A DNA stretch of 64,000 bases from Manis javanica. Lineage: Eukaryota; Chordata; Mammalia; Pholidota; Manidae. Positions 1 to 64,000 of this stretch are shown here, one piece after another (the stretch's first letter is position 1; each line of letters begins with the position of its first letter). Below the pieces are notes generated by a model that was not told where the DNA came from, searched no databases, and saw only the letters and a list, made by a program, of their open reading frames with translations. Made by a program: the position numbers and the translations under genes. Where the stretch lies: NCBI RefSeq assembly GCF_040802235.1, contig NC_133169.1, positions 45,267,034 to 45,331,033 of the forward strand. The letters are read 5' to 3'.

Positions 1-1050
1 GCAGGCCTCTGGGCCCTTTGGGTGCCTTGAGGCACTTCTGCTGGGATGAACTATAGGTAGAGCTGCCCTCTGCCTGCTTGTCAACAAAGGCAGCTGCTGC
101 TGGGCCAAGATGGCAGGACAGGGCAGGAGTGCAGGGAGCTGCTGTGGTCATCCTTCCTGTGAGGGAGCTAGAGTACAGGGCTGGTTCATGCACGTGCCCC
201 ACCATGTGGACTGGGGGAGGGCCAGGGGCACCTGGAAGTGTCCTCCCTCTGCCTGCAGGCACTGCAGTCTGTCCGGCTGAGTGGGCTGGGCAGGGCGGAG
301 GCACAAGGAAGGGCTGCCATGTGGCTGAGCTGCAGGGAGGGAGATGGAGCGCTCAGAGCGGGTTCCTGTGAATACGCAGCCCGCTGGGCTGAGGGGTGGC
401 ACCATCCACCCGCCCTTTATCCTTGGAAAGAGCTCCCTTGACCCATGCTTCTGTGGCACACTGTTATCTGCTGGTAAACTGTTCGATGTGTGGTCTCTGC
501 TTGGATCTCAGTGGGACAGATGGAGGACGCCTTTCCTCCACAAGTTACAGGATCACGGACTCCCAGAATGCTGCACATCTCCCTGGAGTGCAGCCCTGCC
601 AATCACCAAAGCTCAGTGCTACGTGGACTCATCTGCTTGGAGCATTTATCTGGGCCCGTGTGCTAGATTCCGAGCACTTATCCTCTCTCTGCTCCACTCC
701 TCTCCCCCGCACTTGTGGGCCGGAATGGGGAGCGGGTCTAGGTCCCAATTAGTCATGGCTCCGTCACATCACCCTTCGCAGTTTTACCTTCCCTTCACCA
801 GGTACAGATGGCCTATTCTGCTGTTTTCGGGTCATTTTAAGGGTTAGTAGTATTTGCTGTAGTTCCTTCCTTATTTTGTACAAGGGAGGATGCCTCTGCT
901 TTGCTTTCCACTCTTAGCTTACAGTTTTCCCATAGTTCCTTACGGAATTCACTATCCTACACCAACCTCTTGCTGGGAAAAATTAATTGCTACTAGGTGC
1001 ATTGAGGTTTGGACTGTATGAAAAAAAGTAGCCCAAATAAAGGTGGGTAG
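1..1050. other. Unassigned GC-rich segment
   Basis: The first 800 bases are clearly GC-richer than the AT-rich DNA that follows. They contain several short overlapping open frames on both strands, none of which resembles a protein family I recognise. There is no poly(A) tract, terminal repeat or splice-bounded exon that I can defend. It could be an old LTR, an L1 5' UTR remnant or unique sequence; I cannot tell which. Confidence 0.4.
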
Positions 1051-1671
1051 ATGCCAGAACTGTCTCAGAAATTATTAGACACATTTAAATGAACACGTTT
1101 CCTAAGAATTATGTCACACTGCACAAACATAACACAAACTCAAAAAAAAAAGAGAACAAATTCATTAAAGCAGGAAGAACTGATACTTTAAATGTTTATG
1201 TGGAACAATTTTGTATACACAGACAAGTAGCATAGGTATGCATGGTATGAAGCCCATACATTTTTTACTCAGAATCACCAATTTTAACACTGCCTCTCTT
1301 TCATGCCATCTCTTTTCCTCTTTCTAATTTAAATAAATTTCACAGCATTGCATGACTTTCTCTTCTAAATAATTTTATTATGTGTCTTCTGAAAGTATGG
1401 ATATTTCTATAGATTCAGAGTTCAGTTATTAACTTCAGTAAAAATAACACAAATACAATATATTTGCACAGTATATCTTAAAGAGTTACAAAGGAGAAAG
1501 AAAGACAGGAGAAATTTTTCAAAATCAAAATTTTCTAGTAGAGGGATGCAATTTTTAAAAGATGTATGAAAAATAGATAAGGCATCATGTTATGAAAATC
1601 TAAAGAATAGTGTTGGCCTAAGATTCTAAATGAATGATGTTTAGAGAAAGGAAAAGCAGTATTAAATTTTC

Positions 1672-2606
1672 CTACTTTATGGTTTCCTGAAAGACAGGTC
1701 CCACATTCAACATTTTCTTTAGAACCCCTGTGGCATCCTTATTTCTGAGACTATAGATCAAAGGGTTTAGCACAGGAGTGAGTATGGTGTAAAAGACAGA
1801 CACCACCATGTCCTCAGGGGTGTGGTAGGAGTTGGGGAGCATGTAGGTGTAGACGCCAGCCCCATAGAAGAGGGTGACCACAGTCATGTGGGAGGAGCAG
1901 GTGGCAAATGCCTTCTTCCGGCCCTCTGCTGAGTTCATCCTGTGGATGGTGAGGAGAATGAAACCATCAGAGCCTGAAATGACTGTCACAGGGATGAGCA
2001 GCATGAGGACACATCAGAGGTACATGAGCAGGAGAGCTTCATTACCGCAAGGACTTCATAGAAGAAATGATGGACCTCCAGGGATTTGCAGAAGGGGAAG
2101 TTCATGGTGACAGATGTGACCATGAAGCCATCCACAGATCCCAGGAGCCAGCAGCCAGATGCCAGGAGGAGACACACCCTGTGGTTCATGAGGACAGGGT
2201 AATGGAGAGGATGGCAGATGGCTGCATAACAGTCATAGGCCATGGTGGCCAGGAGGAAAAATTCTGAACCTGCCAGTGTCAAATAGAGGAACATCTGGAT
2301 CCCACATCCGGGGGCTGAGATCGTGTTCACACCTGTGACCCGGTCCACGAGCATCTTAGGCACAGTGACGGAAATGTATGTCACATCCATGAGAGACAAC
2401 TGGCTGATGAAAAAGTACATGGGGGTGTGGAGGTGGGCATTAGAGCATATCAGAAGGATCAGGATGGTGTTTCCAGACAAGGTCATCAGGAAAATCACGA
2501 AAATGACCACGCCAAGGAGGGCTGGGTGTTGGGATTTACTGAAGATTCCGAGCAGGATGAACTCTGACCTTCCTGAGAGGTTGGCCATCCAGGTGGTGTC
2601 CTCCAT
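1672..2606 (-). pseudogene. Olfactory receptor pseudogene, OR2T-like (copy 1)
   Basis: This is a class II olfactory receptor, a seven-transmembrane odorant GPCR of sensory cilia, coded in one exon. The frame opens at 2606 with [20 protein letters not shown] and runs 206 codons. It shows the N-x-S glycosylation site, GN in TM1, LHTPMYF, and MAYDCY where MAYDRY is expected. It closes after TM5 begins, and the rest (TM5 end to [12 protein letters not shown]-type TM7 and the tail) continues in another frame from 2004 to 1672. Comparison with copy 2 shows a 25-base deletion near 2025, with CTCA at both edges, removing the DTSIYETLM-equivalent codons. A nearby Cys codon has become TGA in the original frame. 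The DRY arginine is Cys (codon 2229-2231, TGT) and the ECL2 HHFFCEV Cys is Tyr. The family call rests on [31 protein letters not shown] and [13 protein letters not shown], typical of OR2T. Not functional as a receptor. Confidence 0.93.
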
Positions 2607-3084
2607 GATTTCACCTGGCCCATGAAGTAAGGCATTAGGGTTAGTGGACCAATCATGAGAAACTACCCTCTGAAATAAACATTTAGTGAGTGTGTGTATG
2701 TGTGTACCAACCCAAATATGCTAACTGGAGGAAATCCCATGGACTCCAGATCTGGAAATTACAAAGTACCTGGAATTCTACTAATTGACCAGAAAAGTAG
2801 CGATTCACAACTGTGGGTCAAAAGAATTGGTAACTTATGGTGGGGCTGCCACAAGTTGAGGTCATGAGATTATCTGAAGTGTCCTTTATAGACAAGTATG
2901 AAATCCATATTATCATTCTGCCCTATTCAAACACAGTAAGTGGATCCCTGAAAAAAGATACATGTTATTCCAAAATCTTTGTTATAACACTCAGAACTTT
3001 ATTAAAATGCCTTGTTTAAGGATCCCACTGGTATCTTTAAAACTCTTCAAGGTATATTCCATGTAAGAAATATTTTATTTCATA

Positions 3085-3170
3085 TTATATACAAATATCA
3101 AATCATCCCATTGTACACTTGAAACTAATATAATGACGTATATCAATTATACATCAACAAAAGAAAAAGA
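3085..3170 (+). repeat. Old L1 3'-end fragment
   Basis: The stretch ends in the common terminal pattern of old mammalian L1M elements (acttgaaactaatataatg, then atcaattatacatcaac and an A-rich run). It is short and diverged; the subfamily is not assignable by eye. Confidence 0.5.
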
Positions 3171-5969
3171 TTCAAAAGCTAGCTGAAACAGAATTTGGGG
3201 AAAATATATATGAAACAGTTGAACCCATGTTTCCCTTTGGGTTGGGCCACCCTGTGAGGCACTGGGGTTGGGTAGAGTGGGTTACATATCACAAGAAGCA
3301 GGTGGGGATCCTCACAACCACCAGCCCCCTACCTATCCTAGGTGCACTATGTTAGGAGCCCAAACTCTGAAACTGGACTATGCTTATGGGCCTAGTTTGT
3401 CTTCTAGATACTATTCCTCTGCCCATTCCACACAAAAAGAGGGTAACAATGTTTAATTGCAAGTGTATTTAAGATTAAGTGAGGTAAAATAGTGAAAATT
3501 TTTAAAATACTCGGAGTCACATGTGAATAAACATAATGCATACTGCTAGTTCAAAAAGTTAATATCTACAGTAATAATTGTGTATAATCTATGAAGGATA
3601 TGGTGGCTATATCTGTTGATATAAGATACATTGTCTCAGTTCAGCAGTTTAATCCCTATTTATATATTTCAGAATTTGGATTTGGTCATTTCTGTATTCC
3701 TAAGCAACTTAGGAGTGTGTGTTTGTATACATACATATGTTATACATATACTTTGTATATATACATATAATTGTATTATACAAATATATAAAATTTAAAT
3801 AAATGTTTAAATAAATATGAATACTGACATAAATATATTTTTCTTACTTAAACCTGGTTAATCAGAGCCTTTATGTAGAAATGTTTCTCGTTTCTGTCGA
3901 GTACATATTTTATTCAAGTTGAAATCAATCTTCTTAAAGCTTATGCATTTCCTCTAAATCTCAAGGGGAGAATAAATAGGATTTAGAGTGCTACTGCCAA
4001 TTATAAGACGAGGCTCTCATTTTTTTCCTGAATGTTACCTCCTTTAATTCACGCAGCAATTAATTTTTCATAGAAACGCAGATGCAGAGGCAGACTGCGC
4101 ACCGCTGCCGACCCTCCCCTGACTGCGCACGCCCCGCCTCTGTGTTACAGACGCTGAAGATCAAACACAAGCTAAACTTGGTTGCACTTAAGGAGGTTGC
4201 AGTCTATTTAGGGAAAAATATATAAATGTGATTTAGTGTGTAATTTTTTAATGGCTACAAAATAAATGAATAAATAAATAATAGACTTATGTGACACCTG
4301 GCCTTTCTTAAGAGAATCAGTCAGTAATAGCTTCATCTACCTTTTCTCTTACAAAGATAAAACATTTGCAGGTTTTCAATTTCTGATATGACAAAGGTTA
4401 AATTTCATAAATCCTTATAGCAGGAAAGAACTATTTGGCTCTTCTTTATGGGAAGAATTTAGAGATAGCTATGATGAGGGGATATTTCAGAAGGAATTTT
4501 CAAATTTCAAATATGTTTTATTTTCTTGTAATAATTCCAATATTCAGTTTACTGACATTCCCAGTTCTGTGGTGCCAAAGCAGTAGAGAATACTGTATTT
4601 TATTTATTTCTTAATATAAATATCTAACAAATCTGGGATATATTACACTAAAAAATTATAACCTTTCTGTGAAATCCCACCCTTGCTAGTAGATGGATTC
4701 TGAGCTCTGTTCATAATTTAAAAACAGAGATAAATTGCAAAACATACCTGCTGACCAAGTCTACACATGCAGCCAAAGGGAAGCAAGGACCAGCTCAGTG
4801 TACAGTCCCAGTGAACACCTTCAAACTGTTTACAGAGTGAATGGAGGAAGACCAGGGAGGTGCGCAGCAGGTGCCAGGGAAACCTCCGCTATACTCTGGT
4901 AACTGGGGTAACTGTCATTGAGCCACAGTAAGCAGCCCACCTGGAACAACAGGCCAAAAGGAACACTCTGTATCAGGCATGGCAGCTGTTTCTCCCGCAT
5001 ACTTGCTTACTTTTTGCTAGTGTAATTCCTACAGTTTCATGTAAACAATTTAGTGCATCTTTAATTGGGAAATCACTGAGTTCTGGTAGAATATCATATG
5101 TTTATTTGAAGCAATTACTCAACTGTTTTACTACACTTCTTTCCCAAGAGCTTCTCTGAAGTACCTACTCCTAATTTTCTCCTTTTCCACATTAAAAGAT
5201 TCAGCATCTCAGGGTCTGCCTAACACCATGCAACTAAGCAGAGTTAAGAACCTGTGTCTCAGCCCAAGAGTTGATCCCAAAGGCTGTGACTCTGCCTCAG
5301 AATTCTTGGGGAAACAGTCTTCCCTCCACAGTAAACAACATTGTTGAAGTCACACACTGTGACTTTAGGGAAACATAAATATGAAGGAGATATTTTTTTA
5401 GCATTTTCTAACGTTCAGAAATTGTCCCTACTCAAAGTTAAATCAGTACATCTGTTGTCAAATTTCAGTCTAAGGGGAGTGAAAGGCAGCACCCAATGAA
5501 GAAGGAAGGATTTGTATTCTTTTGTCCAATATAATTGGAAAACAAAAGCCCATTTCCTAATACATTGCTGTAAATACATGTTACATGAAGATTTTAAGAA
5601 GAAATGTACATTTGTCTTTCTTCTTAAAAACAGATGATAGGTAAAAATTTGAGGAAATATTTTTGGCAACTAATAGAATGTGTCAGAAGCAGAAGAATAA
5701 GTGAAAACAATAATTACCTTTTGATCTCACAGTTCTTTCTGTTTTTCTGGTTAACCCTCCATTAGATGATGTTGCTCATCTCACCCAGATGGGCTGAAGG
5801 AGCGTGTCCAGGTTAAGTGCACAAAGAGAAGTAGGAGAGCGACATCATGCCTGGTTTTATTATGCCGACTGAGTGAATGGTTTTTCTTTTGATATATTCC
5901 CTCTGAGACCTAGAAAGAGGAATGCAATTAAGAGAGCTAAGGAAGCTCATGGATATACTACCCTTGCAT

Positions 5970-6470
5970 TTTCTTGTCTGATGTCTTTAAAAGAACTCCT
6001 TTTATTGTTAATCTCAATATGTGTCAAAATCTTAACCTATAGTAACAATAATCACAAATTCCATCACTAATAAATTTGCACCTATGAAATATGAGTTAAA
6101 TCCATAGATCATTTTCATTTTACAAAATATGCTTTCATGCATCTGTGACTGTATATACAAATATATAAATATATATAATTTTTATCATTAAAGTTGAATG
6201 AAAATTTGTGAAATATTGTTTTTTCTTATTCTTCATGTCTTTCCCTGATATAAAAGCTGAAACTAATTGTTCAATTGGTTTATCAAAAAGAATACCACTA
6301 ATTAGTACTGTATTTGAAACGAAAAGTGAAACCATCACCCCCACATCTTTGCTTGATCAGTGTTCATTAGATTACTGATTTTATACCTTCTGTTATTCAT
6401 ATACACTCTGTTAATTTAATGTTTCTTCTATTTAATTTCAGCATTTTCAAATCATTTCTATTTTTGAAAT
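5970..6470. other. Unassigned AT-rich spacer between the duplication arms
   Basis: Nothing recognisable: AT-rich, with short ATAT runs near 6160-6180 and no meaningful open frame. Confidence 0.4.
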
Positions 6471-6474
6471 GCTT

Positions 6475-6770
6475 TCCAGTTTTAGTGAGATACAATGACA
6501 TAAAACTTTATATAAGTTTAGTGTGCATATTGTGACTTTGATGAGTTTATATTGCAAAAATTTTACTAGAGTAAGGTCAGTTAATATATCCTTCAACTGA
6601 CATAATTTCCATTTTGTTGTCATTGTTACAGTGGGACCATTATAGCTCTCCTCTCCTTGGAACATTCATGAATACAATACAATATTTTAAACTATAGTCA
6701 CCACACTGCATATTTAAGTTTAAAGTGTAAACAAACCATAGCAAAATTATGAGCTACAGAAAAAGCAGTG
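6475..6770 (-). repeat. Old L1 3'-UTR fragment
   Basis: The plus strand carries the degenerate series 'gtgagatacaatgacataaaac', 'aaggtcagttaatatatcc' and 'actatagtcaccacactgcat'. This is the reverse complement of the 3' end of old L1M elements. It is strongly diverged. Confidence 0.5.
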
Positions 6771-6819
6771 TTCAGTAGGAAATTTGTACTAATGCAAGTC
6801 TACATTCAGAAAGAATAAA

Positions 6820-9800
6820 GATACTAAATATACAATGAAATTTTACCACTCATGGAACTAGAAAAATCAGAAACTAAGTCCAAAGCTGGAAGAAAGGAAC
6901 TAAAGATTAGAGCAGAAATTACTGAGAGGCTAAAATAATCAATGAAATGAAGAATATATTTATTAAAAAGATAAGCAAAATAGAGTATCCTTTAGGTAGC
7001 CTTAGTAAGAATAAGAGAGAGGATATAAATTAATAAAATAATGAGTGAAATAGGAGGCATTACCACTGATACCACAACATATGTAGGTTCATTAGAGACC
7101 TCTGTGATAATTTGTATACCAACAAATTGGACAGCCTCAAAGAAAAGATAAATTTCTCATATACAAGATAAGCTCCTCAAGACATATAGCATGCTATGTC
7201 TAAACCATGAAAAAGTAGAAATCTGAACACTTTTGTATGAGGGACATTGAATCAGTGACCAGAAATACCCCACAAAGAAAGGCCAAGGATAATATTGCTT
7301 CACAGATTAATTCTCTCATTTAAAAAATAATTAATGTCAATTATTCTCAAATTCTTCTTAAAAACTGAAGATAAAACACTCCCAAATTTGTTTTACAGAA
7401 ACATAACTACCCTTGTAACAATACCATAATAGAGTATTATAAGATAAAAGTGCATGTCAAAATGCCTGAAGAATATAGATGCAAAAAATTCTCAGCAAGA
7501 TACTAGCAACTGATTTTAACAACACATTAAAATGATCATACACAGTGATTAAGTGGGATTTGTATTTGCATTTCAAGGATGCAACAATATACACAAATCA
7601 ACCAATATGATGCACTACATAGTTTGAAATTTTAAATGTAGTCGTCTCAGTGCATATAAAACATTTAAAATTCCAGTGATTTTCATGCTAAACATTCTCA
7701 GTAATTTGCATATACAAGTAATATATACCAACATAATAAAGGGAATATAATGTAAACACAGCCAATGTCATAGTCAACAGTAAAAGTTGAAATCTTCTCC
7801 TCTTAACAACAAGAAGAACACAAGAGTGCCCAGTCTCATCTCTCCTATTCAGTATAGTACTGGTTGTGTGATCCAGAGCAATTACATAGGAAAAACAATT
7901 AAAGTCTTCAGAGTCAGAAAAAAAATCGTTTTTTTTACTGATACATTGTTATGTATAAAAAATCTTAAAGACTCCCAAAAATGTTTGATCTAATAAGAAA
8001 TTCAGTATAAGTTTAGAATATGAATCAATGCACAAAAATCAGTTGCATTTCTATGTTAATATTAAACTAACTGAAAATAAATAAGAATGACAATCCCATT
8101 TACAATAGGACCAAAACTAAAAATTTCAGAAATAAATTCATTTTAGTTTTTTCAACATTTTCCAGCTTTTTAAGATTTAATTGACATATAATATTGCATA
8201 ATTTTAGCAAGTACAGCATAGTGATTGTATGTATGTATTCAAAATTATTACTATAATATGGTTAGTTAACATATCTATAATTCCCCTATTTACTATTCTT
8301 TGTTAGAAGTGAAGATTTAAGTTCTAGCCTTGTAGAGCTTTCAATTATACGATAGAGATGGTTAATTATAGTCACCAGGTTCTACATACACCCCAAGAAC
8401 TTACTATCTTCTTAACTGGAAGTTGTGGACTGTGACCATCATCACTCATTACCCTGCACCTGGCAAACACCTATCTGCTGTGTTTCTACAAGTTTTTTTT
8501 ATTCCCCATTAAATAAGATCATAGAGCATTTGTATTTATCTATTTGGCCTATTTCAATAGAATGATGCCTCCAAGTTTCTTCCATGTTGCTGCAAATAGA
8601 AGGATATTCTTTTCTGTGCTGAATGATATTCCTTTATATGTCCAAAATAGTCTTTATATCCGTTCATCTATAGATGTAAAGTTAGGCTTTTCTGTTTATG
8701 AACAATTTTAGCCAAGAATGAAATATCTATACAATGAAGACATTGATGACAGAAATTAGATAAAACAAATTAATGCAAAGACATCCCACGTTCATTGATG
8801 GGAAGAGCTCTTATTGTCAAAAGCTAGCATACAAAGCTACTTATACATTCAGTGCAATCCCTACCAAAATTCCAATGACATGTTTCATAGATATACACAA
8901 AGAAATCTTAAAAATAGAGTGGAATGACAAAAGACCCTAAATAACCAAAGCAAAACATTAAAAAAAAAAAAGCTGGACATTAGGCTTCCCGATTTCAACC
9001 TATATTTCAAAGCTATATAAATCAAGACAGTATGGCACTGGCATGAAAGCAGACACAAGCACCAATAGAACAGAAGAGCAGAATAGAGAGCCCAGAGATA
9101 AATCATCTAATATTTGAAAAAGGAGCCAACAATACTCAGTTGGAATAGATATTCTTTTAAATAAGTGGTGCTGAGGAAACTGGATATCCAGATGCAAAAC
9201 AAAGGGAAATTACACTCTTGTCTTACAACACTCTGAAAATAACTAGAATTGGATTATGTACTTAAATATAATAGATGACATCATTAAAAATCATGTAAAA
9301 AGTAAGGAGGAAAAGTTCATTGACAAAGGTTTATGGTACATGACACAAAAAGTACAAGCAACAAATGCAAATATATATGAATGGAACTTCAAAAATTTAA
9401 ATGTTTCTCAGAAACAAAAGTAGATATCACCAAAATTAAAAGGTGATCTATAGATTGGGAGAAAATATATGCAAACTGTATATCAGATAAGAGGTTAATA
9501 TCCAAAACATATAAAGACCTTATACAAATCAATAGCAAAAATGCAAGGAATTTGATTTAAAATTAGGAAAAGAAACCAAATAGATATTCTTCAAAGACAT
9601 ACAAATGGCCAAGTATATTAAGAGATGCTTAGCATCACTAGCCATCATGGAAGTGCAAATCAAAACTATATTGGGATATTATCTCACATATGTTATGTGA
9701 AAATAATTGAATACTTGTAAACTCTTGGTGGGAATATAAATTAGTACATTCACTATGGAAAACATTGAGTTTCTTAAAAAGTTATAACTAGATCTACCAT

Positions 9801-9994
9801 GTGATCTAGTAAACCCAATTTTCAGTATGTGTCCAAGTAAATTCAAGTTATTGAAGAGATATATTCACTCTCATGTTTATTGCAGCACTATTTGCAATAG
9901 CCAACATATAGAAGAAGATAAGTGATTATAAATGAACAGATAAATAAGATGGGAGATGTAGAGATAATTAAGGATGGAGATAGTTATAGAAATA
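6820..9994 (+). mobile_element. Old L1 (L1M-type) ORF2 remnant, 5' piece
   Basis: The plus strand follows the L1 ORF2 nucleotide order. Endonuclease-to-RT linker text (gaaactaagtcc...attagagcagaaat) comes first, followed by RT-region text near 7480-7620 and the C-terminal region near 8760-9960 (for example 'caatccctaccaaaattccaatgac', 'actggatatccagatgcaaaac'). No long frame survives, so it is an old copy. It is split by a minus-strand L1 fragment at 8160-8700 and by the Tigger1 at 9995, and it resumes at 12289. It lies in the spacer of the inverted duplication. Confidence 0.75.
8160..8702 (-). mobile_element. Old L1 3' fragment inserted in another L1
   Basis: The ORF2-like text of the host L1 stops near 8155 and resumes at about 8702. 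In between, the plus strand reads as the complement of an L1 3' end: 'taagatttaattgacatataat', then the 'gttagttaacatatctataattcccc' block, then a stretch ('ccatgttgctgcaaatagaagg') equivalent to the last ORF2 codons. It is a 5'-truncated minus-strand insertion. Confidence 0.6.
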
Positions 9995-12286
9995 CAGGCA
10001 TACCTTGGACATATTGTGCATTTTGTTTCATACAACTGAAATATAGCAAATATTACAATAAAGCAAGTTAAATGCATTTTTTATTTTACCAGTGCACAAA
10101 AGAAATTCTTTTTACTTTACTGTATACATATCTTAGTTAGAAAACATTTTATTGTTAAAAAATGCTAAGCACTATCTCAGTTTGAGAGAACTGTAGTCTT
10201 TTTGCTGGTGGAGGATCTTGCCTTGATATTTTTGACTGCTGACTGATTAGGTTTGTGGGTGTTGAATCTTGGAATGCATGGTGATTTATTGAATGAAGAT
10301 AAAAATGAAATTTGATGCACTGATTGGCTCTTCTTTTTATGAGTTGTTTTTCTGTATAATGGGATACTGTTTCATAGCATTTAACTCAGAGTAGAACATT
10401 TTCTGAAACTGGAATCAATTCTCTCAAACTCTATCGCTGCTAAATCAATCAAGTATATGTAATATTCTAAATTCTTTGTTGTCTATTAAACAATCTTCAC
10501 ATCTTAACCAGGAAAAGATACCATGTTAAGAAATAGCTTTCTTTGTTCATCCATAACAAGCATCTCTTCATCAACTCAAATTTTATCACAAAATTATAGC
10601 GACTCAGTCACATTTTCAGAACTCCACTCCTAATTCTAGCTCCTCTGCTGTTTTCAAACATCTGTGTTTGCATCCTAAGCCAAAGTCTTGAACCCTTTAA
10701 AGTCACTCATGTTGATTGCAATCAATTTCTTCCAAACTCCTGTTATACTGATATTATGACTCCTTCCCATAAATTACAAATGTTCTTAAAGGCATATAAA
10801 ACAGTGAATTATTGCCAGAGAAATTTTAATTTACTTTGCTTAAATCCATCAGGGAATCACTGTCTATGGCAACCATAGTTTTGCCAAATGTATTTCTTCA
10901 ATAGGATTTAAAATTTAAAATTACTTCTTGATCCATGGACTGCAGTTGGATGTTTTGTTAGCAGCATGAAAACAACATAGGTCTTGAAAATCTCAAACAC
11001 AGAACTTGAGTCACATGTTGGATTGTCAAAGAGAAGGAATATTTTGAAAGGAATCTTTCTATCTGAGCAGTATGTCTCAACAGAGCTTCAAATACTTGGT
11101 AAACCATGTTATAAACAAATGTGCTATCATCTGGGCTTTATTTCATTTACAGAGCAAAGGCAGAGTAGATTCAGCATTTTCAGAATGGTAAATGAGCTTT
11201 GGCTTCAACTTAAATTCCCAGCTGCCTTATTCCCAAATAAGAGAGAGAATCAGTCCGTCCTTTGAAGCTCTAAAGCCAAACATCGATTTCTCCATTCTAG
11301 CTATGAAAATAGCATCTCTTTCCAATGTAAGATTATTTCATCTCCACTGAAAATCTGTTGTTTTGTGTTGCCACTTCATTAATTATCTTAACTAGATCTT
11401 CTGTATAACTTCTTACAACTTGTAGAGCACATCAACATGTCCTTTTACATCCTGAAGATTGCTGCTTTCCTTAAGCCTTATAAACCCACGTCTTCAAGCT
11501 TCAAACCTCTCTCCCTCAGGTTCCTCACCTCTCAGCCTTCACAGAATTGGGGAGAATTAAGGCTTTGATCTGGATTAGGCTTTGGTGTAAGGAATGTTGT
11601 GGCTGATCATGTGTCCAGACTGTTGATACTTTCTCCATAATAAATAAGGCTGTTTTTCTTTCTGCTAAATGCAGTGTGTCCCCTGGACTGTCACTTCCCA
11701 TTCCCTCAAAAACGTTTCCTTTGCATCCACACCTCAGATTACGGTGGTACTTGATGCCTGGCTGTAGCCTGTCACCTATTTTGACAAGAATTCCTTACTC
11801 TACACAATCATTTCCAGCTTTTGAATTAAATTGAGACAAATGCAACTCTTCCTTTCACTTGCATATTTAGTGGCCATTGTAGACTTATTAATTGGACTAA
11901 CTTAAGTATTGTCGTGTAGTTGATAGGAAATTCTGAGGAGTGGGAGTAAGATGTGTAACGGCTGGTTGGTGTAGGATTCAGAACACATACAACATTTACT
12001 GGTTAATTTTTATATCTTATATAGTGATTCTTGTGACCCCAAAACAATGACAATGGTAACATAACAGTTCACTGATCAAAGATCATCCTCAGAAATATAT
12101 TAGTAATAAAAGAGTATGAAATATTGTGAGAACTACCAGAATGTGACACAGAACAAAATGAGCAAATGCTATTTGATAAATGGAGTTAATGGTTGGTCAA
12201 TGAAATGTCACAAACCTCCAACATATAAGAAACATAAAATCTGTGAATCACAGTAAAGTGAAACATGATAAAGTGAGGTATGCTTA
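9995..12286 (-). mobile_element. Tigger1-like DNA transposon (pogo/Tc1-mariner), near full length
   Basis: A cut-and-paste transposon. The left terminal inverted repeat begins caggcataccttgga and the right one ends aaagtgaggtatgctta; each end abuts a TA dinucleotide (9993-9994 and 12287-12288), the Tc1/mariner target. The interior follows Tigger1 closely throughout, for example 'tttttgctggtggaggatcttgcc', 'ttgatccatggactgcag' and 'caatctctggattaggctttgg'-type blocks. At about 2.29 kb it is close to the family length of 2.4 kb. The pogo-type transposase lies on the minus strand, from about 11876 (ATG A T K Y A S E R) to about 10190, and is broken by many stops and frameshifts. The copy sits inside an old L1, which dates it as younger than that L1. 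Confidence 0.9.
10190..11876 (-). pseudogene. Tigger1 transposase relic
   Basis: The start is placed at the ATG whose context reads ctacaatggccactaaatatg on the minus strand, matching the usual MASKCSSER-type start of Tigger1 transposase. Recognisable downstream blocks include the region around 10984-11265 (the DDE-domain portion, seen on the plus strand as its complement) and the C-terminal part near 10200-10700. No frame longer than about 60 codons survives on the coding strand, so it cannot encode a transposase. Confidence 0.7.
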
Positions 12287-12288
12287 TA

Positions 12289-13030
12289 GTTATAGATATG
12301 GACATAGATATAGATATAGATATGGATAAATAGATACAATGATACAGATACAGATATAGACAATGGAGAATTAATTATTCAGCCATGAAAAAGAAGGAAA
12401 TCCTGCCATTTGCAACAGCTTGGATAAACCCTGTTATTTATGTTAAGTATAATAAATCAAACAGAGAAAGACAAAATGTATGATTTCTCTTGTATATGGA
12501 ATCTAAGAAAGACAAAATCACAAAAGCAAAAATACAGTGGTTGTTATCAGGGGCTGCATGTAGAATAAATGAGGAGTGATTTGTCAATTAAAAGATTAGT
12601 AAGTTCTGAGGGTTTAATACACAGCATCATGATTTTAGTAAATAGCTTATTATATAACTGAAACTTGTTTATAGAGATCTTAAATGTTCTAACCAAAACA
12701 AATCATAATTATGAGAGGTGATGTAAGTGTTAGACATTGTTAATAATTTATTAATAATGTGTATCAAACCAACATATCTTATACATGTTAGCTACATCAT
12801 GGTGGCTATAATGTAACATATTACACTGTATACTTGAAAATTGCAATTAGGGTACAGCTATTTTCTCACCATAGCAACAACAAATTGATAATATGAGTTG
12901 AAGGCTATGTTAGCTAATCTTCTGCAGTTAATACTTTGGAAAATATACTATAACAGTTCATCCTATTACACATCTTAAACTTACAGAATATATGCCAATG
13001 ATATCTCAATAAAATGAAAAAATTTAAAAA
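12289..13030 (+). mobile_element. Old L1, 3' piece resuming after Tigger1
   Basis: After the Tigger1 right end and a short ATAGAT-rich run, L1 text resumes: 'ttattcagccatgaaaaagaagg', 'ccatttgcaacagcttgg' (the last ORF2 codons) and a degenerate 3' UTR. It ends in 'tgatatctcaataaaatg' and an A-rich tract near 13010-13050. This is the 3' end of the L1 begun at 6820. Confidence 0.7.
12295..12362 (+). repeat. ATAGAT-type microsatellite
   Basis: Imperfect GATATA/GATAGA hexamer-like run directly next to the Tigger1 right end. Confidence 0.7.
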
Positions 13031-13034
13031 TAAA

Positions 13035-13460
13035 AATTGGAAAAAAATGAAAAAATGAGGTAGCATTAAATTAACATATATTTCATGTTAATACAGAGGA
13101 AAGTATACAAATCAGTAATCTAAAGAACAGAGATCAAGAGAAAGATGTGAAGGAAATGAATTTAGTTTTACTTTCAACCATAGTACTGACTAGTGGTATT
13201 GTCTTTGTAATTAAGTTGAACTATTAGTTTCATATACTTTATCAGCAAAAAAGATGAACAAAAGTTATTCACAAATTTCCTTGAACTTTAAATGATAAAG
13301 TATATGTATACATATACACATGAAATTACATTTCATAGCTAAGAATTTATGTGATGTTGGTATTTGTGATTATTATTAATATTGATTAAGTTTTTGATGC
13401 ATATTGTGATTAACAGTAAGAAATTTTCTTTGAAGACATGAGAGAGAGAAACAAAGCAAT
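13035..13460. other. Unassigned AT-rich spacer
   Basis: AT-rich sequence with no open frame, repeat boundary or motif I can name. Confidence 0.35.
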
Positions 13461-13935
13461 CACAGCAGGGCTACCCACTAGCTTCTGTAGCTCCTTTCAT
13501 TGCATTCCTATTTATAGTCTCAGAGGAGATTTGTCATAAAAAGAAGCCACTCCCTCAGCGGGCATAGTAACACCAGGGATGATGTCACTCTCTTGCTTCC
13601 TCTGTACACTTAACCGGGACATGCGCCATCAGCCCATCCGGGTGAGACGAATAACGTCAACAAATGGTGGTTTCAGCCACAGAAGTACAGGGAATTGCAA
13701 GAGCAAAGTGTAATTATTATTTTGAATTGTTCTGCTTCTGACATATTCTATTAGTTGTTGAAAATATTTCCTCAAATGTTTACCTGTCATCTGTATTTAA
13801 GTAGAAAATCAAGTATTCTTTCCCTTAAGAATTTCTTTATATGTGTCATGTATCTACTGCAATATATTAGGAAATGCACTATATATTGCAATGTATTAGG
13901 AATTTTTGTTTTCCAACTATTTGTGGCAAAGGAAT

Positions 13936-13970
13936 ATATATACACACACACACACATATACATATATCCT
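13936..13970 (+). repeat. (TA)n/(CA)n microsatellite
   Basis: Short TATATA-CACACA-TATACATATAT run, about 35 bases, absent from the matching place in the left arm. Confidence 0.8.
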
Positions 13971-15479
13971 CATTTACTGGATGATGCATTTTCTTTCCCT
14001 GAGATTGAAATATTACAGAGGAAGAGCTACTATTTTACTTGGAGATGGGATGATTACTTGTAGTTGATTTTTAAGGTTTGTAAAATACTAGAGACAAATA
14101 TCTGCATAGTATTTATAGTTCCCCTGGAAAGCTGACATGGGCGCCCCACACCAGATTGTCCCCCATAGATGGGAGGCCATGCTGTCAAGAGACCTGAGGC
14201 AGAGGCACAGCCTGTGGGGCTGAATCGGGAGCTGAGATGAGTTCTCACTCTGCTTGGTTTGTGGCATTAGGCAGATACTCTGAGAACCTGAAGCTTTTAT
14301 CATGTAAAAGGACAAAGTAAGATGAGTAGGTGCCTCACAGGCTCCTGGGAAGGATGGAATGTGGTGAGCATTAGGACAATTCCTGGAATGCCATCAGCTT
14401 CAAATAAAGGTTTGGCATATGCCACAGACACTATCCATGACCTCAAGTTTAATATTCTCTTAACTGCTTCCATGAAACTCAGGGAACTGCTTTAGAATCA
14501 GTCTGCATGGGGTGGGGGCCGCTGCTGAGGGTGGTGCAGACACTGCTCCCTCTAGGTCTGTATCCCAGGTGGGCTGCTTGCTGTGGCCTAGTGATGCTGA
14601 TCCCCATTTACTGAGGCGCAGCAGAGATTTCCCCAGTGACCCCAAATTCCCTTCCGCTCTCCCTCCACTCGCTCAGCAAACAGCTGAAGGTCTCACATGA
14701 CCGGTCCCTGTGCTAGCCCTTGTTTACTTTTCCACAAATATAGACTGGCAAACAAGTGTGCTTTACAATTCATTGGATTATTTTTTTAATTTTCAAGAGA
14801 TCAAAATCCACATGGCAAAGTGTATGGGATTTGAAAGAAAGCTTACATTTTCTAAAACAATATGTACAGATTTCTTGGATATTTATGTTAAGAAATTGAA
14901 ATCATTGTCAGTGTATTCTGCTGCTCTACCACCCTGAATAAATTCCATTTATTAATAGATTGAATATACTAATTAACTTTTGGAATTTACACAATATTAT
15001 AAAATATATTTGATATCCAAAATATCATTGTGAAATATCCCTGCAATATAACCGCCTGTAGATCCTTTCCAGAAAGAGAAGCTCATAGTTCCTTCTTGTT
15101 AATAAGGGTTTTAACTTGTCTGAAATTGAAAATCTTCAGAGATGTAATCTTCATGAGAAAATACAGATGAAGCTATTACTGATGCTCTTAGACCAGACAT
15201 CTTTTGCATCTATCGTTCATTTTATTATATTGTAGTTATTTTAAAATTATACATTAAATTATATTTATATAATATTTGTCCCTGAATAGACTGATTGTGA
15301 CCTCCCTGAGTTTAATGAATTTTAATTTGTCATTCATTTATCTTCAGATAAATCAGAAGCTGCCTGTGACCAGCAACATAGAAAAGCCAACAGTGAACTG
15401 CATACAGAAACATCTCAGTGCTTTTCAGCATTCCACTCTGTCTGTTTCCATGAAAAAATATTTTCTGTGTACATTAAAG

Positions 15480-15586
15480 CAGTTAACATTTGGAAAACAA
15501 AAGCCTTGCCTGATAAATGGCATTAACACTCTCAATCCTTTTCTTGTCCCCTGATATTTATAGCAAGTGGTAGAAGCTTTAAGAAG
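15480..15586 (+). other. Candidate 5'-UTR exon end with splice donor for OR2T copy 2
   Basis: A block conserved between the arms ends here in AAGAAG followed by GTAAGT (15587-15592), a near-ideal 5' splice site. In the left arm the same position reads AAGAAG then ATTGAT, so the donor is lost there. OR genes usually have one or more 5' non-coding exons spliced to a single coding exon, and a fitting acceptor lies just before the coding ATG at 16921. The exon start is not determinable. The conservation is seen; the exon role is inferred. Confidence 0.35.
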
Positions 15587-16317
15587 GTAAGTTTCAACTT
15601 GGAAAAGCATGTACTGGATAGAAAAAAATGGATTTCTGCAAGAAATTTTTCCTAACCAGGGTTAAAAAGAATTATATGAATATATTTATATGTTTATATT
15701 TAAAGTGTTCATATTCATAAAATAATTATATGTATCTACATACATACATAATATACATAATTCTTATGAATATATAAACAAATTCATACATATGAATACA
15801 GAAATAATCAACTCGAAATTATCAAAAGCATAAGTAGATACAAAGACTGGTGAACTGAGCTAATACATCTTATATAATCAGACAATAATAGTTAGAGCAG
15901 TATCTTACCCAGATTCTGCACAATTATTTCTCTATATATTAATTATTTAAAACAGCAGTATGTATGTATATTCATCAATAACTGTCAGGTTCCAACTACT
16001 TCCACTATTTTAGCTCATTTGTTCCTAACCATGCCTGAGATCATTGTGCTTGTGTGCATTTTATGTAGAGTGGACAGGGGGATAGGGGTGCAGGATAAGC
16101 TGGACCCACAGCTGCAGTACAGCTTCAGAGTCTGGGCTCCTAATGTTGCCCCTAGGATGTCCAAAGAGTTCCTTGGTGAGGCCCACAGGCTACTTCTGAA
16201 TATACAGCTCAACCCACCCAACTTCACTGCTTCAACATGTGAGCCAGTCTCACAGGCACAATGGGTTCAAACATTCATATGGATTTTCTCAAACTGTGAT
16301 TTAGTTAGTTTTTAAGT

Positions 16318-16405
16318 CTTTTTATATATTGAGGTATAATTGACGTATAACATTTTATTAGTTTCAGGAGTATAATGTAATGACTCAGTATTTGGGTACA
16401 TGGTG
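16318..16405 (-). repeat. Old L1 3'-end fragment
   Basis: The plus strand reads 'tattgaggtataattgacgt' then 'gtttcaggagtataatgtaatgac', the reverse complement of an L1M 3' terminus. There is no counterpart at the equivalent place in the left arm. Confidence 0.6.
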
Positions 16406-16775
16406 AAACAAAATACTTCTTATATGGAAAACAGCTTCAAGAGTGTTTACGACCCTACCTGGATCCTCAAACCAGAGATGTTAATGAAATCCTCATTCCT
16501 GTATCAAAAATTTTTAGAAAATTGATATTCTTTTTAAATAATTCACTTTTGTGTTCACATACACCAGTGTCTGTAAATTTACATTCTAGATAAAAGACAT
16601 ATATCATTAGGTCATCTCATGACTTTGGACTTTGAAAACCTCACAAGTTACTAATTATTCTATTCCAGATTTGTGAATTATTATTTTATAGTACAATCAT
16701 AGAATTATAGGTAATATGTAACCTCTAAGTCTCTAGGACATGGAGTTCCTCAACTTGGGATAATTGGGTTGATAC

Positions 16776-16776
16776 A

Positions 16777-16833
<57 letters not shown>
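16776..16833 (+). repeat. (CA)n microsatellite
   Basis: About 28 CA units with one early TA interruption, 100 bases upstream of OR2T copy 2 and inside its presumed intron. The left arm has only a short GTGT stretch near 2688-2705. Confidence 0.95.
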
Positions 16834-16837
<4 letters not shown>

Positions 16838-16914
16838 AGCCATATGCACACACGCAATAAAGAGTCATTCAGCAGGTGGCATCTCAGGAGTGCTCCATTA
16901 CTTCTCTCCTTGGT

Positions 16915-16930
16915 GGGCCAGGTGAAATCA
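16915..16930 (+). other. Candidate splice acceptor before OR2T copy 2 coding exon
   Basis: A pyrimidine-rich run (ttacttctctccttgg) leads to GGGCCAG at 16915-16921, then GTGAAATC and the ATG at 16930. The GGGCCAG|GTGAAATC core is kept in the left arm before copy 1. OR coding exons typically begin a few bases before the ATG in this way. Confidence 0.4.
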
Positions 16931-17876
16931 TGGAGGACACCATCTGGATGGCCAACCACTCAGGAAGGTCAGAGTTCATCCTGCTGGGAATCTTCAGTCA
17001 ATCCAAACACCCGGCAATCCTTTGTGTGGTAATTTTTGTGGTTTTCCTGATGGCCTTGTCTGGAAACACCATCCTGGTCCTTCTGATACACTCTGATGCC
17101 CTCTTCCACACCCCCATGTACTTTTAAATCAGCCAGTTGTCTCTCATGGACGTGACGTACATTTCCATCACTGTGCCCAAGATGCTCGTGGTGTGAACAT
17201 GATCTCAGCCCCCAGATGTGGTATGCATATGTTGCTCTGTGTGACACTAGGTGGATCAGAATTTCCTCCTGGCTGCAATGGCCTATGACCGCTATGCAGC
17301 CATCTGCCATCCTCTCCATTATCCAGTCCTCATGAACCACAGAGTGTGTGTCCTTCTGGCATCTGGCTACTGGCTCCTGGGATCAGTAGATGGCTTCATG
17401 CTCACATCTGTCACCATGACTTTCCCTTTTTGCAGATCCTGGGTGGTCCATCATTTTTTCTGTGAGGTCCCTGCTGTAATGAAGTTCTTCTGCTCAGACA
17501 CCTCCATCTATGAGACACTCATGTACCTCTGCTGTGTCCTCATGCTGCTCATCCCTGTGACCATCATTTCAGGCTCCTATGGTTTCATCCTCCTCACCAT
17601 CCACAGGATGAACTCAGCACAGGCCGGAAGAAGGCCTTTGCCACCTGCTCCTCCCACATGACTGTGGTCACCCTCTTCTATGGGGCTGCCGTCTACACCT
17701 ACATGCTCCCCAGTTCCTCCCACACCCCTGAGAAGGACATGGTGGTGTCTGTCTTTCACACCATACTCACTCCTGTGCTAAATTCTTTGATCTATAGTCT
17801 AAGGAATAAGGATGTTATGGGGGCACTAAAGAAAATGCTGACTGTGGGACCTGTCTTTCAAAAAACCATAAAGTAG
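16930..17876 (+). pseudogene. Olfactory receptor pseudogene, OR2T-like (copy 2)
   Basis: Odorant GPCR of the OR2T group, inverted paralogue of the gene at 1672-2606. It starts [20 protein letters not shown]. The first frame ends at a TAA at 17125 just after HTPMYF. A 13-base gap after 17190 (LVDRVTG region) shifts the frame and creates TGA at 17194; a 2-base gap near 17260 restores it. TM3 to TM6 then read well: [20 protein letters not shown] with DRY intact, then [20 protein letters not shown] 1-base loss near 17621 ([10 protein letters not shown] region) shifts frame again. The last frame gives [24 protein letters not shown] and a tail ending GPVFQKTIK at 17876. The LNPLIYS proline is Ser. 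At least one direct stop and two net frame changes: not a working receptor. Confidence 0.93.
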
Positions 17877-18479
17877 GAAACTGATATCAACATATTTTCC
17901 TTCACTCTACATTGTATGTTTAGAATCTTATCAGCATTATTCTTCACACTCACATAGCACTGTGTCTCATCTAATTTTGCACCTCTTCTAAGTATTGGTT
18001 CCATGTAGGAGAAAACTCAATTTTATAAACTTTCTCCATTCAAAATGCTTTATACAATCATTATATAAGTTACATATACTAAGGTTGATAACTGCACTCT
18101 CTGTAGAAGAATATCCATATTCTTAGGAATATATAACAAAAATATTTATAGGAAAAATATCATGTGAAAGCATGAAATTGATTTAAATGATAGGGGGAGG
18201 AGAAAAATGTTAAAACAAAGAAGGTAAAATATGAACAACTGGAGAGTCTTGGTAAAGAGCGGGTAGGTGTTGTTTGAACCGTTCATACCCATGATACTTT
18301 TCTATAAAAGTAAAATTTTCCCATATAAACAGTTGAAATGTCAATCCTCCCACCTTTTTTGAGTCTTTGTCCTTTCCCATTTTTATTGTAATCTGTTAGG
18401 TGGCAGTGTATATAACACACTGTCTTTAAAAACACTCTTTTTACAGTGCTGAATCTTTACTGAGACAATTACCTGTATG

Positions 18480-19680
18480 CTTATATTTTGCATGCCTCAT
18501 CCCACATGTTCCAACTAAGGCATCAGGGGTGATTAATATTCCCCAGCAGGTAGAAGTTTTAGAACCATAGGAAGACTATAAATTCAATGTTGAAAGAAGA
18601 TTGAGGAAGATCTCTTGCATGCGGTGACATCTGCACTAAGTTTTGAAGTATGTAATTTATTAGAAAAATTAGGAAGGCAGAATATCAAATATTCAAACTA
18701 ATTTATTTATTCAATTACTCAGTACATACTTTTATGTTGTAGTAACATAAAAAATAGCTAAATGTAATAAAAATCTGAATACTAAGTTGTTGATATACAC
18801 AAGAAGTATGAGCCTGTAGTTATAGTCTATATGCAATAGGTGTTATAAAGTATATGATGCTCCTTGATGCTCCTGCGGAAAGGGTGCAGCTCATAAGGAC
18901 AAATCAGTGCTACCTAGACCTGAGACAACTGATGATAAAGAACTGACAGCAGAACCTGGTTCTCAGTGTTAAATGGTGACTAGATGTTACCTCAGATGAG
19001 TGTAGGAGGCTGTATCATGGAGACCTTGCACAGAGACAAGATACCCCAGAAAAGCATGAACAAAAATCATACAGGTATCCAAGCAGGACTGGTAAATATT
19101 TCAATGGCTCTCCCTTTCATGCTTTATATTGTAGACTCATTTCTTACCCTTTTGTGACCGAGAAGTTTACAAACAGTATTGAAACGAGAAGAATAACACT
19201 TTAGTAATGTTAAGTAGATAGCAATCAATTGGAGAAGTGTACAGTGGAGGTCTGGAAACCAGGTGAGTATGGATGGTGAGCTGAACAGTGTTGGTCTGTG
19301 TGCACCTGGACACGCTGAGCACCAGGAAGGCCTGTGGGGAAAGATGTTTGGAGTGACTGGGGCCTTGGACCCATTTTATAAAGTCACAGACCTGGTTGCA
19401 TATTAACCATGAATAGTTTATGACTGTAACTATGGATCTGTAGTGTTTGGGAAACAATGTGGAAAACCTATTTCTAACATTGTTGTCAGAGTAAAACTAA
19501 ACAAATTAAATATGTACACATGAAATTTAAAATAACTGAGAAGCATATGAATTATGACTTAACTTGGTGGACCATAATGTCACACATATTTGATGGTTCC
19601 ACTTGCAATACCCAAAATATTGGAAAGAAACTGAGCAAAATCAACCAAAATGTTGTGTGCAACCATATTCTTCCAAGAGG
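18480..19680. other. Unassigned segment, possible ancient repeat remnants
   Basis: No gene is seen. Text near 18600-18660 (gaggaagatctcttgcatgcggtgacatctgcactaagttttgaag, paraphrased) faintly recalls L2-type 3' sequence, but too weakly to call. Confidence 0.3.
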
Positions 19681-21130
19681 TGGATTATGAGTGGGTATAA
19701 GGTGAAGGGCATAAAGAGGTACAAACTTGAAATTATAAGAATAAATTAGTCACAGGGATGGATAAATAATACAGGGAACATATCAAGTAATATTGTAATG
19801 TCTTTCTATAGTGACAAGTGTTAACAAGACTTACTGTGGTGAGTGTTTAGTATATAATTGTTAAATCAGTTTGTTTTACATCCAAATCCAATACAATATT
19901 TTATATCTACTATATTTCATAAAAGAAATTAAAAATATGACATAAGCAGCAACTTTTGGGAATCAGCCTTAGTATTTTCTTTTCCTGGATATGTCTCCCC
20001 AGTACAGCAGGGAAAAAAAAGCAGAAGTAAACAATTGGGAATATGTCAAACTAAAAAACTTTGACACAGTGAAGGATACTATCAATAATATGAAAAGGCA
20101 ACCTACAGAAATGGGGAGTATATTTGAAAGTTATATGTGTGATATGAGGTAAATGTACAAAAGGTGTAAAGAACTAATGCAACTCAACATCAAAAAAAAA
20201 GAAATAGTCCAGTTAAATATGGATACAACATCCACATAGGCATTCTTACAAGACTTAGAGATGACCAGTGCACATGAAGGAATACTCAACATAACTAATC
20301 ATCAGGGAAATGTAGGTAAGTCACACAATCTATTAATATTCTCACATGAGTCCAAATGGAAATAACAAGTGTTGGCAAGGATGTTGAGAAAAGAGAATCT
20401 TCATAAACTGCTGGTGGAAATATGTTTGTTCAGCCACTATGGGAAATAGTAAGGAATTTCCAAAAAAAAAAAAAAAGAAAAATCCTTATGATTCAGTAAT
20501 TCTACTTCTGAGTATTTGCACTAATTTGAAAGTATGCATCTAACTCTACTTTTACTCATATTTGCATGCAATAGCTAAGATATGGAAGAAACCTGTGTCC
20601 TACAATGGATCACATCATCTTATAATATGGATGTGGTATATACATATAATGGAATATTACTCAGCCATAAAATAGTAATGAACTCTTTCCATTCATGACA
20701 GCATGTATAGACCAAGATGGAATGCTAAATGAAAGTAAAGAATGCTAGGTGGCAGAAAAAGAGAAATACCACATGATTTCACTTATATGTGGAGTCTAGA
20801 AAACAGAACAAATTAACAAATAAACAAAAACAAAAACAGACTCATAAATACGAGAACCATCTGGTGGTTGCCGGAAGGGCGCAGGCAGGAGGATAGGTGA
20901 AAAGTATAAAATAAGTAAGTCATAGTGACAAAAAAGAATACAATCGGAAAGTAGCCACTAATATTTTATTAACTATGAAGGTGACAGATGGTAACTGCAC
21001 TTAAAGAGGTGAGCATTTCATAATTTTTAAGCCACTGTTTTGTACACATGGAACTAATATACTATTTTATGTCATCTACAGTTCAGTGGAAAATGATAAA
21101 TAATAGATGAATATTATAAAATAAATGAAT
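19680..21130 (+). mobile_element. Old L1 3' fragments (ORF2 C-terminus and 3' UTR)
   Basis: Two stacked plus-strand L1 pieces. 19680-19930 resembles a 3' UTR (gggtataaggtgaagggcat ... atatagtaatattgtaatg). From about 19940 the ORF2 end is readable at nucleotide level: 'caaactaaaaaactttgacac', 'gagaatcttcataaactgctgg', 'tactcagccataaaatagtaatg', then a 3' UTR ('ggagtctagaaaacag') and a terminal 'gtacacatggaactaata' pattern near 21040-21060. No frame is preserved. It is a 5'-truncated old L1M copy. Confidence 0.7.
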
Positions 21131-21440
21131 TTCCCATTAACAAACTTCATAGGGCCATTGCAGAAACTTGATGACTGTTATTTGAAAAATTGTTGTTTTA
21201 AAAAAATATCTTTCTTCATATATATGATTACATTTTTATGAAAGATTTCCAGGGGGGTATTATGACTCAAATTATCAATCACTTTTAATGTTGATACAAA
21301 TGGTTAATTTTCATATTATACAATATTAATTTACCCCCCTAAGAAGAAAGAACTCCATTTTTTCCATTTCCATTGTGCTGAAGAGTCTCTATCCTGCTGA
21401 AGAGTCTCTATCCTGCCCCTCAAGCATCTCTACTCCTCCA
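21130..21440. other. Unassigned AT-rich segment with a 19-bp tandem duplication
   Basis: Mostly featureless. A perfect two-copy direct repeat of 19 bases (tgctgaagagtctctatcc) lies at 21376-21394 and 21395-21413. Confidence 0.6.
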
Positions 21441-21800
21441 TGTCTGCTCTGTGACCAGAGGGGGCTACTTGTCCCTCTCAATTCTGGATTGTTTGGCCTG
21501 TGAGAGACCCAGCAGGGGGCTGGAGGGCAGTAGCAGACTGAGGTCTCGGTATTTACTCCCTCAGCACCTTCTCGGCCAGAGTCGGCTGAGTCCCTCCACC
21601 TGGGGAACAGGTGTCACCAATAGTCGTCCCCCTTGCAGCTTCAGCTGCCACAGGTCCTGCAAATCACTGCTCCTCCTGCTGCCCCTCGGGACCAATGCTG
21701 CAGAGAGCACCACTTTGATGTCTCCATTGGCTCATTCTACATCTTTGATGAAATTCCTACCCCCACCAACCTCTGTTTAACCTTAACCTACTCATTAATA
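21440..21800 (+). repeat. GC-rich old interspersed-repeat remnant, family not named
   Basis: The composition jumps to GC-rich. The text 'ctgtgagagacccagcagg' followed by 'cggtatttactccctcagc' and 'tgagtccctccacctgggg' recalls a widely dispersed mammalian repeat I cannot name with certainty. The open frame across it (109 codons) matches no family I know and is probably incidental. Confidence 0.35.
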
Positions 21801-22514
21801 CTGGCTACACTTTGCAGATGTTTGCAATATTACCAACTCCACCTAGATTGCATCTATGTATTTACATTTTTCTAATATTTATTTAGCCTCTTTATATATG
21901 TTAATTGCTCCATAGTATTTCTTAAGCTCTGAATTAGCCAAGTACAAGATTATGTTAATTTTTGAATCCATAGTTTGTGCACTGATTTGTATCCTCACAG
22001 ATTATTAATATTGGTCCCTTGATATGTATGTAGTCTCCACCCCAGCTCACCAGCAGGAGGAAGAGACACAGAGCAGGTTGTGAGTTGAAGCCCATAACTG
22101 ATAAATACTCCACCCTGTAGATCTTCTCCAGGAGCACAAACTCACATTGTATGGTGTTCTGGAGATTAGAGGGGTTGAAAAGCAAAGTCAGGGACTGAGA
22201 TTCCAGCCATTTGTGGAGAACAGGTTCCCAAACTGGCTGCTCTGGAACTAAAGAAAGGCATGCCCTTTGAAAGACTTCCTAACAGTGAAAGGGCTGCTAT
22301 AGGGGCAAGGATTACACAGAGCTTGCTGCTCAGGAGAAGGAACAGGTGGAAGAAATTGTCCCAGCACATTCAGCCTAGCAGGTTGGGAACTTTCAGGAGC
22401 TTCAGGCACTCCATCTCCCTTGTGGTCAATGGACCCCACCATGATAAGCAGCCTGCCACTTCTTCCTCTCAGCCAGCACCTGCGTGCAAACCTGCTACCC
22501 CTCATCATTGCTCC

Positions 22515-22868
22515 AGGCCAGCCAGAGGGCAGCCCCACCTACGGCAACTACAGTGACTTAACACAGAGGTTGCTCCCTGTGCATGGCTCACAAGCTCTGA
22601 CAGCAGAGACAGGCACTGTGGTTGGGAAGTAGGCAAGAGATCTGTCCTCTTGGCAGGCACTGGCATGGATTACCTTTGACCCATGCCATTATTTTAGGCC
22701 AGCCAGAGGGCAGCCCCACCTACGGCAGTGTAGGGCATAATGCAGAGGCTTATCCAGGCATGTGAATCACTGACCTTACAGCAGAGGCAGGCCGTGAAGC
22801 AGGGAAGCAGGAAAGAGCTCTTACCTTTGGGTAGGCACAAGCACTGCTTCCCTGCAAACCTTGCCATC
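22515..22868 (+). repeat. Tandem monomers in the 5' UTR of L1 A
   Basis: A 32-base block (starting aggccagccagagggcagcc) occurs at 22515-22546 and again, identical, at 22696-22727, a spacing of 181 bases. The rest of the two units also aligns loosely (CAGAGGCAGGC..., AAGCAGG/AAGTAGGCAAGAG..., GGCACTGGCATGG/GGCACAAGCACTG). Monomer-built promoters are known from mouse and other mammalian L1s. Elements B and C have an unrelated 5' UTR. Confidence 0.7.
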
Positions 22869-22879
22869 ACTCCAAGATT

Positions 22880-23743
22880 ATGAAAAGGCAGAAAAAAACT
22901 TGTTCAATCCAAAATTCCTCAAACACAAGAAAGAGGGCTAAGTGAAACTGAAATCACCAATCTTAATGAAAAATAATTCAAAATAAAAGTCATAGGCATG
23001 TGAATGGAGCTACAGAAAAATATTCAAGATCTAATGAAGGAATTCAAGACAGAGATAGATACTGTGAAAAATACAGTAGCTGAAATGAAACATACAATGT
23101 AGGGACTAAAAGCAGATCAGATGAGTAGAGATTAAAAATTGGATAGCAATTAGAGAACAGGAATACAAAGAAGCTGAGGCAGAGAGAGAAAAAAAGGATC
23201 TCTATGAATGAAAGAATATTAAGAAAACTGTGGGACCTATCAAAATGGAACAATATTTGCATTCTAGGGATACCAGAAGAAGAGACAGAAAAAGGGATAG
23301 AAAGTGTGTTTGAAGAAATAATTGATGAAAACTTCCCCATTATTTGGAAGGAAATAGTCTCTCAGGCCATGGGAGTCCACAGATCTCCAAACACAAGAGA
23401 CCCAAGGAGGACAACACCAAGACATATGATAATTAAATTGGCAATGATCAAGGACAGGAATATAGTATTAAAAGCAGCCAGAGAGAGAAAAAAGATCACC
23501 TACAAAGGAAAACCCATCAAGCTGTCATCAGACTTCTCAGCAGAAACCTTACAGGCCAAAACGGAGTGGCATGATATGTTCAATGCAATGTAACAGAAGG
23601 GCCTTCAACCAAGAATACTCTATCTGGAAAGATTGTCTTTTAAGTTTGAAGGAGGGATTAAACGATTTTCAGATATGCAAAAGTTGAGGGAATTTACTTC
23701 CCACAAACCATCTCTGCAGTGTATTTTAAAGGGACTGCTATAG
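22880..23743 (+). pseudogene. L1 A ORF1 (RNA-binding chaperone) relic
   Basis: ORF1p coats L1 RNA as a trimeric nucleic-acid chaperone. The likely start is the ATG at 22880 (MKRQKKTCSIQNS). The coiled-coil part is broken by stops. The RRM and C-terminal domain are best kept at 23204-23593: NNICILGIPEEETEKGIE, then NFPIIWKEI, then RDPRRTTPRHMIIKLAMIKD and YKGKPIKLSSDFSAETLQ. The usual HIIIK is HMIIK and the usual ARREWHD is AKTEWHD. A stop follows NAM, and C-terminal text (KGLQPRILYLERLSFKFEGG) continues after it. Confidence 0.85.
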
Positions 23744-24048
23744 ATGGAAGTGTTCCTAAGGCTAAATAGCTTTCACCAGAGAAAATAAAACCACAGTAAA
23801 GGAAGCACACCAATTCATTATTATCCAAATGCAAAATTAAATCAGCTACCCAAAAAGTCAATCAAAGGATCCACAAACAGTACAGAATATGACACCTAAC
23901 ATACAAAGAGTGGAGGAGGAAGACTAAGAAGGGAGAAAAAAGTTTTCAGATTGCATTTGTAATAGCATAATAAGTGAGTTAAGATAAACTGTTGGATAGT
24001 AAGGGAACGATCCTTGAACCTTTGGTAACTACTAATCCAAAGCCTGTA

Positions 24049-26200
24049 ATGGCAATAAGAACATGTCTATCGATAATCACCCTAAATGTAAATGGTCTGA
24101 ATGCACCAATCAAAAGACATAGAGCTACAGAATGAATAGACAAGCAAGACCCATCTATGTGCTGCCTACAAGAGACTCACTTCAAACCCAAGGACATACA
24201 CAGACTAAAAGTGAAGAGATGAAAAAAGATATTTCAATAGGGGAATTCAATAGGGGAAAAAAAGCAAGAGGTGAAATACTTGTACCAGATAGAATAGACT
24301 TCAAAACAAATAAAGTAACAAAATGCAAAGAAGAACATTACATAATTATAAAGGAGTGCATCCAACAAGAGGATATAACGATTATAAATATCCATGAACC
24401 TAACATAGGAACATCTACATATGTGAAACAAACACTAACAGAAATAGAGGGGGAAATAGAATGCAATACATTAACTTTAGGAGACTTCAATGCACCACTC
24501 ATTCCAAAGGACAGATCAACCAGACAGAAAATAAGTAAGGACACAAAGGGACTGAACAACACATTAGAACAGATGGACCTAACAGACATTTACAGAATAC
24601 TCCACCCAAAAGTAGCAGGATACACATTCTTCTCAAGTGTACATGGAAAATTTTCCACAATAGATCGCATACTAGGCCACAAAAAGAGTAAATTTAAACA
24701 TATTGAAATTGTACCAACCAACTTCTCAGATCAAAAAGGTATGAAATTGGAAATAAATTGTGAAAAGAAAACAAAAAGAACCACAAATACATGGAGGCTT
24801 AACATCATACTTCTAAATAATCAGTGGATCAATGACCAAATTAAAACAAAGATCAAGCAATATATGGATACAAATGAAAACAACAGCTCAATGCCCATAT
24901 TCTGTGGGACACAGTGAATGTAGTTCTTTGAGGAAATTATACAGCAATTCAGGCCTTTCTAAACAAGGAAGAACAATTGCAAATAAACAGTCTGATTTCA
25001 AAAATAGTGAAAATAGAAAAACAATAACAAATGAGGCCCAAAATCAATAGAAGGAGGGACATAATAAAGATCAGAGAAGAAATAAATAAAATTGAGAAGA
25101 ATAAAACAATAGAAAGGATTAATGAAACTAAGAGCTAGTTCTTTGAGAAAATAAACAAAATAGATAAACCCCTAGATAGACTAATCAAGAAAAAGAGAGA
25201 GTGTGCCCACATAAACAGAATCAGAAATGAGAAAGGAAAAATCACTATGGACACCACAGAAATACAAATTATTAGAGAATACTATAACAAATTATATGCT
25301 AACAAATTAGATAATCTAGAACAAAAGGACAACTTTCTAGAAAAATACAGCTTTCCAAGACTGACCCAGGAAGAAACTGAAAATCAGTACAGACCAATTA
25401 TCAGCAATGAAATTGAATCAGTAATCAAAAAACTACCTAAGATCAAAATCTTGGACCAGATAGCTTCACTGCTAAATTTTATCAGACATTTAGAGAAGAC
25501 CTAATATCCATCCTCCTTAAAGTTTTCCAAAAGTAGAAGAGGAAAGAATACTTTCAACGTCATTCTATGAAGCCAGCATCACTCTAATACCAAAACCAGA
25601 CAAAGACACCACAAAAAAAAAATGTTACAGATCAATATCCCTGAAGAACATAGATGCAAAAATGCTCAGCAAAATACTAGCAAACTGAATTAAAAAATAC
25701 ATCAAAAAGATCATACATCATAATCAAGTAGGATTTATTCCAGTGATGCAAGGATGTTACACTATTCAAAAATCCAACATCATCCACTACATCAACAAAA
25801 AGGACAAAAATCACATGATCATCTCCATAGATGCTGAAAAATCATCTGGAAAAATCCAACATCCATTCATGATAAAAACTCTCAACTAAATGAGTATAGA
25901 GGGCAAGTACCTCAATATAATGAAGGCCATATAGGAGAAACCCAAAGCCAAGATCATATTTAAGAGTGAAAAGCTGGAAGCTTTTGCTCTAAGATTGGGG
26001 ACAAGACAAAGATGCCCAGTCTCCCCACATTTATTCAACATAGTACTGGAGGTCCAAGCCACAGCAACTAACAGCATAAAGTAATCAAAGGCATCCATAT
26101 TTGCAAGGAACAAAGTAAATTGTCACTCTTTGCAGAGGACATGATACTGTATATAAAACCACTAAGGAATCCACACCAAAAGTACTAGAACTAATATCTT
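24049..26200 (+). pseudogene. L1 A ORF2 (endonuclease/reverse transcriptase), 5' part
   Basis: ORF2p nicks DNA and reverse-transcribes L1 RNA in place. The start is placed at the ATG giving MAIRTCLSIITLNVNGLNAP, the usual beginning of the AP-type endonuclease. 24132-24917 keeps much of the endonuclease (GDFNAPL, TIDRILGHKKS). The RT region is fragmented (25247-25504 keeps the fingers, [13 protein letters not shown]). The catalytic FADD reads FAED (26129-26140), so one aspartate is lost. The frame is then cut by insertion B and resumes at 34265. Confidence 0.85.
26189..26200 (+). repeat. Target-site duplication, left copy, for L1 B
   Basis: aactaatatctt, identical to 34253-34264. It flanks the 8.05-kb insertion exactly, and removing the insertion plus one copy restores contiguous L1 A text. 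Confidence 0.88.
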
Positions 26201-26400
26201 TTTCTTGTGGATAATTATTTTTTATTGAGGAGTAGTTGACATGCAGTATTACATTAGATTCAGGTGTACAACACAGTGATTCAACATTTATATACATGAT
26301 AATTCTAGCTACCAGCTATCACCATACAAAAAATGATATTCCTTATGCTATACATAACATCCCAGTTACTTATTTATTGTACAATTGGAAGTCTGTACTA
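26201..26400 (-). repeat. Second 3'-transduced segment of L1 B (old L1M 3' end)
   Basis: The segment lies between the A9 tract of the retroviral tail (26409-26401) and the target duplication. On the minus strand it ends ...gtcaactactcctcaataaaa, an L1M 3' terminus. It has an AATAAA (26226-26221) about 15 bases before a short A-run that abuts the duplication. Elements C and D lack it: D ends at the retroviral A-tract, and C is cut before this point. Read-through to a second poly(A) signal explains it best. Confidence 0.65.
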
Positions 26401-28060
26401 TTTTTTTTTCTGAGAGGGCATCTCTCATATTTATTGATCCAATGGTTGTTAACAACAATAAAACTCTGTATAGGGGAGTCAATGTTCAATGAACAATTAT
26501 TAATCCACCCCAAGCCTAATTTGCATCAGTCTCCAATCTTCTGAAGCATAATGAACAAGTTCTTACATGGAGAACAAATTCTTACATAGTGAAAAATTAC
26601 ATGGTGAACAGTACAAGGGCAGTCATCACAGAAACTTTTGGTTTCGATCACGCATTATAAACTATAAACAATCAGTTCAAATATGAATATTCATTTGATT
26701 TTTATACTTGATTTTTATGTGGATACCACATTTCTCTCTTCATTACTATTATTTTTAATAAAATGCTGCAGTGGTAGGTAGATGCAAAATAAAGGTAGAA
26801 AACATAGTTTAGTGTTGTAAGAGAGCAAATGTAGATGATCAGGTGTGTGCCTGTAGACTATGTGTTAATCCAAGCTAGACACAGGCAATAAAATTTACTG
26901 GATCTATACTGTAAATTTTACAGTAGATTTCTCTCAAAACAGGGGGGGTGAGGTTCTAAGCCTCACCTCTGTTGATCCCCAATTTCTTACCTGATGGCCA
27001 CCCTGCGACTGTGCCTGTCTTAGGTTGTTCCTCCCTTGAGGAATCTTACCCGTCTCTGGCTAACCAGTCATCTTCCGGGGCCATACAGGGAAATGTAAAG
27101 TTGGTAAGTGAGAGAGAAGCCATATTGTTTGAAAAGGTTAGCTTTTTACTTCTTTGTATATTTATGCCCTGTGGCTTCTATGCCCAGCATTTGTCTTGAG
27201 GTATCTTTACCACTTGGAGGAATTATGATACTCAGTAAATTCAATATGAGGCACGGATTCTACTTAAGGGTTGTAATTAAGAAGGAAGAATAAAAGCTAT
27301 AGAAGTAGCAGGCAGAAGAAAACATGGGAAGATTGATTATTTCTTTGACATATCTTATTGCAGAGTAACTTTAGCATGTATAGGTTTTAACCTACTAATT
27401 AAATGGCGTACACACATTGACATAATAGGAGTACAGTTACAAAGCCAAAGCAGACCTATAATTACCAGCCATCTCCAGTGAAACCAAGAAAACCAGGTAG
27501 GCACCTTAGGCATTTGTGGAAACTTACCTATGATATGGTGGATATTGTCCAACTGAACTTGAACAGTCTGAGAGAAATCAGACAAATTAAAACAACACAT
27601 TCCTGGGGACTGTTCACATCCCATATGTTCTTTTAACAGTAGATAGTCTGTAGTTGTAAGATTTTGGAGCACTACAACTTGCACTTCTCCTAATTCTTGG
27701 TTGAGTTCCAACAGTATAGATCCAGTAAATTTGTTGTTTTACTGTATGCACAGGACAGCTTAGAAATCTCCTTCGTCATTCCCATGGCAAGTCCAGGAAC
27801 CAGTGGGATGAATGCAGCTACAGCTGTAGAAGCATCTGGATCTTTGTTCAGGTTTTTTAATGATCATCTTCTGGTATGAGTCTTCCAGAGAGTGCTGATA
27901 TTGGAAGTTCTTCTTCATATCGTATCTTAGATCATTTTCTGGGTAGCCAAATTAGGCTTGATCCTCTGTATAAACACAAACAGACCCTTTGCCTACACTT
28001 TGATATGCCCTTTATACCATTGTGTAGAACTCATTGGAGGTCACCACACAGGAACTGCTA
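26401..28060 (-). mobile_element. Fossil class I ERV fragment (env TM region plus LTR end) in the tail of L1 B
   Basis: Retroviral fossil, 3' end only. Parts in minus-strand order: a surface/fusion-proximal stretch; the env transmembrane ectodomain with a leucine-rich LQN segment and a CX6CC cysteine motif (gamma-type, class I); a W-rich membrane-proximal part and a hydrophobic anchor (the readable frame is 27711-27355); about 0.6 kb of unassigned sequence; and a putative U3-R stretch starting TGTGGTATCCAC near 26731 and holding AATAAA at 26435-26430. An A9 tract follows. No gag, pol or 5' LTR is present. The copy is broken. The same fragment follows L1 C and accompanies L1 D; roughly 6% difference from D over one 300-base stretch (hand count) suggests a fairly recent spread. 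Confidence 0.78.
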
Positions 28061-28250
28061 TTTTTTTTTCTTTTTTGTTTTTTTAAGAGAAAGGAGTATT
28101 ATCAGAAAAATGTATTTCCGTAGGAGATCATCTGACACCCTTTAAGTGATGAAAATTAAGGATATTTAAAGCATGCATTAATCGTTGATTTACAGTTAGT
28201 TTTATCCTATCAGGGAGTAATCCCCCTTTTCTTTCTTTCTTTTTTTTGTT
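28061..28250 (-). repeat. Internal L1 A-tract and linker of element B
   Basis: In minus-strand order, the L1 3' UTR ends in ...gattaatgataac, then an A-rich run with GAAAG repeats, then about 165 bases of sequence I do not recognise (gggggattactccctgat start), then another A-rich run before the retroviral fragment. Element C has the same arrangement at 40672-40846. Element D lacks the linker: its retroviral fragment adjoins one A-run directly. Confidence 0.7.
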
Positions 28251-28573
28251 ATCATTAATCTATACTTACATGACGAATATTATGTTTACTAGTCTCTCCC
28301 CTATACCAGGTCCCCCCTATAAACCCCTTTACAGTCACTGTCCATCAGCATAGCAAAATGTAGAACCACTACTTGTCTTCTCTGTGTTGTACAACCCTCC
28401 CCTTTCTCCCACTACTCATGCATGCTAATCTTAATACCCCCCTTCTTCTTCCCCCCCCTTATCTCTCCCTACCCACCCATCCTCCCAAGTTCCTTTCCCT
28501 TTGGTACTTGTTAGTCCATTCTTGGGTTCTGTGATTCTGCTGCTGTTTTGTTCCTTCAGTTTTTCCTTTGTTC

Positions 28574-31500
28574 TTATGCTCCAAATATGAGTGAAATGAT
28601 TTGGTATTTCTCTTTCTCCGCTTGGCTTATTTCACTGAGAATATTACCCTCCAGCTCCATCCATGTTGCTGTAAATGGTAGGATTTGCCCTCTTCTTATG
28701 GCTGAGTAGTATTCCATTGTGTATATGTACCATATCTGCTTTATCCATTCATCTACCGATGGACATTTAGGTTGCTTCCAATTCTTGGCTATTGTAAATA
28801 GTGCTGTGATAAACATAGGGGTGCATCTGTCTTTCTCAAACTTGATTGCTGCATTCTTAGGGTAAATTCTTAGGAGTGGAATTCCTGGGTCAAATGGTAA
28901 GTCTGTTTTGAGCAATTTGAAGAACCTCCATACTGCTTTTCACTATGGTTGAACTAATTTACATTCCCACTCAGCAGTGTAGGAGGGTTCCCCTTTCCCC
29001 ACAGCCTCACCAACATTTGTTGTTGTTTGTCTTTTGGATGGCAGCCATCCTTGCTGGTGTAAGGTGATACCTCATTGTAGTTTTAATTTGCATTTCTCTG
29101 ATAATTAGCGATGTTGGGCTTCTTTTCATGTGTCTGTTGGCCATCTGTATTTCTTTTTTAGAGAACTGTCTGTTCAGTTCCTCTGCCCATTTTTTAATTG
29201 GATTATTTGTTTTTTGATTGTTGAGGCATGTGAGCTCTTTATATATTCTGGATGTCAAGCCTTTATCGGATCTGTCATTTTCAAATATATTCTCTCATAC
29301 TTTAGGGTTCCTTTTTGTTCTATTGATGGTATCTTTTTCTGTACAGAAGCTCTTCAGCTTAATATAGTCCCACTTGTTCATTTTTGCTGTTGTTTTCCTT
29401 GCCCGGTGAGATATGTTCAAGAAGAGGTCACTCATGTTTATGTCTAAGAGGTTTTTGCCTATGTTTTATTCCAAGAGTTTAATGGTTTCATGACTTACAC
29501 TCAAGTCTTTGATCCATTTTGAGTTCACCTTTGTATATGGGGTTAGACAATGATCCAGTTTCATTCTCCTACATGTAGCTGTCCAGTTTTCCCAGCACCA
29601 TCTGTTGAAGAGACTGTCATTTTGCCATTGTATGTCCATGGCTCCTTTATCAAATGTTAATTGACCATATATGTCTGGGTTAATGTCTGGATTCTCTAGT
29701 CTGTTCATTGGTCTGTGGCTCTGTTCTTGTGCCAGTACCAAATTGTCTTGATTACTATGGCTTTATAGTAGAGCTTGAAGTTGGAGAGTGAGATCCAGCC
29801 TACTTTATTCTTCTTTCTCAGGATTACTTTGACTTTTTGGGGTCTTTGGTGACTCCATATGAATTTTTGAAGTATTTGTTTCAGTTCATTGAAGAATGAT
29901 GCTGGTAGTTTCATAGGGATTGCAACAAATCTGTATATTGCTTTGGGCAGGATGGCCATTTTGACAATATAAATTCTTCCTAGCCACGAGCATGGGATGA
30001 GTTTCCATTTGTTAGTGTTCCCTTTAATTTCTCTTAAGAGTGACTTGTACTTTTCTGGGTATAGGTCTTTCACTTCTTTGGTTAGGTTTATTCCTAGGTA
30101 TTTTATTCTTTTTGATGCAATTGTGAATGGAATTGTTTTCCTGATTTCTCTTTCTACTGGTTCATTGTTAGTGTATAGGAAAGCCACAGATTTCTGTGTG
30201 TTAATTTTATATCCTGCAACTTTGCTGTATTCCGATATCTGTCCTAGTAGTTTTGGGGTGGAGTCTTAAGGGTTTTTTATGTACAGAATCATGTCACCTG
30301 CAGATAGTGACAGTTTAACTTCTTCTTTACCAATCTGTATTCCCTGTATTTTTTGGTTTTGTCTGATTGCCTTGGCTAGGACCTCCAGTACTATGTTAAA
30401 TAACAGTGGGGTGAGTGGGAATCCCTGTCTAGTTCCTGGTCTCAGAGGAAAAGCTTTCTTTCAGCTTCTTGGTGTTCAGTATAAAGTTGGCTGTGGGTTT
30501 CTCATAAATGGCCTTTATTATGTTGAGGTACTTGCACTCTATTCCCATTTTGCTGAGAGTTTTTATCATGAATGGATGTTGACCTTTGTCAAATGCTTTT
30601 TCAGCATCCATGGAGATAATCATGTGGTTTTTGTCTTTCTTTTTGTTGATGTGGTGGATGATGTTGATGGACTTTCGAATGTTGTACCATCCTTGCATCC
30701 CTGGGATGAATCCCACTTGGTCACGGTGTACGATCCTTTTGATGTATTTTTGAACTCGTTTTGCTAATATTTTGTTGAGTAGTTTTGCATCTATGTTCAT
30801 CAGGGATATTGGTCTGTAGTTTTCTTTTTTGCTGTGTTCTTTGCCTGGTTTTGGTATTAGGGTGATGTTTGCTTCATAGAATGAGTTTGGAAGTATCCCT
30901 TCCTCTTCTATTTTTTGGAAAACTTTAATGAGAATGGGTATTATGTCTTCCCTGTATGTCTGATAAAATTCTGAGGTGAATCCAGCTGGCCCTGGGGTTT
31001 TGTTCTTGGGTAGTTTTTTGATTACCAATTCAATTTCATTGCTGGTAATTTGTCTGTTTAGATTTTCTGTTTCTTTCTGTGTCAGTGTTGGAAGGTTTTA
31101 CTTTTCTAGTAAGTTGTCCATTTCTCCTAGATTTCCCAGCTTGTTAGCATATAGGTTTTCATAATACTCTCTAATAATTCTTTGTATTTCTGTGGGGTCC
31201 ATTGTGATTTTTCCTTTCTCGTTTCTGATTCTGTTGATTTGTGTTGACTCTCTTTTCCTCTTAATAAGTCTGGCTAGAGGCTTATCTATTTTGTTTATTT
31301 TCTCAAAGAACCAGCTCTTTGTTCCATTGATTTTTGCTATTGTTTTATTCTTCTCAATTTTATGTATTTCTTCTCTCTTCTTTATTATATCCCTCCTTCT
31401 GCTGACCTTAGACCTCAATTGTTCTTCTTTCTCCAATTTTGATAATTGTAACATTAGACCATTCAATTGGGATTGTTCTTCCTTTTTTACATATACCTGG

Positions 31501-32402
31501 ATTACTATATACTTTCCTCTTAAGACTGCCTCTGCTGTGTCCCACAGTAGTTGGGGCCTTGTGTTGTTGTTGTCGTTTGTTTCCATATATTTCTGGATCT
31601 CCATTTTGATTTGGTCATTGATCCATTGATTATTTAGGAGAGTGTTGTTAAGCCTCCATGTGTTTTTGAGCCTTTTTGCTTTTTTTGTACAGTTTATTTC
31701 TAGTTTTATGCCTTTGTGGTCTGAAAAGTTGGTTGGTAGGATTTCAATCTTTTGGAATATACTGAGGCTCTTTTTGTGGCCTAATATGTGGTCTATTCTG
31801 GAGAATGTTCCATGTGCACTTCAGAAGATTGTGTATCCTGTTGCTTTTGGATGTAGACCTCTGTAGATGTCTATTAGGTCCAACTCTTCTAGTGAGTTGT
31901 TCAGTGCCTCTGTGTTTTTACTTATTTTCTGTCTGGTGGATCTGTCCTTTGTAGTGAGTGGTGTATTGAAGTCTCCTAGAATGAATGCATTGCATTCTAT
32001 TTCCTCTTTTAGTTCTGTTTTTATATGTTTCAGATATGTTGTTGCTCTTGTATTGGGTGCATATATATTTATAATGGTTATATCCTCTTGTTGGACTGAG
32101 CCCTTTATCATTATGTAATATCCTTCTTTATCTTTTGTTACTTTCTTTATTTTGAAGTCTGCTTTGTCTGATACCAGAATTGCAACACCTGCTTTCTTCT
32201 CTCTGTTGTTTACATGAAATATCTTTTTTCATCCCTTTACTTTAAGTCTGTGCATAACTTTGGGTTTGAGGTGAGTCTCTTTTAAGCAGCATATGGATGG
32301 ATCTTGCTTTTTTATCCATTCTATTACTCTGTGTCTTTTGATTGGTGCATTCAGTCCATTTACATTTAGGGTGATTATTGAAAGGTATGTACTTATTTCC
32401 AT
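28574..32402 (-). pseudogene. L1 B ORF2 relic, full length
   Basis: From MEISTYLSIITLNVNGLNAP (start 32402) to EKEKYQIISLIFGA (end 28574). The span is 3.83 kb, the same as about 1276 codons, matching the normal ORF2 size. In order: endonuclease (GDFNTPLT near 32000), RT fingers and palm (30429-31028 with [20 protein letters not shown]-type text and [20 protein letters not shown]), thumb/C-terminal parts (29705-30187), and the cysteine-region and tail (28574-28915). FADD reads SAGD (30292-30303). At least seven frame breaks; inactive. Confidence 0.9.
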
Positions 32403-32597
32403 TGCAGGCTTTAAGTTTTTGGTGACCAAAGGTTCAGGGTTAGCTTCTTTACTATCATATTGTCTAACTTAGCTCACTTGTTGAGCTAGTATAAACACGG
32501 TCTGATGATTCTTTATTTGTCTCCCTTCTTATTCCTCCTCCTCCTTTCTTCATATATTGGGTGTTCTGTCCTGTGCTCTTTTTAGGAGTGCTCCCAT

Positions 32598-33451
32598 CTA
32601 GAGCAGTCCCTGTAGGATGCCCTGTAGAGGTGTTTTGTGGGAGGCAAATTCCCTCAACTTTTGCTTGTTTGGGAATTGTTTAATCTCTCTTTCATATTTA
32701 AATGATAATCGTGCTGGATACAGTAGTCTTCTTTCGAGGCCCTTCTGTTTCATTGCATTAAGTATATCATGCCATTCTCTTCTGGCCTGTAGGGTTTCTG
32801 TTGAGAATTCTGATGATATCCTGATGGGTTTTCCTTTGTAGGTAACCTTTTTTTTCTCTCTGGCTGCCTTTAATACTTTGTCCTTGTCTTTGATCTTTGC
32901 CATTTTAATTATTATGTGTCTAGGTGTTGCCCTCCTTGGATCCCTTGTCATGGGAGTTCTGTGTACCTCTGTGGTCTGAGAGGCCATTTCCTCCCCTAGT
33001 TTGGGGAAATTTTCAGAAATTATTTCTTCAAAGACACTTTCTATCCCTTTTCTCTCTCTTCTTCTTCTGGTACCCCTATAATATTGTTCCATTTTTATTG
33101 GTCACTCAGATCTCTTAGAATTCTTTCATTCCTGGAAATCCTTTCATCTGTCTCTGCATCTGCTTCTCTGCATTCCTGTTCTCTGTTTTCTAGTCCATTA
33201 ATTGTCTCTTGCATCTCGTCCATTCTTTTTTGAAGTCCTTCCAGAGCTTGTTTTATTTCTGTGTTCTCCCTCCTTAGTTCTCACATATTTCTCTGCAAGT
33301 CCATCAGCATGGTTATGACTTTTGTTTTGAATTCTTTTTCAGGAAGACTGGTTAAATCTATCTCCCCAGGTTTCTTCTCAGGGGAAGATGTAGAAGATGT
33401 CAAAGTTGTCTGGGTTAGTCTTGTCCGGATCATATTTTTTTGCCTTTTCAT
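32598..33451 (-). pseudogene. L1 B ORF1 relic
   Basis: Starts at MKRQKNMIRTRLTQTT (33451). The coiled-coil region (33400-33130) holds heptad-like text (KQALEGLQKRMDEMQETING) with an early TGA. The RRM/CTD (33092-32598) reads KGIESVFEEIISENFPKLGE, then RRATPRHIIIKMAKIKDKD, then ARREWHDILNAM, and ends GILQGLL then TAG. This is a normal ORF1 size (about 285 codons) with a stop and a shift in the N-terminal half. Confidence 0.88.
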
Positions 33452-34252
33452 GTTGATAGGTTCTATTGACTGTCAGCTGGGTGGGCCAAACTTTTCCCTT
33501 GCTACTGGCCTTTCTTTACTGGGACAACTGTGACCCCTAGTGGCTTGTATTGGGTAACTGTGTGTAGACTGGGTCTTTGTGTCTTGCCCGGCCAGCGTGA
33601 AGGAAGCTCCTTTACTGATGGTGTGGCCTGCCTTAGGCTGCTTCTCTGCTTTCACAGCACCAGGTGGGGTAATGGATGGGAGGCTGTTTGGCTGTTTACC
33701 TCCGTTGGGGGTCTCAGAACTGTTGCCATTGGGGTTAGTGTGCCCAGTTTTCTCTGTAATTTCCAGCCACTGGGCTCTGACCTGTGTTGTTTCTGTCCAG
33801 CTGTTACATCCCTGTCCCTTTAAGACTTTCAAAAAGCACTCACTTTTCTTTGTCACAGGGGTATCAGCTTTGGAACCTGCTCAGAGGTCTTGCTGCCCTA
33901 TTTCCCTAGTTTCCAGCCCTCCATGCATGCACTGTTTCTGTGCTCTGGTGTGGGTGGCTGTGGCTGGGTGTTTAGTAGTCCTGGACTCCCTCTCTCTCCC
34001 TGCTCTGACACCTCTCCTCTCGCCGGGAGCTGGAGGGAGGTGTGCTTGGGTCCCGGCAGGCTGGGGATTGTATCTTACCCCTTTCACCAGGCACTAGGCT
34101 CTCGCACGTGTGGATGTAGTCTGGCTGTTGTCCTGTGTCTTCTCATCTCTCTTTTAGGATTAGTTGTATTTGTTGTATTTTCAAAAATATATATGTTTTT
34201 GGGAGGAGATTCCCACTGTCCTACTCACACCACCATGTTGGCTCCGCCTCCA
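33452..34252 (-). promoter_or_regulatory. L1 B 5' UTR / internal promoter
   Basis: About 0.8 kb, GC-richer than the surroundings, beginning ggaggcggagccaacatggtgg. The YY1-type core AAGATGGC expected here (present in element C) reads AACATGGT, so the site is weakened. The sequence is alignable with 35313-36146 of element C but not with the monomeric 5' UTR of L1 A. Confidence 0.7.
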
Positions 34253-34264
34253 AACTAATATCTT
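34253..34264 (+). repeat. Target-site duplication, right copy, for L1 B
   Basis: aactaatatctt, matching 26189-26200. Confidence 0.88.
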
Positions 34265-35312
34265 AATTCAGCAAAGCTACAGGATATAAAATTCACACAC
34301 AGAAATCTGTTGCATTCCTATATGCTAATGAGAAACTAGCAGAGAGAGAAATCAGGATAACAATTCCATTCACAATTTCAACAAAAATTAAAATAACTAG
34401 GAATAAAGCTCATCAAGGAAGTGTAAGCGTTATACCCTGAAAACTCCAAGACACTCTTGAGAGCAATTAAAGAATACACCAACAAATGGAAATAAATCCC
34501 ATGCTCATGGATAGGAAGAAATATTGTTGTCAAAATGGCCATCCTGCCTAAAGCAATCTACAGATTCAATGCAGTCCCTATCTAAATAACAACAGCATTT
34601 TTCAACAAACCAGAACAAATAGTTCTAAAATTCATGTGGTACCACAAAAGACCCAGAATAGCCAAAAAAATCCTAAGAAGGAAGAGGAAAGAGGGGAGGA
34701 TCACACTTGCCGACTTCAAGCTCTACTAAAAAGCCACAGTAATCAAGACAATTTGGTACTGGGGCAAGAAGAGACCCATAGACCAATGAAATAGAACAGA
34801 GAGTCTAGACATAAGCCCACACATATATGGCCAATTAAAATATGATAAAGAAGCCATGGATATACAATGGGGTAAGACAGCCTCTTCAACAGCTGGTGTT
34901 GGCAAAACTGGACAGCTACATGTAAGAGAATGAAACTGGATTACTGTCTAACTCCACACAAAAAAGTAAACAAAAAATGGATCAAAGATCTGAATATAAG
35001 TCATAAAACCATAAAACTCTAAGAAAACGTATGTAAAACTCTCTTGAATATATACATGAGCAACTTTTTCATGAACATATCTCCTCGGTCAAGGGAAACA
35101 AAAGCAAAAATGAAAAAAATGGGATAACATCAAACTAAAAAGCTTCTATACATCAAAGGACAACATCAGTAAAACAAAAAGGCATCCTAACATATGGAAG
35201 AATACATTCATAAATGCCATATCTGATAAGGGGTTAACATCCAAAATATATAATGTGCACACATGCCTCAATACCCAAAAAGGAAATAACCCAATTAAAA
35301 AATAGGCAGAGG
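34253..35312 (+). mobile_element. L1 element A, second segment (ORF2 continuation)
   Basis: Opens with the right copy of the target duplication (34253-34264), then continues A's ORF2 C-terminal half. It includes 'ccaagacactcttgagagcaattaaag', 'atggccatcctgcctaaagc', 'cattcatgtggtaccac'-type blocks and 'agaatgaaactggattactgtctaac'. It stops in 'aattaaaaaataggcagagg', where element C begins, with GCAGAGG shared by both. The last 0.6 kb of ORF2 and the 3' UTR of A are not found after C. Confidence 0.85.
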
Positions 35313-35323
35313 CGGTTGGAGCC

Positions 35324-35331
35324 AAGATGGC
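35324..35331 (+). promoter_or_regulatory. YY1-type motif at the L1 C start
   Basis: AAGATGGC, about 14 bases from the element's 5' end. Human L1 has a YY1 site (GCCAAGATGGC) at the same place that sets the start of transcription. The match is seen; function is inferred. Confidence 0.55.
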
Positions 35332-36146
35332 AGCATGAGTAGAGCAGCAGAAATCTCCTCCCAAAACCACATATATTTATGAAAATATAACAAAGACATC
35401 TCTTCCTAGAATAGAGATCAGAGGACACAGGAAAACATTCAGACCACATCAACACCTGCGAGTACCTAGCGCCTCACAAAGGAGGTAAGATACAAGTCCC
35501 AAGCCCAGTGGGAACCAAGTGCTCCTCACCCAAGCTCCTGGTGGGAGGAGAGGAGTCAGAGCAGGGAGGGAGTGGGAGGCCAGGACTGGTAAACACCCAG
35601 CCCAAGTCATCCGGACCAGAGTGCAGACACAGTGCATGTGTGGGGTCTTGGATACTAGGGAAACAGGACAGCAAGACCTGTGAGAGGGTACCTGAGGCTG
35701 GCACCCGGGGATAAAGAAAAGCGAGTGACTTTTTTGTTGTTGTTGCGAATGCTTTTTGGAAGTCTTAAAGGGACAGGGACCCCAAAACCAGATGGAAGCA
35801 TCCTGGGACACTTAGTCAGGTGGCAGGGAATATGCGGATCTCAGGTAACTCTAACCGCCTGGGCAGCAGGGAGCATGGAGGACCCTCAAAGAGATAAATA
35901 GCCTCCCTGCCACTCCACCTCCAATGCAGCTCCAGCATATCGGAGTAGTGGCCCAAGGCAAGCCACACCCACAACAACAGTGGAGATAAACCCCATAGCG
36001 TCCAGGCAGGAATCAGAAGACCTATCTGCATGCAGCTGCCCAGCACAAGCCACTAGAGGTCGCTGTTCTCACAGGAGAGATAGGACACAAACCAACAAGT
36101 CTTCCAGCCGTCACTCGTGGCAGCTCTGCAAACTATCTCTATCACC

Positions 36147-36998
36147 ATGAAAAAGCAAAATTACAGGCAGACAAAGATCACAGAGTCAACACCTAAGAAG
36201 AAGACAGATATAACCAGTCTTTCTGAAAAATAATTCAAAATAAAAATCATAAACATGGTGATGGAGATGCAGAGAAATATACCAGAGCTAAGGGATGAAG
36301 TCTGGAGGGATTACAGATGCCTGGAAGGAGATTACAGAAGTGAAACAAACAGTGGAAGGATTTATGAGCAGAATGGATAAGATGCAAGAGGCCATAGATG
36401 GAATAGAAACCAGAGAACAGGAGTGCATAGAAGCTGACATAGAGAGAGATAAAAGGATCTCCAGGAATAAAACAATATTAAGAGAACTGTGTGATCAATT
36501 CAAAAGGAACAATATCTGTATTATAGGGGTACCAGAAGAAGAAGAGAAAAAGTGATAAAAAGTGTCTTTGAAGAAATAATTGCTCAAGACTTCCCCAAAC
36601 TGGGGGAGGAAGTAATCAAACAGACCACAGAAATACAGAGAACTCTCAACAGAAAGGACTGAAGGAGGACAACACCAAGACACAGAATAATTAAAAGGGC
36701 AAAGATCAAGGACAAGGAAAGAGTTTTAAAGGCAGCTAGAGAGAAAAAGGTCACCTATAAAGGAAAACCCATCAGTCTATCATCAGGCTTCTCAACAGAA
36801 ACCTTACAGGCCAGAAGAGAATGGCATGATATATTTAATGCAAAGAAACAGAAGGGCCCTGAACCAAGGATACAGTATCCAGCACAATTATCATGTAAAT
36901 ATGAAGGAGGGATTAAACAATTCCCAGACAAGCAAAAGTTGAGGGAATTTGCCTCCCACAAAAAACCTCTACAGGGTAATTTAGAGGGCCTGTTCTGA
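36147..36998 (+). pseudogene. L1 C ORF1 relic
   Basis: The likely start is MKKQNYRQTKITESTPKKK. Coiled-coil text (KQTVEGFMSRMDKMQEAIDG) leads into CDQFKRNNICIIGVPEEEE at 36295-36555. After a break the CTD text continues (TYKGKPISLSSGFSTETLQ near 36750-36800) to the stop at 36996-36998. The size is normal; several stops and shifts. Confidence 0.85.
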
Positions 36999-37313
36999 AC
37001 GGGAACACTCCTTAAACTAAACATATGTCACTAGAGAAAATAAAATCACAGCAAAGAAAGCAGACCAATGAAATACTAACTAAAGGCAAAAAAATAAAAT
37101 CAACTACCTACTAAAAGCAGTGAAAGGAAACACGAAAGAGCACAGAATAAAACAACCAACATATGAAGAATGGAGGAGGAGGAATAAGAAGGGAGAGAAG
37201 AAAAGAATCTAGGAACAGTGTATATGATAGCTCAATAAGTGAGTTCAGTTCGGCAGTAAGATACTAAAGAGGCTAACCTTCAACCTTTGGTAACCACGAA
37301 TTTAAAGCCTGCA

Positions 37314-40300
37314 ATGGCAATTAGTACATATCTTTCAATAGTCACTACAAATGTAAATGGACTGAATGCAGCAATCAAAAGACACAGAGAAATAGAATGG
37401 ATAAAAAAGCAAGAACCATCTATATGCTGCTTACAAGAAACTCACGTCAAATCCAAAGACATGAACATAGTAAAAGTCAAGGGATGAAAAAAACATATTT
37501 CAGGCAAACAACAGAGAGAAGAAAGCAAGGGTTGCAGTACTAATATCAGACAAAATAGACTTTAAAACAAAGAAAGTAACAAGAGATAAAGAAAGATATT
37601 ACATAATGATAAAGGGTTCAGTCCAATAAGAGGATATAATCACTCTAAATATATATGCACCCAACACAGGAGCACCAGCATATGTGAAGCAAATACTAGC
37701 AGAACTAAAGGGCGAAATAGAATGCAATGCATCCATTTTAGGAGACTTCAACATGCCACTCACCCCAAAGGATAGATCCACTGGGCAGAAAATAAATAAG
37801 GACACAGAGGCACAGAAAAAAACAGTAGAACAGATGGACCTAATAGACATCTATAGAACTCTACATCCAAAAGCAACAGGATATACATTCTTCTCAAGTG
37901 CACATGGAACATTCTTCAGAATAGACCACATACTAGCTCACGAAAAGAGCCTCAGTAAATTCCAAAATATTGAAATTCTACCAACTAACTTTTCAAACAA
38001 CAAAGGTATAAAAGTAGAAATAAATTCTACAAAAAACCCCAAAAAGGCTCACAAACACATGGAGGCTTAACAACATGGTCCTAAATAATCAATGGATAAA
38101 TGAACAAATTAATATAGAGATCAAGGAATATATGGAAACAAATGACAACAACAACACAAAGCCCCATCTTCTGTGGGACGCAGTGAAAGCAGTCTTAAGA
38201 GCAAAGTATATAGGGATCCAGGCACACTTGAAGAAGGAAGACCAATCCCAAATGAATAGTCTAACATCACAATTACCAAAAGTGGAAAAAGAAGAACGAA
38301 TGATGCCTAAAGTCAGCAGAAGGAGGGACATAATAAAGATCAAAGAAGAAATAAACAAAACTGAGAAGAATAAAACAATAGCAATAATCAATGAACCAAC
38401 AGCTGGTTCTTTGAGAAAATAAGCAAAATAGATAAGACTCTAGCCAAACTTATTAAGAGAAAAAGAGAATCAAAACACATCAACAGCATCAGAAATGAGA
38501 ATGAAAAAATCATAACAGACTCCACAGAAATACAAAGAGTTATTGAAGACTGCTATGAAAATCTATATGCCAACAAGCTGGAAAATCTAGAAGAAATGGA
38601 CAACTTCTTAGAAAAATAAAACCTTCCAAGACTGACTAAGGAAAAAACACAGAAGTTAAACAAAACAATTATGAGCAATGAAATTGAAACAGTAATAAAA
38701 AAACTTCCCAAAAACAAACCCCCCTGGCCAGTCGGCTTTACCTCGGAATTTTGTCAGTCATACAGGGAAGACATAATACCCATTCTCCTCAAAGTTTACC
38801 AAAAAATAGAAAAGGAGGGAACACTTCCAAACTCATTCTATGAATCCAACATCACCCTAATACCAAAACCAGGCAAAGACCCCACCACAAAAGAAAAATA
38901 CAGACCAATATCCCTGATGAATGTAGATGAAAAAATAATCAATAAAATATTAGCAAAACGAGTTCAAAAATACATCAAAAGGATCATACACCGTGACCAA
39001 GTGGGATTCATCCCAGGGATGCAAGGATGGTACAACATTCGAAAATCCATCAACATCATCCACCACATCAACAAAAAGAAAGATAAAAACCACATGATCA
39101 ACTACATAGACGTTGAAAAAGCATTTGAAAAAATTCAACATCCATTCATGATAAAAACTCTCTGCAAACTGGGTATAGAGGGCAAGTACCTTAACATAAT
39201 AAAGGCCATATGTGATAAACCCAAAGCCAACATCATACTGAACAGCGAGAAGCTGAAATCTTTTCCTCTAAGATCGGGAGAAAGACAGGAATGCCCACTC
39301 TCCTCACTGTTATTTAACCTAGTAATGGAGGTTGGTGCTTGCAAAACTGGAAAGCTACATGTAGGAGAATGAAACTGGACCAATGTCTAACCCATATACA
39401 AAAGTAAAATTGAAATGTATCAGAGACAAGAACGTAAGTCATGAAACCATAAAACTCTTAGAAAAAAACATAGGCAAATATCTCATAAACATGAGTGACC
39501 TCTTCTTGAACATTTCTCCCCAGGCAAGGAAAAGAAAAGCAAAAATGAACAAGTGGGACTATATTAAGCTGAAAAGCTTCTGTACAGCAAAAGACACCAT
39601 CAATAGAACAAAAAGGTACCCTACAGTATGGGAGAATATATTTGTAAATGACAGATCCAATAAAGGCTTGATGTCCAAAATATATTAAGAGCTCACCCAC
39701 CTCAACAAACAAAAAACAAATACTCCAATTAAAATGCGCAGAGGAACTGAACAGACAGTTCTCCAAAAAAGAAATACAGATGGCCAACAGACACATGAAA
39801 AGATGCTCCACATCGCTAATTATCAGAGAAATTCTAATTAAGACCACAATGAGATATCACCTTACACCTGTAAGGATGGCTGCCATCCAAAAGACAAACA
39901 ACAATAAATGTTGGTGAGGTTGTGGAGAAAGGGGAACCCTCCTACACTGCTGGTGGGAATGTAAATTAGTTCAACCATTGTGGAAAGCAGTATGGAGGTT
40001 CCTCAAAATGCTCAAAATAGACATACCATTTGACCCAGGCATTCCACTCCTAGGAATTTACCCTAAGAATGCAGAAATCAAGTTTGAAAAAGACAGATGC
40101 ACCCCTATGTTTATCGCAGCACTATTTACAATAGCCAAGAATTGGAAGCAAGCTAAATGTCCATTGACACATGAATGGATAAAGAAGATGTGGTACATAT
40201 ACACAATGGAATACTACTTAGCCACAAGAAGAAGGAAAATCCTATCATTTGCAGCAAGATGGATGGAGCTGGAGACTATTATGTTCAGTGAAATAAGCCA

Positions 40301-40340
40301 AGTGGAGAAAGAGAAATACCAAATGATTTCACTCATCTGA
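37314..40340 (+). pseudogene. L1 C ORF2 relic with internal deletion
   Basis: Starts MAISTYLSIVTTNVNGLNAA. The endonuclease is at 37314-38070 (GDFNMPLTPKDRSTG, FRIDHILAHEKSLSKFQ). A linker and RT fingers follow: [16 protein letters not shown] at 38671, [20 protein letters not shown], then [11 protein letters not shown]. At 39330 the text jumps to [10 protein letters not shown], the equivalent of the WQNWTAPCRRMKL part, so about 780 bases with FADD are absent. The C-terminal part (39383-40340) ends KEKYQMISLI. Also several stops. Dead. Confidence 0.88.
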
Positions 40341-40436
40341 GGAGTATAAGAACAAAGGAAAAACTGAAGGAACAAAACAGCTGCGACATTACAGAACCCA
40401 AGAATGCACTAACAAGTACCAAAGGGAAAGGAACTG

Positions 40437-40530
40437 GGGAGGATGGGTGGGTAGGGAGAGATAAGGGGGGGAAGAAGAAGGGGGGTATTAAGATTAGCAT
40501 GCATGGGGGGTGGGAGAAAGGGGAGGGCTG
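40437..40530 (+). other. G-rich polypurine run in the L1 3' UTR
   Basis: Many runs of three to seven G (GGGTGGGTAGGG, GGGGGGG, GGGGGGTGGGAG, GGGGAGGG), a potential G-quadruplex tract. Mammalian L1 3' UTRs commonly hold such a tract. B (28441-28500, as C-runs) and D (60310-60410) have it too. Confidence 0.75.
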
Positions 40531-40671
40531 TACAACACAGAGAAGACAAGTAGTGGTTCTACATTTTGCTATGCTGATGGACAGTGACTGTAAAGGGGTT
40601 TATAGGGGGGACCTGGTATAGGGGAGAGACTAGTAAACATAATATTTGTCATGTAAGTATAGATTAATGAT

Positions 40672-40846
40672 AACAAAAAAAAGAAAGAAAGAAAAGGGGG
40701 ATTACTCCCTGATAGGATTAAACTAACTGTAAATCAATGATTAAAGCATGCTTTAAATATCCTTAATTTTGATCATTTAAAGGGTGTCCGATGATTAGCT
40801 ATGGAAATGCATTTTTCTGATAATGTTCCTTTCACTTAAAAAAAAA
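40672..40846 (+). repeat. Internal A-tract and linker of element C
   Basis: AACAAAAAAAAGAAAG-type tract with no AATAAA in the 60 bases before it, then about 150 bases of unrecognised linker, then an A9 run (40838-40847) directly before the retroviral fragment. Same order as in B. Confidence 0.7.
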
Positions 40847-42066
40847 GCAGTTCCTGTGTGGTGATCTCCAATATGTTCTTCACAATGATATAAAGGGCGT
40901 ATCAAAGTGTAGGCAAAGGGTTTGTTTGTGTTTATACAGAGGATCAAAGCCTAATTTGGCTACCCAGAAAACGAATTAAGATGAGATATGAAGAAAAACT
41001 TCCAATATTCCCATGGTCTGGAAGAGTCATTCCAAAAGATGATCATCAAAAAACTTCAACAAATATCGTGGTGCTGTTGCAGTTTTACCTGCATTCATCC
41101 CAGCGTTTCCTGGACTTGTCATTGGAATGAAGAAGGAGATATCTAAGCTGGCCTGTCCATACAGTAAAACAACAATTTTGACTGGATCTATACTGTTGGA
41201 ACTCAACCAAGAATTAGGAGAACTGCAAGTTGCAGTTCTCCAAAATCGTGCGACTATAGACTACTGTTAAAAGAACATATGGGATGTGAACATTACCCAG
41301 GAATGTGTTGTTTTAATTTGTCTGATCTTTCTTAAACTATTCAAATTCAGTTAGACAATATCCATCATATCATTGATAAGTTTTCACAAATGTCTAGGGT
41401 GCCTAACTGGTTTTCTTGGTTTCACTGGAGATGGCTGGTAATTGTGGGTCTGCTTTAGTTATGTAGCTCTATTCCTATTATGTTAATGTGTGTGTGCAAT
41501 TTAATTAGTAGTTTAAAGCCTATACATGCTTATGTTACTCTACAAGAAGATACGTCAAAGAAATAATCAATCTTCCCATGTTTTCTTCCATCTGCTACTT
41601 CTATACCCTTTCTTCTTCCTTGCTAATTTCAACCCTTAAGAAGAATTCGTGCTTCATAACAAAATTACTGAGTATCATAATCCTTCCAAGTGGTAAAGAT
41701 ACCTCAAGACAAATGCTGGGCATAAAAGCCACAGGGCATAAATCTGTAAAGAAGTAAAAAGCTAATCTTTTCAAACAATATTGCTTCTCTCTCACTTACC
41801 AACTTTACATTTCCCTGTATGGCCCCAGAAGAAGACTGGTAACTCAGAGACAGGTAAGATTCCTCAGGGGAGGAACAACCTACGACAGGCACAGTCACAG
41901 GGGGGCCATCAGGTGAGAAATTGGGGATCAACAGAGGTGAGGCTTAAAACCCCATACCCCCTGTTTTGAGAGAAATCTTCTGTATCCATGGATGTTTTGT
42001 TGCCCTTGTCTAGCTTGGATTAATACTTAGTCTACAGGCCCACACCTGATCATCTACAATTGCTAT
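40847..42066 (+). mobile_element. Fossil class I ERV fragment in the tail of L1 C
   Basis: Same retroviral 3' piece as after L1 B: env surface end, fusion-proximal region, transmembrane ectodomain (about 41130-41460) and membrane anchor (to about 41560), then the non-coding part. It is broken and ends at the junction with the OR gene, so the LTR end is not present. Gamma-type by comparison with B and D. Confidence 0.75.
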
Positions 42067-42929
42067 TTTTGTGATGGCTGTAACTGCAAATCTGGTTATG
42101 ATATCCTTGATTCAGGTGGACTCCCGCCTCCACACCCCCATGTACTTCCTGCTCAGCCAGTTGTCCATGATGGACACTGTTTTCATTTGTACCACTGTCC
42201 CAAAGCTCCTGGTTGACATGGTTTCTAAGGAGAAGACCATTTCCTTTGTGGGTTGTGGCATCCAGATCTTCCTCTATTTAACCATGATTGGCTCAGAGTT
42301 CTTCCTCCTGGGCCTTATGGCCTATGACCGCTATGTGGCCGTATGTGACCCTCTGTGGTACCCCGTGCTGATGAACCACAGGGTGTGTCTACTGCTGGCT
42401 GCTGGTGCCTGGTTTGGTGGGTCCCTGGATGGCTTGCTACTCACACCCATCACCATAAATTTCCCCTACTGTGTTTCCCGCCTCATCAACCATTTCTTCT
42501 GTGAGATCCCTGCAGTTCTCAGGCTGGCCTATGCCGACACATCCTTGTATGAAACCCTAATGTACATCTGCTGTGTAATCATGCTGCTCATCCCCGTCTC
42601 TGTTATTGCAGCCTCCTACTCCCTCATCTTGCTAACCGTCCACCGCGTGCGCTCCCCTGAAGGCTGGAGAAAGGCCTTTACTATGTGCTCTTCCCACTTG
42701 ACTGTGGTCAGCATTTTCTATGGGGCTGCCTTCTACACGTATGTGCTTCCCCAGTCCTTCCACACCTGAGAAGGACAAGATAGTGTCAGCCTTCTACACC
42801 TTCGTCACACCCATGCTCAACCCTCTCATCTACAGCCTCAGAAACAAGGACGTCACAGGGGCATTTAGAAAGACATTTGTACAGTGCTCTTCCAAAAGCA
42901 CCCACAAGGGATGCTTAAAGCTCCAGTGA
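42067..42929 (+). pseudogene. Olfactory receptor pseudogene, OR2T-like, 5' end replaced by L1 tail
   Basis: Receptor text begins mid-TM1 ([13 protein letters not shown]) at the very base where the L1 C tail ends. The N-terminus and the first part of TM1 (about 40 residues) are gone. The rest is good: [52 protein letters not shown] with DRY intact, [38 protein letters not shown], and [10 protein letters not shown] 2-base loss in a C-run near 42766 (ACCCCTGAG to ACCTGAG) gives TGA at 42767. TM7 ([20 protein letters not shown]) follows in another frame to a stop at 42927. It resembles OR2T4/5/29-type receptors. Inactive for two independent reasons. Confidence 0.92.
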
Positions 42930-43760
42930 CCTGGAAAAATGTCTCCAAGGAACATCCTCTATAGGCCCTGTTTCACAAGAGACTGTTGGTCAGCTATCAG
43001 AGATTATTCACATTTGGCAATTAAGATGATTTACCTTAGCTTGTGACTTTTTCCTGGGAGTGACGGAGACCCACAATGTTTCATTACTTAAGTAAAGACT
43101 TTCTGGCTATGAAAAATAATGTGTTATTAATTAACTTAAAGATTTCATCTGATCTAGGTCATTTGTTTCTCAAAAAAATGAAGAAGAACAGATATTAGAT
43201 TTCACACTAACTCTTCACAGGTTTCTCCACACTTAACTCATTGTTAAACAAATCAAAAACCTTCCAAAGCTACCAAATTTCAGTGCCCAAAATTCTGTGA
43301 ATTTTTTTGTATCAATAAAGAAAAACAGTGCCAATTCACAAGTAACAAAGAAATTAAACCACACAATGTGCGTTGTCTCTGGTTATTGGATTTCTCTCAG
43401 TGGATCCTCAGGTCTCTGATCACCTTCATGCCACTCGTGCTGAAAGCGGTGACTGTCAAGTGCAAGGTACATGTGACAGTAAGTGAGCCTGACTCAGATG
43501 ACTATGAATATTCAATATTGAAGTAAAACATATTTACTGAAAGAGAATATACTCTAATATTTAACATAAAGGAACATAACCTTGTCTTCTTCCATGTCAT
43601 TTTAATAGCAGAGATCTAGGAAGGAGGAAGGCTATGACAGAAAATTTACATTTCCCAAATCTGTATGATTCATCATCAGTATTACTTGAATACATTTTTG
43701 GTTTGGTTTTGGGTGAGATGGGAAGCTTTTGAAGAATTTTCTGTAGCGATGTAATTTGAT
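42930..43760. other. Unassigned segment 3' of the OR2T-like pseudogene
   Basis: AT-rich. An AATAAA near 43313 could be the old OR polyadenylation signal, but nothing else supports it. Confidence 0.3.
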
Positions 43761-45310
43761 ATAATATACAGTTTAAAAGGATCACTCTGTTTATAATGTG
43801 GAGAATAGAGCTAGGAACTAGGTCAGGTAGATACAGGAAGACAACTTCAGAGGCTTTAGAGATGAGAGACAAAGATGGACTGAATGGAGCAGTTGGGCAG
43901 CAGGATCAGGTCTCGGGAAAGATGGCTGCTGGGAGGAATGCAGAGTGAACGATCGCTCAATGGTTTGGGCCCCAGCAAAGTGACAATGGCTTTTCTATTT
44001 ACTGATATTTTGAAAACTTTTCAAATGTCAATATTGAGTAGGAGAAATAGAGAATTTCATTGTTATGAAGACACTTTTCAAATGCTTGTTAGTTGTGTGA
44101 AGTCAGTTGGGTTTCAGATTAGAGTTCTGGGCTGAACATCTAAATATGGAGTCTTCAGAGTTGAAGAGATATCAAAAGGCATAGGATGAGTTGCGATCAT
44201 TTAGGTAAGAATAGAGGGTTGAGAGTGAGAACTGAGGCAGCTTTGTTCACTGGGAAGCAAGTGAGACAGTAAAAAACAAATGAACAAACAAACAAGAACA
44301 GAAATAGAGTCAGTGATACCGAGAAAAAATGGGTGATGACCGTACGGGGGGGATAGGTGAAGGGCATGAGGAGATAAAAACTACCAATTATAAAATTAAT
44401 TACTATTGGGAAGAAAAATGTAACAGGGAATATAGTTAATGATATTTAATATTGTGTGGTAAGAGATCATAACTACACTTATAGTGTTGAATAATAATGT
44501 ATATAATTGTTGAAACATTACATTGTATAACTGAAACCAATATAATATTGGACTAAAACTATAATTTGATAAGTAAATAAAAATAAATAATAAAGAGATA
44601 GGTATTGATTGGGTAACATAAAATATTTTCTTATATTCAGGTGTGAGAATGGCTCAAAGATGGGAAGTGCGATCAGCTGCAGCAGGTGCAGCGTCTTGCT
44701 GGATCACAGTGAGCTCTGAACACTGACCATTGCATTTGGCAGCCTGGAGTCTGCTCGGGACCTAGTAGGAACAATCAAAATGGAGTTATGCTCAGAGGGC
44801 ATTTGGGGTAAAATAGAGGGAAAGGAAGGGAACAAGATGAATAAAATATTAATTAATACAGTTTGTCTTTTTGTGCTAAATGAGAGCAGAGAAATGGAGG
44901 AGTAGCTAGAAGGGTGTATGACTCCAGTGTGTTTTGTTGCTGTGGGATATTACAGACAGGTTTAAGGGAAGCATTCTATAAAAGAGAAAATTGGTGATGA
45001 ATGAAAAAGGGGGAAATTTCTTACAGACAGAAGACATTTGAGAATGGTCAAAAGCTTTGGAACCAATTTCGTGTGTGAGCAAGGCCAGCTCATTAACCAC
45101 AGCAGGAGGGAAGGCGGAGAGAGCCCCCGCGTGGCACCAGTGAGTTACTGTCTTTTGCCTCCTGTTTTCCCTGTGTGATCAGAACCAAGAAGAGCTCCTC
45201 TCTGTGAGAACAGGGCGGATTGTTAAAAACTTGAGAATAAAGGCATTTTGGAGAGTAGGTGAGCAATGAACAAGGTAGAGATATCAGGATTGTCAGGTAG
45301 TCTTAGGAAT
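43760..45310 (+). repeat. Ancient LINE-like remnant (L2-like)
   Basis: Text such as 'ggatcactctgtttataatgtgg', 'agatacaggaagacaacttcag', 'ggtttcagattagagttctgg' and 'gagtcttcagagttgaagag' follows, in order, a common old mammalian repeat that I take to be L2. It is interrupted by an old L1 3' end at 44270-44600 and continues loosely to about 45250. The family name is uncertain. Confidence 0.35.
44270..44600 (+). repeat. Old L1 3'-end insertion
   Basis: Begins in an A/C-rich run (aacaaatgaacaaacaaac), passes through 'gggggataggtgaagggcat' and 'acagggaatatagttaatg', and ends 'ataactgaaaccaatataatatt' plus an A-rich tail. This is a typical L1M 3' UTR order. Confidence 0.65.
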
Positions 45311-45876
45311 CTTTTGGGATTGATTTATAAATTTAAGATAAACATATCTGTGCAATAGTCTAATAACTGCTCCCCACGGGAGCCTAGCAAAGAATGAGCA
45401 TCCACTGTGTTACCTACAACTGATTATGGCAACAATAATGACAAGAATAATAGGAAAAACAACTGCTATCACTTCTACAGACTTAGCATTCTTTATGTGA
45501 GTAAACATGTTGTAATCATTTATGTTTTTCCAGTGCTTAGAACTTGAAGCATTTAATCGGTATGCATCATTGTTTGTTTAATGGATTGTTCCCTTTATGT
45601 AAATTAAAGGTGTATAACCCACATTCCTTCCGCTGTGGATCTTCTAGGATAAAATGATGTGATTTGGAATCATAAGGTAACATCCTGTTCTTTCAATATG
45701 CTAATTATTAAATTCAGAAGTTAACACACTCCCAATATATCCCATCTTTACTCTTGTGTTTGTGAAGGCTTATCTGCTGAAAAGCTGTCTCCACACTTAG
45801 TGTGAATTAATGTCCCGAAGCTGTAGTTGTGCTCAGTGAACAGCCTTTGTGTTCCGACAAATCTGATTGACACGAT
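45310..45876. other. Unassigned AT-rich segment
   Basis: No gene or repeat recognised; it ends at the target duplication of the MZT1 retrocopy. Confidence 0.35.
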
Positions 45877-48009
45877 CCAGGTTTCTACTTTTTTTTTTTT
45901 TTTTTACCACCCATATGGTTTTATTTTGTCATTAACAAACACACAACACTGTAAATGTATCATTACTTGGTTTCATTTTCTGAAATATTACTTAAGTTTG
46001 CATTAAAAATATATACATTTACATTTAAAAAATGTAACTTTATTAAAGAAACCCTCTGTAAATATAACTCCTTCTCAGTGTATTTTCCTGCTTTGTTTCA
46101 CACATAAATAACTTAATCTACAAAGTCATAAATAAAACTCTTATGGCCTAAAAGTACATACAAATTTTGCAACTTGACAAGTGTTCTCTTTTTTATTTAA
46201 TAAACACAAACATGCAGTATTTGCATTGCTTAATATTACTTACCAACACAAGTCATTATTGTCTCCCAACCAGTTCTGCCAATAGACCTTTTTGTATACA
46301 TGGGTAACGATGCCATGCATTTGTTTACAAAGTCAAAGTGGTGGTCAAAAAGCTAGATTTTTAAAACAGTACAGAAGATTGTCATTTAAATATTACTAAA
46401 TCTTATTAAAAGCACTTCAATATGTCTAAAGAACAAAAAATGCTACTAAAGAGTAAATGTGTGTAATGTCATTTAAATGGAAGCCAACAAAGCCTAAAAT
46501 AAAATCAGACAAAATGAATAATAACCTTGGGAAAAATATTCCATTGAGTTTCTCCTACAACAGAATTAACACCATCCTAAGTTTTCTAAAATTAATTTTG
46601 AAAAATCACTTTGATTAGTTAAAACTTTCAGAGTAAAACTGACACACAAAAATGACATTAGAATGGGATATTTGTAATTCTTGATACAGAACATTTGATT
46701 ATTTAGCTTGTGTTTAATGACTGGCAATTTTTATTCCTTCCGAAAATAATATTTGTTGAAAGACACCTCCTATTTAGTGATTTATTCAAGATGTATTAGG
46801 TAAGTACTCAAATTATTTTTATGTAATAAAAGTAGAAGAATTTTACTTTTTGGAAATCTTGGAAAATATTTCATTATGCACTTTCTTAGGCCATCATTTG
46901 TAGAAGTATAACACTTAGAAAAACATCAATATTCTCATTAAACTTAAATGATTCAAATGATAATACTAACCTAAGCACTGCCATTACTTTTAAAATCTAA
47001 GTTCCTAAAAGTTTTATTTTTCAATCAATACAAAAATCTGATTCACACTACTATCCAACAAACAGTATGTTTAAAAAACTAAATATTCTTTGTTAAAGAG
47101 CAAATTAAAACAAATGTTTTCCAAGCTATTAAAAAAATGAGACTCTCATATACATGATAAACCTAAATCATTACTCACAAATGGTGACTGAAATTCTGTC
47201 AACTTTTAGCCCAATACAACATAAATCCACAGGTATTCTGCATAAACAATTCAAAATTAAAGTTTATAATGGAAATGTCAACAAGTCGTTAACTACCACA
47301 TTACTTCTGATGGGTTCCACTATACTTCAACCAGCAGAGCTGATGTACACATCTGACAGACACACTGCTTAGAAAATTAAAGTTACCAGAGCTTTAAATA
47401 AGGAATACATAAATATGAACATAGCAATGTCAAAGCATTAGAGCTGTTAAAAAAGGTAAAATGTGATGTAAACACACTTGATAGTCTTCTCTGTAAGCCA
47501 CTTTCCACTGATTTATAAAACTATGGTTTTATAATTCTTTTCAAAAAGAAAATGTTTCTGCACTGCTGCATGCAGTAATTCATTGTACATCCTTGACTAC
47601 AATACAATCTTCAAATCCTCTTGCAGGACTTCACATATCTCATCAGGATTTCTCCAGAAAGTCAGCTTGTCATATTTTCAGCAGCCTTTAGTGCTTCAGT
47701 GGCCTTGCGAAGTTCCTTGATAACCGATGACAAAGCTTCTGGATTAATTCCTTGTTCACAAAGCCGTACACAAATGGACAGAGTTTCCATATCTAAGCCA
47801 GTATTCAAAATTCTTGAAATCTCAAGCAGGACGTCCATGGTCTCCCTCACCGCATTCAGATTCGCTGCCGCCGTGGCCCCGGCGCCGCTGCTACTCGCCA
47901 TGGCGGAGGGCGGCCGAGGCGGAAGAAGGGATTTACCCGGAACCGGAGCGCCTGCCCTTCTCCTGGGCGACCACACCGCCCGTCCCCGCTCACCCAGGTT
48001 TCTACTTTT
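45877..48009 (-). mobile_element. MZT1: MZT1 processed retrocopy with target-site duplications
   Basis: A complete reverse-transcribed mRNA on the minus strand. Target duplications of 16 bases (ccaggtttctactttt) lie at 45877-45892 and 47994-48009. Between them, in mRNA order: a GC-rich 5' UTR of 92 bases (47993-47902), the coding region, a 3' UTR of about 1.75 kb, AATAAA at 45925-45920, and a poly(A) tract to 45889. No introns are present. L1 machinery makes such copies. The preserved tail and duplications point to a young insertion. The host gene is elsewhere in the genome. Confidence 0.92.
47662..47901 (-). CDS. MZT1: MZT1-like (MOZART1) open reading frame in a retrocopy
   Basis: 79 codons, open from ATG to stop. 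MZT1 binds the N-terminal domains of gamma-tubulin complex proteins and helps place and activate the gamma-tubulin ring complex at centrosomes. The protein starts [20 protein letters not shown], continues through [20 protein letters not shown] and [20 protein letters not shown], and ends [11 protein letters not shown]-like ([13 protein letters not shown]). Against the human protein as I remember it (82 residues), the only differences are in the alanine run, which is three shorter with one Thr. The ATG has a strong context (gccATGG). The frame also stays open upstream into flanking DNA, so a longer product from another promoter is possible. Whether it is transcribed cannot be seen; no promoter beyond the copied 5' UTR is evident. 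Confidence 0.85.
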
Positions 48010-48840
48010 GTGCATGCCTAAGAAGTGATCATTCAGCTCTTGACCTCATTGTTTTTCATAAGGTTTATTTTCTGTTAACATTTAAATGCTTTTTAAATTA
48101 GCTGATACCTATATACCACTTTCAGGTGTGAATTAGGCCTTAAAATCATTGGCTTATAGTTAAACTATCTGGTGTTTGAAGCTTTTTTTGTTAATGTCTA
48201 GCTTATGTATCCTTGGCCATGATAACTGATCTCTGTACCATAGTTTCCTGTCTTAAGCACTAATCAAAAATCAAGAAGTGGGAGAAGCGTCTTATAACAG
48301 AAGTTTTCTGTGTCTGTGATGGTTGCTCCTTGAGGTGAAGGAAGTTCTGCCTTTGTCATCTGGCCGCTTAGCACCCTCTGCGCGTTCTCAGGACACCACT
48401 CTCGCCAGAACTCTCTCTATGCGTTAAGCAGCTTGTTCCTCAGCTACCGGAATCATAGATATTTGTGACTGTATAGGAGACTCTTATATCTGTCCCCTTT
48501 ATCCCTTGGCTAGATGATCTGTCTCCACAGGAAGGAGAAATGTGTATATTAATTGAAGGGATTATTTTCAGATTCTATCTGGAACTCTAGTAGGCTAATA
48601 TGGGAACGATTTGGCATCACCCATGGCCACCTGGTGGATAATTAACATAATATTATTCCAAAGCTACATTGTATGTCCTCAGTGTATTTCTTTAAAGAGC
48701 ATGTATGACTAGGGGAATAAAAAACAAAATATAACTACAAAATGATATTAACAGTACCTATGAAGGATTGATGTTGATTTAAAAAATTTTTGTCATTAAA
48801 TATTTTCTACATTGAGCAGACTATTGTTTGACATATTATT
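48010..48840. other. Unassigned segment
   Basis: AT-rich with no long frame; nothing recognised. Confidence 0.35.
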
Positions 48841-48844
48841 AGTA

Positions 48845-48975
48845 GAGGTAGTATTCTGTGTTTAAGCACACAAATCAGTTGGATTTCAACACAACACAAC
48901 CACTTACAGCCTTGAGGAAAGCACTTCACATTTTTGTGACTCAGTTTCTTCATTTTCATAAACATTAAATTTGTA
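48845..48975 (+). repeat. MIR-like SINE remnant
   Basis: The order 'aatcagttggatttcaac', 'cacttacagccttgaggaaagc' and 'gtgactcagtttcttcattt' matches the conserved core and tail of MIR (…CCACTTACTAGC…GGGCAAG…CTCAGTTTCCTCAT). Strongly diverged, as expected for its age. Confidence 0.6.
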
Positions 48976-50437
48976 CTGTAAGTGGAGTGCTTTTCTGACT
49001 AGTTTAGTTTTTGGGTTAGTTTTTATAACCAGCATCATCATCATTACTATAGTCCTCAACACCCAGGGTACATCCTGGATTAAGGGATTAAACTCTAAAT
49101 TCAAACACCTGAGTATGAACCCTATGGGATGTGGATAGTTAATACCACCAGGAATCATAGGAGCAACTGGTTCATCGTGATATCCACTTCACTGAATAGA
49201 AGGGAGGATTACTTCCACCACTGATATATCTAGTGGTTTTCTGTAAGAGCCTAGAGGTGTACTGAGGTATTGCCATCATAGTTATTTTTACAGTTGCCCT
49301 TCACATCTCACCTTGGTCTTTACATGTTCTGTCTCATTTTTATTCCATATCCCTCTAGAAGCAATAAGGGAGATACAATATTTTCTTTATTACTTCTCTC
49401 CAGACATATTTTTGTTAATATTAAGAGAAGTTCATTGCTTCAAATACATTTCTAAGGCAATTTCCCTCCTATTGTACTATAATGATAGAATAAAGATGGT
49501 CATTCAATATACTTCTGTGGTAGAGAAGTAATTCCTTGTTGGGTACATTTATTTGTATCTTTGTACTAATTTCTATAAATTTTACTTGAATGTTTCATAT
49601 TTTTTAACAATTCACCATTTTATCATGTATATTTAGGTTATCATTAAACACTACTTAAAATTTTTAATGGGTGTGCATTATACCACTGCGTGACAAAAAG
49701 ACCTTATTAATCTGTTGCTAAGGTTTTCCTCTCATAACAAGAACATTAAAAATGCCAAATAATTTTCCAATGATTAACATGATTTATTAAAGTGCAATAT
49801 TTGATAAGCAAGTATTACTGCCCCCAAGTTTTATGATCCTGATACCTGGAAAGACAGAGGTCTAGGGTGGGAACTCTGTCCTGGCTGAGAGCCAGACTTA
49901 GGGAGAAAGATCCATGGAGCTGGATACCACCACTGATAACATTAATGGTAATGCATATCATTAAAATTTTTAAAAATATATGTATCATTGAAAAAAGTGT
50001 ATCTGTGTGCATCTTTAGTTGCCATTCTATCATTCTATCTCATTGGAATAAGACATTATGACAAAAACCCACACAGCTCTCTTTGACAAAGAGGAGAAAT
50101 CCTTGCTTTAAAAATGTTGGGAAAGAAAGGTAACTTAATATTTAAATGTGGTATCTGCACAACTTCAGGGAAAGCAATAGAGAAGGGACCACATGAGTAA
50201 AAAATTTATTGAGAGTCACGAAAATCTAAGGGAAAGCACCTACCACGAATATTGGAGGGTCAGTGATTTTAAACAAATCTTACCTAGATATCAAGAGTTA
50301 CTATGACATCTGTGTTCTGACATGAATAGAAAGTATTCTTGAACAACAGAAGCTATGTTATAATAGTCAGTCTGTTGGTAATAGACACTTTGAGGGTTTT
50401 ACGAAAGTATTCAAATGGTTTGTATATCAGATGTACA
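48976..50437. other. Unassigned AT-rich segment
   Basis: Short open frames only; no homology recognised. A faint L1-like or DNA-repeat origin is possible for parts of 49550-49700, but this is not supported. Confidence 0.3.
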
Positions 50438-50489
50438 ACTGTGTTAGGGTTCTTCAGAGAAACAGAACCCATAGGGGATAGATCTATTG

Positions 50490-50535
50490 ATAAGAGATAG
50501 ATAGATAGATGATAGATAGAGAGATGACAGATAAA
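50490..50535 (+). repeat. (GATA)n microsatellite within the LTR
   Basis: GATAGATAGATAGATGATAGATAGA run, imperfect, at the place where MLT2 LTRs often have ATAT/GATA expansions. Confidence 0.85.
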
Positions 50536-50796
50536 TCAGATGGATAAAGGTATACAAATATAGATATATAAATTCTATATAGTTACATAATCATACATAG
50601 GCATATATTTTATATATAGATATTCATATAGAGATAGATGTGGCACCAATCACCTGTCTATCTATCCACTGAGAGAGAGACAGAGAAGATTTATTATAAG
50701 AAACTGGGCCACATAATTATGGAGGCTGAGAAGTCCCGTGATCTCTTTTCTACAAGCAAGAGACCTCATAGACCTGTGGTGAAAGTCCTAGTCCAA

Positions 50797-51352
50797 GTGC
50801 AGGAGACCAGTGTCATAGGTCAGACTATCAGAGTGTAGGAGACCAGTGTCATAGGTCACACTGTCAGACAGAGTGCAGGAGACCAGCATCATAGGTCAGA
50901 CTGTCAGTCAGAGTGCAGGGGACCAGTGTCATAGGTCAGACTGTCAGACAAAGTCTAGGAGACCACTGTCATAAATTAGACAGTCAGACAGAGTGCAGGA
51001 GACCAGTGTCATAGGTCAGACTGTCAGACAGATTGCAGGAGACCAGCATTGTAGGTCAGACTGTCAGTCAGAGTGAAGGGGACCAGTGTCGTAGGTCAGA
51101 CAGTCAGACCAAGTGCAGGAGACCAATGTCTCAGGTCAGATTGTCACACAGCATGTAGGAGACCAGTGTCATAGGTCAGACTGTCAGTCAGAGTGAAGGG
51201 GACCAGTGTCGTAGGTCAGACAGTCAGACCGAGTGCAGGAGACCAATGTCGCAGGTCAGACTGTCACAGAGCATGTAGGAGACCAGTGTCATAGGTCAGA
51301 CTGTCAGACAGAATGAAGTTGTCCAGTGTCGTAGGTCAGACAGTCAGAAAGA
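50797..51352 (+). repeat. 40-bp minisatellite with 120-bp higher-order repeat
   Basis: About 14 units of period 40 (consensus start gtgcaggagaccagtgtcat, then aggtcagactgtcagacaga), except for a short second unit. From 51061 the array has a three-unit, 120-base higher-order period: 51061-51180 and 51181-51300 differ at only a few places and share the variants GAAGGGG, CAGTCAGACC and TGTCACA in order. No spacer/repeat alternation exists, so it is not CRISPR-like. Confidence 0.93.
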
Positions 51353-51505
51353 ATGTATTCTTCCATCCTCGGTCTTTCAGTTCTATTCAGGTCCTGGATG
51401 GATTGGATAATGCTCACTCCCATAAAGAAAGGCAAAATTCTTTACTCAGTCCATGAAATCAAGGGATGATCTCATTGGAGACATCCTCACAGATAAATTT
51501 TAAAA

Positions 51506-52500
51506 AATAATTTTAAATAGGTTGTGTCAATCAAAAAACTTGTTTTTATTCTTCTGATTTTCAAAATCCTTCTTTCCAATTTAATATCTTGTCATGTTCT
51601 TATTTCTCTGAGTTGATAAATCGTCGTTCCCTTTGAAATACTCTTTTCCTTCCTTGCATTCACCGTTTGCTTTTTTACTCTGCCTTTGGTTTGCTGAATG
51701 TATTTTGTTTTAGAAAATCTCTTATGTGTCAGCTAATCCTTGCATTTCTGCTGTTAGGAAGGTCTTTGGACAAGAGTAAATCTTAAAAACTGCCAAGTTG
51801 TGCTGAACTATGACCCAAGTGATTCATTCATCTAGGAAACAGTCAGCGCCAGTGTGACATTTCCCTGGTTGCCATCTGATTCCCCTGGACAGAGTCTCTT
51901 GGGGACTGGAGGCCATGGTGGGGGGCCGGCACCTGAGAGCCCAGCAGCAGGAAGGGGCTGGATGCCTCGCGGTTCACTGTGTAGATGTCCCCTTAGTGAC
52001 CATGCGCTGCCTATCTTTCCAAATTCAGAGCCTCTTGAAATCACCACCTCCTTAAACTATAAGATGCCCAGCTACATGACATAAGTGTGAAGATGAACAG
52101 TCAGGTTTTAACAGCCTTATAAACACACTTTTGACTAAGCCTCCAATTTCAGTACCACCTGTAGTCAATGGCAATACCTGGTCACTCCAGCTTCAAGCTA
52201 TTGGAGAGTGTTTTTCAGCATGATTTAACTTGCTTCCATTGCCAGCTTATTTCTCTTAATTACAATAATTATTAGTATATGTAACCTTGCTTATATTTAA
52301 TTAAATACTGTTTATTGTTTTTCTTTTCAGCATATTTTATTGCTGTTGTATCCAAATCTCATGATCTTTGTACATTTATACCTAAACTTAAAGTTTTCAG
52401 ACCATGCTAAACAATCATATCAAAAAAAAATTAAAATGTCTTCTTTAAAAATTGTTATTTTTTCTTATTCTTGAATGATAGTTTAGATGGGCTTAGAGTT
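51506..52500. other. Unassigned segment with a GC-richer patch
   Basis: AT-rich apart from 51840-52000, which is GC-rich (ggccatggtggggggccggcacctg area). Overlapping short frames there match nothing known. No repeat boundary seen. Confidence 0.3.
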
Positions 52501-52504
52501 TAGA

Positions 52505-52800
52505 ACTTGTGCATTTTCCTCTGAGCATTTTCCTTTGAGGCTTCCTTTTTGACTCATGGGTTATTTGGAATCATGTAGTATAATTTCCATGGACTCAGAG
52601 ATTTTTCTAAAATATTTCATTTGTTATGTTATTGATTTTCAGTTTTATTACATGATTACAAGAGGACACAGTCTGTAGAGTTTCATTCTTTTAAATTTGT
52701 TCATGTTCATTTTATGGCCCATAATATTCTCGTCTTTGGTGAATGTTTTTGGAGACTTCAAAAAAAAAGTATATTCTATTTTTGTTGGGTGAAGACTTTT
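52505..52800 (-). repeat. Old L1 ORF2 fragment (endonuclease region)
   Basis: The plus strand reads 'tttttgactcatgggttattt', 'ttcttttaaatttgttcatgtt', 'tttatggcccataatattctcg' and 'tatttttgttgggtgaag'. This is the reverse complement of the endonuclease C-terminal part of old L1 ORF2. It is a short, isolated, decayed piece. Confidence 0.65.
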
Positions 52801-54505
52801 ATCTATTTCTGTCTCCTAGTCAGCGTAACTACAGAGTTGTCTTTATATTTTCAGGGTTCATTTCTGCTCATATGAATGTTTCAGCAAGAAAAGGTCAGTG
52901 CCGTCTTGAAAAAGGCTACTTGGGAACATTGCTAAGTGGCTTACATCTCCACCATGATAATAACTTGACTCCAGCTGTTGAGCAACTCACACACTTAATC
53001 TGCTCCTTGTGCTTGTTAGTATCTACTCGGTATAAGGATAGCAATGGGACACAGTTCAAGCATCAATTTTCTCAGCTGAGAATATTGACAGGCAGTGGCC
53101 AACTCCTGGACAGGAAATATTTAAAATAAAAATAAATTGAGTAAATAATAACATATTTCAAAGAGGGGCTTGATTGGATAGTAGGAGAAGAAAAAGACAA
53201 TGAAGCAAGGATGATAAGATGAAAAGTAGGAAAAAATAACACATAGCTACAATTTATTGGGTCACCCAACAGGGCAAGCAGTGTTTACTGCTATTTTTCT
53301 ATCTATGAAGCATTATTAGGCTTTAGAAAAAAAAAACTTTTCATGTAACTACTTTGAAAAAGCAACTCCTCTTTAAGCCACATCACAAATAAATATCTCT
53401 TCCCTCCCATCTCCAATAAACATCTCTAACTGAGCCTATTGTTTTTTATGATTATGACAAACATTACACTATTCAGCAATACACCACTCTGCCCCATAAA
53501 GCTCTTGTCTAAATCACCTAGAAACTGGTGCAGTGACTCTGGCATAAATCAGAGAATGGGTATGTATTATAATTTATTGTAAGTAGGTGGTATCTTTTGG
53601 TATTTCTGAGAGCACAAGGACCTTTAAATTGTTCAATTTACCCTAATGAAATTTTTTAATTCAGGTTTTTGTGTTAAAGTGTTGGGTTCATCATTTAAAA
53701 TCTGAGTTTAATTTTCAAAAATCCACTTGGATTTAGACTGAGTTGTGTTTTACCACCTTACCAAAAAGGAGATAACATAGAGAATCCATGAGGCAGTGAG
53801 TTTTATTTTATCCTTTGTTTTATTTAAAGATGGCTTTGTATAATGTAGGTAGAATAGATTTGAAACAAATATGTACCATATTTGTAATCACACAGAGATT
53901 GAGTTTGGGTTTAAACATCCTTCTGTCTCATGGGATGAGAGCCTGCACATCCTCGGGAATAAGTACCCCAGAGGATTATCACTCTCATGGGTATGTCTTA
54001 TGAAAATTCTAAGTAAAAGAAGAATATAGCAAAATGTATGCAGGAAGCACTTCTTAGTACCCAAGATGTCATTCAGATACCAAACTTAAAAAGTAAAACT
54101 GCATTTAAAGAGAAAGCTAGGAAAACTGTAGGAGCATGTCTCTCCTTTCAGGTTTATGTAATTGAGTTTTTGGAGTGCAGTTACATTCATTTAAAAAAAT
54201 TTAAACAGGTATAGCAGATAACATAATTTGTTGGTTTTCTAATATTGAAATGTTGGTACTTAATATGCTATTAAAAAATCATGAATTCATCCAAATAACT
54301 CTGCAAACAGCATTTCTCCCTGTGGAAGAGTTAATAGGTGGACAAAATGGACAGACTTTTTCTTACCAAAATTACTTGTAAATTATTAGGAATAAAGAAT
54401 AATTCATGAAGTACTGGCTTTGACCTAAGCCCTCCCTCCTCTACTTAGAATTCAGACTCTCCACTGTAGAGTGGGTGCAGATCATGATTTTCAAATTAGT
54501 TCCAG
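52801..54505. other. Unassigned segment upstream of the OR 3' end
   Basis: A 128-codon open frame at 52743-53129 begins inside the old L1 fragment and does not resemble a known protein. It has low-complexity, non-coding-like character. No other feature is seen. Confidence 0.3.
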
Positions 54506-55489
54506 TCAAAAACTCAATTTATTATTTCCCCTCACGCTGTCCCCCTTCCTCAGGAGTCTTTGCAGGGCCCCCTTCACCTCTTTGTTCTGCAGGGTGTAGA
54601 TGAGGGGGTTCAGCAATGGTGTAACCATGGTGAAGAAGAAGGTGACAAACTTGCCGTGTTTGGAAGCAAGTTGGTTCTTAGGGTCTGTGTACACCATGGC
54701 CACTGTCCCATAGAACATGATGACCACGCTGAGGTGGGGGAAGCAGGTGGCAACGGCCTTCTGCCTTCCCTCCTCAGACTGGATTTTCCCCAAGACTTGA
54801 GCTATGAAGCCATAGGAATTCAGGATCAACCCCACTGGCACGATGGTGAAGAGAACAGCAGAGATGGTCATCTGCCACTCACTGGCAGCGGTGTCCCCAC
54901 AGGCCAGGCATATGAGTTCAGGAACTTGGCATAAAAAGTCATCCAGGTGGCGGTGAGCACCGAAGGGCAGCTGGAATGTGACGGGGGTTTGGGTCACAGA
55001 TTCCATCAGGCTGCACAGCCAGGCCGTGAGCACCAGCTTCCAGCACAGCGGACGGTTCATGATGACGGTGTAGTGCAGGGGCCGGCAGATAGCGACGTAG
55101 CAGTCAAAGGCCATTACCACCAGCATGACGCCTTCTGTGGCCCCAAGACAGAGCAACACACAGACTTGGAGGACACAGCCTGTGTAGGTGATGCTCTTGT
55201 CTGGCCCCCACAGGTTGGACAACATCTGGGGCACAGCAGCTGTGGTGTAGCAGAGATCCAGGAAGGAGAGATTGCTGAGGAAGAAGTACATCGGGGTGTA
55301 GAGACGAGGGTCCACGCAGGAGAGCAGGATGATGGCTGAGTTGGAGAGGACGATCATGGTGTACAAGAGGATCACAGCCCAGAAGAGAACAGTTTCTAGC
55401 TGTGGCTTTTCAGAGCAGCCCAGAAGGATGAAGCCGGCTGGGAAGCTCTTGTTGGTCATGCCTACTGCTTTTGGCTTTGGGGTTTGCAT
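54506..55489 (-). CDS. Olfactory receptor, family 2 (2G/2W/2C-like), open frame
   Basis: 327 codons in one exon, a class II odorant GPCR. Two starts are possible: the first ATG (55489) or Met11 (55459), giving 317 residues beginning MTNKSFPAGFILLGCSEKPQ. The second matches family N-termini better and keeps the NKS glycosylation site. Landmarks: SNSAIILL in TM1 (usual GN is SN), LYTPMYFFLSNLSFLDLCYT, TM3 Cys105, MAFDCYVAICRPLHY at 127-140, PHLSVVIMFYG in TM6, and PLLNPLIYTLQNKEVKGAL in TM7. Odd points: the DRY arginine is Cys130 (codon 55100-55102, TGC from CGC), and the first ECL2 cysteine is Gly177 (LPFG for LPFC). DRY is needed for normal G-protein coupling, so the receptor may be impaired despite its open frame. 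The subfamily is uncertain. Confidence 0.9.
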   Translation of the reverse strand: MQTPKPKAVGMTNKSFPAGFILLGCSEKPQLETVLFWAVILLYTMIVLSNSAIILLSCVDPRLYTPMYFFLSNLSFLDLCYTTAAVPQMLSNLWGPDKSITYTGCVLQVCVLLCLGATEGVMLVVMAFDCYVAICRPLHYTVIMNRPLCWKLVLTAWLCSLMESVTQTPVTFQLPFGAHRHLDDFLCQVPELICLACGDTAASEWQMTISAVLFTIVPVGLILNSYGFIAQVLGKIQSEEGRQKAVATCFPHLSVVIMFYGTVAMVYTDPKNQLASKHGKFVTFFFTMVTPLLNPLIYTLQNKEVKGALQRLLRKGDSVRGNNKLSF

Positions 55490-56640
55490 GTAATTGTAAA
55501 CAATGTTGTGAACAAGTTTTGCAGAAAGGCTTTACTTTCACTTATTTGGAGAATGCAAGCATTAATAGCTTTCCAGGGAGTTTTGGGAAATGGGATATAT
55601 GGGTATTTTTTACAACATTAGACCAATAGGATATTATATTTTTCATAAGGCTATGGTTTTAACATTAAAGTAGTTTGGTAGCACACTAAAGTTGGGACTC
55701 CTATCCACAATCTTTAATCACAAAATACAGTAGACACCTTCATAATCACCTTAGATCATGTGAATGTTCCTCCAAGTTTATTCTTGCAGTCATGCATATA
55801 GAATGTCTAAAATATTTGGAACTGCATGTAGAACACCAAGTTTTATCTTTGAAATACATAGCCCTCCAATACAACAGAGCATTTATTTTCATTGCTTGAT
55901 ATTGTGAATAGGAACAAGCAAACTGAAGTTATCCACAAAATAAGGCTGTTCTGTTCTCCATGTAGGCTCTAAACCATGAAGACCCTGAATAAAAGTCATT
56001 TTCAAGTATATGAAAAATAATCTTGGGATTGGAGACATACCAGTTTTTAAATGAGGGAAGCCTAGCTTGGATACCTGGTTCTTTCATTTAACTAAAGTAA
56101 TTCAACTCTACTTAAGCAAACAACTTAAAAAATGAGTCTATATTCTTATATGAGAAATGGTTATAACCTTCACCTCTGGGGAATAACCGTAGATATTATT
56201 GTTTAATTGTGCCCGCTACCTTAACAACAAAATGGTAAGCATTATAATCACAGTGAAATGAAAGCATTATAAATGCCCTTTAATTCTTGCATGACAAATG
56301 TCCATTATTGTGCTCCTCCATAATCACTTGGCATACTAAATAAATTTCAATAAAGAACCAGAATTTAATGATAGAAAAAAATCTAAGTGAAAGATGATGC
56401 AGAGGCATTAATTAAACAATAGAATCATAGCACATTCCATTTTTCATTACTGTCCTGGAATATTAATTCCTGTCTCCTAGGAGCAGTTGAATAATTCAGA
56501 GGATATCAAGAATGTGGAAGGTATAGGACAAAAAAAATGCTGTCAGGTGGAGGAAACTGACTTTTAGATTATGAAAATTAAATTTTGGAAGTGGCAAAAC
56601 AATGCACAGATTTTGAGGAATATACAGGGTTATGCTTCTC
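55490..56640. other. Unassigned segment upstream of the intact OR
   Basis: It should contain the OR 5' non-coding exon(s) and promoter, but I cannot identify them. AT-rich, no repeats recognised. Confidence 0.3.
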
Positions 56641-56960
56641 TTCAACAGCGACTTTCTGTCTCTATTTAGCAAGTGCTGTGTACCAGCCACTGTGCTCTGA
56701 CGTGGGAATACACTGGGAAAGAGAGAAATGAAATCCCTGATTTTGCAGAACTCAGAGACCCATGGGAGATAGAGACAGCAAGGGCAGAAACAAGTAAATA
56801 AATAAGAATTCAACCATTTTTAAGATAAGTCTAAAACATAAAAAAAAGAGGGTATTACAATTTAGGGTAACACTAAAAGGTGGAAGAATAGAGAAAGATA
56901 ATTCACAGAGGGGAAATGGGAGGACCTTCTGGTGCTGAGGAAATGTGCCTGCTACAAAAA
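56640..56960 (+). repeat. L2-like LINE remnant
   Basis: The order 'aagtgctgtgtaccagccactgtg', 'gggaatacactgggaaag', 'gaaatccctgattttgcag' and 'aagtaaataaataag' mirrors the common L2-type text (…TGTGCCAGGCACTGT…GGGGATACA…AAATCCCTGCCCT…). Diverged, no frame. Confidence 0.45.
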
Positions 56961-57239
56961 GTCCAGCTGAATGGGGCAGAGCGGGAGCTGTGTGGCTGGA
57001 TGTGGTCAGGAACGTCCGCTGAACTCAGCTTCTTGGCGCTACATTCCCGTGATCATGCCCTGAGCCGATCCCATCATCTTCGGTGCAGATACCCCTGAAT
57101 TAACTACAGAATATCCATCTGCTACTTCTTCCGTCCTCTCTGTACCCACAGAGTTTGTTTCCTATACTCACCTTGGTCTGCCTCAGAATGCAATACTACA
57201 TTAAAGTTGGTATTTAGGTAAAATGTTTTATTTTCATCT

Positions 57240-57335
57240 GGTTTTTTTTTTATTGAAGTATAGCTGATACACAACATCTATTGGTTTCAGGTGTACAACG
57301 TCATGATTCAACAATTAAATACATTATGGAATGCT
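57240..57335 (-). repeat. Old L1 3'-end fragment
   Basis: The plus strand reads a T-run, then 'attgaagtatagctgatacac', 'ggtttcaggtgtacaacg' and 'catgattcaac', the complement of an L1M terminus. It is the same kind of sequence as the second transduced segment of L1 B (26201-26400). Confidence 0.6.
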
Positions 57336-58497
57336 TACCATGAAAATAATTCACAGGGATAAAAAGTACAGCAGGGGGGATATTGTCGAGTAATATTGTA
57401 ACATCTGGATTTTGTTTTGAAATGATATCATGGGTTCAATTCCTTTATCTAAAGAAAAATAAACTCATATCAATGGTATTATGCGAATGTTTTTGCTAAA
57501 ATTATGTTGAATTATTTTTTAAAGCCTGTAGTCTATAAATGCTTCTAATGAGCACTACAGATTATTTAACACACATGTGGAAAAAAGGAGAAATAAAAAC
57601 ATCTCTAACCCCACCATCAAATATAATCTTTCCTTTAAAACATTTGTTTCTTTTTTTTGACACATTTTTAAATGAATAATGTATATACAAATACAAATAT
57701 TTTACATAAAAGGTATATCTAGAATACAACTTAAATGTGATAGCTCTCTATATATGCAAATATTATAATTGTGTACATGTTCTCATGACTAAATACTTCG
57801 GAAATACTACTTTTTTAATATGCAATTAAAAGTGCCATAGAATTTTACCTAAGCAACAGATCCTATACAAAAAGTATTTTATTATTTTTAAAGAAAGTTT
57901 CTTCAAATTTTTTAACAAAACAACATAGATATAGCCATCTCTATGAATAATGCTGACTGAGAATACACTTTATTAAGAAAGTATTGTCTTTCAGGGTCAT
58001 ATTGCTTCCCAGGAAGGATCTACGCCCTGATCTGCCACAGAGGACAGTCCTGGCCTTTTAATTTTTCCCACAACCAATGATAATCATCAATTTTCCCATC
58101 TGTGATTCATAAAATAAGGATAAACACCCTATTATGGATTTAATATGCATTTTTATTGCTAATATGTTCACCTGTTTCTGCATATTCTTCACCAAAATGT
58201 TTGTGATATTTTTAACTTGATTTATCTTTTTCTGCTTAATATGTAAGAAATGGTTACACATTACTGACTTTCAATTTTTGATGTATACCCACATAAATTC
58301 TACATTTTAAAACATCTTTTAGCATAGTTTGTATCTTTCTTCTTCTCAGATACTATTTTTTTCTTTTTCGAATTGTAATTTGTATTGCATGGTGTTTCCT
58401 TCATCAAATTTGCTCATGCTTTACGTAAGTATTTCCCTATACGTTTATTTTGTTAAATTGGAGTTTCATTTTCTACATCTAAATCTTTAATCAATCT
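57336..58497. other. Unassigned AT-rich segment
   Basis: Very AT-rich with no gene or repeat boundary I can support; it ends at the A-tract (as T-run) of L1 D. Confidence 0.35.
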
Positions 58498-60157
58498 TAT
58501 TTTTTTGTGGGGGAGGGCATCTCTAATATTTATTGATCAAATGGTTGTTAACAACAATAAAATTCTGTATAGGGGGGTCAATGCTCAATGCACAGTCATT
58601 AATCCATCTCAAGCCTAGTTCTCTTCAGTCTCCAATCTTCTGAAGCATAATGACCAAGTTCTTACATGGTGAACGAATTCTTACATAGTGAATAAGTTCT
58701 TACATGGTGAACAGTACAAGGGCAGTCATCACAGAAATTTTCGGTTTTGATCACGCATTATGAACTATAAACAATCTGGTCAAATATGAATATTCAATTG
58801 ATTTTTATACTTGATTTATATGTGGATACCACATTTCTCCCTTTATTATTATTATTACTTTTAATAAACTGATGAAGTGGTAGGTAGAATCAAGATAAAG
58901 GTAGAAAACATAGTTTAGTGTTGTAAGAGAGCAATTGTAGATGATCAGGTGTGTGCCTGTAGACTATGTGCTAATCCGAGCTATACCAGGGCAATAGAAC
59001 ATCCATGGATGCAGAAGCTTTCTCTCAACATGGGGGAGTGGGGGGTGAGGTTCTAAGCTTCACCACTGTTGTTCCCCAATTTCTCACCTGATAGCCCCCC
59101 TGTGAACTGTGCCTGTCTTAGGTTGTTCCTCCCTTGAGGAATCTTACCCGTCTCTGGCTAACCAGTCATCTTCCGGGGCCATACAGGGAAATGTAAAGTT
59201 GGTAAGTGAGAGAGAAGCCATATTGTTTGAAAAGGTTAGCTTTTTACTTCTTTTCAGATTTATGCCCTGTAACTTCTATGCCCAGCACTTGTCTCGAGGT
59301 ATCTTTACCACCTGGAGGAATTATGATACTCAGTAAATTCGATATGAGGCACGAATTCTATTTAAGGGTTGTAATAAGGAAGGAGGAAGAAAATCTATAG
59401 ATGTAGCATATAGAATAAAACATGGGAGGATTGATTATTTCTTTGACATATCTTCTTGTAGAGTACCTTAAGCATGTATAGGTTTTAAAATACTAACTAA
59501 CTTGCACACACATATTAACATAATAGGAATACAGTGACATAAACAAAGCAAATCTATAATTACCAGCCATCTCCAGTGAAGCCAAGAAAACCATTTAGAC
59601 ACCCTAGGCATTTGTGAAAATTAGTCTATGATATGATGGATATTGTCCAACTGTACATGAACAGTCTGACAGATGTCAGACAAATTAAAGCAACCCATTT
59701 CTGGGATCTGTTCACATCCCATAAGTTCTTTTAACTGTAGATAGTCTATAGTCATAAGATTTTGGAGCACTACAACTTGCACCCCTACCAACTTCTGATT
59801 GAGTTCCAACAGTACAGATCCAGTCAAATTCATTGTCTCACTGTATGCACACGCCAGCCTAAACATCTCTCTCCTCATTCCAATGGCAAGTCCAGGAAAC
59901 GGTGGGTGGACGCAGCCACAACCACAGCATCGCCTGGATCCCTTTGGAGGCTTTTTGATGATCATCTGCTGGCACGAGTCCTCCAGAGAGTGCTGATGCC
60001 GGAAGCTCCTCCTCATATCGTATCTTAGTTCATTTTCTGGGTAGCCAAGCTAGGCCTTGATCTTCTGCATAAAAACAAACAGACACTTTGCCCACACTTT
60101 AACATGCCCTCTATACCACTGTGCAGAACTCATTGGAGGTCAGCACACAGGAACTGA
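58498..60157 (-). mobile_element. Fossil class I ERV fragment (env TM region plus LTR end) in the tail of L1 D
   Basis: Third copy of the same retroviral piece. The readable env transmembrane-side frame (60016-59621) includes the fusion-proximal region and the LQN segment with the cysteine region, followed by the non-coding part and a putative U3-R end with AATAAA. It is broken and lacks gag, pol and the 5' LTR. Gamma-type (class I) by the overall pattern shared with B. Confidence 0.77.
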
Positions 60158-60501
60158 TTTTTTTTTAATCTTTATTCTACACTTATATGAAGAATACTAT
60201 GTTTACTATGCTCTCCTCTATATCAGGTCCCCCCCAAAAACCACATTACGGTCACTGTCCATCAGCATAGCAAAATGTAGAATCTCTACTTGTCCTCTCT
60301 GTGTTGTACAGCCCTCCCCTTTCTCCCTTCCCCCACTATGCATGCTAATCTTAATATCCCCCTTCTTCTTCTCCCCCTTATCCCCCCCTGCCCACCCATC
60401 CTCCCCAGTTTCTTTCCCTTTGGTACCTGTTAGTACATATTTGGGTTCTGTAATACTGCTGCTGTTTTGTTCCTTCAGTTTTTCCTTTTTTCTTATATTA
60501 C

Positions 60502-63500
60502 TCAGATGAGTGAAATCATTTGGTATTTCTCTTTCTTCACTTGGCTTATTTCACTGAGCATAATACTCTCCAGCTCCATTCATGTTGCTGCAAATGGTAG
60601 GATTTTTCCTCTTCTTATGGCTGAGTAGTATTCCATTGTGTATATGTACCACATCTTCTTTATCCATTCATGTGTAGATGGACATTTAGGTTGCTTCCAA
60701 TTCTTGGCTATTGTAAATAGTGCTGTGATAAACATAGGGGTGCATCTGTCTTTCTCAAACTTGATTGCTGCATTCTTAGGGTAAATTCCTAGGAGTGGAA
60801 TTCCTGGGTCAAATGGTAGGTCTGTTTTGAGCATTTTGATGAACCTCCATACTGCTTTCCACAATGGTTGAACTAATTTACATTCCCACCAGCAGTGTAG
60901 GAGGGTTCCCCTTTCTCCACAGCCTTGCCAACATTTGTTGTTGTTTGCCTTTTGGATGGCAGCTATCCTTACTGGTGTGAGGTGATACCTCACTGTAGTT
61001 TTAATTTGCATTTCTCTGATAATTAGCGATGTGGAGCATCTTTTCATGTGTCTGTTGGCCATCTGTATTTATTTTTTAGAGAACTGTCTGTTCAGTTCCT
61101 CTGCCCATTTTTTAATTGGATTATTTGTTTTTTGTTTGTTGATGCGTGTGAGCCCTTTATATATTCTGGATGTCAAGCCTTTATCGGATCTGTCATTTTC
61201 AAATATATTCTCCCATACTGTAGGGTTCCTTTTGTTCTATTGATGGTATCTTTCGCTGTACAGAAACTTTTCAGCTTAATGTAGTCCCACTTGCTCATTT
61301 TTGCTGTTGTTTTCCTTGCCCAGGGAGGTATGTTCAAGAAGAGGTCACTCATGTTTATGTCTAAGAGGTTTTTGCCTATGTTTTTTTCCAAGAGTTTAAT
61401 GGTTTCGTGACTTACATTCAGGTCTTTGATCCATTTTGAGTTTACCTTTGTATATGGGGTTAGACAATGGTCCAGTTTCATTCTCCTACATGGAGCTGTC
61501 CAGTTTTGCCAGCACCATCTGTTGAAGAGACTGTCATTTTGGCATTGTATGTCCATGGCTCCTTTATCAAATATTAATTGACCATATATGTTTGGGTTAA
61601 TTTTTGAAGTCTATAATCTGTTCCACTGGTCTGTGGCTCTGTTCTTGTGCCAGTACCAAATTGTCTTGATTAATATGGCTTTGTAGTAGAGCTTGAAGTT
61701 AGGGAGTGAGATCCCCCCTACTTTATTCTTCTTTCTCAGGATTGCTTTGGCTATTCGGGGTCTTTGGTGTTTCCATATGAATTTTTGGATTATTTGTTCC
61801 AATTCATTGAAGAATGTTGCTGGCAATTTGATAGGGATTGCATCAAATCTGTATATTGCTTTAGACAGTATGGCCATTTTGACCATATTAATTCTTCTTA
61901 GCCATGAGCAGGGGATGAGTTTCCATTTGATAGTCTCCCCTTTAATTTCTCTTAAGAGTGACTTGTAGTGTTCAGAGTATAAGTCTTTCACTTCTTCAGT
62001 TAGGTATATTCCTAGGTATTTTATTCTTTTTGATGCAATGGTGAATGCAATTGTTTTCCTGATTTCTCTTTCTATTGGTTCATTGTTAGTATATAGGAAA
62101 GCTACAGATTTCTCTGTTTTAATGTTGTATCCTGCAACTTTGCTGTATTCCGATATCAGTTTAGTATTTTTGGGGTGGTGTCTTTAGGGTTTTTTATGTA
62201 CAGTATCATATCATCTGCAAATAGTATCAGTTTTACTTCTTCTTTACCAAACTGGATTCCTTGTATTTCTTTGTTTTGTCTGATTGCCATGGCTAGGACC
62301 TCCAGTACTATGTTAAATAACAGTGGGGAGAGTGGGCATCCCTGTCTGGTTCTCGATCTCAGAGGAAATGCTTTCCGCTTCTTGCTGTTCAGTATAATGC
62401 TGTCTGTGGGTTTATCATATATGGCCTTTATTATGTTGAGGTACTTGCCCTCTATTCCCATTTCGCTGAGAGTTTTTATCATGAATGGATGTTGAATTTT
62501 GTCGAATGCTTTTTCAGCATCTATGGAGATGATCATGTGGTTTTTGTCTTTCTTTTTGTTGATGTGGTTGATGATGTTGATGGATTTTCGAACGTTGTAC
62601 CATCCTTGCATCCCTGGGATGAATCCCACTTGGTCATGGTGTATGATCCTTTTGATATACTGTTGAATTCTGTTTGCTAATATTTTATTGAGTATTTTTG
62701 CATCTACATTCATCAGGGATATTGGTCTGTAATTTTCTTTTTTGGTGAGATCTTTTCCTGGTTTTGGAATTAGGGTGATGTTGGCTTCATAGAATGAGTT
62801 TGCAAGTATTCCCTCCTCTTATAATTTTTGGAACACCTTAAGGAGAATGGGTATTATGTCTTCTCTGTGTGTCTGATAAAATTCTGAGGTAAATCTGTCC
62901 GGCCCCGGGGTTTTGTTCTTGGGTAGTTTTCTGATTACCGTTTCAATTTCTTTGCTCGTAATTGGTTTGTTTAACTTTTGTGTTTCTTCCTTGGTCAGTC
63001 TTGGGAGGTTGTATTTTTCTAGGAAGTTGTCCCTTTCTTCTAGGTTTTCCAGCTTGCTGGCATATAGGTTTTCATAGTCGTCTTTAATAATTCTTTGTAT
63101 TTCTGTGGGGTGTGCCATGATTATTCCATTCTCATTTCTGATTATCTTGATTTGTGTTGATTTTCTTTTTCTCTTAATAAGTTTGCCTAGAGGCTTATCT
63201 ATTTTGTTATTTTCTCAAAGAGTCATCTCTTGGTTTCATTGATTTTTGCTATTGTTTTATTCTTCTCAATTTTGTTTATTTCTTCTCTGATCTTTATTAT
63301 GTCCTTCCTTCTGGTGACTTTAGGCCTCATTTGTTATTCTTTTTCAAGTTTTGATAGTTGTGATGTTAGACTATTTATTTGGCATTGTTCTTCCTTCTTT
63401 AGGTGTGCCTGGATCGCTATATACTTTCCTCTTAAGACTGCTTTCACTGCATTACCACAGAAGTTGGGGCTTTGTGTTGTTGTTGTCATTTGTTTCTATA

Positions 63501-64000
63501 TATTCCTTGATCTCTATTTTGATTTGTTCATTGATCCATTGATTATTTAGAAGCATGTTGTTAAGCCTCCATGTGTTTGTGTGCCTTTTTGTTTTCTTTG
63601 TAGAATTTATTTCTAATTTTATGCCTTTGTGTTCTGAAAAATTGGTTGGTAGAATTTCCATATTTTGGAATTTACTGAGGCTCTTTTTGTGAGCTAGTAT
63701 GTGGTCTATTCTGGAGAATGTTCCATGTGCACTTGAGAAGAATGTATATCCTGTTGATTTTGGATGTAGAGTTCTATAGATGTCTGTTAGGTCCATCTGT
63801 TCTAGTGTGTTGTTCAATGCCTGTGTGTCCTTACTTATTTTCTGCCCAGTGGATTTATCCTTTGGGGTGAGTGGTGTGTTGATGTCTCCTAAGATGAATG
63901 CATTGCAGTCTATTTCCCTCTTTAGTTCTGTTACTATTTGTTTCACATATGCTGGTGCTCCTGTATTGGGTGCATATATATTTAGAATGGTTATATCCTC
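60502..64000 (-). pseudogene. L1 D ORF2, partial (5' end outside window)
   Basis: Endonuclease text at 63946-63452 (CNAFILGDINTPLTPKDKST, then FSRIDHILAHKKSLSKFQNM). RT at 63118-62156: [40 protein letters not shown], then [20 protein letters not shown] and a complete [11 protein letters not shown] (FADD at 62221-62210). Thumb and connection at 61991-61611 and 61556-61173, and the cysteine-containing C-terminus near 60930-60880 ([19 protein letters not shown]). Frames change at least five times, so it is inactive, but it is the best preserved RT core in the window. Confidence 0.88.

Follow-up and report, generated by a model that had tools for sequence, protein, structure and literature searches.

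The 3' untranslated regions (UTRs) of L1 elements are unrelated between mammalian groups, and to our knowledge the origin of a new one has rarely been seen directly. L1 3' transduction is the result of read-through of the L1 poly(A) site. The process is named in PMC6500023. The elements described below resemble such transductions in that flanking DNA follows an internal A-tract and is closed by a new poly(A) tail, with target duplications of their own. They differ from them in being fixed, layered and present in thousands of copies, and in that the transduced DNA is the 3' end of a retrovirus. The closest analogue is SINE-R of SVA, which derives from the env 3' end and the 3' LTR of HERV-K10 (PMC12593883). 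In both cases a retroviral env 3' part and LTR form the 3' end of an L1-mobilised element; here, however, they come from another retrovirus and are attached to an L1 with ORF1 and ORF2 domains, whereas the SVA composite is non-autonomous. In SVA_F1 a MAST2 exon was acquired by splicing (PMC12593883) and is likewise common to an amplified group, but that acquisition is at the 5' end of a non-autonomous element. Mammalian L1s have repeatedly taken up new 5' UTRs (PMC5872511), which likewise renews an L1 lineage by an unrelated terminal sequence; in the present case the 3' end is concerned, and the retroviral source is recognisable. Copying of a retroviral env mRNA by the L1 machinery is described for ARTenvV in Hippotraginae (PMC9604959), but as one retrocopy and not as an amplified L1 composite. 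PMC12584738 reports that the ERVs of Manis pentadactyla include beta-type elements whose env is gamma-type, and one element in which a LINE-1 lies between ENV and the 3' LTR. Among the open-licence PMC papers listed by the literature searches, none was seen to describe an L1 family whose 3' end is retroviral.

The window, the whole stretch of 64,000 nt analysed here, contains three L1s with a common non-L1 tail, B, C and D, which were found by self-alignment (Table 1). As stated in the preliminary description, all three are joined to one tail in one orientation relative to L1. The tail extends from 26399 to 28070 in B, from 40836 to 42064 in C and from 58498 to 60166 in D. The copies are 83-87% identical to each other across 1.2-1.7 kb and have the junction in common, and chance is thereby excluded. 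The tail of C is cut at 42064, before the LTR. Read in the direction of L1, B consists of the L1 body with its 3' UTR, an A-rich tract, 155 bp, a second A-tract, the retroviral piece, a third A-tract, approximately 200 bp, a short A-run and the target duplication. Position 26201, earlier given as the start of B, is the end of the extra 200-bp layer of old L1 sequence, and the A-tract of the LTR lies at 26401-26409. The presence of the L1's own A-tract inside the composite was borne out in B and C, where the additional 155 bp lie between two A-tracts; D is without this segment.

In the domain search, Transposase_22 and a dsRBD-like domain (ORF1) were detected in B at 32598-33101 and RVT_1 (ORF2) at 30429-31097; the ORF1 and ORF2 domains were detected in B, and the L1 identity of the bodies of C and D is given by alignment to B only. 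B and C are inserted at different points of the older L1 A, and D lies elsewhere, so these are three separate insertions. The visible junction of C, which starts in A, is the 5' one only. B 28204-28403 is 99% identical to C at about 40520-40720, the other shared 100-base steps being 78-96% identical; gene conversion between the inverted neighbours is possible.

Table 1. Features of the three L1 composites and of their surroundings in the window
Feature	Coordinates	Strand	Remarks
Older L1 A, 5' part, insertion target of B	22947..26198	+	75-80% to B, C, D; resumes at 34252
Older L1 A, part beyond B; C inserted at its end	34252..35312	+	self-alignment
B, whole element	26199-34251	minus	self-alignment
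B target duplication, left copy	26189..26198	.	AACTAATATC
B target duplication, right copy	34253..34262	.	AACTAATATC repeated
B extra 200-bp layer, read as 3' end of old L1	26199..26400	-	
B LTR part to poly(A) site	26412..26730	-	starts TGTGGTATCC after purine run; AATAAA at 26435; no U5
B retroviral piece (integrase-like end, as read from copy C; TM part of env; 3' non-coding sequence; LTR as far as the poly(A) site)	26412..28060	-	
B env transmembrane (TM) fragment	27355..27738	-	127-aa open frame, CX6CC
B 155-bp segment between two A-tracts	28087..28240	-	present in 23 copies including B and C
B full-length L1 body	28241..34251	-	reading frames broken into pieces; domains, self-alignment
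C, whole element	35313-42064	plus	self-alignment
C L1 body	35313..40664	+	ORF2 deletion at 39332/39333
C 155-bp segment	40682..40833	+	91% to B
C retroviral piece	40846..42064	+	stops short of LTR
C open frame resembling end of integrase DNA-binding domain	40894..41058	+	Pfam IN_DBD_C, below cut-off
D, whole element	58498-64000	minus	self-alignment; continues past window end
D retroviral piece	58513..60156	-	A-to-G cluster in env part
D L1 body	60176..64000	-	continues past window end

The retroviral piece of B comprises, in this order, the env frame, the env end, a purine run and the LTR, and ends about 20 bases past AATAAA. The env frame matches the solved chains named gp95 (E 2.4e-9) and ASLV fusion TM (E 2.5e-9), and 36 of 42 candidate database proteins are related to the TM fragment. 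The TM fragment with CX6CC that the preliminary description had reported is thus present in B, but D has lost the motif; at the LTR end, AATAAA and the closing A-tract were found as described. The LTR is represented by one part that stops at the poly(A) site, without the two LTRs with U5 and the internal genes of a provirus. A VNTR or hexamer array was detected in none of the three elements; the LTR of D contains one 19-base repeat of 3.3 copies. In C, the first part of the tail gives a Pfam match to the last part of an integrase DNA-binding domain that stays under the cut-off (E 0.0035; 17.1 bits against 21), and against the PDB the same stretch matches the integrase chains 3jca, 7usf and 5d7u weakly, at E 0.15-0.16 only. 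Chain 3jca is presumably betaretroviral. This weak match, which is used here solely for that purpose, makes the label of class I ERV doubtful for the source of the tail. An env surface domain seems to be absent, the integrase end leading straight to TM; the source may have been deleted there, or its RNA spliced.

Relatives with a U5-like continuation occur elsewhere in the genome. LTR ends with no following A-tract were found at 216 places, and at least 20 of these (20 among the 100 matches listed) have a U5-like continuation in common; three pairs among the matches listed are 7.3 kb apart, a spacing as in proviruses. One such locus, L049, was read over 2 kb and is 78% identical to the tail across 372 bp of env, 85% across 150 bp of post-env sequence and 93% across 44 bp of the LTR end. 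It continues past the poly(A) site of the tail, and upstream of TM, at the integrase-like stretch of the tail, it has an open frame. L049 is a relative, not the source. The tail, env and L1 had no relative in viral contigs or in those of prokaryote genomes; in one contig pattern search, 10 stretches fitted the pattern and none encoded a relative.

The source genome comprises 2,559,957,944 bases in 63 contigs. A count of loci and dating by divergence had been proposed in the preliminary description. The first 32 bases of the tail occur at 15,299 places with at most three mismatches, and at none in the reversed control. The query with the B tail returned 7,448 first-look candidates, the best 40 of which were scored and are all at least 90% identical; with D env there were 5,312, and the best 40 scored are at least 95% identical. 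Three samples were taken. The first consisted of 20 loci from the B-tail list (L009-L028), five of them picked because the match started after the 155-bp segment; L001-L008, which repeat B and L009-L015, were left out. The second was the best 10 of the D-env search, from which D itself (L029) was dropped while its duplicate L030 was counted, giving nine. Both are best-scoring hits and not a random draw. The third consisted of 10 loci picked from 386 places (at most two mismatches) at which the tail starts without a preceding A-tract. L1 lies directly upstream of the tail in 20/20, 9/9 and 6/10 loci, respectively, and the tail begins at the same base behind L1 across loci. The four misses (L039, L041, L044 and L046) are all in the sample without A-tract. 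The length filters, with 350 bases of room, left 36 L1 3' UTR ends for comparison. The tail is present in 32/32 at 82.9% identity or more, most of these having been fetched for the tail, and in 0/4 at 82.4% or less, the latter being older L1s nearby. Acquisition of the tail thus falls in the younger lineage. On C1, three inverted pairs of tail starts (1822993/1827770, 4500620/4505397 and 23476186/23480963) are each exactly 4,777 bases apart, which suggests a duplicated inverted unit.

The marks of L1 insertion are present in the target duplication of B and in variable 5' truncation among the genome copies: in the 20 loci of the first sample L1 is truncated at many points, and the 5' UTR is kept in some. 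By automatic search, exact target duplications of at least 9 bases were found in 10/20 copies and of at least 11 bases in 8/20, compared with 6/380 and 1/380, respectively, when left and right flanks of different loci were combined as a control; the same search found no duplication in the other 10/20 copies. The 3' flanks of L031-L038 differ from one another. L030 (C14:44226824) is a duplicate of D at a distance of about 1.1 Mb and has the same 3' flank.

The composition of the tail differs between branches. Among the genome copies, the 155-bp segment occurs in B-type as well as D-type elements and is absent from some of each; most simply, it would be ancestral and repeatedly lost between the A-tracts. 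No Rfam family reached the threshold for it in the window, where two matches below threshold have E 0.36-0.37. The 200-bp layer behind the LTR was found in 16 of the 20 B-type copies and in none of 10 D-type loci, a count that takes in D and its duplicate; 17 copies including B show a median difference of 5.4%. The layer therefore arose in the B branch and was then amplified. In B this layer is 63-72% identical to seven other places in the window, and we read it as an old L1 3' end. A further class has a direct junction, in which position 67 of the L1 3' UTR is joined straight to the retroviral piece. At least 19 of the 386 tail starts without A-tract begin with GACTAA (19 among the 100 matches listed), and the polypurine 3' UTR is absent from the two whose sequence was read, L043 and L048. 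The shared CAGTT suggests that the junction GACTAA|CAGTTCC may be a microhomology join; splicing as its source was dropped, as no GT/AG fits.

Among the B-type copies, the parts of the composite have diverged to a similar extent. In L009-L028, env (all 20 copies) has a median pairwise difference of 4.5%, post-env sequence of 4.6%, the LTR of 5.2% and the ORF2 end (18 copies) of 4.6%, which is what joint copying of all parts would give. If about 2.2e-9 per site per year is taken as the neutral rate, this would correspond to roughly 10 million years, in a sample biased to close copies. For C and D compared with B, the K2P distance of env (0.12-0.21) exceeds that of the ORF2 end (0.06-0.09). Against the genome copies, C differs by 11.8% in env and 7.7% in the ORF2 end, and D by 15% and 5.1%, respectively. 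The edits considered below explain part of the env excess of D and none of that of C. Distances among 31 copies gave a Mantel r of 0.18 for ORF2 and env (101 of 2000 permutations as high), 0.32 for ORF2 and post-env (48 of 2000) and 0.76 for env and post-env (0 of 2000). The weak correlation of ORF2 with env allows for exchange between L1 bodies and tails, or for purifying selection on ORF2.

The env fragments of D-type (L031-L038) and B-type copies (B and L009-L028) are separated by 68 fixed differences in 668 sites. From B-type to D-type, 37 of the 68 changes are A-to-G, versus 8 T-to-C (p 2.5e-5), and C, used as outgroup, has A at 34 and G at 2 of the 37 sites. All but one of the 37 (36/37) lie between positions 39 and 406 of the fragment. 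G is avoided on the 5' side (1/37 vs 38/174, p 0.004) and favoured on the 3' side (14/35 vs 30/175, p 0.005); D alone has 38 A-to-G among 85 changes, with 5' G at 1/38. Clustered, strand-biased A-to-G changes with such neighbours are the pattern of RNA A-to-I editing and agree with the neighbour preference of ADAR. The cluster is common to D and eight loci with different 3' flanks, and was therefore already present in the founder of the branch. Strand bias and neighbour context indicate that this founder was probably an ADAR-edited RNA. Ordinary mutation or gene conversion without RNA editing is quite unlikely as the origin of the excess. The polarity of the changes comes from one outgroup copy, C, and eight D-type copies were compared besides D and its duplicate, which leaves this explanation some room; the ratio of 37 to 8, the clustering and the neighbour context on both sides speak against it. 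If the D branch did arise from edited RNA, editing did not end the lineage and left a heritable mark.

It is highly probable that an L1 lineage extended its own 3' end by successive 3' transductions and was then amplified together with them. The starting L1, possibly already with the 155-bp segment and its A-tract, would have been located upstream of the pol/env end of an ERV. Its transcript would have run through its own poly(A) site and terminated at that of the retroviral LTR, and the entire RNA would have been copied by L1 target-primed reverse transcription. Later, the B branch would have gained the 200-bp 3' end of an old L1, other branches would have lost the 155-bp segment, and another class would have lost the polypurine 3' UTR of L1, bringing the retroviral piece directly behind L1; the D branch would stem from ADAR-edited RNA. 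No founder locus, in which one provirus would flank an L1 on either side, was found, and we therefore infer read-through as the founding event. The A-tracts between the layers argue for a series of transductions, as does the end of the retroviral piece at an mRNA-like poly(A) site beyond which the related provirus goes on, and the anatomy of a 3' transduction is present: an internal A-tract at the L1 end, non-L1 DNA, a poly(A) signal and an A-tract. Of the single read-through founder proposed in the preliminary description, the amplified composite is retained, but one transduction gives way to a layered series. We also favour, with less assurance, the wider reading that an active L1 lineage exchanged its 3' end for that of a retroviral transcript and thrived, with thousands of copies, nested additions, a class with the retroviral piece alone as 3' UTR and a multiplying branch from ADAR-hyperedited RNA. 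The case would show how an L1 parasite can rebuild its own 3' end from the tail of an old retrovirus plus later pieces. As each layer can still be recognised, comparing the branches can test in which order they were acquired, which poly(A) sites were used and whether the polypurine 3' UTR is needed.

Other origins of the composite were weighed against this series of transductions. A template switch of the L1 reverse transcriptase from a polyadenylated retroviral mRNA to L1 RNA, in one insertion that was then amplified, is an unlikely though real alternative for the founding join. Such a switch would suit a retroviral piece that is mRNA-like at its end and starts mid-gene right behind an A-tract, and splicing or truncation of the mRNA would account for the absent surface domain. 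Against it, the composite is built of several layers set off by A-tracts (the 155 bp, the retroviral piece and the 200 bp of old L1), and repeated read-through accounts for them by one mechanism. It is very improbable that the tail is an independent SINE-R-like retroposon to which L1s are merely adjacent. An env 3' part with an LTR to the poly(A) site has the anatomy of SINE-R, and 4/10 of the loci without A-tract have no L1 upstream, although these could be 5' truncations at the junction. L1 is directly upstream in 35 of the 39 loci fetched outside the window, with the tail starting at the same base, and 386 starts without A-tract compare with 15,299 starts in total (patterns and mismatch limits differ). 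The stand-alone retroposon was largely rejected on these two counts, and a tail occurring mostly without L1, which would have spoken against an amplified composite, was not observed in these non-random samples.

The chance that all copies are segmental duplicates of one locus is practically nil. The 3' flank common to D and L030 is of the kind expected from this process, which was kept as the explanation for that pair. B and C are at different positions in A, B has its own target duplication, as have half of the 20 copies searched, and L031-L038 are unlike in their 3' flanks; segmental duplication was rejected for the family as a whole. The sharing of flanking DNA by the copies, named beforehand as contrary to the composite, is thus limited to the exception of D and L030.

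The tail of C abuts an olfactory-receptor-like frame at 42065-42769 (+), the start of which is apparently lost. A deletion may have removed the 5' end of this olfactory-receptor-like gene together with the remainder of A and the missing end of C. A further olfactory-receptor frame, open over 341 aa, is located at 54506-55531 (-). A large inverted repeat (1508-6703 versus 12800-18037) with 66-82% identity contains frames that are olfactory-receptor-like by eye. A frame at 47662-48045 (-) is a likely MZT1 retrocopy. At 50796-51352 a 40-base unit is repeated in tandem in 14 copies.
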